From assembly GCF_002234675.1 (NCBI RefSeq), contig NC_019879.2:1395278-1459277 (forward strand): 64,000 nucleotides of DNA, in the 5' to 3' direction. The position numbers were made by a program, and so were the translations under genes. Numbering within the stretch: position 1 is the first letter of the stretch; each line of letters starts with the position of its first letter. This document shows, in pieces, positions 1 through 64,000 of this stretch. Under the pieces are notes generated by a model. It was not told where the DNA came from. It worked only from the letters and a program-made list of their open reading frames with translations, and searched no databases. The stretch comes from Oryzias latipes. Its lineage: Eukaryota > Chordata > Actinopteri > Beloniformes > Adrianichthyidae.

Positions 1-410
1 CTGTAGAGCAAGAGATGCTGTTCTGCTGTCATCAGCTGAGGCTCCTCCAGTGACAACCATAAAAATCTGAGGAACTCCCTGATCCATCCTACTGCCTCTT
101 TCTTTTGTGAAATGCACATTTTGAATGTGTTGAATGGCTGCGCCAGTGTTGATTCTTGGTCCTCCTCTGTACTGTACTTGTTCAATGGCAGTTACGATGT
201 TTTCCTTGTTGTCATACGTGTTGAGGAAGAAGGCGTCAGTCACATCTGCAGCATATTGTGCCAGGCTGATTTGAAGGCTGCTCTCGTCGTCATAAAGATT
301 ATCAATGATGCCATTGATGAATTGCATCGCTGCTTCGAAGTTGCTTCGGCCCAAATTTATGGAACCATCCACCAGAAAAACTATATCTGCTTGTTTTGGG
401 GAGTTGTCTG
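1..410 (-). CDS. col6a3: col6a3 vWA exon V36 (human N2-like), cut by window edge
   Basis: The acceptor is TTTTAACCACAG/CA. The frame runs SDNSPKQADIVFLVDGSINLG, then SLQISLAQYAADVTDAFFL, GGPRINTGAAIQH, GSRMDQGVPQIFMVVTGG and ends at base 1 after SLALQ. DGSIN and GSR(M/L)DQ match human N2. About 135 codons are present and the rest lies outside the window. Confidence 0.9.
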
Positions 411-3400
411 CTGTGGTTAAAATGAAGAAAAAATAACTGTAAAAAAGCAGCAATTAAGAACGTGATTTTTAGCAAAAGAAAAAGGGAAAAAAAAACTTGA
501 CTAGACTTACAAGGAGTTTCACCATCTGGGAGTGTTACTGGTGTTAAACCAGCTAGTCTAGCAATAAACTGTTGGAAAACTTCCTGTGTTTGCAGGTTAG
601 GCAATAAAAAAATTGGAATAAAATCCTTTGGGGTGGATGCAATTTGGATTAGCTGTGTGTTAGCACGACCAGCATCAATAGCAATACTATGTATCTGTGT
701 GCTCTTAAGCAGTTGGCCGTATAGGTTGACATCTTCGGTGGAACGTCCAGCAGTGATAATTACAAGATGCTGGGTAGCAACAGCTGGACGAGCAACTGCA
801 AATGGTTGGAATTCATTTTCCATGATATAATCAATGGCATCAGGTAGTTCTGATGAGCGTCCACCAATATAACGAAGTCTTTGTATAGCATTGATAACAG
901 CAGCCTTGTTGTTGTGTGAGTTGAGTGAGAAGTCAGTTTTAACTCTGTCTGCATACTGGACAACCCCCACACGCACTTGATCGGGCTGAACATTGAGCTG
1001 CTGGACAATTTTGAGGAGGAAGTCGCGCATATGAGCAAATCCAGTAAGACCTATGCTGGCTGAGCCATCAATCAGGAAAATAATGTCTTTTTTGCCAATA
1101 TTGAGCAAGTATGAAAAAAATTCTTAAGAGGGATTTATAATTTTATGTATTAATATTATAGATATTAGTAATAATTGGGACAAAATTAAAGGAAATCTAA
1201 AAATTACATTTTGCACTATTAAATTACCACTTTCCATACATATGAACTAAAGTCTTAAAAACATGAATAAATGAGACGTCCTACCTGGGGACACAGATGG
1301 GGGGGCTACAGCCCTGGTTATGTCACCAGTGGACGTAGATGTTAAGGATTCCATAAATGTTGGTTGGTTCCTAGCAAACTGTTCAAAGTTGTTCGCAACA
1401 TAAAAAACCTCTGGATTTGAGGAAATTTGCCTTAGTTCATTTGAATCAGCATCAGCCGAACCGATGGGAACAGAGGCAATTCGTAGTGACTTCAGTGAGG
1501 CAGATGGTCTAGATACATCATCTGAAGATTTACCACCTAAAAGTACAATAAGGAACTGGGGGACGCCCTCTTCAATGCGGCTTCCTGCAGACCTCTGATA
1601 GATGTTTCTGGAGACCCATTCTAGAGCACGGCCTGTGTTTCGACGAGTTCCACCTTTGCTTGTGAGCCTCATTATTCTTTCTTGCACTTGGTTTTTTGTA
1701 GAGAATTCATTCAGAGGAAATTCTAACTTAGGTTCATCACTGTACTGTACTACTGACACTCTGGCCTTGTCCAGGCCCATGTCCAACTTCTCCACAAAAA
1801 TTCTCATCGTGTTGCGAATGGATGGAAATTTACTACTTGTTGATGTTGTGCCATCAATGAGAAATACAACATCCTTCTTTTCTCCTGCTCTTCGAACTGG
1901 TGTAATTTCTGTTCAGAAGGAAGGCAACAAAACGATAAGCGATTAATACTAAGATTCTAGTCAGAGAACAAAGTCTTGCATTGCAGGGAAACCATTTCTT
2001 GTGCCAGTAAAGTCATCCAGGAGAAATACAACATCTTTTTTGGCTGTGTCAACTAAGGATAGAAAGAAAGATAACATATTAAACTTTGAGCTGAGCATGT
2101 CTTATTGGCTATACGTCTGTGACAGGATTATTTAAATACACAAAAACCTTTTACACACTTTCATTTCTTTTCCTCTTGGACTGTTTGCCTACAAAATAAC
2201 CATCCGCTAAATTTGTTGAAAAGAAGTGAAAGGTGTTCTAGAGTGGCATCTGAAAGGCTGCATTATTGACGTACCAGAATCAGTTGGGGTATCTGGGGTC
2301 ACGTCAATGGGCAAAGCCTCTAAAGAGGCCAACAGCTGCTGCGGCACGCTGGAAAGGTCTGTGAATTCAGCCACAGTGAAAGCAGAAGTGGGCTTGTGGG
2401 ATATCCTCTGCAGTTCTCTACTGTCAGAGCCTCTACTGCCAACTGCAAAGGTCAATATGCCCATTTGTTTGAGAGCAGAGGCTGGTGCATCGACACTGTC
2501 AGCAGATCTTCCACTGCTTAGCAGTATCAGGAGCTGTGGAACTCCCTCCAAGCGCCTGCTTCCCGAAGAGGCAGTGAAGACGTTTTCCCTCAAGTACTGG
2601 AGAGCTGCTCCAGTGTTGAGAGATCTCCCCCCTTTGTGCCTCAAATTTCTGACAGCATTAAGGATCTCGTCTTTTGTCATGTAAGTGTTCAGATAAAACT
2701 GGACAGCTGGATCTCTGCTGTACTGAACCACTGACACACGGTCTTTCTTCTCGTCCACAAGTAGCATCTCCACCACTCTCTGGACAAAGTCTTGCACGGC
2801 TGGGAAGTCGCTTCTAGTAGAATCGGTTGCATCCAGCAAGAAAACCACATCCCTTGCTGGTGTCTGTCTTCCCACTAGGGAACACAAGATTTGTCACACA
2901 TATCTCTGCATGAAACACATGTCAATATTCTATGTAGAAATCCAACTTTAGGCGCCTAGGATTTGGGGGTTTCTCTGGTTCTGCTAGTGCCACATTCCCT
3001 GTCAGTGTTTAACTGGCTGACCCAGGCTCAGCAAAGTGCAGTTAAAGAAGCTCAGTTTATTATCCTTGAATGAATTGACGGGACAAAGTCTTCCAGTTAC
3101 GTACCTGTCTCTGTGGTTGTCAAAGGCCGGGATCTGACTACGGCTGTGCTCATCAGAGAGGAGATTTGCTCCTGGACGGTGTCGAGCCCACTAAAATCAG
3201 ACACTGACAAAGCGTAGCTAGGCTCAAACGATAGCCTTTGCAGCTCTCTGCTGTCCGAGGTCCTTGATCCAATGGCAAACACAAAGATGCCCCGCTGTTT
3301 CAAAGCAGAAGCTGGGGTATCCACATTGTCAAAAGACCTTCCGCCTGCTAGCAGTATCAAGATCTGTGGAACACCTTGCAGGCGTCTGCTCACAGTGGAG

Positions 3401-6400
3401 TTTGTAAAGACATTGTCCATGACGTACTGGAGGGCTGCCCCGGTATTTAGGGGTCTTCCTCCTCTGTGTCTAAGCCCTCTGACAGCGTCCATAACATCTT
3501 CCCTTGTTCTGTGTGTATTCAGAGAGAAATGGACCTCTGCTTCTCGGCTGTATTGGACAACAGACACACGGTCCTTGTTTTCTCCCACGCTCAGTTTCTC
3601 CACCACTCTTTCAACAAAGTCACGCATTGCAGAGAAACCATTCCTTGTGCCATCAGAGCCATCCAGGAGAAATACAACATCTTTTTTGGCTGTGTCAACT
3701 AAGGATAGAAAGGAAGACAAGATATCAAACTTTGAGCCGAACACACCTTATTGGCCAAACGTCGGTGTGAGGATTATTAAAATACACAACTACTTTTCCC
3801 CCACTTTGAGGAATTCCTTGTCCTCTGTTTGCCTACAGAATGCCCATCTCCCAATTTTGATTAAAAAATGCTCATTTGGAGCAAATTTTGGTAAAGTATT
3901 TCTTGTCCATAAGATTATAAAGAAGTGAAAGGAGTTCTAGAGTGGCATCTGAAAGGCTGCATCATTGACGTACCAGAATCAGTTGGGGTTTCTGGGGTCA
4001 CGTCAATGGGCAAAGCCTCTAAAGAGGCCAACAGCTGCTGCGGCACGCTGGAAAGGTCTGTGAATTCAGCCACAGTGAAAGCAGAAGTGGGCTTGTGGGA
4101 TATCCTCTGCAGTTCTCTACTGTCAGAGCCTCTACTGCCAACTGCAAAGGTCAATATGCCCATTTGTTTGAGAGCAGAGGCCGGTGCATCGACACTGTCA
4201 GCAGATCTTCCACTGCTTAGCAGTATCAGGACCTGTGGAACTCCCTCCAAGCGCCTGCTTCCCGAAGAGGCAGTGAAGACGTTTTCCCTCAAGTACTGGA
4301 GAGCTGCTCCAGTGTTGAGAGATCTCCCCCCTTTGTGCCTCAAATTTCTGACAGCATTAAGGATCTCGTCTTTTGTCATGTAAGTGTTCAGATAAAACTG
4401 GACAGCTGGATCTCTGCTGTACTGAACCACTGACACACGGTCTTGCTTCTCGTCCACAAGTAGCGTCTCCACCACTCTCTGGACAAAGTCTTGCACGGCT
4501 GGGAAGTCGCTTCTAGTTGCATCGGTTGCATCCAGCAAGAAAACCACATCCCTTGCTGGTGTCTGTCTTCCCACTAGGGAACACAAGATTTGTCACACAT
4601 ATCTCTGCATGAAACACATGTCAATATTCTATGTAGAAATCCAACTTTAGGCGCCTAGGATTTGGGGGTTTCTCTGGTTCTGCTAGTGCCACATTCCCTG
4701 TCAGTGTTTAACTGGCTGACCCAGGCTCAGCAAAGTGCAGTTAAAGAAGCTCAGTTTATTATCCTTGCATGAATTGACGGGACAAAGTCTCCCAGTTACG
4801 TACCTGTCTCTGTGGTTGTCAAAGGCCGGGATCTGACTACGGCTGTGCTCATCAGAGAGGAGATTTGTTCCTGGACGGTGTCGAGCCCACTAAAATCAGA
4901 CACTGACAAAGCGTAGCTAGGCTCAAACGATAGCCTTTGCAGCTCTCTGCTGTCCGAGGTCCTTGATCCAATGGCAAACACAAAGATGCCCCGCTGTTTC
5001 AAAGCAGAAGCTGGGGTATCCACATTGTCAAAAGACCTTCCGCCTGCTAGCAGTATCAAGATCTGTGGAACACCTTGCAGGCGTCTGCTCCCAGTGGAGT
5101 TTGTAAAGACATTGTCCATGACGTACTGGAGGGCTGCCCCGGTATTTAGGGGTCTTCCTCCTCTGTGTCTAAGCCCTCTGACAGCGTCCATAACATCTTC
5201 CCTTGTTCTGTGTGTATTCAGAGAGAAATGGACCTCTGCTTCTCGGCTGTATTGGACAACAGACACACGGTCCTTGTTTTCTCCCACGCTCAGTTTCTCC
5301 ACCACTCTTTCAACAAAGTCACGCATTGCAGAGAAACCATTCCTTGTGCCATCAGAGCCATCCAGGAGAAATACAACATCTTTTTTGGCTGTGTCAACTA
5401 AGGATAGAAAGGAAGACAAGATATCAAACTTTGAGCCGAACACACCTTATTGGCCAAACGTCGGTGTGAGGATTATTAAAATACACAACTACTTTTCCCC
5501 CACTTTGAGGAATTCCTTGTCCTCTGTTTGCCTACAGAATGCCCATCTCCCAATTTTGATTAAAAAATGCTCATTTGGAGCAAATTTTGGTAAAGTATTT
5601 CTTGTCCATAAGATTATAAAGAAGTGAAAGGAGTTCTAGAGTGGCATCTGAAAGGCTGCATCATTGACGTACCAGAATCAGTTGGGGTTTCTGGGGTCAC
5701 GTGAATGGGCAAAGCCTCTAAAGAGGCCAACAGCTGCTGCGGCACGCTGGAAAGGTCTGTGAATTCAGCCACAGTGAAAGCAGAAGTGGGCTTGTGGGAT
5801 ATCCTCTGCAGTTCTCTACTGTCAGAGCCTCTACTGCCAACTGCAAAGGTCAATATGCCCATTTGTTTGAGAGCAGAGGCCGGTGCATCGACACTGTCAG
5901 CAGATCTTCCACTGCTTAGCAGTATCAGGACCTGTGGAACTCCCTCCAAGCGCCTGCTTCCCGAAGAGGCAGTGAAGACGTTTTCCCTCAAGTACTGGAG
6001 AGCTGCTCCAGTGTTGAGAGATCTCCCCCCTTTGTGCCTCAAATTTCTGACAGCATTAAGGATCTCGTCTTTTGTCATGTAAGTGTTCAGATAAAACTGG
6101 ACAGCTGGATCTCTGCTGTACTGAACCACTGACACACGGTCTTTCTTCTCGTCCACAAGTAGCGTCTCCACCACTCTCTGGACAAAGTCTTGCACGGCTG
6201 GGAAGTCGCTTCTAGTTGCATCGGTTGCATCCAGCAAGAAAACCACATCCCTTGCTGGTGTCTGTCTTCCCACTAGGGAACACAAGATTTGTCACACATA
6301 TCTCTGCATGAAACACATGTCAATATTCTATGTAGAAATCCAACTTTAGGCGCCTAGGATTTGGGGGTTTCTCTGGTTCTGCTAGTGCCACATTCCCTGT

Positions 6401-9400
6401 CAATGTTTAACTGGCTGACCCAGGCTCAGCAAAGTGCAGTTAAAGAAGCTCAGTTTATTATCCTTGCATGAATTGACGGGACAAAGTCTCCCAATTACGT
6501 ACCTGTCTCTGTGGTTGTCAAAGGCCGGGATCTGACTACGGCTGTGCTCATCAGAGAGGAGATTTGTTCCTGGACGGTGTCGAGCCCACTAAAATCAGAC
6601 ACTGACAAAGCGTAGCTAGGCTCAAACGATAGCCTTTGCAGCTCTCTGCTGTCCGAGGTCCTTGATCCAATGGCAAACACAAAGATGCCCCGCTGTTTCA
6701 AAGCAGAAGCTGGGGTATCCACATTGTCAAAAGACCTTCCGCCTGCTAGCAGTATCAAGATCTGTGGAACACCTTGCAGGCGTCTGCTCCCAGTGGAGTT
6801 TGTAAAGACATTGTCCATGACGTACTGGAGGGCTGCCCCGGTATTTAGGGGTCTTCCTCCTCTGTGTCTAAGCCCTCTGACGGCGTCCATAACATCTTCC
6901 CTTGTTCTGTGTGTATTCAGAGAGAAATGGACCTCTGCTTCTCGGCTGTATTGGACAACAGACACACGGTCCTTGTTTTCTCCCACGCTCAGTTTCTCCA
7001 CCACTCTTTCAACAAAGTCACGCATTGCAGAGAAACCATTCCTTGTGCCATCAGAGCCATCCAGGAGAAATACAACATCTTTTTTGGCTGTGTCAACTAA
7101 GGATAGAAAGGAAGACAAGATATCAAACTTTGAGCCGAACACACCTTATTGGCCAAACCTCGGTGTGAGGATTATTAAAATACACAACTACTTTTCCCCC
7201 ACTTTGAGGAATTCCTTGTCCTCTGTTTGCCTACAGAATGCCCATCTCCCAATTTTGATTAAAAAATGCTCATTTGGAGCAAATTTTGGTAAAGTATTTC
7301 TTGTCCATAAGATTATAAAGAAGTGAAAGGAGTTCTAGAGTGGCATCTGAAAGGCTGCATCATTGACGTACCAGAATCAGTTGGGGTTTCTGGGGTCACG
7401 TCAATGGGCAAAGCCTCTAAAGAGGCCAACAGCTGCTGCGGCACGCTGGAAAGGTCTGTGAATTCAGCCACAGTGAAAGCAGAAGTGGGCTTGTGGGATA
7501 TCCTCTGCAGTTCTCTACTGTCAGAGCCTCTACTGCCAACTGCAAAGGTCAATATGCCCATTTGTTTGAGAGCAGAGGCCGGTGCATCGACACTGTCAGC
7601 AGATCTTCCACTGCTTAGCAGTATCAGGACCTGTGGAACTCCCTCCAAGCGCCTGCTTCCCGAAGAGGCAGTGAAGACGTTTTCCCTCAAGTACTGGAGA
7701 GCTGCTCCAGTGTTGAGAGATCTCCCCCCTTTGTGCCTCAAATTTCTGACAGCATTAAGGATCTCGTCTTTTGTCATGTAAGTGTTCAGATAAAACTGGA
7801 CAGCTGGATCTCTGCTGTACTGAACCACTGACACACGGTCTTTCTTCTCGTCCACAAGTAGCGTCTCCACCACTCTCTGGACAAAGTCTTGCACGGCTGG
7901 GAAGTCGCTTCTAGTTGCATCGGTTGCATCCAGCAAGAAAACCACATCCCTTGCTGGTGTCTGTCTTCCCACTAGGGAACACAAGATTTGTCACACATAT
8001 CTCTGCATGAAACACATGTCAATATTCTATGTAGAAATCCAACTTTAGGCGCCTAGGATTTGGGGGTTTCTCTGGTTCTGCTAGTGCCACATTCCCTGTC
8101 AGTGTTTAACTGGCTGACCCAGGCTCAGCAAAGTGCAGTTAAAGAAGCTCAGTTTATTATCCTTGCATGAATTGACGGGACAAAGTCTCCCAGTTACGTA
8201 CCTGTCTCTGTGGTTGTCAAAGGCCGGGATCTGACTACGGCTGTGCTCATCAGAGAGGAGATTTGTTCCTGGACGGTGTCGAGCCCACTAAAATCAGACA
8301 CTGACAAAGCGTAGCTAGGCTCAAACGATAGCCTTTGCAGCTCTCTGCTGTCCGAGGTCCTTGATCCAATGGCAAACACAAAGATGCCCCGCTGTTTCAA
8401 AGCAGAAGCTGGGGTATCCACATTGTCAAAAGACCTTCCGCCTGCTAGCAGTATCAAGATCTGTGGAACACCTTGCAGGCGTCTGCTCCCAGTGGAGTTT
8501 GTAAAGACATTGTCCATGACGTACTGGAGGGCTGCCCCGGTATTTAGGGGTCTTCCTCCTCTGTGTATAAGCCCTCTGACAGCGTCCATAACATCTTCCC
8601 TTGTTCTGTGTGTATTCAGAGAGAAATGGACCTCTGCTTCTCGGCTGTATTGGACAACAGACACACGGTCCTTGTTTTCTCCCACGCTCAGTTTCTCCAC
8701 CACTCTTTCAACAAAGTCACGCATTGCAGAGAAACCATTCCTTGTGCCATCAGAGCCATCCAGGAGAAATACAACATCTTTTTTGGCTGTGTCAACTAAG
8801 GATAGAAAGGAAGACAAGATATCAAACTTTGAGCCGAACACACCTTATTGGCCAAACGTCGGTGTGAGGATTATTAAAATACACAACTACTTTTCCCCCA
8901 CTTTGAGGAATTCCTTGTCCTCTGTTTGCCTACAGAATGCCCATCTCCCAATTTTGATTAAAAAATGCTCATTTGGAGCAAATTTTGGTAAAGTATTTCT
9001 TGTCCATAAGATTATAAAGAAGTGAAAGGAGTTCTAGAGTGGCATCTGAAAGGCTGCATCATTGACGTACCAGAATCAGTTGGGGTTTCTGGGGTCACGT
9101 CAATGGGCAAAGCCTCTAAAGAGGCCAACAGCTGCTGCGGCACGCTGGAAAGGTCTGTGAATTCAGCCACAGTGAAAGCAGAAGTGGGCTTGTGGGATAT
9201 CCTCTGCAGTTCTCTACTGTCAGAGCCTCTACTGCCAACTGCAAAGGTCAATATGCCCATTTGTTTGAGAGCAGAGGCCGGTGCATCGACACTGTCAGCA
9301 GATCTTCCACTGCTTAGCAGTATCAGGACCTGTGGAACTCCCTCCAAGCGCCTGCTTCCCGAAGAGGCAGTGAAGACGTTTTCCCTCAAGTACTGGAGAG

Positions 9401-12400
9401 CTGCTCCAGTGTTGAGAGATCTCCCCCCTTTGTGCCTCAAATTTCTGACAGCATTAAGGATCTCGTCTTTTGTCATGTAAGTGTTCAGATAAAACTGGAC
9501 AGCTGGATCTCTGCTGTACTGAACCACTGACACACGGTCTTTCTTCTCGTCCACAAGTAGCGTCTCCACCACTCTCTGGACAAAGTCTTGCACGGCTGGG
9601 AAGTCGCTTCTAGTTGCATCGGTTGCATCCAGCAAGAAAACCACATCCCTTGCTGGTGTCTGTCTTCCCACTAGGGAACACAAGATTTGTCACACATATC
9701 TCTGCATGAAACACATGTCAATATTCTATGTAGAAATCCAACTTTAGGCGCCTAGGATTTGGGGGTTTCTCTGGTTCTGCTAGTGCCACATTCCCTGTCA
9801 TGTTTAACTGGCTGACCCAGGCTCAGCAAAGTGCAGTTAAAGAAGCTCAGTTTATTATCCTTGCATGAATTGACGGGACAAAGTCTCCCATTACGTACCT
9901 GTCTCTGTGGTTGTCAAAGGCCGGGATCTGACTACGGCTGTGCTCATCAGAGAGGAGATTTGTTCCTGGACGGTGTCGAGCCCACTAAAATCAGACACTG
10001 ACAAAGCGTAGCTAGGCTCAAACGATAGCCTTTGCAGCTCTCTGCTGTCCGAGGTCCTTGATCCAATGGCAAACACAAAGATGCCCCGCTGTTTCAAAGC
10101 AGAAGCTGGGGTATCCACATTGTCAAAAGACCTTCCGCCTGCTAGCAGTATCAAGATCTGTGGAACACCTTGCAGGCGTCTGCTCACAGTGGAGTTTGTA
10201 AAGACATTGTCCATGACGTACTGGAGGGCTGCCCCGGTATTTAGGGGTCTTCCTCCTCTGTGTCTAAGCCCTCTGACAGCGTCCATAACATCTTCCCTTG
10301 TTCTGTGTGTATTCAGAGAGAAATGGACCTCTGCTTCTCGGCTGTATTGGACAACAGACACACGGTCCTTGTTTTCTCCCACGCTCAGTTTCTCCACCAC
10401 TCTTTCAACAAAGTCACGCATTGCAGAGAAACCATTCCTTGTGCCATCAGAGCCATCCAGGAGAAATACAACATCTTTTTTGGCTGTGTCAACTAAGGAT
10501 AGAAAGGAAGACAAGATATCAAACTTTGAGCCGAACACACCTTATTGGCCAAACGTCGGTGTGAGGATTATTAAAATACACAACTACTTTTCCCCCACTT
10601 TGAGGAATTCCTTGTCCTCTGTTTGCCTACAGAATGCCCATCTCCCAATTTTGATTAAAAAATGCTCATTTGGAGCAAATTTTGGTAAAGTATTTCTTGT
10701 CCATAAGATTATAAAGAAGTGAAAGGAGTTCTAGAGTGGCATCTGAAAGGCTGCATCATTGACGTACCAGAATCAGTTGGGGTTTCTGGGGTCACGTCAA
10801 TGGGCAAAGCCTCTAAAGAGGCCAACAGCTGCTGCGGCACGCTGGAAAGGTCTGTGAATTCAGCCACAGTGAAAGCAGAAGTGGGCTTGTGGGATATCCT
10901 CTGCAGTTCTCTACTGTCAGAGCCTCTACTGCCAACTGCAAAGGTCAATATGCCCATTTGTTTGAGAGCAGAGGCCGGTGCATCGACACTGTCAGCAGAT
11001 CTTCCACTGCTTAGCAGTATCAGGACCTGTGGAACTCCCTCCAAGCGCCTGCTTCCCGAAGAGGCAGTGAAGACGTTTTCCCTCAAGTACTGGAGAGCTG
11101 CTCCAGTGTTGAGAGATCTCCCCCCTTTGTGCCTCAAATTTCTGACAGCATTAAGGATCTCGTCTTTTGTCATGTAAGTGTTCAGATAAAACTGGACAGC
11201 TGGATCTCTGCTGTACTGAACCACTGACACACGGTCTTTCTTCTCGTCCACAAGTAGCGTCTCCACCACTCTCTGGACAAAGTCTTGCACGGCTGGGAAG
11301 TCGCTTCTAGTTGCATCGGTTGCATCCAGCAAGAAAACCACATCCCTTGCTGGTGTCTGTCTTCCCACTAGGGAACACAAGATTTGTCACACATATCTCT
11401 GCATGAAACACATGTCAATATTCTATGTAGAAATCCAACTTTAGGCGCCTAGGATTTGGGGGTTTCTCTGGTTCTGCTAGTGCCACATTCCCTGTCAGTG
11501 TTTAACTGGCTGACCCAGGCTCAGCAAAGTGCAGTTAAAGAAGCTCAGTTTATTATCCTTGCATGAATTGACGGGACAAAGTCTCCCAGTTACGTACCTG
11601 TCTCTGTGGTTGTCAAAGGCCGGGATCTGACTACGGCTGTGCTCATCAGAGAGGAGATTTGTTCCTGGACGGTGTCGAGCCCACTAAAATCAGACACTGA
11701 CAAAGCGTAGCTAGGCTCAAACGATAGCCTTTGCAGCTCTCTGCTGTCCGAGGTCCTTGATCCAATGGCAAACACAAAGATGCCCCGCTGTTTCAAAGCA
11801 GAAGCTGGGGTATCCACATTGTCAAAAGACCTTCCGCCTGCTAGCAGTATCAAGATCTGTGGAACACCTTGCAGGCGTCTGCTCCAGTGGAGTTTGTAAA
11901 GACATTGTCCATGACGTACTGGAGGGCTGCCCCGGTATTTAGGGGTCTTCCTCCTCTGTGTCTAAGCCCTCTGACAGCGTCCATAACATCTTCCCTTGTT
12001 CTGTGTGTATTCAGAGAGAAATGGACCTCTGCTTCTCGGCTGTATTGGACAACAGACACACGGTCCTTGTTTTCTCCCACGCTCAGTTTCTCCACCACTC
12101 TTTCAACAAAGTCACGCATTGCAGAGAAACCATTCCTTGTGCCATCAGAGCCATCCAGGAGAAATACAACATCTTTTTTGGCTGTGTCAACTAAGGATAG
12201 AAAGGAAGACAAGATATCAAACTTTGAGCCGAACACACCTTATTGGCCAAACGTCGGTGTGAGGATTATTAAAATACACAACTACTTTTCCCCCACTTTG
12301 AGGAATTCCTTGTCCTCTGTTTGCCTACAGAATGCCCATCTCCCAATTTTGATTAAAAAATGCTCATTTGGAGCAAATTTTGGTAAAGTATTTCTTGTCC

Positions 12401-15400
12401 ATAAGATTATAAAGAAGTGAAAGGAGTTCTAGAGTGGCATCTGAAAGGCTGCATTATTGACGTACCAGAATCAGTTGGGGTTTCTGGGGTCACGTCAATG
12501 GGCAAAGCCTCTAAAGAGGCCAACAGCTGCTGCGGCACGCTGGAAAGGTCTGTGAATTCAGCCACAGTGAAAGCAGAAGTGGGCTTGTGGGATATCCTCT
12601 GCAGTTCTCTACTGTCAGAGCCTCTACTGCCAACTGCAAAGGTCAATATGCCCATTTGTTTGAGAGCAGAGGCCGGTGCATCGACACTGTCAGCAGATCT
12701 TCCACTGCTTAGCAGTATCAGGACCTGTGGAACTCCCTCCAAGCGCCTGCTTCCCGAAGAGGCAGTGAAGACGTTTTCCCTCAAGTACTGGAGAGCTGCT
12801 CCAGTGTTGAGAGATCTCCCCCCTTTGTGCCTCAAATTTCTGACAGCATTAAGGATCTCGTCTTTTGTCATGTAAGTGTTCAGATAAAACTGGACAGCTG
12901 GATCTCTGCTGTACTGAACCACTGACACACGGTCTTTCTTCTCGTCCACAAGTAGCGTCTCCACCACTCTCTGGACAAAGTCTTGCACGGCTGGGAAGTC
13001 GCTTCTAGTTGCATCGGTTGCATCCAGCAAGAAAACCACATCCCTTGCTGGTGTCTGTCTTCCCACTAGGGAACACAAGATTTGTCACACATATCTCTGC
13101 ATGAAACACATGTCAATATTCTATGTAGAAATCCAACTTTAGGCGCCTAGGATTTGGGGGTTTCTCTGGTTCTGCTAGTGCCACATTCCCTGTCAGTGTT
13201 TAACTGGCTGACCCAGGCTCAGCAAAGTGCAGTTAAAGAAGCTCAGTTTATTATCCTTGCATGAATTGACGGGACAAAGTCTCCCAGTTACGTACCTGTC
13301 TCTGTGGTTGTCAAAGGCCGGGATCTGACTACGGCTGTGCTCATCAGAGAGGAGATTTGTTCCTGGACGGTGTCGAGCCCACTAAAATCAGACACTGACA
13401 AAGCGTAGCTAGGCTCAAACGATAGCCTTTGCAGCTCTCTGCTGTCCGAGGTCCTTGATCCAATGGCAAACACAAAGATGCCCCGCTGTTTCAAAGCAGA
13501 AGCTGGGGTATCCACATTGTCAAAAGACCTTCCGCCTGCTAGCAGTATCAAGATCTGTGGAACACCTTGCAGGCGTCTGCTCACAGTGGAGTTTGTAAAG
13601 ACATTGTCCATGACGTACTGGAGGGCTGCCCCGGTATTTAGGGGTCTTCCTCCTCTGTGTCTAAGCCCTCTGACAGCGTCCATAACATCTTCCCTTGTTC
13701 TGTGTGTATTCAGAGAGAAATGGACCTCTGCTTCTCGGCTGTATTGGACAACAGACACACGGTCCTTGTTTTCTCCCACGCTCAGTTTCTCCACCACTCT
13801 TTCAACAAAGTCACGCATTGCAGAGAAACCATTCCTTGTGCCATCAGAGCCATCCAGGAGAAATACAACATCTTTTTTGGCTGTGTCAACTAAGGATAGA
13901 AAGGAAGACAAGATATCAAACTTTGAGCCGAACACACCTTATTGGCCAAACGTCGGTGTGAGGATTATTAAAATACACAACTACTTTTCCCCCACTTTGA
14001 GGAATTCCTTGTCCTCTGTTTGCCTACAGAATGCCCATCTCCCAATTTTGATTAAAAAATGCTCATTTGGAGCAAATTTTGGTAAAGTATTTCTTGTCCA
14101 TAAGATTATAAAGAAGTGAAAGGAGTTCTAGAGTGGCATCTGAAAGGCTGCATTATTGACGTACCAGAATCAGTTGGGGTTTCTGGGGTCACGTCAATGG
14201 GCAAAGCCTCTAAAGAGGCCAACAGCTGCTGCGGCACGCTGGAAAGGTCTGTGAATTCAGCCACAGTGAAAGCAGAAGTGGGCTTGTGGGATATCCTCTG
14301 CAGTTCTCTACTGTCAGAGCCTCTACTGCCAACTGCAAAGGTCAATATGCCCATTTGTTTGAGAGCAGAGGCCGGTGCATCGACACTGTCAGCAGATCTT
14401 CCACTGCTTAGCAGTATCAGGACCTGTGGAACTCCCTCCAAGCGCCTGCTTCCCGAAGAGGCAGTGAAGACGTTTTCCCTCAAGTACTGGAGAGCTGCTC
14501 CAGTGTTGAGAGATCTCCCCCCTTTGTGCCTCAAATTTCTGACAGCATTAAGGATCTCGTCTTTTGTCATGTAAGTGTTCAGATAAAACTGGACAGCTGG
14601 ATCTCTGCTGTACTGAACCACTGACACACGGTCTTTCTTCTCGTCCACAAGTAGCGTCTCCACCACTCTCTGGACAAAGTCTTGCACGGCTGGGAAGTCG
14701 CTTCTAGTTGCATCGGTTGCATCCAGCAAGAAAACCACATCCCTTGCTGGTGTCTGTCTTCCCACTAGGGAACACAAGATTTGTCACACATATCTCTGCA
14801 TGAAACACATGTCAATATTCTATGTAGAAATCCAACTTTAGGCGCCTAGGATTTGGGGGTTTCTCTGGTTCTGCTAGTGCCACATTCCCTGTCAGTGTTT
14901 AACTGGCTGACCCAGGCTCAGCAAAGTGCAGTTAAAGAAGCTCAGTTTATTATCCTTGCATGAATTGACGGGACAAAGTCTCCCAGTTACGTACCTGTCT
15001 CTGTGGTTGTCAAAGGCCGGGATCTGACTACGGCTGTGCTCATCAGAGAGGAGATTTGTTCCTGGACGGTGTCGAGCCCACTAAAATCAGACACTGACAA
15101 AGCGTAGCTAGGCTCAAACGATAGCCTTTGCAGCTCTCTGCTGTCCGAGGTCCTTGATCCAATGGCAAACACAAAGATGCCCCGCTGTTTCAAAGCAGAA
15201 GCTGGGGTATCCACATTGTCAAAAGACCTTCCGCCTGCTAGCAGTATCAAGATCTGTGGAACACCTTGCAGGCGTCTGCTCCAGTGGAGTTTGTAAAGAC
15301 ATTGTCCATGACGTACTGGAGGGCTGCCCCGGTATTTAGGGGTCTTCCTCCTCTGTGTCTAAGCCCTCTGACAGCGTCCATAACATCTTCCCTTGTTCTG

Positions 15401-18400
15401 TGTGTATTCAGAGAGAAATGGACCTCTGCTTCTCGGCTGTATTGGACAACAGACACACGGTCCTTGTTTTCTCCCACGCTCAGTTTCTCCACCACTCTTT
15501 CAACAAAGTCACGCATTGCAGAGAAACCATTCCTTGTGCCATCAGAGCCATCCAAGAGAAATACAACATCTTTTTTGGCTGTGTCAACTAAGGATAGAAA
15601 GGAAGACAAGATATCAAACTTTGAGCCGAACACACCTTATTGGCCAAACGTCGGTGTGAGGATTATTAAAATACACAACTACTTTTCCCCCACTTTGAGG
15701 AATTCCTTGTCCTCTGTTTGCCTACAGAATGCCCATCTCCCAATTTTGATTAAAAAATGCTCATTTGGAGCAAATTTTGGTAAAGTATTTCTTGTCCATA
15801 AGATTATAAAGAAGTGAAAGGAGTTCTAGAGTGGCATCTGAAAGGCTGCATTATTGACGTACCAGAATCAGTTGGGGTTTCTGGGGTCACGTCAATGGGC
15901 AAAGCCTCTAAAGAGGCCAACAGCTGCTGCGGCACGCTGGAAAGGTCTGTGAATTCAGCCACAGTGAAAGCAGAAGTGGGCTTGTGGGATATCCTCTGCA
16001 GTTCTCTACTGTCAGAGCCTCTACTGCCAACTGCAAAGGTCAATATGCCCATTTGTTTGAGAGCAGAGGCCGGTGCATCGACACTGTCAGCAGATCTTCC
16101 ACTGCTTAGCAGTATCAGGACCTGTGGAACTCCCTCCAAGCGCCTGCTTCCCGAAGAGGCAGTGAAGACGTTTTCCCTCAAGTACTGGAGAGCTGCTCCA
16201 GTGTTGAGAGATCTCCCCCCTTTGTGCCTCAAATTTCTGACAGCATTAAGGATCTCGTCTTTTGTCATGTAAGTGTTCAGATAAAACTGGACAGCTGGAT
16301 CTCTGCTGTACTGAACCACTGACACACGGTCTTTCTTCTCGTCCACAAGTAGCGTCTCCACCACTCTCTGGACAAAGTCTTGCACGGCTGGGAAGTCGCT
16401 TCTAGTTGCATCGGTTGCATCCAGCAAGAAAACCACATCCCTTGCTGGTGTCTGTCTTCCCACTAGGGAACACAAGATTTGTCACACATATCTCTGCATG
16501 AAACACATGTCAATATTCTATGTAGAAATCCAACTTTAGGCGCCTAGGATTTGGGGGTTTCTCTGGTTCTGCTAGTGCCACATTCCCTGTCAGTGTTTAA
16601 CTGGCTGACCCAGGCTCAGCAAAGTGCAGTTAAAGAAGCTCAGTTTATTATCCTTGCATGAATTGACGGGACAAAGTCTCCCAGTTACGTACCTGTCTCT
16701 GTGGTTGTCAAAGGCCGGGATCTGACTACGGCTGTGCTCATCAGAGAGGAGATTTGTTCCTGGACGGTGTCGAGCCCACTAAAATCAGACACTGACAAAG
16801 CGTAGCTAGGCTCAAACGATAGCCTTTGCAGCTCTCTGCTGTCCGAGGTCCTTGATCCAATGGCAAACACAAAGATGCCCCGCTGTTTCAAAGCAGAAGC
16901 TGGGGTATCCACATTGTCAAAAGACCTTCCGCCTGCTAGCAGTATCAAGATCTGTGGAACACCTTGCAGGCGTCTGCTCACAGTGGAGTTTGTAAAGACA
17001 TTGTCCATGACGTACTGGAGGGCTGCCCCGGTATTTAGGGGTCTTCCTCCTCTGTGTATAAGCCCTCTGACAGCGTCCATAACATCTTCCCTTGTTCTGT
17101 GTGTATTCAGAGAGAAATGGACCTCTGCTTCTCGGCTGTATTGGACAACAGACACACGGTCCTTGTTTTCTCCCACGCTCAGTTTCTCCACCACTCTTTC
17201 AACAAAGTCACGCATTGCAGAGAAACCATTCCTTGTGCCATCAGAGCCATCCAAGAGAAATACAACATCTTTTTTGGCTGTGTCAACTAAGGATAGAAAG
17301 GAAGACAAGATATCAAACTTTGAGCCGAACACACCTTATTGGCCAAACGTCGGTGTGAGGATTATTAAAATACACAACTACTTTTCCCCCACTTTGAGGA
17401 ATTCCTTGTCCTCTGTTTGCCTACAGAATGCCCATCTCCCAATTTTGATTAAAAAATGCTCATTTGGAGCAAATTTTGGTAAAGTATTTCTTGTCCATAA
17501 GATTATAAAGAAGTGAAAGGAGTTCTAGAGTGGCATCTGAAAGGCTGCATTATTGACGTACCAGAATCAGTTGGGGTTTCTGGGGTCACGTCAATGGGCA
17601 AAGCCTCTAAAGAGGCCAACAGCTGCTGCGGCACGCTGGAAAGGTCTGTGAATTCAGCCACAGTGAAAGCAGAAGTGGGCTTGTGGGATATCCTCTGCAG
17701 TTCTCTACTGTCAGAGCCTCTACTGCCAACTGCAAAGGTCAATATGCCCATTTGTTTGAGAGCAGAGGCCGGTGCATCGACACTGTCAGCAGATCTTCCA
17801 CTGCTTAGCAGTATCAGGACCTGTGGAACTCCCTCCAAGCGCCTGCTTCCCGAAGAGGCAGTGAAGACGTTTTCCCTCAAGTACTGGAGAGCTGCTCCAG
17901 TGTTGAGAGATCTCCCCCCTTTGTGCCTCAAATTTCTGACAGCATTAAGGATCTCGTCTTTTGTCATGTAAGTGTTCAGATAAAACTGGACAGCTGGATC
18001 TCTGCTGTACTGAACCACTGACACACGGTCTTTCTTCTCGTCCACAAGTAGCGTCTCCACCACTCTCTGGACAAAGTCTTGCACGGCTGGGAAGTCGCTT
18101 CTAGTTGCATCGGTTGCATCCAGCAAGAAAACCACATCCCTTGCTGGTGTCTGTCTTCCCACTAGGGAACACAAGATTTGTCACACATATCTCTGCATGA
18201 AACACATGTCAATATTCTATGTAGAAATCCAACTTTAGGCGCCTAGGATTTGGGGGTTTCTCTGGTTCTGCTAGTGCCACATTCCCTGTCAGTGTTTAAC
18301 TGGCTGACCCAGGCTCAGCAAAGTGCAGTTAAAGAAGCTCAGTTTATTATCCTTGCATGAATTGACGGGACAAAGTCTCCCAGTTACGTACCTGTCTCTG

Positions 18401-21400
18401 TGGTTGTCAAAGGCCGGGATCTGACTACGGCTGTGCTCATCAGAGAGGAGATTTGTTCCTGGACGGTGTCGAGCCCACTAAAATCAGACACTGACAAAGC
18501 GTAGCTAGGCTCAAACGATAGCCTTTGCAGCTCTCTGCTGTCCGAGGTCCTTGATCCAATGGCAAACACAAAGATGCCCCGCTGTTTCAAAGCAGAAGCT
18601 GAGGTATCCACATTGTCAAAAGACCTTCCGCCTGCTAGCAGTATCAAGATCTGTGGAACACCTTGCAGGCGTCTGCTCCCAGTGGAGTTTGTAAAGACAT
18701 TGTCCATGACGTACTGGAGGGCTGCCCCGGTATTTAGGGGTCTTCCTCCTCTGTGTCTAAGCCCTCTGACAGCGTCCATAACATCTTCCCTTGTTCTGTG
18801 TGTATTCAGAGAGAAATGGACCTCTGCTTCTCGGCTGTATTGGACAACAGACACACGGTCCTTGTTTTCTCCCACGCTCAGTTTCTCCACCACTCTTTCA
18901 ACAAAGTCACGCATTGCAGAGAAACCATTCCTTGTGCCATCAGAGCCATCCAAGAGAAATACAACATCTTTTTTGGCTGTGTCAACTAAGGATAGAAAGG
19001 AAGACAAGATATCAAACTTTGAGCCGAACACACCTTATTGGCCAAACGTCGGTGTGAGGATTATTAAAATACACAACTACTTTTCCCCCACTTTGAGGAA
19101 TTCCTTGTCCTCTGTTTGCCTACAGAATGCCCATCTCCCAATTTTGATTAAAAAATGCTCATTTGGAGCAAATTTTGGTAAAGTATTTCTTGTCCATAAG
19201 ATTATAAAGAAGTGAAAGGAGTTCTAGAGTGGCATCTGAAAGGCTGCATTATTGACGTACCAGAATCAGTTGGGGTTTCTGGGGTCACGTCAATGGGCAA
19301 AGCCTCTAAAGAGGCCAACAGCTGCTGCGGCACGCTGGAAAGGTCTGTGAATTCAGCCACAGTGAAAGCAGAAGTGGGCTTGTGGGATATCCTCTGCAGT
19401 TCTCTACTGTCAGAGCCTCTACTGCCAACTGCAAAGGTCAATATGCCCATTTGTTTGAGAGCAGAGGCCGGTGCATCGACACTGTCAGCAGATCTTCCAC
19501 TGCTTAGCAGTATCAGGACCTGTGGAACTCCCTCCAAGCGCCTGCTTCCCGAAGAGGCAGTGAAGACGTTTTCCCTCAAGTACTGGAGAGCTGCTCCAGT
19601 GTTGAGAGATCTCCCCCCTTTGTGCCTCAAATTTCTGACAGCATTAAGGATCTCGTCTTTTGTCATGTAAGTGTTCAGATAAAACTGGACAGCTGGATCT
19701 CTGCTGTACTGAACCACTGACACACGGTCTTTCTTCTCGTCCACAAGTAGCGTCTCCACCACTCTCTGGACAAAGTCTTGCACGGCTGGGAAGTCGCTTC
19801 TAGTTGCATCGGTTGCATCCAGCAAGAAAACCACATCCCTTGCTGGTGTCTGTCTTCCCACTAGGGAACACAAGATTTGTCACACATATCTCTGCATGAA
19901 ACACATGTCAATATTCTATGTAGAAATCCAACTTTAGGCGCCTAGGATTTGGGGGTTTCTCTGGTTCTGCTAGTGCCACATTCCCTGTCAGTGTTTAACT
20001 GGCTGACCCAGGCTCAGCAAAGTGCAGTTAAAGAAGCTCAGTTTATTATCCTTGCATGAATTGACGGGACAAAGTCTCCCAGTTACGTACCTGTCTCTGT
20101 GGTTGTCAAAGGCCGGGATCTGACTACGGCTGTGCTCATCAGAGAGGAGATTTGTTCCTGGACGGTGTCGAGCCCACTAAAATCAGACACTGACAAAGCG
20201 TAGCTAGGCTCAAACGATAGCCTTTGCAGCTCTCTGCTGTCCGAGGTCCTTGATCCAATGGCAAACACAAAGATGCCCCGCTGTTTCAAAGCAGAAGCTG
20301 AGGTATCCACATTGTCAAAAGACCTTCCGCCTGCTAGCAGTATCAAGATCTGTGGAACACCTTGCAGGCGTCTGCTCCCAGTGGAGTTTGTAAAGACATT
20401 GTCCATGACGTACTGGAGGGCTGCCCCGGTATTTAGGGGTCTTCCTCCTCTGTGTCTAAGCCCTCTGACAGCGTCCATAACATCTTCCCTTGTTCTGTGT
20501 GTATTCAGAGAGAAATGGACCTCTGCTTCTCGGCTGTATTGGACAACAGACACACGGTCCTTGTTTTCTCCCACGCTCAGTTTCTCCACCACTCTTTCAA
20601 CAAAGTCACGCATTGCAGAGAAACCATTCCTTGTGCCATCAGAGCCATCCAAGAGAAATACAACATCTTTTTTGGCTGTGTCAACTAAGGATAGAAAGGA
20701 AGACAAGATATCAAACTTTGAGCCGAACACACCTTATTGGCCAAACGTCGGTGTGAGGATTATTAAAATACACAACTACTTTTCCCCCACTTTGAGGAAT
20801 TCCTTGTCCTCTGTTTGCCTACAGAATGCCCATCTCCCAATTTTGATTAAAAAATGCTCATTTGGAGCAAATTTTGGTAAAGTATTTCTTGTCCATAAGA
20901 TTATAAAGAAGTGAAAGGAGTTCTAGAGTGGCATCTGAAAGGCTGCATTATTGACGTACCAGAATCAGTTGGGGTTTCTGGGGTCACGTCAATGGGCAAA
21001 GCCTCTAAAGAGGCCAACAGCTGCTGCGGCACGCTGGAAAGGTCTGTGAATTCAGCCACAGTGAAAGCAGAAGTGGGCTTGTGGGATATCCTCTGCAGTT
21101 CTCTACTGTCAGAGCCTCTACTGCCAACTGCAAAGGTCAATATGCCCATTTGTTTGAGAGCAGAGGCCGGTGCATCGACACTGTCAGCAGATCTTCCACT
21201 GCTTAGCAGTATCAGGACCTGTGGAACTCCCTCCAAGCGCCTGCTTCCCGAAGAGGCAGTGAAGACGTTTTCCCTCAAGTACTGGAGAGCTGCTCCAGTG
21301 TTGAGAGATCTCCCCCCTTTGTGCCTCAAATTTCTGACAGCATTAAGGATCTCGTCTTTTGTCATGTAAGTGTTCAGATAAAACTGGACAGCTGGATCTC

Positions 21401-24400
21401 TGCTGTACTGAACCACTGACACACGGTCTTTCTTCTCGTCCACAAGTAGCGTCTCCACCACTCTCTGGACAAAGTCTTGCACGGCTGGGAAGTCGCTTCT
21501 AGTTGCATCGGTTGCATCCAGCAAGAAAACCACATCCCTTGCTGGTGTCTGTCTTCCCATTAGGGAATTTTCTGAAATCATTGGAAATTATTATTTTCTT
21601 TTGCCATCTTTTATATTTATTAAGAATTTTGAAATGGCTTTGAGACTTCACTGCTTACCAACATTTTCTATTTGTGCTATTTCTTCACTTTGTTCCATTC
21701 TATCTTTCACAGATTCCTTTATGTTTTGCAGACTTTTATAGTCAGGAACAAAAAAATAATGTGCTGGTGTAAAAGAAATTGTTTGCATTTCTAAAGTGTC
21801 AGCATTTTTTGTTCCGAAACAAAAAGTCACAATTCCGTTTTTCTTAAGTGAATGTGCTGGTCCTCTGACATCATCTCCTGATCTTCCCCCACTAAATATA
21901 AACAAATACTGAAGAACAGATTCTGTGGGTCTACCACCAACTGAAGCAGCAAAGACATGGTCTCTGACAAATTCCAGAGCTTTTCCAGTATTGAGAGGTC
22001 GTCCAAATTTGTGGTATATTGTTCTGATGGAGTTAAGCACATCGCTTCTGGATGAATAAGAATTTAAATAAAAGTTTACAGTGGCAACACGACTGTATTG
22101 AACCACAGCGACTTTGTCTCCATTGTTTCCAACTTTTAAAATTTCAACAATTCCTTTTACAAAGTTTCTTATTTCTTCAAAGCCGGATCGCGAGTCAAAA
22201 GATCCATCAATTAGAAAAACCACATCTTTTTTTTTGGAATCTATCAAAAATAGAGATAAAAAATACAGGTTACACATCTGTTAAAAATAACAACATGTAA
22301 CAGCCTGCAGTGTCTTTTGCTGAAATAAAAATGTTTCCTTCACTTTGACTCAAACAAGCATGTGTAAACATGTAAAGTAGCAAAACTTACCAAACCTTGT
22401 TGTATTTCCCATTTGAACAATAGGGTTAGAGGTTTCTTTTAACAGTGATAGCACATCCTGCAGAACAGTAGTGAGTTCTTCATAGTCAGTAACAGAGAGT
22501 GCATACTTTGGTTCTTTGGATATTGTCTGTAATTCAAGTGTATCGGCATCTGTTGTTCCAATAGAAATCACCATAATTCCAGTTTCTTTTATCATTTTCA
22601 CTGGGGTTCTTATATCATCCCTAGATCGATCCCCACTGAGTAATATTAGTATTTGTGGAACTCCTTCTTTAAGTCTACTTCCAGATTCTGGACTAAATGC
22701 ATGCTCACGCACATACTTGAGAGCTGCTCCGATATTGTTGGGATATCCTCCTTTGTGACTCAGACTTTGAACTGCTTCAAGAACATCCTTCTCTGTTACG
22801 TAACGATTCAAATTAAAATTGATCTCTGCTGAGTTGCTGTACTGAGCCACAGCCACATGGTCTCCATTTACATCAATGTCAAGGTCCCTTACAATTCTTT
22901 CAACAAAGTCAGTTATATCTGGGAATCTTTGCTGGGAGTCATCTGAACCATCAAGCAAAAAAACAACATCTCTTCTCTTGGAATCTGTAATCAAACAGAA
23001 ATCTTACAACTTAGTCAATGGTTAAATCGTAGTTCACTCGATCTCATTGTCAGTATGAAAGCTTCAGTTTGCTATCCTTGAAAAACCTGATTGCACCCAT
23101 AGTCTTTCACCCACTCTTTGAAGTCCCACTCCAACTATATTTGTATTCATTGTAAAAGTTTTTCCAGTGGTCTTTTAGTTCGAATTATGCCGTTTTTAGC
23201 CAAAATCCAAAGGCCTGTGTTGTTTTTAAAACATAATTTCTGCAGAGCAGCAGGAGTTCATCAGAAACTCACTTTTCGGTTGTGGGCGGGACTGTTGGTG
23301 TGGAAGTAACCCTACAATGATATCCCATCATTCCTTTGTTTACACTCTCCCTGCTAGCTTACAGACCCTCACAACCCCAAGCTTAAATTAAGGTAGCAAT
23401 TGTTAGCCACATCTAAACCATGCAGCCGTACAATTTAGGTCCAGATTCCAGCTCAAACAAAGACGTCCATTGATCTATTTGTCTGCAAGTGGAAGCATCA
23501 AAATGGAGCCCAGCAGGTAGCGTCCTGGGTCAAAAATCACCATGTTCAGAATAACAAAATATTCAGAAAAGCTGTTTTAATCTTAAATTCTTTTTTATAT
23601 GTCCTCCAATCATGTGAAAAAATGCAGCTAGAATATGTAAAAAAAAACGCCCAAACCCCCTTTTTTCTTTGGAGTGGGATTTCAAAGAGCTATTGATGAT
23701 GTTGCATGATATTCATTTGACTGGCTGGCAGAGTATCAAATTGTGCATTTGCATTAAAGCAATTCTTACCACGTGATCCGGATGTATTCACCGGGCTTTC
23801 ACTCTTTCCAATGGCTAAAATTAATTTCTGCTCAATGTCTGTCAGGCTGCTGGAATCTGCTACAAGGAACGCTTTGGTAGGTTCCTGTGAAACAGACTGC
23901 ATCTCAAGAATATCTGCATTCTTGATTCCCACCACAAAGGTGTTTACACCAACATCTTTCAAATTTACCACAGCATCTCTGATCTCATCTCTTGATGGTC
24001 CACCAGTAAGGAGAATGAGAATTTGTGGAACACCCTGCTGGCGCCTACTACCAGATGAAGACGCAAAAATCTCATCTTTGACGTAACTAAGGGCTGCTCC
24101 AGTGTTTAGGGGTCTGCCTCCTTTATGTCTGAGAGCTTGAACATTGTCAGTAACACTCTGCTTTGTTTTGTGAGTATTCAGAAAGAATTCAGCAGTAGGC
24201 TCATTGCTGTACTGAACAACTGAAACTTGATCTTTGTTCTCTTCCACATTGAGTTTCTCTAGTATTCTCTCAACAAATCCAATTACAGTCTTAAAATTGC
24301 TCCTCATTTCATCAGAAGAATCCAATAAAAACACAATGTCTCTCTGAGTGGGTACTATTTGCTCCATGGAACCTTAAAAAATATGAAATCACATTAGAGA

Positions 24401-27400
24401 CAATGCCACTTTTAAAGCACTTATAGATAGATGTGCCGGTGGCCTCACCTCGCACTTCTTCTGGCTTTACTTGTTGTTGCTGTTGTGGCACCCTTTTTAC
24501 CAATGACACAAGTTGCTGTTGAATGCTTCCAACATCATCAAATGCCAGCACAGAAAAAGCGTAAGAGGGATTATGTGCAATCATCTGAAGCTCAATTATG
24601 TCTGCTGTTCTTGTACCCACACAGAATGTAACAACCTTGTTCTGTTTTAAGGATACAGCTGCAGTTGCAACATTATCTTGAGACCGTCCCCCACTGAGCA
24701 GAAGCACAATCTGGGGTGCACCTTTTTGGTGTCTGCTCCCCGACAACTCTGAGAAAGCGTTAGTCCTCACGTAATCAAGGGCTGCACCAGTATTACGAGG
24801 CCCACCTCCTTTGTGAGTCAAGTTCTTGACTGCAACAAGAACATCTTGTTTTGTCATGTAGGTGTTGAGAGCAAAATTTGTTTCTGGGTTTTGGCTGTAC
24901 TGAACCACAGAAACACGGTCTGTGTTTTGGCCAACATTGAGTGTTTCCACAACCTGTTGGACAAAGGTTTTCATTGCTGGAAAGGCACTCTGGGTGTCAT
25001 GTGATCCATCCAACAAAAAGACAATGTCTCTTTGAGGAGACTCTAATTTATCTAGGAGAGAACAGGAAAAAAATGCTTAAGAATTGATAGAAGGCTTTGC
25101 CATTCAGTCATTTCATATTGCATAAATGACAAAGCAATAAGAATAGAAAACACAACAGTAAAAGTCAAATAAATCGATCTACAAAACAGGTTATGTGCCA
25201 GAGTATTTAGAAAAATGAAAAGCTAAGTATGATAATGGGGAGGCTCTACGTGGATCATTGCTGCTACAAAAATTAAAAGTGTAGGAAACTGATAAGAGGT
25301 TGGAGTCCCAGTCAATGATATTATTATCATTGACTCTAGGAAGATATAAGGATAAGAAAAAAAATCTTTCTTGGGTGCATGAAGAAAAGAATGAGAGCAA
25401 AATTAGAATCAACATAACCAGGATGGTATGCCTTTTAGGAAACATGAAACTGATTGACCCATCTTCAATGGAGGAATGCAGTTTCATTATAGTTCAAGTC
25501 CAGCAAAATCAAATACCAGAGCGAAGAAAGCAGGGAACTATTTCTTGGCTATTTATATTTGATGCATCTTACCGACAATACTTGGAAGCTCAGTTTGCAT
25601 GTCCTTTTGGATAAATTTAGCTATTTCTGGCTGGATAGACAAAAGGTCACCAAATTCAGGCAAGTTAAAAAGAAATCTGGAGGAGAATGCTATTTCCTGA
25701 AGTTCTCCTTGTTCTGCATTTTTCATTCCAATGGCAAAAGGTAGAGCACCACCTTGTTTTAGATCAATTGCAGCACTAGAAACAGTGTCACTTGATTTGC
25801 CTCCAGTCAGTAGAAATAGAATTTGAGGCACTTTCTCCAAAAATCTACTTCCAGATGAGGTTTTCAAAAGATGTTCTTGAACAAACTTTAGAGCAGCTCC
25901 TGTATTTCGGAGTTTTCCTCCTTTATGTTGGAGACCTCTTATGGCATTTAGAACGGCCTTTTTGGAACTGTGATCATTCAGGTTGAAGTAAATTTTGGTT
26001 TTGTTGCTATACAGCGCAAGGGCTATTCGAACCTTATCTTCACCAACATCAAGGTCTTCTGCCATTCGTCTCACAAAATCTCGAAAAGCTGGAAATCCAT
26101 TTCTGGATTCCCTTGAGCCATCAAGGAGAAACACTATGTCCCTCTTTTTGCTCTGTTTCTCAACTGGTTGATACAGGGACAAAAAGAATTGTTCACTTTC
26201 TATCTGTGACTTTTCAGAGTTTATAAGCTTTCAAAGCTCAGAAAGAAAGACTTTTAAAGCAGATTACCTTTAGTCATCTTAATAAATATTTTGATCCAAG
26301 GAGACTTAAGATAAGATAAATAACCAAATAATGGGTCAGAGTAAAAACATTTTGAAACAAGTGCTGAAAAATTTCTCAAATGCAAGAAATGTCAAAAACT
26401 TAAGAATTCCTATTTTATGAAGGGCCTTTGATTTTGGGGATAATGCTTTCATGGATGGTTCAAATGCGGTAACATTCAAAATATAAACAAATTAGTGTGA
26501 TGAAAACAAAATTAAGACAAATTCAATCAAACTGTTAATGAGACTCTTACCTACGAAGTCAAAGATTCCCACTGAGGTGCTTTCCTCATCTCTCTGTATC
26601 TTTAGGGCATCAACTATTTTGGAATGAAGTGTAAGCAGTTTGGAGAATTCTGACACTTTGTGGGTAAAACCGGGTTTAAATGCAATCAGCTCCAACTCTG
26701 CAAGGTTGGCATCTCCCACTCCAACACCCACTGAAACAATTTCATGCTCTTTAAGAGAAGAGGCTGGTCCTCTCACATTGTCAGATGATGGTTTGCTGCT
26801 CAGAAGAATTAAGATCTGGGGCACTCCTTCCAATCTCCTACTTCCAGTGGAGGAAGTGAAGACTCTGTGCCTCACAAACTGGAGAGCTGCACCAATGTTG
26901 ACACGCCTCCCACCTTTGTGCTTCATACCGTCAATGGCGTTTATGTAGTCACCCTTTGTTTTATGAGTGCTTAGGTAAAAGATGACCCTAGGGCCATCGG
27001 CAAACTGAACAACAGACACTCTGTCATGGTTTTCATCAACATAGAGGGTTTCCACTATGTTTTTGACAAAGTGTTTTATAGCTGAGAATCCATCTTTGGT
27101 ATTATCAGAATCATCCAGTAAGAAAACAATATCTCTTTTTATGGCATCAGTTTGTGCTGAGACACAGACAAGGATCAGTTAGCTCAGAAATCACTTAGAC
27201 TTGAGGATGTACCTAGTAAGAGTTTTAGACAGCAAAGTTAAAATGCTTTCTGAAGCATAACTTGTCTTACCTTGCTCAATGGCTTTATCCAGCTCCTTTT
27301 GTGGAAGGGCCACATAGTAGTTGATTTTATTTGGTATGTTGCTGAGTTCGCTGAATTCTTTCACAGTGAAGGCGAGTGAAGGATTTTGTGAAATAGTTTT

Positions 27401-30400
27401 TATTTGCTCTGGATCCGCATTTTTGACACCAACTCCAAATGGTACAACTCCCTCTTTCTTCAGATCACTTGCCGGTTGTTTAACGTTGTCAACAGATCTG
27501 TCAGCAGCCAAAACTATAAGAAACTGAGGGACATTCAGAGCAGACCGGCTGCCATTGGGCTCTGATAGGATTGTGTCCTTCATGAACTTTAAGGCCGACC
27601 CTGTGTTTAAACTACGTCCACCAGCCGGCGTCATCTCGTTGATGGCTCTCAATACCTCTTCTTTGGTTTTATAGGTGTTCAGGTAAAAATTTGGAGCTGG
27701 TCTTTCACTGTGTTGAACGACTGAAATCCGAACTTTGTCAATTCCAATGTCAAGAGGTTCAATCACGCTAATGATAAAGTCTCGAATGTAAGAAAAATCT
27801 GCTCGAACGCTGTCCGTCCCATCGATGAGGAATGCAACATCTCTTTCATCTCCCACAATGCCAGTTTCAGGAACCACAACATCTTGAAAAACAAAGAGAA
27901 AACATTAATTTTATTTAACTCAAATAATTGTGTCATTAAACTCAATATAGTCAAAACAGAAATGCACTGACCTTCTACAGTCCCAACAACTGATGTTAGC
28001 TGATCAATGATGGTGTCAGCCACTTCAGGTAGCTTTGAGAAGTCTTCACTGTGGTAAGCCAAGTCTGGAATAAATGCAACTCTTTGCCATGCGTCTGTAT
28101 TTGCTTGTCCAGAAGTGACTGTAAAGGTCAATATTTTCTCCAGAGCCAATGTATCCCCTAAAGTGGACAGCTGATCTCCACCTGGGGCACCTGTGACAAT
28201 CACCAACACTTGATGGGCTCCCTCACTTTTACGTGACCCTGTTGATGCCTGGAACATGTTTTCCAGAGCATATGTAACAGCAGCACCAACGTTCAAAACA
28301 GAGCCTCCAAGCAGCCTCATTTGAGAGATTTTATTCACAACTGCTTGTCTGTTCCGAAAGCTGTTCAAGTAAAACTCTATCCTAGGCTGTTCAGCAAACT
28401 GTAGGAGACCAATTTGGACTCGGTCAGGGCGTATTTCCAGCTGGTTGACAGTGTTGATCATGAAGTCCCTCACATACGGCAGGTTACCATCTCCCACATA
28501 GGACGAACCATCCACAAGGAAAACGATGTCTCGGACCACTTTCTTTGTCTGCACTGTGGTTATCTCCTCTGTTAAAGAAAAGCAAAACACTAAGTTATCA
28601 TGCAGTCTCTCAAACATGTGGATGTCTTCATGGGAACACTTAGGCTTTAAAAGTAAAACCAAAGTCAATCTAATTTAGGTAATTAAGGTTTAAAAGTGCT
28701 TAGTACCGACAGCATGACTGTTGTCTGACTCTTTGTATCATCCTGGCTTCCTTTGTTTCTATCTCATACCATTTCTATTTTGAATAGAGTTTTAAGAAGC
28801 TAGTGGTGTGTAATGGCCTTTGTTATCTTGCCTTTGCTGGTACTTGTCTGTTCCTAATTACCCTAATTCCAACCTAGGTTTATAAATTCAAGGAAAAAAA
28901 CATTTTAATTTCTTAAAGGATAATTCTTAACGACCTAGTATATTTTTCTTTTTTAACCCTTGTGTTATCCTAGGCACTTTGACATTTGGAGTTGGGTCAT
29001 CTAGACCCACTAGACAGAGCTCTGAACCTTTTTTCTTCAATGATTTGTGATCTTCACTGGTGTCCATGGATTACATGAAATCTTTCCACCTTTATCCACC
29101 TTTGTCATGGTAGGGAGAACACGTCAATGGAAGGGGGGGGGGTCATCTAGGATAGCACAAGGGTTAAGTTCGTTGTTTGACTTAACTGTGTTATTGAGAA
29201 AATCATGTGAAATTTCCCTGATAGCATGTATTAGCTCCAAATTCACAAACTTAGAGTGGGTTCGGTGGAAGCATCGGGGTCACTGATGTTTGTCATTTTT
29301 GAGGAATTACTCTTTAGGATCAGGGACAAAACTTGTTAATTTAAGGATAGATTCATCAAAGCAGTTAAGACACTTCTACCTTGTCCTTCTGACAATCCAT
29401 GTCGCAAACAGCAATTTAAAAATATGAGAAAAGGAATAATAGTTACTTTTCTTTTCCTATGTGATTTAAAAGATTACTAACCGTGTTCTGAAAATACTCA
29501 TTTGGGAGCTAATGTAGTACCAGTAAAAATGCACCGAAAATAGTGTAAAATTAGTGCTAAATTACAAAGCTTTAAAGAATGATGAGTTTTTTAACTCAGT
29601 CAACTTGTGATCTCCTTCAAAGTACATTTCTTTTTATCAGCTTTTTTAAGTCATGCAACAACTTTATAAATGCAGTGAAACTAATTTGCACCTTTTTCTG
29701 TGGGTTCTTCTACCAAATTTTGTCCAGGAAATGTGGAAAGCGTATTAATTATTTGTTTAGAGTTTTTAAGCAGCAGCCGTATTTCCTTGTGCATAAATAC
29801 AACTTCATCAGAAACTGCAATCTTTTGCAGCTCCCTTTCATCAGCACTTTTAAAGCCTACAGCCGTAGTCAGCACTCCCATGTCCTTTAGGTCCTTAACA
29901 GGTTTTTCCACACTGTCCGTGGATGCTTTACTGGTGAACAGCATCACAACCTGGGGCACCCTCTGCAGTATACGACTGCCCTTATCGGGGTCCAGCATAT
30001 TCTCACGCACAAAGTCCAGAGCTTTTCCAATATTGATGGTAGGTTCTGAACTTGGCTTGATAGTTGACAGAGCAGAAATTAAAGAGTCCTTGGTTGCATA
30101 GGTGTTGAGGTCCATCAGCAGCGCTGGGTTAGAGTTGAACCTGGCAATGCCAACTTGGACAGTATCTGGCCCAATTGGTATTGCGGTGATAAACTGCCTG
30201 ATGAACGATCTCACGCCATTGATGAATCCTGGACCCATGGTAGTGTCAATCAGGAAAATGATGTCTTGGTTTGGAACACTGTTTGCTAAAAAAGTAAACA
30301 AAGTTAAAAATAGGTGATTATAGGTGATAATATATGTATAAAGGTCACAAGTAGATATTTTGTTATTGTATGTTCTGTTATGCTAATGCTTATGTTAGCA

Positions 30401-33400
30401 TTATTAGCGTTGACATTTGCACAAAGACCTAAACACAAGTGGACCTATACTCCAGAATATGGAGAGCTGAGCTTCTAATGAAGAGTCTATTACATACATA
30501 CTTAACCTTCCTACATCTCATCATATATATATATATATAATATGTCGGAATAATCTTTTATGTGCACACATTAAAAATCTGTATTTAATTGTTATTTCTG
30601 TTCCTCCAAACCAATTTCTGGAAAAAAAGGAGCTTAGTAGTTTAAGTTAAAAGGTTTGAATTTTTCCAGGTTCTCAAAATCAAAGCCAGCATAGTATAGC
30701 AAAATAATGTCAATTTTCTGCTTTATTGTTTAACAAAATCATCTGCCAAGGTTCCACAAAGTATTTTTTGTCAGAGATGCAGAAGAAAATTGTAAACAAG
30801 TCTTTGAAATAATGTATAAACAGTTTTGTCATTTTAGATTATTTATATTTTCAGCATTACAGCATAATCTATGAGGTTTATGAGGCTGTCGTTCATTGGC
30901 TTTTGTGCCCTGTCTGAATTGGTTTATCTCAGCTAATAAAAAAGAGAAACCCTGCTAATCTGGAAATTGCTCTGAAGTAAGTAGTGTCAAGAAACCGGTA
31001 ATTTAGCATTGACCAACCTTTAGAGTTTACCTAATGGCCTTTGAGATTTCATTTTAAATCAGAGGCGTGCTACATGTACACCTTCTATATTTTTTTACAG
31101 CCACCTTAACCCCACCCCCCAACACATAGAGGTGTTACATACCTGCAGTTAACCCATTCTGATAAATAGCGGTGCGCTGGAACATGCCCGTCATCATAGG
31201 ACTGAGTGCAACGCTCATATCTGCAACTGTTTCGAAATCTGGGGCTGTCAGGACCAAACTTTTGTCTGTAGCCACCTCTTGCAGATCTGGGATGGCAGGG
31301 TCACCAATTGCCAGTCCATATGTGATTATATTGGCCCTCTTAAGGGCCAGATTGCCAACATGAGTGTCGTCATTGGAAGGGCCAGCACTGACAACCACCA
31401 ATAACTGGGGCACATCCTCCTCTGCCCTGCCTCCAGCAGCTTCAATAAAGAGGTTCTCTGCCACTACCTTCAATGCAGCCCCAAGATTTGATTCAGGCCC
31501 ACCCTTGTAGGTCAGGCCATTTACAGCTTTCTGGAGCGAGGATTTGCTCTCATAGCTATTCAGATATCCATGTACCTCTGGGTTACTGTGGTACAGTACC
31601 AGACCCACCCTAACAGCGTTTTTGCCCACATCTAGGGGCTCAATGATTCTTAAAACCAAATCACGCACATAGGGAAAGTTTCCTGCCCCAACGTTCTTTG
31701 ATCCATCAATTAAGATTACAAGGTCAACGAGGTCTTGTGCTTTAAGAGAGGAAAATTAAACAGAATAGAAACATTTAAAGCATAAATGTAGAGAAATAAG
31801 AACTTGAAGGCACATTAAGTACTTTAAACATAAGTATATGACAAAATATTACACAACACATCATACTGCATGTAGGCTGAACAAAGGAGGTGACCATCCA
31901 AATCAATGAAATGTACAAACTTTTTGTGTCTTAGTTGGAGTTCATCAAATTAACTCAAATGTTCCAAAAAGAACGCACTTGCAGAGTTTATTTGAGAACT
32001 TGTAATACAGAATGTGAAAACTTGTGCATCAAAAATCTGCATCTGTGTGTAAAAATCTTCTGCTGTGAACTGACAAATTTCCATTTGCATGTGTTTATTT
32101 AGAGTTACAACTTCAAATCTGTGATTACAACTGCTCAAATGTGCTTCTGCGTGTGCTCGAATCTGCTGGCGCAAATCACAAGAGCGCTACAACTGCGCTC
32201 TGAATTCTGACACATTCCTTGCGAGAAATTTGTGTCAAAAGTGATCTGTGTCCGATAATGGAACAAGGGGGGGGGGGAGGGTTAGAGGAGGCGGAGTCAA
32301 CCAATCAGAATGCAGGACTTAGAGGACTTGGTAAAGTTAGAAATCCATCTGATTTATAATAAAGATGCTCAATAGCCCTGGCCCTATTGTCCTGCTACAA
32401 CAAAGAGGATTTTCCTGTTGGCAGCCGCCTAGCTGCATGTCTTCATTTAAAGCACGAAGAGATCATTTCTCATTAAAATGCAGGAAAAAAACGGTAATTT
32501 TTCTTTAGAAATGCATTTGTAGTTCACTCTCCGTGTTAATACAAAATGATTGAGATTCTCTGTCACATTTTAACGATTATCGGAAGAGTTATTGAAGCAG
32601 GAAGTCTGAATCTGTGAACATCTTTCTAACTTTACCAAGTACTCTAAGTCCTGCACTCTGATTGGTTGACTCCGCCTCCTCTAACCCTCCCTCCCCCCCT
32701 TGTTCCATTATCGGACACAGATCACTTTTGACACAAATTTCTCGCAAGGAATGTGTCAGAATTCAGAGCGCAGTTGTAGCGCTCTTGTGATTTGCGCCAG
32801 CAGATTGGAGCACACGCAGAGGCACATTTGAGCAGTTGTAATCACAGATTTGAAGTTGTAACTCTAAATGAACACATGCAATTGGAAATTTGTCAGTTCA
32901 CAGCAGAAGATTTTTACACACAGATGCAGATTTTTGATGCACAAATTTTCACATTCTGTATTACAAGTTCTCAAATCAAATCTACAAGTGCGTTCTTTTT
33001 GGAGCATTTTTACCTTCATACAATGTTAATATAGCAGTCAAAAATAGTTGCCATACTTTTCTTTGCTCCTGTAAGGTTTGTTCCTGATTGGCTCATAAAG
33101 TGGGGGTGTGACATGAAACTATCCAATCATTGTGTCAGATCACATTTCCAGGAAGAGTGGAGTAAATTTGGTGGATTGTTACCAAAATGGGCATTACTGA
33201 GATTTGATCCTAAGAAAAGTGTTGTGTTGATGTTCAATAAAGTTCATAGTATCTGTATTGTTAACTGACTTCTTAGGTTTCTGAGAAGTTCTATTATTTC
33301 TTCTGTCTTTGTCAGAGTCGTCGTCTTCTCTGAGAAAGTCGGGGACATCCATTGAAACATGTGAGGTATGTGAAAAAACCGTGTCTGATAATAGAAGAAC

Positions 33401-36400
33401 CTAAGAAGTCTGTTGTGTTAATAGTCGTATATAAATGAGGCAACAGAGTTAAAGAGTGATTATGTCAATTTATGGGTTTTTTATTCTCCCCATATTGTTG
33501 CTTATTTAAAAAAATGTAAATAAATAACAAGATAGTTTTGTGAGGCAATCCCACTTGAAAGCCAATCCCAAATTGTTTTTTGCCTATTCGACAGCTTGAC
33601 GGTCTGTGCTCATCATCATGTGCTCAAATGATCAGTAATAATTTAGACCTCAGACGTAGTTTGTGTTGGTCAGTGGTGTATGTAAATTTGTGGATCCAAA
33701 CAAACAGAAACATGATGGGATCCATCAGATGTGTGTTTGTTTTTTTTACTATGTGAGCTCCATTTGAGTTCAACCATCCCATGCAGACTCTTGTTACAGA
33801 TCCCAGGTAAAAGTAAGCAGTCATGAGCCTGTAGAGTGTCCTGGCAACCTGAGTCATCACTAAACCTAAAACACACTAAAAACAAGTATGCATGAAATGT
33901 AAATGTATTCTCTGTCAAACAGTGTTTCATAATAAATCTGTATTTAATCCACATTTCCCTTCTTAAGGTCTGACAGGACTCTGTGCAGGCTCATTTCTGC
34001 TATAAATACAGAGTTTAGTTAAAATTGAACAAAGACAGACACATGAACAAACATATAAGCAGTGTGGCATGGTTAGATTTTGTTAAAAGATCCTTAACCT
34101 GTTCTCAAGCACGGCTCATCTCTGGTACGGAAGTTTTTTCTCAAATGTGTCTTTATTTGAATTTTTCTGGTTTTATTTCACTGACCAGAAAATCTGCCTG
34201 CTGTATTTAGGAAGGAAGTTGTTGCAGTCAGCCAACAGTTTCCTCTAATAATTACTTAATTTTTACAGCAACTCAGAAACAATGCATCCAAACAAATATC
34301 ACAGATGTCGAAGCGCAGATGTCGTTTACATTTTTATTACATCGCATCTGGACTTGGTTTTTAAAGTTAGAAGATGTTTCACCTCTTATCCAAAAGGCTT
34401 TGTCAATTCTGAATTAGCTGGTAAAAGAGCTGGTAAGTATGTGCTCATGGGGGAGGAGTCAGACCTGAAACTAGATTCTATTGTCAACCTAGCCGACATG
34501 GTTTTGGGTCGTTAGGTGTCCTTTGTCCTCAGCTGGGGGTTGGGGAGCCAGTGACTCCCTGCCTAAACTGGTCATCTCTTTCTGCTGTTAAGGACCCAGG
34601 TGGAACTGGTTCGGTTTGTTTGGGTTTCAGAACACTGCCGTAGATGGATGGAAGAATGAACCATAGACCACCATTCTTATTCAGAGAAGGTTTATCCTTC
34701 TTGACAAAGATGGCTTCTTTCCCTCCTCGCTCAAACCATCCTTCCTGGCTAGAATTCCCAAAACCATTTAGTCTATGTAAACAATAGAATCCAGTTTCAG
34801 GTCTGACTCCTCCCCCACGAACGAATATATACCAGCTCTTTTACCAGTTAATTCAGAATTGACAAAGCCTCTTGGATAAGAGGTGAAACGTCATGTAACT
34901 TTAAAAATTAAGTCCAGATGACATCCCCTAAACCTACTACTATGATAGAATCAACCTGGATGAATGAGAGTCTTCATAGACTTTTTTATCACATGCAATT
35001 AAAAAGCATTAATTATTGATTAAGGCTGGTAAGACAAACAAGTGATTTTAATCCGTGCAGTGGGAAGGTGGTTTATTTTTGTCAGTTTGTTCAGGATCAT
35101 ATGTGCCACAGTTTCTTTTTGCATGTGTGCACATTAGTATTAGTCGTGACACTGGAAAAGTGTTTTATCTGTCCCTCCTTCAGTCAACAGGGCCTCATTT
35201 TCCCTGCTAGAATCCCCCAACCAGCTCACTGCGCCACCAAGACCTGCCACTAAATCTTGTACAATATTCAGCACAATTTCCTGAGGTTGGCTAGCATTTT
35301 TTCAAAACTAATCATCTTAAATTCCAAGTGCTAATATCTCCACGGCTGTCATCCGCAGAACATCAGGGGGAACAAGCCCCATCTGTTAGCACCACCAGCA
35401 CCTGGGCCCCTCCATCACCAACATGACTGCCTGAAACAGCAGTCAAATGTACAGTCAGAGATTCCAGACCCAGGCCAGTCCATGCCCTGGCATGGTTTGA
35501 CATGGCCTTGATGTCCACCAGGGCCTCCTGTTTTGCCGTAGGGCTCTGTCTCAGCCCTACTACTGTACGGCACTAGGGCACACTTAAATTTCTCTCCGCC
35601 AACCTGGGGGAGTAATTTGATCAAACTGAACCGAAGGGTCTAACGTGCTCAAAGCTCTGCTCTCTAAAAAGTACACATCAGATGCCAACCCTAGTGGACT
35701 ATATTTTTTGAAGGACAAAAGTGGGGCCAACCCTGGTCCTCAAGAGCCACAACCCTCAGTTTTCCAACTGTCTCTGGACTCTCTGGTGCTAACGAGCAAC
35801 AAATGTGACGAGTTTTTAGAATATGTCTGTAAAGGTCAGAAGTAGATCATTTGCTAGTGTATGTTCTGTTATGCTAATGCTTATGCTAACGTTTTGGTGT
35901 TAACATGGGCACGAAGACCTAAACACAAGTGGACCTCAACCCCAGAATATGAAGAGCTGAGCCTCTAATGAGAGTCTAAAACACACTTATTAAACTTTTT
36001 ACATCTCTTTATTTATAGGTACAATTAAAAACAAAAAAAAGGCTGAAAATGAAATAGCTTTTGGTATTCTAATATGTTGGAGTTATTTTTTATTTGTGCA
36101 TGTTTGAAAGCAAAATCAGTATTTACTTGTCATTTCTGTTCCTCCAAACCAATTTCTGGAAAATAAGGAGCTTTGAATTTTATTTATTCATTTTATTTGA
36201 AATGGTTTATTTCAAGCTATCAAAGCAAAAATAATGCACAAAACAATACAATCATCAGTTATACATTCGTACAATGACGTATCAAATGTAGGATAATTAG
36301 ACATTACATCAAAGATTGCTTGAAAGGGAGTGGAAGGAAGAGAATTTATATAATCCCACCCCCTATTATACTGTACCCTTTTGTATTACATGATTTATCA

Positions 36401-36670
36401 TTATCCAGTTCATAACCTTTTATCGGATACCTTTGTATTACCAACATAGTTTCAGGTCTTTAAGAGTCTACTCCACTATCCTAACTTTTTTGATAACAGG
36501 TTTACATGTCTGCAAGAGAAAAAAGTTGTTGCTATATTATAAATAAAAATAGTTTAACTTACCACCTTGAGCATTCACTTTAGGAAAGAGTCCCCCAAAT
36601 AGAACCCCCAGGAGGGCACAGAAAGGCATCAGCCGAAACCTCCTCATCTTGAAAAGGGAGTAGATGGCAC
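1..36670 (-). CDS. col6a3: Collagen VI alpha-3 chain, 5' part of gene (signal peptide and 36 vWA exons), continues off the left edge
   Basis: The product is a secreted extracellular-matrix chain that assembles with alpha-1 and alpha-2 into collagen VI beaded microfibrils; the N-terminal vWA (N) domains project from the filament and mediate assembly and binding. The sequence shows a signal-peptide exon and then a run of about 600-bp exons, each encoding one vWA domain with the typical strand motifs (VxFLLDGS, RVSVVQYS, GGRxLNTGAAL, GSRxxxGVPQ, LILL). All introns are phase 1. The last three domains match human N4, N3 and N2 in order, so N1, the triple helix and the C-terminal domains should lie to the left. 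Human COL6A3 has ten N domains; 36 exons are visible here, 23 of them in a recent tandem array. The mlph gene lies head-to-head upstream, as in human, favouring alpha-3 over the related alpha-4/5/6 chains. The exon models are splice-site inferences without transcript support. Confidence 0.9.
511..1122 (-). CDS. col6a3: col6a3 vWA exon V35 (human N3-like), intact MIDAS
   Basis: This exon is 204 codons, phase 1-1. The acceptor CCCTCTTAAG/AA has a poor pyrimidine tract; the donor is CCTT/GTAAGTC. It contains KKDIIFLIDGSASIG, the only complete DGSxS MIDAS motif among the vWA exons here, then GFAHMRDF and VRVGVVQYAD, which match human N3. The segment FQPFAVARPAVATQHLVI replaces the usual GSRxxxGVPQ. 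Confidence 0.88.
1285..1908 (-). CDS. col6a3: col6a3 vWA exon V34 (human N4-like)
   Basis: This exon is 208 codons, phase 1-1; acceptor CTTCTGAACAG/AA, donor CCCCAG/GTAGGAC. Motifs are EKKDVVFLIDGTTSTS, RVSVVQYSDEP, RRNTGRALEWVSRNI and GSRIEEGVPQFLIVLLGGKS. The stretch SRNI(Y/F)-x-GSRIEEGVPQFL matches human COL6A3 N4 closely, anchoring the array between V10 and N4. Confidence 0.9.
1968..2052 (-). pseudogene. Truncated B exon remnant at the 3' end of the array
   Basis: The B-type acceptor (CTATCCTTAG/TT) and about 28 codons are present: VDTAKKDVVFLLDDFTGTRNG, then PAMQDFV. Similarity to B copies then ends near 1968 and a stop codon follows. There is no donor. It is a fossil of a twelfth B exon; if spliced in, it would end the protein, so it must normally be skipped. 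Confidence 0.85.
2275..2874 (-). CDS. col6a3: vWA exon A12 (array-edge copy, most diverged A)
   Basis: This is an A exon of 200 codons with changes not seen in A1-A11: Ser in DATDSTR, Met in VVEMLLVDE, Leu in VPQLLILL and Asp in VTPDTPT. It is followed by a shortened intron and a broken B remnant. Its greater divergence fits an older edge unit that escapes homogenisation. Its G end joins in frame to exon V34. Confidence 0.9.
3105..3698 (-). CDS. col6a3: vWA exon B11 (last intact B copy)
   Basis: This is a B exon with Val in NSTVSRR, plus a silent change near 3169 and intronic changes near the donor that are absent from the inner copies, as expected at an array edge. Confidence 0.9.
3974..4573 (-). 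CDS. col6a3: vWA exon A11
   Basis: This is an A exon of 200 codons with one private change, Gln for Lys in VDEKQDR (base near 4444). Confidence 0.9.
4804..5397 (-). CDS. col6a3: vWA exon B10
   Basis: This is a standard B exon with Gly in NSTGSRR and Arg in RGLRHRGG. Confidence 0.9.
5673..6272 (-). CDS. col6a3: vWA exon A10
   Basis: This is an A exon of 200 codons with one private amino-acid change, His for Asp in the linker (LPIHVTPETP), from a single base at 5703. Confidence 0.9.
6503..7096 (-). CDS. col6a3: vWA exon B9
   Basis: This is a standard B exon with Gly in NSTGSRR. It has a private silent change (gacggcgtcc on the plus strand near 6881), and private intronic changes at 7159 and near the donor. 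Confidence 0.9.
7372..7971 (-). CDS. col6a3: vWA exon A9
   Basis: This is a standard A exon of 200 codons in the catcattgac group. Confidence 0.9.
8202..8795 (-). CDS. col6a3: vWA exon B8
   Basis: This is a standard B exon with Gly in NSTGSRR and the rare Ile in RGLIHRGG shared only with B3. Confidence 0.9.
9071..9670 (-). CDS. col6a3: vWA exon A8
   Basis: This is a standard A exon of 200 codons in the catcattgac group. Confidence 0.9.
9899..10492 (-). CDS. col6a3: vWA exon B7
   Basis: This is a standard B exon with Val in NSTVSRR. Two one-base deletions lie in its downstream intron (near 9800 and 9891), making this the shortest unit (1,697 bp); one is seven bases past the donor and leaves GTACGT intact. 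Confidence 0.9.
10768..11367 (-). CDS. col6a3: vWA exon A7
   Basis: This is a standard A exon of 200 codons; first copy (in transcript order) with the catcattgac intron variant. Confidence 0.9.
11598..12190 (-). pseudogene. col6a3: vWA exon B6 with the same one-base deletion
   Basis: It has the same loss as in B4 (gctccagtgg, around 11883) with the same shifted end ADACKVFHRS and stop, 593 bp. Unlike B4 it has the ccaggag silent variant, so the deletion sits on two different backgrounds. Splice sites are intact, and in-frame skipping is possible. Confidence 0.8.
12466..13065 (-). CDS. col6a3: vWA exon A6
   Basis: This is a standard A exon of 200 codons. It is the last copy of the cattattgac intron group before the switch to catcattgac in A7-A11. 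Confidence 0.9.
13296..13889 (-). CDS. col6a3: vWA exon B5
   Basis: This is a standard B exon with Val in NSTVSRR and Arg in RGLRHRGG. It carries the ccaggag silent variant, so the B1-B4 silent marker ends between B4 and B5. Confidence 0.9.
14165..14764 (-). CDS. col6a3: vWA exon A5
   Basis: This is a standard A exon of 200 codons in the cattattgac intron group, between two B exons of different type (frameshifted B4, intact B5). Confidence 0.9.
14995..15587 (-). pseudogene. col6a3: vWA exon B4 with one-base deletion (frameshift)
   Basis: This exon is 593 bp instead of 594. The plus-strand run gctcccagtgg (or gctcacagtgg) of other copies is gctccagtgg here (around 15280), shifting the frame after VFTNST; translation then runs ADACKVFHRS and stops. 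Both splice sites are intact. Skipping the exon would restore the frame because its neighbours join phase 1 to phase 1. It carries the silent ccaagag variant of B1-B4. It could also be an assembly or consensus error. Confidence 0.8.
15863..16462 (-). CDS. col6a3: vWA exon A4
   Basis: This is a standard A exon of 200 codons in the cattattgac intron group. It lies directly upstream (in transcript order) of the frameshifted B4. Confidence 0.9.
16693..17286 (-). CDS. col6a3: vWA exon B3
   Basis: This is a standard B exon with Val in NSTVSRR and Ile in RGLIHRGG. The Ile is otherwise seen only in B8, 8.5 kb away, on a different background (B8 has Gly in NSTGSRR), so the combination looks like a gene-conversion mosaic. 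Confidence 0.9.
17562..18161 (-). CDS. col6a3: vWA exon A3
   Basis: This is a standard A exon of 200 codons, same protein as A2 as far as I can see. It belongs to the cattattgac intron group. Confidence 0.9.
18392..18985 (-). CDS. col6a3: vWA exon B2
   Basis: This is a standard B exon. It carries Gly in NSTGSRR and the private VDTSASALK serine found only here and in B1, marking B1 and B2 as products of the latest duplication at this end of the array. Confidence 0.9.
19261..19860 (-). CDS. col6a3: vWA exon A2
   Basis: This is a standard A exon of 200 codons; acceptor TTCCCTAG/TG, donor GTACGT. MIDAS is LDATDAT, with glycine and serine both replaced, so metal binding is doubtful. The intron downstream of the donor carries the cattattgac variant (plus strand) shared by A1-A6 and A12. 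Confidence 0.9.
20091..20684 (-). CDS. col6a3: vWA exon B1
   Basis: This exon is 198 codons, phase 1-1; acceptor CTATCCTTAG/TT, donor GACAG/GTACGTAAC. It starts VDTAKKDVVFLLDGSDGTR. Diagnostic variants are Gly in NSTGSRR, Ser in VDTSASALK, and a silent change (ccaagag on the plus strand, 20651) shared with B2-B4. I found no difference in protein between B1 and B2. Confidence 0.9.
20960..21571 (-). CDS. col6a3: vWA exon A1 (first array exon), canonical acceptor lost
   Basis: The protein part matches the other A copies, starting GRQTPARDVVFLLDATDATR. At the usual acceptor (CCCTAG/TG in other copies) the bases at 21560-21561 read AA instead of AG on the minus strand, and similarity to other copies stops a few bases further on. 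A replacement AG twelve bases upstream (GATTTCAG/AA, bases 21572-21573) keeps phase 1 and would add ENSLM before GRQ. The exon model uses that site. The donor is GATTCTG/GTACGT. Confidence 0.75.
21659..22240 (-). CDS. col6a3: col6a3 vWA exon V10, last domain before the array
   Basis: This exon is 194 codons, phase 1-1, the shortest of the set; acceptor TTTTTGATAG/AT, donor GTTG/GTAAGCA. It starts DSKKKDVVFLIDGSFDS, with KVAVVQYSRVA, GRPLNTGKALEFV and VLQYLFIFSGGRS; the usual GVPQ is changed to SVLQ. The intron to the first array exon is only 87 bases. Confidence 0.87.
22391..22984 (-). CDS. col6a3: col6a3 vWA exon V9
   Basis: This exon is 198 codons, phase 1-1; acceptor TTTGATTACAG/AT, donor TTTG/GTAAGTT. 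It starts DSKRRDVVFLLDGSDDS, followed by HVAVAQYSNSA, GGYPNNIGAALKYV and GSRLKEGVPQILILLSGD. It shares the opening DSK(R/K)(R/K)DVVFL with V10, suggesting that the two are sister duplicates. Confidence 0.88.
22985..23769 (-). other. col6a3 intron between V8 and V9
   Basis: This is 785 bases of AT-rich intron. I see no exon-like frame, repeat pair or RNA gene in it. Confidence 0.6.
23770..24372 (-). CDS. col6a3: col6a3 vWA exon V8
   Basis: This exon is 201 codons, phase 1-1; acceptor ATTTTTTAAG/GT, donor CGTG/GTAAGAA. It starts SMEQIVPTQRDIVFLLDSSDEM, with MIDAS glycine replaced by Ser. The core (DQVSVVQYSNEP, GGRPLNTGAALSYV, GSRRQQGVPQILILLTGG) is close to array exon B, so it may be related to the ancestor of the array. 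Confidence 0.88.
24449..25051 (-). CDS. col6a3: col6a3 vWA exon V7 with a glutamine run in its linker
   Basis: This exon is 201 codons, phase 1-1; acceptor TTCTCTCCTAG/AT, donor CGAG/GTGAGGC. Motifs are QRDIVFLLDGSHDTQ, DRVSVVQYSQNP, GGGPRNTGAALDYV and APQIVLLLSGGRS. After the last helix the linker reads RVPQQQQQVKPEE, a five-residue glutamine run not seen in the other domains. Confidence 0.88.
25573..26163 (-). CDS. col6a3: col6a3 vWA exon V6
   Basis: This exon is 197 codons, phase 1-1; acceptor GTATCAACCAG/TT, donor GTCG/GTAAGAT. It carries KKRDIVFLLDGSRESRNGF (near-complete MIDAS), KVRIALALYSNKT, GGKLRNTGAALKFV and VPQILFLLTGG. The second strand motif (ALALYSN) is unusual compared with the VVQYS of its neighbours. 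Confidence 0.87.
26551..27156 (-). CDS. col6a3: col6a3 vWA exon V5
   Basis: This exon is 202 codons, phase 1-1; acceptor TGTGTCTCAG/CA, donor GTAG/GTAAGAG. It begins AQTDAIKRDIVFLLDDSDN; the DDSDN start departs from the canonical DGSxS. RVSVVQFADGP, GGRRVNIGAALQFV and GSRRLEGVPQILILLSS follow. It resembles array exon A more than the outer domains do, especially around GSRRLEGVPQ. Confidence 0.88.
27271..27882 (-). CDS. col6a3: col6a3 vWA exon V4
   Basis: This exon is 204 codons, phase 1-1; acceptor TTTTTCAAG/AT, donor CAAG/GTAAGAC. It contains ERDVAFLIDGTDSVR (MIDAS serine replaced by Thr), KVRISVVQHSERP, GGRSLNTGSAL and NVPQFLIVLAADRS. It ends in a charged linker (LPQKELDKAIEQG). Confidence 0.88.
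27972..28568 (-). CDS. col6a3: col6a3 vWA exon V3
   Basis: This exon is 199 codons, phase 1-1; acceptor TTTAACAG/AG, donor GAAG/GTCAGTG. It starts EEITTVQTKKVVRDIVFLVD, with partial MIDAS DGSSY. Typical motifs are RVQIGLLQFAEQP, GGSVLNVGAAV and GSRKSEGAHQVLVIV. The linker after the domain is short (SVVGTVEG). Confidence 0.87.
28957..29163. mobile_element. piggyBac-like MITE with TTAA target duplication
   Basis: This 207-bp element sits in the intron between V2 and V3. It starts CCCTTGTGTTATCCTAGG and ends CTAGGATAGCACAAGGG, near-perfect inverted termini, flanked on both sides by TTAA (28953-28956 and 29164-29167). TTAA duplication with a CCCTT terminus is typical of the piggyBac superfamily. 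No coding capacity. Confidence 0.85.
29692..30285 (-). CDS. col6a3: col6a3 vWA exon V2, MIDAS lost
   Basis: This exon is 198 codons, phase 1-1. The acceptor is clean (TTTACTTTTTTAG/CA) but the donor is the weak AAAAG/GTGCAAA. The usual DGS metal-binding start is replaced by LIDTTMGPG, so metal coordination is probably lost. The fold motifs VQVGIARFNS, NIGKALDFV and GSRILQRVPQVVMLF remain. An upstream intronic segment is duplicated around a dead vWA exon at 35.3 kb, which suggests these two were once sister exons. Confidence 0.85.
30332..30635. repeat. Intronic duplicate, copy 1 (upstream of exon V2)
   Basis: A direct repeat of 35821-36175: both contain tatgttctgttatgctaatg, agacctaaacacaagtggac and ccaatttctgg in the same order, with indels. 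Copy 1 lies directly upstream of exon V2 and copy 2 upstream of a dead vWA exon, so one event probably duplicated exon and intron together. Confidence 0.85.
31143..31739 (-). CDS. col6a3: col6a3 vWA exon V1 (most N-terminal)
   Basis: This exon is 199 codons, phase 1-1; acceptor CTTAAAG/CA and donor GCAG/GTATGT. The domain opens with AQDLVDLVILIDGSKN, giving a partial MIDAS (DGSKN, third serine replaced by Asn). Later motifs are VRVGLVLYHS, GGPESNLGAAL and VPQLLVVVSAG. It is well diverged from the array copies, so it is an old domain. It is the first domain after signal-peptide cleavage. Confidence 0.88.
31957..33009. mobile_element. Fold-back (long inverted repeat) element, 1.05 kb
   Basis: The arms 31957-32343 and 32622-33009 are inverted copies of about 387 bases, roughly 90% or more alike by eye, around a 278-base loop. 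Ends are AAATG(T/C)TCCAAAAAGAACGC. Matching short frames in the two arms (MRQQI...) are only a consequence of the inversion. Target duplication is not clear. It lies in the intron upstream of V1, where transcripts would form a long hairpin. Superfamily unknown. Confidence 0.85.
33010..34344. other. Intron sequence without recognised features
   Basis: This is AT-rich intron between two fold-back elements. Short open frames are present on both strands but none has vWA similarity or good splice sites. I see nothing further to call. Confidence 0.5.
34345..34920. mobile_element. Second fold-back element
   Basis: The arms 34345-34484 and 34781-34920 are inverted copies of about 140 bases (sharing ggaggagtcagacctgaaac, tggtaaaagagctggta and cacctcttatcca) around a 296-base spacer. 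The arms resemble sequence found repeatedly in fish genomes; I do not assign a family. Same intron as the larger fold-back. Confidence 0.75.
35300..35700 (-). pseudogene. Decayed vWA exon in the first coding intron of col6a3
   Basis: Minus-strand translation gives vWA fragments in order but in different frames: FEHVRPFGSV, IKLLPQVGGEKFKCALVPYS, then after a frame change TAKQEALVDIKAMSNHA, and GGAQVLVVLTDGACSP followed by a stop. These correspond to the first helix, second strand, loop and the fourth strand of a vWA domain. The MIDAS start is not recognisable and no good splice pair is seen. It is flanked by the intron duplicate shared with exon V2. Confidence 0.75.
35821..36175. repeat. Intronic duplicate, copy 2 (upstream of vWA pseudo-exon)
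   Basis: This is the partner of 30332-30635, same orientation, with several small insertions. It borders the pseudo-exon at 35300-35700. Confidence 0.85.
36176..36562. repeat. Probable interspersed repeat tail in intron
   Basis: AT-rich sequence containing agggagtggaaggaagagaa followed by an atcccacccc stretch, a combination common in retroposon 3' ends of fish. No internal repeats or coding frame. Weak assignment. Confidence 0.3.
36563..36670 (-). CDS. col6a3: col6a3 signal-peptide exon with start codon
   Basis: The ATG is at 36647 on the minus strand. It opens 28 codons plus one base: MRRFRLMP, then a hydrophobic core (FCALLGVLFGGLF) and a likely signal-peptidase site after VNA, followed by QG. 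The donor is G/GTAAGTT at 36562. The 5' acceptor is a weak pyrimidine stretch ending in GTAG at 36671-36672, leaving 23 bases of 5' UTR in this exon. The phase-1 end joins in frame to the first vWA exon. Human COL6A3 likewise places its signal peptide in exon 2 behind a non-coding exon 1. Confidence 0.85.
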
Positions 36671-36971
36671 CTACGAAGCAAAACCCATCAAGTTTATGTC
36701 ACATTTCTGCACAAGCCCCACAGAGGTACATTTCTTTAAAACCACCATCAAATGTTAAGCTTTTTGTATCTGCCTGAATCTCCCTGGATCCTGACGACCC
36801 CAGTCTCTTCTCTGATGCAGATGACAAAATAATTACTTTATGTTAAAATATCTCGATTTATTATTAATACTCGCATGTTAATGAATGACAATCTCTGTGT
36901 CCTTCAGTCGATTTGCCCCGCCTCCCTCCTGGAAATGCTGACTGGATTTGAATTATGCTACACTTTTCACA

Positions 36972-37401
36972 TGGTGGATGAAAACAAAAATGCAATCCCA
37001 TCTATGCATTTTCACTATAATGATGTCACAGAATAAGCGGGGCTGAAGAATAACATGAAAAAGCATTTTGGAGGATTAATTTTTAATTTTTTTTGAGTCA
37101 TTAGATGCAGTTACACTGTGAAAATGAAAAAGCATTTCTGTTAAACCATTTTAATTAAATAATTCTAATTGAATTTTTCTAAACATTTACTAGAGAACTT
37201 TTTGAAAATGAACTGTCTACACCATTTTAATTAAGTGACAGTATGAGAGTGTTGAAGAAGAAGAAAAAGAAAAGGCGGTTTGGCGGATTGCTTTTTCTTT
37301 TTAATTTTGAGTCAACAAATGCAGCTTCATTTTGGAAATGAAAAAGCATTTCTGGTATTGATTTTTTTTTTTAATAATGCTACAGAAATGCTTCCATAGA
37401 A
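36972..37401. mobile_element. Partial copy of the 47.6-kb inverted-repeat element
   Basis: Collinear with 48150-48594: shared ggtggatg, a cagaataagc stretch, ttttaattaagtgacag, gagtcaacaaatgc and the terminal gcttccata. The left terminus is absent, so it is truncated. It lies upstream of the signal-peptide exon. Confidence 0.7.
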
Positions 37402-38579
37402 ACATTAGGTAAAGCCTTTACAACCTTTTAAATGAGTTAACAGTAAAAAAAAAAAAAGGTCTCTTTTGCCCTCAGGTGACACAGAAAAGCTCTGCAGCTA
37501 AAAATGTTTAAGTTTTTAATTAAAGCTGATTTAAAGCCAAGTAAAGCCTCTATCTAATTGTAAAATCCATTTCTGCGTTTCATATGGTGCTTCAAAGGTC
37601 TAGGCGACTGAAAAAAGGCATGAACAGTGACCTCTGGTGGACAGTGAGCAGACAGCACCGAAAAGGCCTTTTCCTCTGGCATGTTCATGGGCTTCTCCTC
37701 AAATTTGTTTTCCGGGTGTTTATTTACGTCAAGTTCATTTTTGCTGTCCTTCTGAAGACAGCTGCAGCTGCATCATGTCAAACTAAACAACCAAGCAGTA
37801 TTTATTTAACCATTCAGCGGTACGTTTCACAATAATCTCTTTTTATGACTGTCTGATTTAAACTAAGTCCAACGGATGCTTGAACCATGCAGCTTCTGTA
37901 CAAGCAGTACATCCGTGAACTCTGGCATCTTCACCTAAAAAGATGCTGGCACAGGGCTGGTTTACCATCTCTGCTGGGGGATTAGGTGCACCCTTTGCTA
38001 CGCAGCAGCTACATTGGGGAGTAAAATAATGCAGGGGTCTGCAAACCTCAACGCTTAAAGACCCATTCAGGTTGATTTCTCACAAACCACAAGTCAGCAG
38101 GAGCCACAGTCTTTACCCTTTACAAAAGTAAGACATGGATTTGTATTTGGTATTGTTCTTAGTATGATATATATTAATGTAAACTACTTTTTTGGATAAT
38201 TAAGACAAAGAGAAAGTAGCTTTTTTCCTAAATTATGAAATAGTTTGTAACTTTTGACAGAGGTTCATGTGACTTCCTGTGTATCAAAGGACAATCTGAA
38301 TGCAGCAAATGTAGTAGCATAGAGTACTGTCAACAGTTATTAATGACCGTCTGTGATGCATCTGAGCCAGAAATAGGTACATTTAAAAAAGGAAAATTAA
38401 ATCAGAGCTAATGAAGTGACCCATACAATATTTTTTAAGCATACGGCACTCTTAAAACCCCTCAATTTGTTCAAAAATAGAGAATCTGCCTTCCAGTGCC
38501 CCTCCATCCCGGTCATGCTTACTGACCTCCAATTGATTTTCTGTGGAATATGGCGCTCTAAAATCCGTCAAAATGTTTT

Positions 38580-38735
38580 TGTTTGAAGGTGTGCATGTGA
38601 GCGTGCATGGATGTGTGATTGTGGTCCTGCAACAGACTGGCGACCTGTCCAGGATGCCCCCTGCCTTTGCCCACAAATGGATAGGCTCCAGCAGCCCCAG
38701 AAAGGGACAAAACGGTTAAGAAGATGAATGAATGA
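38580..38735 (+). mobile_element. LINE (L2/CR1-like) 3' end with (GAAT)n tail
   Basis: Contains tggcgacctgtccaggatgc, gataggctccagcagcccca and cggttaagaagatgaatgaatga, a well-known 3' terminus of teleost L2/CR1-like retroposons ending in a short GAAT repeat. No coding part remains. Confidence 0.65.
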
Positions 38736-38854
38736 ATAGTTTGACTTGTGATTTGTAAACTACTGTCCTTCAAATGTTGATGTATGAGTTGAATAAAGCA
38801 TATACATTTACTTTTTAAAATAATGATTAAAAAAAACAAAATTTTTTTCTCCGC

Positions 38855-40385
38855 TGAGGCAATCAGTGGTTGCCTCGGCCGGTTGGCCTCCTCGGTCCCG
38901 TCAAGGCCTGACCAGAGCTCCTCTAGGGCCGGCGTCTGGGGGTGGGGGCCTGGGCTTGCTCTGGGGGGGGGGCGACGCTTTCTGGCTCCTCTCTCTCTGT
39001 GTGGGGTGGTTGGTGCCGGGCCTGGGGTGTCGGCGCCTCCGGGGGTGGGGCCTCTGGGCTGGGTGGCCCTGGCCCCTTTGCTGGGGGGGGGGGCTGGGGG
39101 ACAGCTGTTTGACCACCTGGGGACAGTCTACCAGCTGTCCCCAACTTACCCCCTTCCTCATATAACCTCATATTAGGGTGAGGGGGTGGGGGGTCTAGCC
39201 TGCGATGCGCCTTGGGGGGGGGGCTACTTGGCAGTGGCCCCCCTCCTATGGTTGCCGTATGGAGTGGGCCCCCCCTCTTTCGGTTTTATTTGCACCTTAG
39301 ACATGTAGGGTCCTTGGTAGGGGGGGTGCTTGGACATCACTGCAAGCAAGCAGCAGATGTCCTCCTAGCACCCTACCCGCCAATTTTAACCGCACCTTAG
39401 ACATTTAGGGCCCCTTGGTGTGGAGGGTGAGGGGACATCACTGTGAGTAATCAGGAGATGTCCCCTTAGTGCCCTACCCGCCAATTTTAACTGCACCCCC
39501 CTTAGTACATACACCCCTCCCCCCCTCAATATATACATCCCAACATAAACACACACACATGCACACACACACCCTCTCAAACACACATACACGCACACAC
39601 ATTTTGCAAGGAAGGTGGGACCGGGGTCCATCTGTCCCCTACCCCTTCCCTGGTGGGGGGTGCGGGCCTCTTGGCGATGGCGGCCGTGTCCCTTGGGTGC
39701 CGGCTCCCTGGGCCCGGCGGTGCTCTCTCCGCACGGTGGGGGGGTTCATATTACACCTGAGCCGGGGGTGTTCGTGTCCCTGGGGGGTGGGTCCTGGTCC
39801 TTGCCCCTGAGCGCTGGGCCCCGCCAAACTTCCAACATGGCCGAGCCTGGTCGGGCCATATTTATAACACCCCTTGTGGGCCACCCTTTTTTCCCCGGGG
39901 TTCCCCCCTCCTGGGCGGGGGCGGCGGGCCCCTGCCTTGCTCCTCCCTGGACCAACCGTGGGCCGGGTGGGTGGCTGCCTGGAGTGCGGAGCGGGTCTCC
40001 CTTGGGGGGTCCTGGCTCGTACCTGGGGTTGGGGCGGGGGGATGCCCGGAACTCCTGGGTGGTGGTGGGGTGCTCGTCTGGGGCTGTGGGCGTCCTTCTC
40101 CGATGGGGCCCTGCGTTGGGCTCTTCCGGCGCGGCGGGGGCGCTGCTTTCCTGGCTGGGCTGGGGCGGCGCTCTCTTTCCCTCCGCGCCTCCCTGCTCTC
40201 TGGCTCTGGGGGCCTCGCGGCGGTCCTGCTGGCCCTGGCCTGGGTGGCGGTCTTGGTCGCCCGGGGGGCGGTTGTTCCCTGCCTGTTCCCGTGTGGTGTT
40301 GGGGGGATTCCGGCTGCCGCTGCTGCTGCGGCGGGGGTCTGGGTGTGGGGGTGGCTGGGCGCTCCTCCTCCTTCTTTTCACATTC
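38855..40385. repeat. GC-rich block of about 1.5 kb with G/C homopolymer runs
   Basis: Base composition jumps abruptly from AT-rich to strongly GC-rich, with many runs of 7-9 G or C, and drops back at about 40.38 kb. Long frames occur on both strands at once, as expected from composition, and none resembles a known protein. It contains a 100-bp tandem duplication (39292-39492) and a CA-rich stretch (39545-39601). It may be part of a GC-rich interspersed repeat; a true promoter CpG island is less likely given the homopolymers. Confidence 0.5.
39292..39492. repeat. Tandem duplication, 100-bp unit
   Basis: Two copies start gcaccttagacat(g/t)tagggt/c and run through ggacatcactg, agatgtcc and gccctacccgccaattttaa; a third copy begins at 39493 and stops after about six bases. 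Confidence 0.85.
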
Positions 40386-42219
40386 CACCATCCATTTTAG
40401 AAGAACATAAACACTCACTTGAGCACAGGTGTTAGCTCACCTTTGCACTAATAGTTTGCATGATTTAATGAATGAAAGATTTCACACTAGTTGGTTTAAA
40501 GTCATAGGTATGCGTTCGTGAACACTATCTGTTTTGTGTACATGTTGACATGTGAACATTTTTTGCAGCTAGCAGGTGTGTTGATAACATTTGAGTGTGT
40601 GTGAACAGGCCCCGCCCTTTTTGTACTACATTTGAACTGTACCGTAATGATAAACAACCAGTAAACCTGTCTGCTCTATGCTGCTTCATGGTCTTACCCC
40701 CCCCCTCTCACTTGCGCCGCAAACCAGCACGAGCTAAACCGGCTCCCCAAAGATTTTCAATCATGGTTGAAATGAATAAAGTTTGGCCTCAATTACAAAA
40801 GGGGTTTGTTCAATCATACCTTTGGTTTGTCTGAAGATTAATAACCCCTCTTGTTAAAGTAAAATATGTCCAACACAAGAGGCCCTCAGCTCTCATCTGC
40901 CTGCCTAGCTGTTGGACAGGACAAGTTAAAAAAAAAAAAAAAAAAAATTTTCTGGTGATTTTTTTTTCTGAGCTAAGCCAAACTAAAGCCAGGCCAGACG
41001 GATGTTAGTGCAGGAAGGCTGCCACTACTTTTCTGCTACAAAACCAAACTCTTTCATAAATAATGAGCTATACAAGAGTGTCTAAACACATAACAGCGCT
41101 GCATGCACGGCGATCTATTTGTCCCACATTATTTATCCACTTGTGTCTGATTGAGGCCAGATGTTGCAAAGAACAGTCATCACACTGAGTGTCTTCCAAG
41201 TCTATGCACAAACACAGCAGACCAACGAAGGGAACCCTGCAAATGCACTTGTCAGATTTTACAACCAAAACGTTGGCAACCAGCCATGAAAAGCTCTTTT
41301 AACAAAAGTGTTGACCCTTTCGGTCCTGCCTCTCCGTCTCTGTCCTGCAGTTTCATGAGCTGGAACTCATTAACCAATTCAGAAAGGACCCAATCAAGTG
41401 AGGGACATCAGATGAGCTCTCACTGTTCAGTGTAGTCTACAGCAGAGTTTCCTCTGCCTGTGGAAAAACATGCTGTCATCACCTCTGGGAAAAGCTAGAG
41501 GGCTTCTGTTCTAAGGAGACATGAATGCGTCATCTCCTGTATCACAAACACATCTGCACAGCTGCATAATTCCCGAAATGATTCGAGGGTCAAGGAATTC
41601 ATGCAGTCTATTTACGGAGGGATTCGTTCTGCATCTAAAACATCCACCATAGATCTGCGTCCAAATATCCCACTATACCCCACTGTCATGCTAACGTCAA
41701 CAAATCTGCATTTACAGCTGTATCTGTGAGTGTCTGCGGTGAAAAGAACCAGCAGAAAAGAACCGCATGAACTCGTGAACATCACTCGTGTGCTGTCAAA
41801 CGCTAAAGGAATGTGGTGAAATCTTGCTACCATAGAGCAGCAAATCAATGCATACAACCAACCGTATCCTGTAAAGATGTTGGATTTGCAAACTAAAGTC
41901 AGCATGCATGAGTTTGAGCAAGAGCGCTGCACACTGCCTCCACACACAAAAGGATCACTCCGGTTGAAAAAGCAACATGACTTATGTGCCACAGATGAAG
42001 GGAGGATCAATGATGGGGTAAAAACAGGGAGGCAGATCCCCCCCACCCCTACCCCACACACACAGCTGGTGTGTGTTAGTCTGTCTGATACCTTGCAGAT
42101 GTGTGTTCAGCCATCTTTGCTGATCTAAACCTTCTTCAAACTATTAATATAATACTTGTGACGTCTTAAAAGCCAGTTAAACTCTTCAGCCGGATTGTCT
42201 TTTTTTTTGTCTTTTCTTG
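40386..42219. other. Non-coding stretch, nothing recognised
   Basis: Mixed sequence with a poly-A run at about 40928-40947. Short frames exist on both strands without recognisable domains or convincing splice pairs. It lies in the presumed first intron of col6a3 or in upstream sequence. Confidence 0.5.
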
Positions 42220-42227
42220 GTCTAAAC

Positions 42228-42798
42228 CAGGAGTCAGCAACGTTTATGACATGGAGTGCCGGTTGGAAATGTTCTCAGAAACAACTATAATGCGAAATTT
42301 ATTACAAAAAATATTTTCCATATATCTGACATTTTATTTATTTCACAGACAGCCGGTCCAATAAGTTTTTCTAAACATATTCTGGCATCAACTCAAAAAA
42401 GTGCTTTCATTAAAATATTGCATGAAGAAAATAGGTCAAAATAGGATTGTAACTATGTTTAAAACCAAAAGTACTGCATTTGTGGTAAGTCATACCTACA
42501 GCAATAGGATTGGATACGTCAGAACAAAATACAATCAAAAGTTCTAAGAACTTCACAACCATCAACATGACTATAAATAAGCGTATTCTTTTGGCTTATC
42601 CATCTTTTGTTACATTATGAGACAGGAACTGACTGACGTTATGTATTTTTCATCAACCCCGGTAAACAGAGTGGCGATCAGCTACAGTATTCATTAAAAA
42701 ACTTTTTCACAAATTAAAAAAAAAGTTCAAATCCAAAAGATTCCAACAGACTGCAGACCGCTGTCTGTGCCCCGCATTTCCCCAGGAGTCGACGCCCG
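42228..42798. mobile_element. hAT-like non-autonomous element with 8-bp target duplication
   Basis: The 571-bp element is flanked by GTCTAAAC on both sides (42220-42227 and 42799-42806). The left end is CAGGAGTCAGCAACG and the right end, read inverted, is CGGGCGTCGACTCC, an imperfect inverted repeat resembling the CAGGGGTCGGCAACC ends of vertebrate hAT elements. No transposase frame. Confidence 0.7.
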
Positions 42799-42806
42799 GT
42801 CTAAAC

Positions 42807-44026
42807 CATCAAAAGAACTGGCACAAAGATGAATTCTTCACGTTTGTAGAGATTTTTGAGACCTCAAAAGTTGGAAAATTGCAGTTTTAGGATGATCTTC
42901 CAGGCCTTATGAGGAAATCCTGAAACACATCGATGCTGATCTGAGTTTGAAGGACCTTGTGTAGTTTCCAGTCTAGTGGGAGGCAGCATGATTGTCATGG
43001 TGAAGATTGACAACATACCAAACCTGCATGAAATAAACCGTATGAAAACACACTTGTCGCACAAAGACGATGGAATTGATAGACTTGTAACGAGTACTTT
43101 TTGTACTCAAGAACAGTTTTACCCAAAGAGAAGCACGGTGAGAAAATACACAATGTTTCTTCCACCCACTTCTTTTACAGCTCATTGGTTGTTTTATTTT
43201 GTCCATCTATAACCTCCATAACATCTATGATCAACCTTTGTTTGATTTTCATTTTGTGTTTGAAAAAATAAACAAATTGTGACAAATTGTTAAACATTTT
43301 CCATACAATAGACAGTTTGTCAAAAATCGCCTTTATATCTGAATCTGGACAATCTGGACAGGAAGTTGGAAGATTTATGATTGACACCTGACCAAACCAA
43401 ACCCCTGCAGGACAAAACTCAAACATCTCCTCAGTTCAGCAGCAGCTGGTAGTTCTGGTGCCTCTGTGAGGAAATGGTTTCCGCGCTCCACTGCTTACAG
43501 GAAGGGTGTGGTATTTGCCCTCTGCTACATCGGAAACATCTGCCCGCTCATCATCTAAGCACTCTTATCTGAAAACTCCTTGTTTCTATCCAAAGGACAC
43601 TGGACACACTGACACGGGTCCCAACATATACAACGATGAGCAGGCTTGAGACAGAGAAGCTATTCTGTGACTGAAAGTGCAACCAAAGTCAGATCCAGCT
43701 GAGCAGAAGTTCAATGTTAATTTCCAGAAAGCAGCACACCTCTACGCTGACACCAAACACTGCAGATGTCCCTTCCTCCTGCGGCTTTCGTCTTGCTCTT
43801 AAAGTGCAGCTAAAGTACCGGTTTCAGTTTTATTGCTAAACACATGATTCCTGACATTTGGGGGGTATAAGCCAAAAACCGTGCACTAAGTTGTAATTAT
43901 CACAGACATCAAGGGTTCTCACACTGTGACTTCAAAGTATGCTGTGGTCAGTGCACTGAATTCAGAGCAGAGGTCAAAACCAGGTCAGAACTCAGGTTAG
44001 GAGATGTTGCAAGCAGACAAACTTAC
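42807..44026. other. Non-coding stretch, nothing recognised
   Basis: No repeat pairs or supported exons seen. Possible first-intron sequence of col6a3 if the first exon is at 44.03 kb. Confidence 0.45.
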
Positions 44027-44200
44027 CTTCAGAAGAAATGGCTAAGCTCCACTATTTCTGAAGAATGAAGGTTTTTAGTGATAAAAAAAAAAGCTTTCAG
44101 TCATTCTTCACTGGTTAAATCCAATCTCTAGCTCTTCCTGCACCTCCCTCAGGAAGGTGGAGGATCAAAGCAGTGATGAGGACTTGGATGAGAAGTGAGA
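44027..44200 (-). other. col6a3: Candidate non-coding first exon of col6a3
   Basis: A strong donor (GAAG/GTAAGTTT) at 44026 on the minus strand follows a stretch without long open frames. Because the signal-peptide exon begins with a splice acceptor, at least one upstream non-coding exon must exist, and this is the best donor I noticed upstream. The 5' boundary is a guess; I see no TATA box. Conserved gene structure in human (non-coding exon 1) fits, but this is inference. Confidence 0.25.
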
Positions 44201-44694
44201 GGTTCTGTGAGAAGAAAAAGTCAAGAGTTTGAGACCGACACCTCCTCTCTGTCTTACACCAGAGGAGCTGTGGTGCTCAGCTCCTGACTGGGACAGGACA
44301 AACTTCCAAAACGTTGGAGCTTTTCCACCTCCTCCCACTTCAGCAGTAAAAAGAGGAGGGAGAGCAGCAGTGGGGGAGTGGAGGGAAGGGGGGCGGCCAA
44401 ATGAAATCCAGACACATGGCCCTGTTTGGGCTGGATGTTCATAGTGGAGAGGATGAAGTCACAAATCTGCAGCAGTCTTTTTTTTTCCAGAGTTTTTGCC
44501 ATGTCTGTTGTGGACCCCGTTTTCTTTTTACATTGCCAAAGCTTGGATTTAAGCATTTTGAAATGCTGTGCTTTCAGCAAGCCTTAAAATGCTTTAGAAA
44601 TGCTGAATGTACTGTTACAGTCACACATGGATGAGAATGTATAAACATGGCATGTACCTATGAAATAATGGAAGTTCATTGTCGAGAACATTTT

Positions 44695-44770
44695 AAGCGT
44701 GAGCGAGCAAGACAGGAACCAAACCCATGATCAAAGGTTGACTGCTCTACCGCTGTACCACAGCCCCCCT
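44695..44770 (-). mobile_element. tRNA-derived SINE head
   Basis: On the minus strand the sequence reads GGGGGGCTGTGGTACAGCGG then TAGAGCAGTC, with an A box (TGGTACAGCGG) and, about 25 bases on, a B-box-like GGTTTGGTTCC. The match to tRNA is partial and no complete acceptor pairing is seen, so it is a SINE remnant rather than a working tRNA gene. Confidence 0.55.
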
Positions 44771-44839
44771 GGCCCTGTTTTAGTAAGACTAGAACCCAAA
44801 AGACAGCCGGCGATAAAACCTATTAGCTCAGGATGCACC

Positions 44840-45545
44840 CACTCACTGGCCACTTTATTAAACACACCTGTCCAACTGTTTGTTAACGCACATTTCTAAT
44901 CTGCCAATCACACGGCAGCAACTTAATGCATTTATGCAAGTGGACTTGGTCCAGGTGATCAAACTGAGCATCGGAATGAGGAAGAAAAGGGATTGAAGTG
45001 ACTCTGAACGTAGCATGGTTGTTGTTACCAGACGGGCTGGTCTAAGGATTTCAGAAACTGTTGATCTACTAGGGATTACAGAAAATGGTGTAAAAAGTAG
45101 AAAATATTTAGTGAGCAGCAGTTCCTTTGGACGGAAATGTCTTGTTGATGCCAGAGGTCAGAGGAGAACAGTCAGACTGGTTCCAGCTGATAGAAAGACA
45201 ACAGGAACTCAAAGAACCACTGGTTCCAACAGGTCTGCAGAAGAGCATCTCTGAAAGAACAACACGTCCAACCTGGAGGCAGATGGACTACAGCAGCAGA
45301 AGACCACACCGGGTACCACTGCTGTCAGCTAAGAACAGGAACCTGAGGCTACAATTCACACAGACTGCCCTGAGAACCTTGGCCTGTCGGTGTTGTTCAA
45401 CTAACGAGTGAGCACTTCTGCACACAGTTTGGCTGTTAGATATTAGGAAGTTAGACATTCAGAGCGCCTCTTAAGGGCGTCCTACGGGCACACTCTGTAC
45501 AACCATTGCCTGGTCTAACGAGTCTCAATTTCATTGCATTGCATT
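44840..45545 (+). pseudogene. Tc1/mariner-like transposase remnant
   Basis: Starts with the subterminal cactggccactttatta motif typical of one fish Tc1-like family. Two broken frames follow: a helix-turn-helix-like part (RRAGLRISETVDLLGI) with FGRKCLVDARGQRR, then in another frame ISERTTRPTWRQM, YSSRRPHRVPLLSAKNR. Near 45510 a degraded trace of the WSDESRF region (caaccattgcctggtctaac) remains. The catalytic DDE core is missing, so it is inactive. Confidence 0.8.
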
Positions 45546-47590
45546 GCCACACGTACTTTATCCTTACAAACACTTTACAATACACCTACTACACGCATGA
45601 CAATGGTACGTCCCATTTTCATGACGTCTCTTTAGGTGGTCGCTAGTTTTATGTCCTTTATGCTCTTTCTGACCTGAACCTCTGCATTTACCCACACCGG
45701 GGACCAGCACATGGAAAGTGCCACCATCTAGTTACAGTTACCCCTAGCATCTGGTAATCCCAGGTAGTCTCTGTCACAAAGGTAAATTATGTTTGTAGTT
45801 CCTCTTCATAATCTTTTAGACTTATAAATCTATTCCAGAAGTGGCACTCCCAGTGCACCATATGGAAGTATTCACCAGGTCCCAGTTTATCCATGTTCCT
45901 TCCTCTGCAGCTCATCACTCACACTGTTGCACTTTCTGTGTAGCTCTGTTATGATGCAGCTAAAGAAAATCTCTGAGGCAAAAATGAAGACCAACAGACC
46001 GTGAAGAAGGTTTGATATCAGGTTAAAAGATACATAAAGATGTATTTGTGTTACCTCTATTAATACGAACAGTGTTGGAAGAGGGGACTTTAGAGTTGTG
46101 CCATAAAAATGAATATAAAAAGCAAAATTAAGATTTGGCTCGGAGCAGCGACACAGAGTATCACTGGGATGATGAGAGTGAGCTGCAGGGAGTAGAGAAG
46201 GTGGAGTGAAGTCCTCCACCACCCTCTTCCTTTAGAACATTTAAGTCCATCCAATCTCACTGAGGAACAGTCGTTACTTTAAGTGTGGCTGACTTCCTCA
46301 GAGAGCTAGGGACTTCCACTGTCACAGATGGAACAAGCTGTGAGGTCTTCAGTAAATCAACCACTGAGATTTCTGAGTCAAATGCTGCAAAAGAGGTCTC
46401 AGAGTTTTTTTTTTTTAATCATTTGTTTTAACAATATTTGGATCTCTAATAAAATATATAAAAAAAACAGCATAACAAATGTTAAACGTTAGGCTTTGTT
46501 GTGCTATATAGCATTTGGTTATAGTGTATAAAGCCAAGTCTCATGAAATGGTTTAAAAGTCTCAAAGCTTGTTATTTCATTTTTTAATCCATTCTTTTGT
46601 GTATGTGGGTAGAGGGGTGAAAATGCAAAGGAGGTGAGGATGTTCCAGGTGAGTATAAGTCAGAAAGTTCACTGAAGCACGGCGCCCGAAGGAAGCTTGT
46701 CCACATGTTGGTTAGCCATATGACTGAGTTACATGGGTTGGTGTTTTCTTCTGTTATTCACACTGTTGTCAGCTGGTGGTCGTCTTTTTGTTGTTCTAGT
46801 TTGTAAAATCCATTAACCCTTGTGCTATCCTTGGCACTAACCACAACTTTGTGCTGTTGTTTGGAGCTAAAACTGCCTTGAGGATGCTTGAAAACTGGGA
46901 CTCAACATTTAAACAAAAGATTAATGTCTAACACCTGAATTGGACAAACAATCTGTTTCAACAAGCTGCCGAAAAATAAGCAGAAAATAATGAGACCAGT
47001 AAGTCTTTTGATGTCTATAAATATGATATTTTACACTGTATTATCTCTGTGTTCAAAGTAAATAATCTTGTTTTTTTCCCATATTCTCCATATATTTGTT
47101 TGTATTTTGATAGACTGGGACAGTGACATGACTTCACTGCTGCTCCTTGTTCATCTGTTGCCACCCACAGCTAGACGGAAAAGAATTAAAATAAATCCTT
47201 CTGATGGTGTGGCTAAAATGGTGCACTTTCATACAAACTGGGAGAGAGAGAAAAATCCCAGGTAGGTCATGCACAATCCATCACGCGGTAAAACGTAGAA
47301 AAGTATACAGACCCTGTTCTGGATCATGAATTTCTTTTTAATTAATTAATACATGTTATCAGCGAGGCAATAAAGTAGTTAGAGGAGCGTCATCGTTTGC
47401 TTGTCCTTTGAAGAAGTGCAGCTCTTCTTTTCATCTCGGCTTTAACCTTCAGGGGTTTTACAGAGTCTTTAAATGGGCATCATTTTTGTTGTTTGATTGA
47501 AGAAGATGATTTCCAGAGGATTTACGATGAGGACGATTTCCAGGTAACTTTGAGTGACAGAAATATTTTTGAAACGCAGTGTAAAGAGTT
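45546..47590. other. Intergenic stretch, only minor repeat traces
   Basis: Contains one isolated piggyBac-type end (TTAA then CCCTTGTGCTATCC at 46814-46831) without a visible partner. No supported exon. Confidence 0.45.
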
Positions 47591-47596
47591 ACAGTC

Positions 47597-48594
47597 TATG
47601 GAAGCGATTCTGTAACATAATTAAAATTAAAAGTCAATACCAGAAATGCTTTTTCATTTTCAGAATGAAGCAGCATTTGTTGACTCAAAGTTAAAATGAA
47701 AAAGCTTCCCGCTGAGTGCGTGTTGGTCCAACCAGCAATCGTTTAGCATGGTGAAATCTGATATAGCTGTTGATGGGGCTCCAGCTGTCATCGAACAGCA
47801 AAACCAGCGCAAAGCTGCAGGAGACTCTTCTAAATGTGCTTTTATTACTGTTATCATTATTATTAAAGGCCTGCTCGCTCATATTTTTTTTTAAATCCGT
47901 GCGATCAGTGCTTTTTTCTTCGCTGCAAGGACCCGAAAGACGGGTTAGCATTAGGCTAATATGTGCTAAAAACATTAGCCATGGAGGTACTTAAATCTCT
48001 GTGCGGGAAATGCCCCAATGAGCATCTTGGATGTAAATATGTGGGAATTACATCATCCTCGCTTTTGTCTGGACACCACTGGAAACACAAATTCATATTA
48101 TGGTTTTTCAGATCGTAGCAGCATTTCCACCTATTGAAATATGCGACAGTACTCGCACGGTGGATGTGAAAATGAAAATGCAATCCCCTCTTTGTATTTT
48201 TGTTTTAATTATGACACAGAATAAGCAGTTTTTAAGTAGAAAATGAACAAGCTTTTTGAAGGTTGATTGATTTTTAATTTTAATTTTGAGTCATTTGATG
48301 CAGTTACATTTTAAAAATTAAAAAGCATTTCTATTAATCCATTTTAATTGTCAAATTAAACATTTCTAAATGAATTTAGAAACTTTCTGAAAATGAAATG
48401 TCAAATACAATTTTCTTTATCATTTTAATTAAGTGACAGAATAAGCAGTGTTGAAGTAGAAAATGAAAAATAATTTTGGTGGATTGCTTTTTCATTTTAA
48501 TTTTGAGTCAACAAATGCTTTTTCATTTTAAAAATGAAAACGCATTTCTGGTTTTGACTTTTAATTTTAATTATGCTACAGATTCGCTTCCATA
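47597..48594. mobile_element. 1-kb element with long terminal inverted repeats and 6-bp target duplication
   Basis: Termini of about 110 bases are inverted copies: left tatggaagcgattctgtaac, right inverted tatggaagcgaatctgtagc, continuing through aattaaaattaaaagtcaa. The flanks carry ACAGTC on both sides (47591-47596, 48595-48600). No transposase. A partial relative lies at 36972-37401. Superfamily not recognised. Confidence 0.75.
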
Positions 48595-48600
48595 ACAGTC

Positions 48601-50504
48601 AGCGCCACAAAAGCCATTTGCTTTTGGCTTAAAGAAGAATTGACCCCTGAATCGTCTGCATTACTTTCACATTTCCAACTATTTCTCATTTGACATAATG
48701 GATGACATCCTTGAATGGGTGGCTTCACATCAAGTAATTGTTGGAAAAATGGTCAGAAAATTTGTTGTCAAAATTTGATCTTCTGTCCAGAATTTATGGT
48801 TCTGACTCCGGGTACCTGGAGTGCTAAAATCGCCCTACCAGGCTTACTTTGGACAGTTGTGGCAACACTGGTGGACTGAAAGCCATTCAGACTCTGAGTC
48901 TTGTAAGAAACATTCCCCTGGTTTTTGGGGGTATTGGGCCAGAACAAAACCAAAACTGGACATTGCTACTTCTGTTTCCCCAGATGATGAACAGTTTTCC
49001 ACTTCTGTTTCATTTGATATGACTACTGTGCTTTTGAAGCATTTCAGTCAGACAACTCTTGCAGTAAGAAATATTTATTTGACATTTTTTCCACATTCTT
49101 TAAGTTGGCATTCACATTTTTTCGTTTGGCATAAGGCTCCGTTCAATTCCATAAAACTTCCATAAAATTCCATAAAATTTCCATAAAACTTTCGGGTAAC
49201 AAAACCCCCCTTTACGGAGCCCACAGGTGGAAGCCGGGGAGGAGGGTGGGGCGAAGAATGAGCGCTGAAGGTAAGAAAGAATGAACAACTGCGCACCTGG
49301 CTTAAATAGGACGCTGAGCAGGTGAGTTAATTAACTGAACCGCCCTAGGGTATTTACCTGAAAACACTGCTTCGAGTATCTGCCCGAAATACGATAAATC
49401 GTCATTTAATAATTGAACATCACAACCTGTTTAAAGTTTTGTATCCGGATAGAAATCTTATCCCCAACACCATTCCATGACATGTTACCCAGCTTGCATA
49501 AGAAAAATTGGACCTTTGATATGAATATGGAGCATGAGATTTAAAGAAAAATAACTCAGATCAGGTCAATTGATGATAAACATAAAGAACTTGGAATTCC
49601 AGGTCCATGTTGGTCAGCAAGAACTGGCAGCCACACATCTTCAGCTTCCAGACTCCCAAGAAAACCACCAGGTATCTCAAATATGATTTAGCCATTGGAT
49701 CATTTTATTCAAATTACAACTCATCTATTAGTGAACATAAATCTGCCGACTGACTATCAGGCTGACCTGCTGAGGGACAGTTAGATTTCCCACAGTAAGA
49801 GATAAATAATACTGACCACATTTGGAGCATAACATTTTTAGTAAAACCAAACACAAGTGAAATTATACTTTTTGGAGAGAAATAAAATATTTAAACACCA
49901 TTTATGACAAATAAAAAAAATGTTTGTTGGTTTAAAGGTTTAACCTTTTGTGAAGATTCTGCATTCAAAATAAAATTGGGTGGAATTAGTAAAACTTTAA
50001 CAAACAAACAGTTAACATAACACAAACTAAGCAGAAGGGAAAAAAAGCAAGAGAAGGAACTCTAAAAGGCCATGAGTTATAAAATAGAAATATGTTGAAC
50101 ACATGAGGAGCCCAGCTGCAAACCATCTGTCAGTGATCCCATTTCCTTTCATTTCCCTCAGCCCTTTTAGGATGAATCAATGCCATTTTGAAATGAAAAC
50201 AAGGTGTGCAGAAGGTCCACTGCTGAACATGTCACTGATGTAACCTTTGATTTTTGTCAAGTCTGTTCCGACGCAGCAATAATAATATTTAGCATTACAG
50301 CTTTCTGGTCTTCTGTCTTTTGATGCATTCTTTTATCATATGATCATCAAAGAAGATAATCACTTAAAGAAGCCACCAAAGCCCAAAAAAGAGCTTTCAA
50401 ACATGGTTTAAATAATAACTAGCTGAGAGCAGCTGAGGTCATCTTCTTTCCCTGACGCACCGTGAGTTTGGTGAAAGCTCTGAGCAACAACCCGCCTTGC
50501 ATCG
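48601..50504. other. Intergenic stretch, nothing recognised
   Basis: Includes a short run of ttccataaaa-type repeats at 49150-49195. No supported exon. Confidence 0.45.
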
Positions 50505-50670
50505 AGAGCAGATCTTTGTTTTTTGTTCTATAAAACTGGATTTTTTCTTCTGTGAAGGTTTGGACCCTAAGAGTTTTAACAAGCGGGAAAAGGATCATAT
50601 CTGTCTGAGAAAAGGGTATTTAAAGTGTGTGGTAAGACGTTTTACCTCTGTAAGACATCTAGAATAACTG
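50505..50670. repeat. Diverged duplicate, copy 1
   Basis: Resembles 56790-56970 in the same orientation: cagatctttgtttt / cagatctttatttt, ctataaaactgga / ctatgaaactgga, gtgaaggtttgga / atgaaggtttgaa, and ttttacctctgtaagacatct / ttttacaaccttagaacatct. By eye roughly two-thirds identical. Origin unknown. Confidence 0.6.
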
Positions 50671-52150
50671 CAAAAAGAGAGATACCCACCTTTGTGAGTC
50701 ATTTTTGGAAACTTCTGCAATAAAAAAGGAAACAGAATATTAACAGCAGAGGTACCAGGAGAGGAAATTACATTATGATCCTTTTCTGATCAGTTTTATT
50801 CTCATTTGTTCTCTTAGAATAAATGTTTTCAAAGAAGCTGCAAAAAGGTTTTATTAGTTTACTTGAGACCAAACAGGGTCTAAGTTCTTCACTTTAGTTA
50901 AATGTTTTCAATTCTCCAATCCCAGTTCTTTAGCTGCAAACATAAAGTCTGTCTGTCATTTTTCACATCTCAACATTTGGAAGTAGTCATCCTATGAGCC
51001 CTTTTTCTTTTCTTGTCTCCACAAAGTGTTTACTTTAACAAACCTCCAAAAAATGCTAAGTAACATGCCCAGTTGCCTTGTCATTGCATATTCCCATACC
51101 CATTATGGTTTTGAAATGTTCTTCCTAAATGTTCTCATGTGCGGTCCTGAGCTGCACAAAAAAAGTGGTGAAAACCCACAGCATGCACTCACTGTGACCT
51201 GAGACCAGCTCTTCAAAGAAACTGGCTTTGAAATGCCAACAACTTTAGTTTGTTCCTGAGATCAAACATTGTGAATCTGCACATTCAAGTAAAATGTAGC
51301 TGAGGCTGAGGACTCTTCCTGAACACACAGTATAGCCTGTTCCCACAAAAGTGGCAAACCTCTGTTTTTCCAGAGCTAAACTTGTCTCTGGTGCATCATA
51401 TCTCCCTTTGACTCTGCCAAGCTCAGCCTCAAAGTTCTCATTCCTCTGCTGCTTCTCTGACTCACCACTGAACAATGCCCACCATTGAACTTTCAATGGG
51501 CGCCTTCATTTAACAACTGGGATTTATTAGTGCAGAGTCCAGCAGCCATGGTAACCCTACAACACTTCGCATGAGCATCGATGCATTTGCATGCAGAATC
51601 GTGGAGCTGCTAACCCGCTGGGACTGTGTTTGAGGTGCACGTTTAGCAGCTGACTCATGATGCTCTCACCTTTTCCAGTCCAGGCCTACAGTGCTATTTA
51701 CTTAAGAAGTTATAATTTCAATGAGCTGGATTATGAGGCACACCGCTTCACATCTGGGAATGATTTTTGTCCAAGCTTACAGCCTCGTTCCCCATTCTGA
51801 GTACAGTTCTGACAGGGTTACACAGAACAGAGGCGGCAAGTTTGACAAATGGACAAGAACTCCTACATGCAGATACAAAATCACCACAACGTGGAGATGG
51901 GAGCCCTTTCTGTTTAGGGGGAAAAACTGTTTCATGTTTATGACTGCAGCAAACGAACAGACAAGGCAAAGAACCGTGGCTCAGGGAGAAAGATGGTGAC
52001 CTGGAACAGGGAGCCCAAGCCTTTTTCTGAAGTTAGAACGTTTAGTTAAAAGCCGAGCATTCTTCAGACTGACAGGGTAGAGCTCTGTTTGTGTTCCCTC
52101 ATTTATTGCGGGAGTAATTTTCTAAAAATGACTCATGATAGACCTGCAAG
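50671..52150. other. Intergenic stretch, nothing recognised
   Basis: No repeats or exons I can support. Confidence 0.45.
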
Positions 52151-52154
52151 TCAG

Positions 52155-52370
52155 CATCTCTTCAGGGGTCGCCACAGCGAATCAGCATTCACTGAACCAC
52201 ACAGGTGGTTTGGCAGAGATTTTTATGCCGGATGTCCTTTCTGACACAAACCTGTACTGTATCCAGGGAGACCCAGATTCAGGCCCCCTTGTGGATTCAT
52301 AGGTACGCAGTAGAGACAAGGGTCTTGCCTGCAATCCATGATATACGGAAGGGGAGGGGGAGCAGAGTCA
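52155..52370. mobile_element. Retroposon fragment common in teleosts
   Basis: Contains aggggtcgccacagcgaatc and atgccggatgtcctttctga, the remembered core of an abundant fish retroposon family. No coding capacity; family not assigned. Confidence 0.5.
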
Positions 52371-52402
52371 AAGCTAAACATTAAATCTTCATTTATTTAG
52401 AT

Positions 52403-52844
52403 CACATATGTCAAACTCAAGGCCCGGGGGCCAAATGCGGCCCTCCATGTCATTTTATGTGGCCCCCGAGAGCATAAAAGTTTTTGATTTCTTAAAATAA
52501 AAAATAAAAATTGGTGTGTATTTATTCATATCTAGGGGGAATCTGCCTTGAAATATCGGATTGGTCATCTATACATCAGGACTTAAACACTGTCCATATA
52601 ACCTAACCTGACAGAATCAAATTTAAAAGGATTTATGCTAGAATACTAGCAAACATGTTTTCTATGCAACTGTAATTGTCACTTTCAAAAGTTATAATAA
52701 ATAAATAAATTAGTTGTTTAACATTAAGGAGTAGTTACATGTATGTTTCATTACATTTAGTTACATGTACAAGTTATATCCGGCCCTTTGAGGACAACCA
52801 CTATGCTGATGTGGCCCTCGGTGGAAATGAGTTTGACACCCCTG
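52403..52844. mobile_element. hAT MITE with perfect 8-bp target duplication
   Basis: The 442-bp element is flanked by ATTTAGAT (52395-52402, 52845-52852). Left end CACATATGTCAAACTC and inverted right end CAGGGGTGTCAAACTC agree at 12 of 16 bases. Internal ggcccgggggccaaatgcgg is typical of this widespread vertebrate hAT family. No transposase. Confidence 0.88.
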
Positions 52845-52934
52845 ATTTAGATAGTTTAAAAGGCAGAGAACATATGGCCTATAACAGACTCTGTTAGGCG
52901 TCTGAAGTAAAGAGATTATCGTAAACAGTTAGTT

Positions 52935-53092
52935 ATAGATAGGCTCCAGCAGCCCCGTTACCTCAAAAGAGAACAAACGGATTAGAAGATGAATGAATGA
53001 ATGAATGAATGAATGAATGAATGAATGAATGAATGAATGAATGAATGAATGAATGAATGAATGAATGAATGAATGAATGAATGAATGAATGA
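52935..53092 (+). repeat. LINE 3' end followed by (GAAT)n microsatellite
   Basis: gataggctccagcagccccg and acggattagaagatgaatga match the terminus at 38.6 kb; the tail has expanded to about 25 GAAT units (52989-53092). Confidence 0.85.
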
Positions 53093-54895
53093 TTGAATAG
53101 TCTGTCAGTCTTATGGCAAAAACTGACGGTAACAACCATTGATAGATAATTGTATAGGAAAAAATTATATCTAATTTCCTGCGGGGTTTTAGATAAGATC
53201 CTCCTGTTTCACCTGTTAAAAACCTAGCAATGCGTCAGGCAAAGTTTCAGGGCAAGTTTGCTCAAAAGACCACAAATGTTGACTTGTTTTAGTCTCACAT
53301 ACAGAGGAGCCTTTTAAAGTGAGACCCATCTCTGGATATACAGGAACAATATGCGGGGGGAGATTTGTAAACATATAGAAGATTTGTTCCTCTTCAGTTT
53401 CCAGCTGTGTGAACAGTAAAGACTTCTGTTCTGAAGCTGAATGTTTCCATAAAGCATTTTTGTAACAGTTTCTCACAGTTCGTGACCTATAAACTGCAGT
53501 TTCTTTGGCACACAATGTTTTTTGGTCAAGAAATCTTTGTTCTGAAAGCATCTTTATAGCACACACATTTGTGTTTTCACAAACAGGAAACCATTTTGAC
53601 AGTCCGTCTCTGAGTTATTAGGCAGCTTTGTTGAAACCCAGCTTGTTTGTGAAAATATTAAACTGTTCACTGATGTGAGCATCCTTAGGGAAAGAAAGAC
53701 AATGCAAATGTGTAACAAACTCACTTCATGATCATTTTGGTAAATCCAAGGAGCTGCTGTGATAGTCCTTTCATCGCCATTTCCTTTGGTTAAGAAAGAA
53801 AAAAGACACTGCCATATTGCTCATTTGAATTGTGTAAAGAAAAGATGTTTCCAGGACCCACTCACCAGCTTGATAAGATAAAAAAGGTTTTCCAACTTTA
53901 AACCTTAAAAAATAAAAACACTAACTGTAGAAGAGGAGCTCAGAGTCAACAAAAGGCATCCCTGACAATTTGGCTCTTCTCTGTATAGCTTCACATTCTA
54001 TTTTTGTCATCAGCATATCTGAGCCTAACGTGTTCACACTGGCAGACAAACTCCTCTTAAGATAACTACTTTATACGTATTTGTTTAGGCGGGTTTTTAA
54101 AACAACCATTGAAACCATGAGCGCCACAGACGCCAAGCTACACGTGTGATAAAAAACTTTTCCATGGAAAGCTTCCAGAATAGGGGATTCCCGTAAAGTG
54201 CTGGTGCTGCAGAGCTTATTACAAACAGAGTCTGGGCCTAAAGCTGACATTGCTGTGCAGATCCTATTGTTATGACAGGAAGATGCTGCCATGCCGTGCT
54301 TCTGATGGTCATGCATCACCAATAATACTCGCCATCCAACGGGGGCTCCAGGACACCTTTAGTTTTTTAACTTGTCCTGTCCAGCAACTGAGCAAACAGA
54401 TTAGAGCTAGAGGCCTCTTGTGTTGGACAGATGTTACTGTTACAGTAGGGGGTTAGGAATCCTCTGACATACAAGGTGTATATTTGTTTATACTATGGTC
54501 CAGGTGAATACTTGATTCTGATTGGCTAAAGGGTGTGGTTAATAAGTGATACACCACACGCAGTTTTATAAAGTTATACTTTTCAAGTTGGTTCTAGGAG
54601 TGTAGGGAAAATGGATATGGTGATATATCATGTGGTGATACTTTTATCAATTTAAAATGCAGTCAAGACTGTGTTTATTTAATTATTTATGAGCCTCTTT
54701 AGCGTCTGACTCTTGTTTTCCACATAAACCCCTGACCGCTAATTGGCAGCAGAGAACACTGAGCCTCTTTGAGCACTGCACCAAAACTACAAGAAGTGTT
54801 AAATGCTAAATGTTTAGGCAACATTGCAGTTTTTGATGTTATGACACATGTACAATTTAGTTTTTGCTTGGGATGGATACTGAACCGAAATTCTG
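53093..54895. other. Intergenic stretch, nothing recognised
   Basis: An open frame of 116 codons on the minus strand (53216-53566) has no recognisable domain or signal and is not called as a gene. Confidence 0.4.
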
Positions 54896-54899
54896 TGCC

Positions 54900-55135
54900 A
54901 CTGTCACAAGAACAGGCAGATGGTTGGATCCAAGTGCAGCAGGTTTATTAGCTGAGCTAAAATTCCACAAAGCTAAATCAGGGTCAGGCAGGCGGGGGTC
55001 AATAACAGGCATGAGATCATCCGAGGAAAGACGGGGTGGTCAAGATCCAGGGGAGAGTCGGGGCAGGCGGCAGGCAAACAGAGTCAGAAACCCGGTCAGG
55101 AGACAGGAGATCAGGTCCAGATACAACTCTCTGTA
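54900..55135. repeat. Probable interspersed repeat rich in aggcagg/gggtca motifs
   Basis: Contains cacaagaacaggcagatggt, gggtcaggcaggcgggggtc and caggcggcaggcaaacagag, a style of repeat frequent in fish genomes. Family not assigned. Confidence 0.4.
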
Positions 55136-55457
55136 AGGAAGGCAGAGTGACACAAACAATACTTCACACTTGATTTAGATGGCTGCTGCAATGTGCCGTG
55201 GGGCCCGTCAGGATGCACTTGACTCTTTAACCAACCATGATCTTAAATGGAACACCCTCCCCCTACTGCATCACACAGAAGACATTTGTCTTCTCTTCTC
55301 TATAACTTAACTTATAACACCTTAAGGAACACCATTATACTTAAATGATGTTACTTCCAGCACTGTCATCTATAAACCCTTTCTGTGAGAAACTGATGCT
55401 TGAAAAAGGCTCCTAGGTAGATAGATCTTTATTTGTCATTGTCATGCATACAATGAA

Positions 55458-56789
<1,332 letters not shown>

Positions 56790-56970
56790 TTTGATCGCAA
56801 TCAGATCTTTATTTTCATTCTATGAAACTGGACTTCTGTGTCTATGAAGGTTTGAACTTTGAGATTTTAAACAAGAAAAAAAAAGGTGTGAAAATGTTCA
56901 TGTCTGTGTCTGAAAAAAATGGATAATTTGTGGTGAGGAGTTTTACAACCTTAGAACATCTATAATTCTA
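56790..56970. repeat. Diverged duplicate, copy 2
   Basis: Partner of 50505-50670. Both may derive from one regional duplication or from an old dispersed repeat. Confidence 0.6.
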
Positions 56971-56999
56971 CTTTTCACATTTTACTTATCGTGGGGAAC

Positions 57000-57660
57000 A
57001 GTACTTATGGAACAAATCTCCTGCGATTAACGAACACTGCCTATCATTCCGCTGACAAATATCACAATTGCAAATCTTCTATCTGTGCAAAAGTCAGCGG
57101 GTGCTGGTGCTCGGGTGAGTGTCTGGGTTCCACTGTGGGCAATATTACAAAATGTAGACAAATATAAGAGGAGGGGGTGCCAGGTCATCCCCACACCAAG
57201 ATGATGTATCAGAAGAAAAATGCTCTCCCTAAGTCTGACCCCACACAAACAGAAAGGAGCCAAGCAAGAACTGCCCCTCAGGTTCTAACACAAGTCCCCG
57301 GACACAGGCACTTCACCCAGGGGGAGCCCCAGTCATAGACAGATTGGCTAGAGGCACTTGACCAGTCAGAGCCACCCCTGAGTGTTCAAGTGAGTATCCC
57401 AAATAGTCAAACACTCCAGGCACTGTCCTGCCAGTGGATCCCCCATCCAAAAGACCATCCCCACCAAATAAGACTGGCCAACCACCCTAGGCGTGACAGG
57501 CGTTGGCCAGACTACACGCAGGCCCCAAGAGTACAGTTTCAACCCATCTCAGGACCAGGAGACATCCCCAGACACGGATAGGCAACCCACCAGGGGCAGT
57601 CAGGAACCCAGGCATGAGGATGTCCCCCGCCAGCACCGCACAGCGTGAAGGACTAAATCC
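57000..57660. repeat. C-rich, low-complexity stretch, possible retroposon part
   Basis: Abruptly richer in C and A than its surroundings with many short ccc-cca blocks and no coding signal; it runs directly into the ATGT microsatellite. Confidence 0.35.
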
Positions 57661-57661
57661 C

Positions 57662-57663
<2 letters not shown>

Positions 57664-57692
<29 letters not shown>

Positions 57693-57872
57693 TGTATGTA
57701 TGTATGTATGTATGTATGTATGTATGTATGTATGTATGTATGTATGTATGTATGTATGTATGTATGTATGTATGTATGTATGTATGTATGTATGTATGTA
57801 TGTATGTATGTATGTATGTATGTATGTATGTATGTATGTATGTATGTATGTATGTATGTATGTACGTATATG
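57664..57872. repeat. (ATGT)n microsatellite, about 52 repeats
   Basis: Near-perfect tetranucleotide tract; gives spurious open frames in several phases on both strands. Confidence 0.98.
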
Positions 57873-58747
57873 TATGTGCCGATCCATAAACCTAGGACAA
57901 ACATGAAAATAATGACGATTTTTTTTCTGAGGCCACCTAATTTTTTTCAGTGTTCTAGTACCTAAGGAAAAGGTGGTCCCCGCAACTGATGACCACAAAA
58001 TTGGTACCCACAGAAGATGGAAACCAGTATGTGTGTGTGCGTGTGTGTGCATGTACGCGAGTCAGGTGCTCCTTAGCAGCACCATGGTGGGAGGGGCTAC
58101 ACCTGTGCAGTAAACTAATTAGCTCATCCTGCCACACATTCAATTCTGTAAAGTCGAGCCCAGAGTCTGAAAGATAACTAGATGTGTTTGCTATGGAAAG
58201 GATAAAGCTCAGTCAACAACAAGAGGCCGTTGCAGCAGTGAGATGTTTTGTCAGAGGGTAAATGTCTTCCATGGCTACTAACAGTAACTGCTGCATGTGT
58301 CCATCAAAAATCTGTCCCCCAGCTGACCTCTAAGGGTTAAGGTTTGGGGTTAGACACGGCTGCCTAGGATGTTGGTCTCCCCCTTCACACTAAAACTTCA
58401 GATTCTCCATGGGACTTCTAGAATAATGTGAAACAAGTAGTGATGGACAGCAGCAGATCTGTCCTTACTTATTGTCATTGCCCAAATTCAGCATGAACAG
58501 AGAAAATAAAGGGGCCCTATTCATAATTTATGCATCAGCAACCCCCTCCTTCGATATCTACCAAGGTCATGTGACCAAGGATAAACTCGAGCCATCCTCT
58601 GGGTCACTGGGTGTTTCTTTGTGGTAAAATGTGTTCAAGGGCTTCCAGCAGTGGCTGTCTGCTTAGGTATTTAGGTTGAGCAGACCGTGGGCCCTCCCCC
58701 CGCCTTTTTTGCTGATCATGTGATTGGTCTTACTGTCTGCCCTGCAG
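57873..58747. other. Intergenic or mlph upstream sequence, nothing recognised
   Basis: A GT-rich stretch around 58030-58050; otherwise no feature seen. Confidence 0.4.
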
Positions 58748-58803
58748 TCATTCAGGACCAGCTTTAGGGGAAACTGCCTCCAGGCTGCAGGACCACTCCA
58801 GAG
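58748..58803 (+). other. mlph: Candidate 5' UTR exon of mlph
   Basis: A 56-base segment bounded by TGCCCTGCAG and CCAGAG/GTAAGTC, both strong splice consensus sites, 3.5 kb upstream of the mlph start exon. Since that exon begins with an acceptor, upstream non-coding exon(s) must exist. No transcript evidence; inference only. Confidence 0.25.
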
Positions 58804-59814
58804 GTAAGTCAGGGTGTTGTCATGATCTGGTGGTGTTTGGGACCACATATTAGTGTTTTCTATGCTTTACCTATTTTAAAATCCATATTACAGTTATTGA
58901 TCCGGGTTTCATTAAACGCTTCATTGGTTGTAACAAATTTGCCCGATTCATTTAAACTTTGTTGAGCTGCTACTGCCTTTATATGGGCCGTCCAGATGGT
59001 GCGTTTGTGATTTTTCCATGTCAGTTTTAGATTTATTCTGAACGGATTCTGCCTTGACTTTCAACTGTATGTTTACAGACTGTTTACCATCCTATCAGGA
59101 TCTCCTGGCAAAAGCAGCAAAGAAGGTAGAACCCTGAGCAAGATATTAATCAACAGTTTGTGTTTTCTTCTTCACGTAGTGTTAGTGTTAAGAGGGTTGT
59201 GTGCTGAAATTAACTGTGAGAAAAGTTGTGTTTTCTTTAGCTAAAGAATTCTGATATGTTTTGTTTTTAAGTTGATTTCCTCGTGTCATGCTTTTCCTCA
59301 TCAGTGGTCACTTGGAGGCAGAAATTAGATTAAGCAGCCCCTTGAGGTCAGATTACTTTTTTTAGGCCCAGTGAAAAACAAAACAATTAGGCAAAGATCA
59401 TCCATGACTCTCTTTAGAATATCATTGTCTAACCGTGTTCAGGTGGTCTGACAGAATCATAGTATAAGTTCTGCTTTATGGTGACGTTTAGTGTCAGATA
59501 TTCTCAGATCACAGGAATTTCCCAGATACTTCTGCGCAGCACAGATCTCAATCTGCTGTAATGTTCAAACAAAAATCAGAGAAATGGATCCATTTTGAGC
59601 AGAAATGTTTCATTTTGATCGACTGACCTTTCGACTGAAAGCCTTTTATAAACAGACTCATAAAAAATTGAATTGACAAGGATCAGAGTAAAAAGTCCAA
59701 AGACTAGTCTGCTTTAATGTCACTATTGTTGGATTCTGTGTGTTTGTCATGGATTATTGTCTTTTGTTCTTTTTGTGTATTTCTGTTGTCCTGGTTTTAC
59801 TTTTGCGTTTGGCC

Positions 59815-60115
59815 TTCTTGCCAGCTCATCACTGGAAATGAGAACTTGCTCTCAACTCCTGGTAAAATAAAGGTTAAATTAAAAAAATCTATATTTAATA
59901 TGTTGTCAACCTTTCCAAGGTAAATGTCTAGGTGTTATCCTTGACAGATCTTCATCATTGAGTCCCTTATGAATCGCATCTCTCTATCTACATATTTCTC
60001 TCGATGTAACATCGGTTGCTTCTTTTCTCTGTCCATCCAAAGACTTATCACCTCCTGTAATGACTGCTGTCACACACCCTACCCCACCCCCACACCCCCA
60101 AAAAACCTCCTTCAA
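59815..60115 (+). pseudogene. Possible LINE fragments (3' tail and decayed reverse transcriptase end)
   Basis: 59840-59895 resembles a fish retroposon tail (gagaacttgctctcaactcc then ggtaaaataaaggttaaatt). Further on, broken frames give LGVILDRSS and LITSCNDCCH, reminiscent of the C-terminal reverse-transcriptase region of LINEs. Heavily degraded; low confidence. Confidence 0.35.
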
Positions 60116-60789
60116 AAACTACAATAGTCTGTCTTTTAGAGATTGAAGATGCTTTTCTCACAGACCATCAAAGATGAAGATCAGTTATGTCAGCTGCTCA
60201 GTGTTAGCTTAGTGTTTAGCCACTATGTATGATGGAGTTTATGTCCTGAAATGTGAAGAGGCCTTCTCACTTTAGGTGTTCTGCAGTCGCAGGCGGGACT
60301 GAGAACACCTTTGTTTGAGGCGATGTCACCGCACCAAGGAACCTGAAACCTTTGGCTGAAAGTTAGGCTTCTTCCACAAATAGGCTACAAGCCTTAAGCA
60401 ATGAGCTTGTTATGGAAAAATAATGACAAGCCTCTCCAACATCTCCTCAACCGTTTAAAAAAACATGTAATTTTATGTATTTGTCTCCAATTTTTCAGTT
60501 TTGTCCAACCCAAAAGTTCAACAAACACAGAAGCCGAGATCCTCATGTTTCAGGTTTTACCGTTGAGATTCTGTTTTAATCCTTCTAAGCCAAACAAGGT
60601 GAATCTTTGAACAAAATCCTTCTGTATTTGAATCAAAACTTTTGAGAAAAACATTTCTCTAATGGTTTTGTTAATTTTTTCAGTCAAAGGTACGACAGGA
60701 AAATTATAGCTCATGATTACAAAAGTCTTAAGTTAGTTTAAGAGTGAGAAGCCTAAACGCAGTGGACCTAGCAAAGATAGAGCAATTAT

Positions 60790-62095
60790 CCATACATCCA
60801 TCCATCATTCCATCCATCCATCCATCATTCCATCCATCCATCCATCATTCCATCCATCCATGCATCCATCCATCCATCTTTCCATCCATCCATCCATCCA
60901 TCATTCCATCCATCCATCCATCATTCCATCCATCCATCCATCATTCCATCCATCCATGCATCCATCCATCCATCTTTCTATCCATCCATCCATCCATCAT
61001 TCCATCCATCCATCCATCATTCCATCCATCCATCCATCATTCCATCCATCCATGCATCCATCCATCCATCTTTCCATCCATCCATCCATCCATCCATCAT
61101 TCCATCCATCCATCCATCATTCCATCCATCCATCTTTCCATCCATCCATCCATCCATCATTCCATCCATCCATCCATCATTCTATCCATCCATCCATCAT
61201 TCCATCCATCCATCCATCATTCCATCCATCCATCCATCATTCCATCCATCCATGCATCCATCCATCCATCTTTCCATCCATCCATCCATCCATCCATCAT
61301 TCCATCCATCCATCCATCATTCTATCCATCCATCCATCATTCCATCCATCCATCCATCCATCCATCATTCTATCCATCCATCCATCCATCATTCCATCCA
61401 TCCATCCATCTTTCCATCCATCCATCCATCATTCCATCCATCCATTCATCATTCTATCATTCCATCCATCATTCCATCCATCCATCCATCCATCTTTCCA
61501 TCCATCCATCCATCATTCCATCCATCCATCCATCATTCTATCCATCCATCCATCCATCCATCCATCCATCCATCCATCCATCATTCCATCCATCATTCCA
61601 TCCATCCATCCATCCATCATTCCATCCATCCATCCATCCATCATTCTATCCATCCATCCATCCATCCATCCATCCATCCATCCATCCATCATTCCATCCA
61701 TCATTCCATCCATCCATCCATCATTCCATCCATCCATGCATCCATCTATCCATCCATCCATCATTCCATCCATCCATCCATCTTTCCATCCATCCATCCA
61801 TCCATCCATCATTCCATCCATCCATCCATCATTCTATCCATCCATCCATCCATCATTCCATCCATCCATCCATCATTCCATCCATCCATGCATCCATCCA
61901 TCCATCCATCCATCATTCCATCCATCCATCCATCATTCTATCCATCCATCCATCCATCCATCATTCTATCCATCCATCCATCCATCCATCCATCCATCAT
62001 TCTATCCATCCATCCATCCATCCATCCATCCATCATTCCATCCATCCATGCATCCATCCATCTTTCCATCCATCCATCCATCCATCCATCCATCC
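60790..62095. repeat. (CATC)n-based minisatellite, 1.3 kb
   Basis: Runs of CCAT are interrupted at short intervals by CATT, TCTTT and TGCATC variants, giving a higher-order pattern of repeated blocks. It reads open in all three plus-strand frames as Ile-His-Pro-Ser repeats, an artefact of the tetranucleotide. It ends about 215 bases before the mlph start exon. Confidence 0.97.
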
Positions 62096-62310
62096 AAAAA
62101 AAATGGAAACATGTGTTTTTAAATCTATTTTCTTTCTTTCTCAGTTTTGTTATGTTGGGTATGTTCCTGTTTGTGTGAGGTGAACTTACCTGGAAAAACT
62201 GTGGAAATTTGACTTTTGAAACTAGGATTGTATTTCTTGAGTTTAACTTAGTGCCCAGATAAACATTTTTATCTATTTTTATTTCTCATTATCCCTTTTT
62301 GACCCTGCAG

Positions 62311-62471
62311 CAGGAAATCAGACAGCTTCCAGGCGTCAGCTTCACAATGTCTGGCAGCGCTACAGGCAAAAAGTTGGACCTCTCCAAGCTCACAGATGAG
62401 GAGGCTAAGCATGTGTTGGAAGTTATCCAAAGGGATTTTGACCTGAGGAAGAAGGAGGAAGACAGGCTTGG
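62311..62471 (+). CDS. mlph: Melanophilin, first coding exon
   Basis: Melanophilin links Rab27a on melanosomes to myosin Va for actin-based transport in pigment cells. The ATG at 62347 opens [20 protein letters not shown], then [22 protein letters not shown], the start of the N-terminal Rab27-binding helix (SHD1), very close to human MLPH. The acceptor is GACCCTGCAG/CAGG (5' UTR of 36 bases), the donor GG/GTAAGT. The exon ends after two bases of a codon; the rest, including the FYVE-like zinc finger, lies beyond the window. Fish melanophilins carry a slightly longer start before GKKLDLS than human. Confidence 0.92.
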
Positions 62472-63020
62472 GTAAGTTAGAAAGATCAAAAGTCTCTTCA
62501 TTACCTTTTATTCCCACTTTTAGCACAAAAGACAGATTTTCCTTTTCGTGCATAGTCCACTAAAGGGAAGTTTCACGCTCTCACTTTTGTTTTCATTAAC
62601 TTCGGGAGTTAATCCCTCTGGAATGAAATCTTTTAATCCCCTAGCTTTGTGCCTTTTTCAGTTTATCAGCACATGATAAAAGGCCAATAACCAACATAAA
62701 AGTCATGACAAGTGAATATTTGTTCTATGATTTTACAAACCAATTTAGCAGGGTACAACTGAGGATGATGTAATCTAATCTAGTACATTCACGTGCTGCT
62801 CCTAAATTCAGGTCATTGCTGAGGATTGTGGCAAGACGGACATCCGTTATAAAACCAAAGCCCAGTCAATTACATGAATCACAAAAATACCTCTTATACT
62901 GAATCGATCAAGGATAAGAATGAGTGCTGTTGACCCACAGAGGGCTGGTGGAAAGTAGACTACTGATGGTGGAAGGAGAGAAGGAGTGCATGTTTGCAGG
63001 CAGAGAGAGAGAGAGAGAAA
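62472..63020 (+). other. mlph intron, nothing recognised
   Basis: AT-rich intron sequence after the donor; a short GA run near 63005. Confidence 0.5.
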
Positions 63021-63024
63021 AAGA

Positions 63025-63315
63025 GTTACGGAGGAGAATAGAAACTTTGAATGTAAGGACTTTGACAGAGAAAACTAGAGAATTGGTTGGTGTAATGGAA
63101 AGAAGGGTGGAGACCCTGTTAGTTCATGGGAACCAGATAGAAAGAAAGCAAAGCTATGGAGGGAGCAGCTTCCAGCTGTTTGATCATGGTGTGAACAGAG
63201 AAAGGAAAGGAGAAATCCTGATGGAGGAATGTTCTGGAGGTGAAGAGAGGGTCAGAGGGGATGATGAGTCTGAAGCTGGAAGGGGTTGTGTTGAATATTG
63301 TTTTGGTCGTTATGC
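63025..63315 (+). pseudogene. LINE endonuclease fragment (RTE-like)
   Basis: Plus-strand frames give RRIETLNVRTLTEKTRELVG, FQLFDHGVNRERKGEILMEE and, after a frame shift, MMSLKLEGVVLNIV. These align in order with the apurinic-endonuclease domain of RTE-type LINEs (the TLNVxT start, the FxLFYHGV block and the VMSLKLxxxGxxLNIVSxYAPQ block). Key catalytic motifs are damaged. It is inserted in the mlph intron. Confidence 0.65.
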
Positions 63316-63339
63316 CCCCCCCCACCCCCCCACCCCTGA

Positions 63340-63578
63340 GGTTTCTTCGTTTTTTCCGGAATCCGTTTTTTTTGGGAGTTTTTCCTCACCGCGAAGGGGG
63401 GTCTAAGGGCACGGATGCCAGTATAGCATAGTCAGTTTGTTAGTTCATTTTAGTATTTTCCTATTGAACTCTTTGTATTCGTGATCCTTTTAAGTTCATG
63501 TTTTACTTCGAAGCCCATCGAGACGACTGTTGTTGTGATTTTGGGCTATACAAATAAAATTGAATTGAATTGAATTGT
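63340..63578 (+). mobile_element. Retroposon 3' end with ATTGA-type tail
   Basis: Contains gggagtttttcctcaccgcg, ggtctaagggcac, cgagacgactgttgttgtga and ttttgggctatacaaataaa, ending in repeated attga: a familiar 3' terminus of an abundant teleost retroposon. Confidence 0.6.
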
Positions 63579-63583
63579 ACGGT

Positions 63584-63938
63584 GGCCCAGAAGGGTCACA
63601 ACACAACACATTAACTTTATACACAACACACTAACTTTACACACAACACATTAACTTTACACACAACACATTAACTTTATACACAACACATTAACTTTAC
63701 ACACAACACATTAACTTAACACACAACACATTAACTTAACACACAACACATTAACTCACAACACAACACATTAACTCACAACACAACACAATAACTCACA
63801 ACACAACACATTAACTCACAACACAACACAATAACTCACAACACAACACATTAACTCACAACACAACACATTAACTCATGGCCCAGAAGGGTCACAACAC
63901 AACACATTAACTTACCTCACAACACATTAACTCACAAC
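63584..63938. repeat. 20-bp satellite, about 17 copies
   Basis: Unit acacaacacattaactttac with variants in the last six bases (ttat, ttaac, tcaca) arranged in blocks. The leader gcccagaagggtcacaacac occurs at both 63584 and 63881, so the whole block seems to be duplicated. Confidence 0.95.
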
Positions 63939-64000
63939 GGAAGTAAAGCAGCAATTGAAGTGCTTTTATTCTGAAATTTCTACTGGGCTGAGCAGCTAAC

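Follow-up and report, generated by a model that had tools for sequence, protein, structure and literature searches.

A tandem array of paired vWA exons enlarges the predicted N-terminal region of col6a3 in Oryzias latipes

Results

Structure of the locus. The window, a 64,000-nucleotide stretch of the O. latipes genome, carries on its minus strand part of the N-terminal vWA string of col6a3, with one domain per exon. Within it, 2275..21571 is occupied by a tandem array of 11 full units of 1697-1699 bp (the first measured without the extra 12 bp of exon A1) and a partial twelfth (A12). Every full unit consists of exon A, an intron, exon B and a second intron. Both exons encode vWA domains and have phase 1-1 borders, which let units be gained or lost without a change of frame. 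In gene order, the features are as follows.

31143..31739, minus: vWA exon E1 (Pfam VWA 7.6e-38; phase 1-1)
29692..30285, minus: vWA exon E2 (Pfam VWA 9e-35)
27972..28568, minus: vWA exon E3, placed in the tree with bovine N7 (88/84, not starred)
27271..27882, minus: vWA exon E4, top identity to bovine N5 (45%)
26551..27156, minus: vWA exon E5
25573..26163, minus: vWA exon E6
24449..25051, minus: vWA exon E7
23770..24354, minus: vWA exon E8
22391..22984, minus: vWA exon E9
21659..22240, minus: vWA exon E10
20960..21571, minus: exon A1 (612 bp), with an acceptor of its own; homologous to the other units from 21559
20091..20684, minus: exon B1
19261..19860, minus: exon A2
18392..18985, minus: exon B2
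17562..18161, minus: exon A3
16693..17286, minus: exon B3
15863..16462, minus: exon A4
14995..15587, minus: exon B4, 593 bp, its frame broken by the loss of 1 bp at a column where units carry G or T; probably a consensus error
14165..14764, minus: exon A5
13296..13889, minus: exon B5
12466..13065, minus: exon A6
11598..12190, minus: exon B6, 593 bp, deletion identical to that of B4
10768..11367, minus: exon A7
9899..10492, minus: exon B7; the next intron lacks one base at each of two columns that are C/T variants in unit 9
9071..9670, minus: exon A8
8202..8795, minus: exon B8
7372..7971, minus: exon A9
6503..7096, minus: exon B9
5673..6272, minus: exon A10
4804..5397, minus: exon B10
3974..4573, minus: exon A11
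3105..3698, minus: exon B11
2275..2874, minus: exon A12, differing from the array consensus in 6 places
1967..2052, minus: relic B13, a truncated, decayed B exon with an in-frame stop immediately after it
1285..1908, minus: vWA exon N4a, in the tree with bovine N4 (89/82, not starred)
511..1086, minus: vWA exon N3a, with bovine N3 (94/82, not starred); weak acceptor, 5' end approximate
1..410, minus: vWA exon N2a, continuing past the window edge and open throughout in the genome

The array limits given in the original prediction are exact, 2275 being the last base of A12 and 21571 the first base of A1, and near-identical tandem units of about 1,699 bp are confirmed by three measures. A lag of 1699 gave the strongest self-match in a self-comparison of the window, with identity of at least 0.96 at this lag, or within 1-2 bp of it, in 38 of 43 400-bp bins (starts 2401-19201); the other five scored 0.64-0.84, as expected of bins straddling a 1-2 bp shift. 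Anchor sequences, spaced 1696-1700 apart (net 1697-1699), numbered 12 for exon A and 11 for exon B, and a 51-mer from exon A matched exactly 12 times, with 0 matches expected from 100 shuffles. TRF did not detect the 1.7-kb array, the longest period that it called being 500. The region of E1-E10 yielded no nucleotide self-match at 1e-5, and a 20 kb stretch of C16 with eight vWA matches among those listed had no unit-like repeat. When unit DNA was compared with its own genome, in a search that skips very common words and did not return the array itself, four weak matches appeared (E5, E7, E8 and E9). A vWA family search of the genome gave at least 159 matches, with 150 of 219 candidates scored; Rfam had no match within the window. 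A search for DM domains gave six matches, three of them on C9 and none on C1, and DMY was not among them.

Pfam profiles (A1, 3.3e-46; B1, 4.4e-47) and exon structure agree that each unit contributes two vWA domains, as had been claimed, and the 36 vWA exons predicted for the window are all accounted for by E1-E10, 12 A exons, 11 B exons and three downstream, of which the last is truncated at the window edge. An N-terminal region of more than 7,000 residues also follows if all exons are in frame (1987 + 4582 + 603 = 7172, where 603 also counts the residues of the last exon that fall beyond the window). Splice acceptor and donor are retained in all 23 array exons, 21 of which are open, B4 and B6 being frameshifted as assembled; a conceptual join from E1 to N3a minus these two runs for 6573 residues with no stops. 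Introns are conserved like exons, again as predicted (variable sites: 8 of 1194 bp in exons, 6 of 505 bp in introns; P 0.38 by Fisher's test).

Identity of the gene. The assignment to col6a3 held: the top solved relative is bovine alpha-3(VI) (9han_C), and exons for the helix, C1, C2, FN3 and Kunitz domains lie on the same strand. The leading relatives, sought among solved structures only, were 9han_C, 4igi, 4ihk and 6snk, of which we take 4igi to be the N5 domain and 6snk the N2 domain; a crystal structure of N5 has been described. Past the window, that strand continues with five more predicted vWA exons, X and N4b among them, an N1-like stretch, the triple helix (12 runs of at least five Gly-X-Y, C21:1382875-1374395, minus strand), C1, C2, FN3 and two Kunitz domains, the C-terminal Pfam matches being VWA (3.9e-19 and 1.1e-17), fn3 (1.9e-10) and Kunitz (1.6e-16 and 6.9e-21). 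The N1-like frames (C21:1383768-1383343 and 1383128-1382865) resemble human N1 by eye, the first being without a Pfam match. The gene would thus encode about 42 predicted N-terminal vWA domains.

Comparison with bovine 9han_C, 4igi and 6snk identified the three exons 3' of the array as N4, N3 and N2; the grouping with bovine N2 was starred in the tree, and those with N7, N4 and N3 were not. With 14 of 25 inner branches open, the tree does not assign E4-E10, A, B and X to particular mammalian domains. E5, E7-E10, A and B cluster together (93/89), as do A and B (88/87). The closest bovine domain is N5 for B and N4 for A, and the label "N5-like" for the array exons is accordingly tentative.

Frameshifts and reliability of the assembly. 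Four deletions interrupt the uniformity of the units. They occupy three columns, each of which is also the site of a substitution between units (P 4.4e-7, rising to 1.5e-5 if an offset of one base is allowed, in a test devised post hoc, after inspection of the data). The deletion shared by B4 and B6 sits on a G/T column, and the two non-coding ones, both in unit 7, coincide with unit 9's two C/T columns. Where merged haplotypes differ in a nucleotide, early FALCON is described as having placed indels (PMC5632298, as "data not shown" there). The published Hd-rR assembly, which applies here if the present one is the same, was made with FALCON, Quiver and Pilon. Because the deletions coincide with variant columns, in keeping with the merging errors reported for FALCON, the B4 and B6 frameshifts are probably false, and the pattern suggests that reads from different units were merged into one consensus. 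Such a consensus can set false frameshifts at unit-specific variants, and annotation may then call the exons broken.

The alternative is that these frameshifts are real and the array is partly pseudo-exonic, with the affected exons skipped, which would be compatible with our reading of the array itself. The identical deletion occurs in two units, skipping is tolerated by symmetric phase 1-1 exons, and A domains of the chicken alpha-3(VI) chain are reportedly spliced alternatively, a finding attributed to Doliana in 1990. However, the shared deletion lies on a variant column, as do both deletions of unit 7, and we regard this alternative as unlikely.

The same signs bear on the number of units. 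Hd-rR subreads had a mean of 6.5 kb, from 20 kb inserts, and the array measures 19.3 kb, so few if any subreads are likely to span it. Eleven units, the number originally predicted, are present in the assembly, but the count is insecure: the subreads are short relative to the array and there are signs of merged reads. Carried to its extreme, this argument would make the array an artefact, a truly short repeat expanded by the assembler or one of arbitrary length, since a near-identical repeat of this size was built from such subreads with merging among units. We consider this highly improbable. Variants are ordered along the units, and U11 has four private ones; at its 3' end the array has an old, decayed edge; and merging of reads should, we infer, lower the unit count, not raise it.

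Age and homogeneity of the array. Units differ from one another by a mean of 0.22%, or 3.67 substitutions per 1699 bp; the SNP rate between the Hd-rR and HNI strains is given as 2.455% (PMC5705604). Along the array, variants change state 24 times; shuffled orders give 37.9, and a fraction of 5e-5 of them come out as low. For the five variants common to several units, the count is 10 versus 21.5 (1e-4); two variant columns are patchy. A and B diverge far more deeply (dN 0.325, dS about 2.7). With dS near saturation, they are, as judged from these rates, ancient paralogues kept apart by long purifying selection.

The original prediction had called the expansion young or kept uniform by recombination. 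Its interior is indeed uniform, but the array is not simply young, given the A/B divergence and the decayed B13. This relic is 87% identical to B and, together with the intron preceding it, represents a copy of the B half at 13% divergence. Its end lies less than 20 bp from the point (about 1947) where the duplicated N4-N3-N2 block begins, and by sequence it is the mark of an old edge beside the uniform interior. A wholly recent burst from one A-B pair, instead of an older array kept uniform, would account for the low divergence between units. Yet the diverged B-half copy argues that a second copy existed earlier, and A12 is 99% identical to the array whereas the similarity is lost about 55 bp into its 3' intron, in the manner of a conversion edge. 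We regard a wholly recent burst as unlikely.

Within the array, five nonsynonymous and three synonymous substitutions are indistinguishable from no constraint (P 0.42), A12 contributes a further four and two, and the duplicated flanking exons also seem to be under relaxed constraint, five comparisons giving dN/dS of 0.45 to 1.33. This ratio inside the array, together with the symmetry of the exons, would suit a real array that is mostly spliced out, its near-neutral growth tolerated through exon skipping and the usual protein being of ordinary length. Against it stand the intact splice sites of the array exons, most of them open, and the constraint evident between A and B, although the latter is older than the uniformity of the array. 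On balance, we grant mostly spliced-out units a real but minor chance.

Discussion

Our preferred account, which we hold to be quite probable, is that medaka col6a3 contains a coding multi-exon tandem array resembling LPA KIV-2, grown and homogenised by unequal exchange, with units mostly spliced in and the frameshifts being errors. An ancient A-B pair would have been amplified through unequal crossing-over of misaligned units, and crossing-over and conversion would maintain uniformity while the array edges escape. If all or most units are spliced in, the predicted alpha-3(VI) chain would carry roughly 42 N-terminal vWA domains, and the region preceding the triple helix is estimated at 8,000 residues or more. 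Since mammalian N1-N5 are reported to be critical for collagen VI assembly, the extra domains most likely extend the arm outside this core and give the bead more reach or more surface for binding. Arm length may differ between fish.

On the very long flexible arm that the original prediction foresaw in case of expression, published data are divided: scattering data describe the N-terminal regions of long collagen VI chains as C-shaped, but N5-N4 is reported as near-linear and an N9-N1 fragment as extended. In a bolder extension that we advance tentatively, as possible but still short of probable, col6a3 would hold a hypervariable coding VNTR, with fish differing in their number of A-B pairs and the arm having a heritable, adjustable length, and the 23 domains of the array would wind into a regular coil of several turns, a new periodic module of the bead. 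A coil is proposed in preference to a loose chain because the A-B and B-A joints are near-identical and long arms bend into a C. A laboratory fish with about four times the usual N domains, encoded by symmetric exons open to gain or loss in pairs, would offer a natural length series for the function of the arm, and a collagen would join the genes known for coding multi-exon tandem arrays.

Literature searches of titles and abstract openings, mostly in open-access journals, found no published report of the array. Medaka col6a3 has been measured in osteoclasts by qPCR (PMC8911226), and a zebrafish collagen VI paper (PMC6934817) contains no N-domain count in the text examined.

Human LPA KIV-2 and the medaka array are alike in having an in-frame, two-exon tandem unit with introns, highly similar copies and a large share of the protein. 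KIV-2 is described as 5.6 kb per unit, in 1 to about 40 units making up to 70% of the protein (PMC11462820). In contrast, the medaka unit is 1.7 kb, each exon encodes a whole domain and not part of a kringle, the protein is a collagen, and the evidence comes from one assembly. Like a coding multi-exon VNTR, the medaka array is built from in-frame, near-identical units of exons plus introns, with 21 of 23 exons unshifted. The nebulin triplicate and titin segmental duplication regions are similar in being repeated blocks within a giant gene, there as three large blocks in genes for sarcomeric proteins. Recurrent copy-number variation is described for these regions (PMC9142044).

The alpha-4/5/6(VI) chains are, like medaka alpha-3, long and furnished with N-terminal vWA domains, but with far fewer, and we know of no FN3/Kunitz tail of the alpha-3 type in them. 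Seven N-terminal vWA domains each are reported (PMC12354898). Mammalian alpha-3(VI) shares the layout of an N-terminal vWA string, triple helix, C1, C2, FN3 and Kunitz, with ten N-terminal vWA domains (PMC3919171), so that the number predicted in medaka is roughly four times as high. The medaka gene further differs from the mammalian one in its duplicated N4-N3-N2 block. It also has a second Kunitz domain, where mammalian alpha-3(VI) has one.

Structure of the array

A tandem array in the assembled col6a3 is strongly supported: a lag of 1699 is the strongest self-match in the whole window, and anchors recur 12 times for exon A and 11 times for exon B. The window corresponds to C21:1395278-1459277 of a genome that is probably medaka Hd-rR. 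Eight tRNA genes detected within the first 10,000 bases of contig 25 follow the vertebrate mitochondrial order; of six DM-domain matches, three cluster on C9 (medaka dmrt1 is on chromosome 9), and the male gene DMY was not among the six. On the minus strand each unit consists of exon A (600 bp), a 275-bp intron, exon B (594 bp) and a 230-bp intron, a few small deletions apart; the first A exon (A1) measures 612 bp rather than the 600 bp of the others. AG acceptors and GT donors accompany the window exons, with a weak acceptor at N3a, and both borders fit phase 1. Exon lengths are divisible by three except in B4 and B6 (593 bp each); the window edge truncates N2a. A1 and B1 match Pfam VWA at 3.3e-46 and 4.4e-47, respectively. 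With ten vWA exons 5′ of the array (E1-E10) and three 3′ (N4a, N3a and N2a), the window holds 36, and our count thus agrees with that of the original prediction. Joined minus B4, B6 and N2a, they translate into 6573 residues with zero stops. Such symmetric exons would let units be gained or lost without harm to the frame, and the array is a candidate coding multi-exon VNTR within a collagen. Nucleotide self-matches at 1e-5 were absent from the E1-E10 control region, as was any unit-like repeat from a 20-kb control stretch of C16 with eight vWA matches (among the matches listed), where just one 36-bp minisatellite and two short matches were found.

Unit divergence and turnover

The eleven full units (U1-U11, followed by a partial twelfth, A12) vary at 14 substitution columns, with a mean pairwise difference of 3.67 per 1699 bp (0.22%). 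Introns were described as no less conserved than exons, and variable sites indeed show no significant difference in density (8/1194 in exons, 6/505 in introns; P 0.38). The medaka strains Hd-rR and HNI are reported to differ by 2.455% SNPs after a split ~18 million years ago (PMC5705604); scaled to that split, unit similarity would correspond to ~1.6 million years, an age that would apply to the last homogenization rather than to the first duplication. Variants are ordered along the array: alignment column 611 separates U1-6 from U7-11, column 908 separates U1-4 from U5-11, and column 1259 marks U1-2. State changes occur less often than when the order of units is shuffled (5e-5), and the five shared variants alone retain this signal against shuffling (1e-4). 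Columns 1104 and 1182 have a patchy distribution, as conversion or noise in the consensus could produce.

Likeness of A1 to the other units begins at 21559, 12 bases inside the exon, which uses its own acceptor. At the other edge, A12 differs from the consensus at 6/600 sites, and its 3′ intron remains alike for ~55 bp before diverging. Beyond it lies B13, a truncated thirteenth B exon (2052-1967) that reads into a stop; a 177-bp stretch comprising B13 and part of the preceding intron shares 86-87% identity with the units. B13 was probably cut by the junction of a duplicated N4-N3-N2 block, because this block starts within 20 bp of its end. A and B themselves stand at dN 0.325 and dS 2.7, a divergence that, by sequence, is far older than the uniformity of the array interior. 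The proposed very recent expansion is therefore not the whole account: the units are 0.22% apart, but the A-B pair and B13 are old. Since these old sequences adjoin a uniform interior, turnover or re-expansion would account for the array rather than a single young event.

The N4-N3-N2 block is duplicated within col6a3 with 92% identity over 2.2 kb, its two copies lying 11.3 kb apart:

Window 1-1947 (with C21:1395033-1395277): N4-N3-N2 copy
C21:1383746-1385924: N4-N3-N2 copy

A third copy of N4 occupies C21:1392173-1392831. Between block copies, dS declines from 0.126 in N4 to 0.05 in N3 and 0.015 in N2, as if conversion were still active at one end.

Frameshifts and copy number

B4 and B6 each lack one base at a column that is G in U1, U2 and U8-U10 and T in U3, U5, U7 and U11. 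U7 lacks two intron bases precisely where U9 has T and the remaining units C. All three deletion columns (four deletions) thus fall on variant columns (14 in 1701), an overlap with a chance of 4.4e-7, or 1.5e-5 allowing one base of slack, in a post hoc test. The Hd-rR assembly was, as published, made with FALCON, Quiver and Pilon from subreads averaging 6.5 kb (PMC5705604). A bird genome study states, with data not shown there, that an early FALCON version, possibly different from that behind the medaka assembly, put indels at some nucleotides differing between merged haplotypes (PMC5632298). Since the strain is inbred, the simplest candidates for the sequences that were merged would be separate units of the array. 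Because the deletions coincide with unit variants and such merging errors are on record, the B4 and B6 frameshifts are probably false and the array length is provisional, above all near U4, U6 and U7. The eleven units predicted are therefore those of the assembly, as the anchors attest, but an array assembled too short is more likely than one too long.

Gene identity and the N-terminal arm

The top solved relative is 9han_C, alpha-3(VI), a bovine chain according to the methods headings of the microfibril paper. A tree that included bovine N domains, seven of them full and one partial, places N2c with bovine N2 at starred support; N4a/b/c group with N4, N3a/c with N3 and E3 with N7, all at unstarred support, and the tree leaves 14 of its 25 inner branches open. 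The chain continues downstream of the window:

Minus strand: vWA exons X, N4b, N4c, N3c and N2c
Same strand as col6a3: N1-like stretch (likeness judged by eye)
Same strand as col6a3: 12 Gly-X-Y runs
Same strand as col6a3: C1, C2, fn3 and two Kunitz domains

The chain would thus carry about 42 N-terminal vWA domains, the N1-like stretch judged by eye included. The Kunitz pair lies at the C-terminal end (C21:1354204-1354503 and 1356737-1357165, ~2.2 kb between); alpha-3 of mammals has one Kunitz domain. Between the C1 and C2 exons, antisense to col6a3, a LINE-like element (C21:1361983-1365750, plus strand) has an open frame of 1256 codons; the 1098 of these that were scanned yielded matches to endonuclease and to reverse transcriptase.

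The DxSxS signature motif, against which A and B were compared, is absent by eye from both (DATDA and DGSDG). Within the array, 5 nonsynonymous and 3 synonymous substitutions (P 0.42) do not demonstrate selection on the copies, nor do the dN/dS values of 0.45, 0.82, 1.27, 0.84 and 1.33 among the duplicated N4, N3 and N2 exons. N1-N5 of mammals are reported as critical in assembly. Since long-chain N-terminal regions are described as C-shaped and somewhat flexible in solution (PMC4777857), and extra density of the bead has been attributed to flexible alpha-3 N domains (PMC12354898), an arm of 42 domains would bring mass and reach around the bead. Such an arm may be straight, loose or coiled.

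Other repeats

An inverted repeat of 387 nt (window 31957-32343 and 32623-33009; 97% complementary, 279-nt spacer) is located immediately upstream of exon E1. A GC-rich repeat (window ~38848-40707 and C21:1366280-1368142; 92% identity over 1.87 kb) gives rise to several long open frames. A minisatellite at window 60789-62094 comprises ~66 copies of a TCCA-rich 20-bp unit, with three plus-strand frames open. Further tandem repeats in the window are:

52989-53098: ATGA repeat
55461-55556: TA repeat
57663-57877: TATG repeat
63596-63938: 20-bp repeat

On C16, the 36-bp minisatellite at 32211715-32212566 adjoins another vWA gene cluster.
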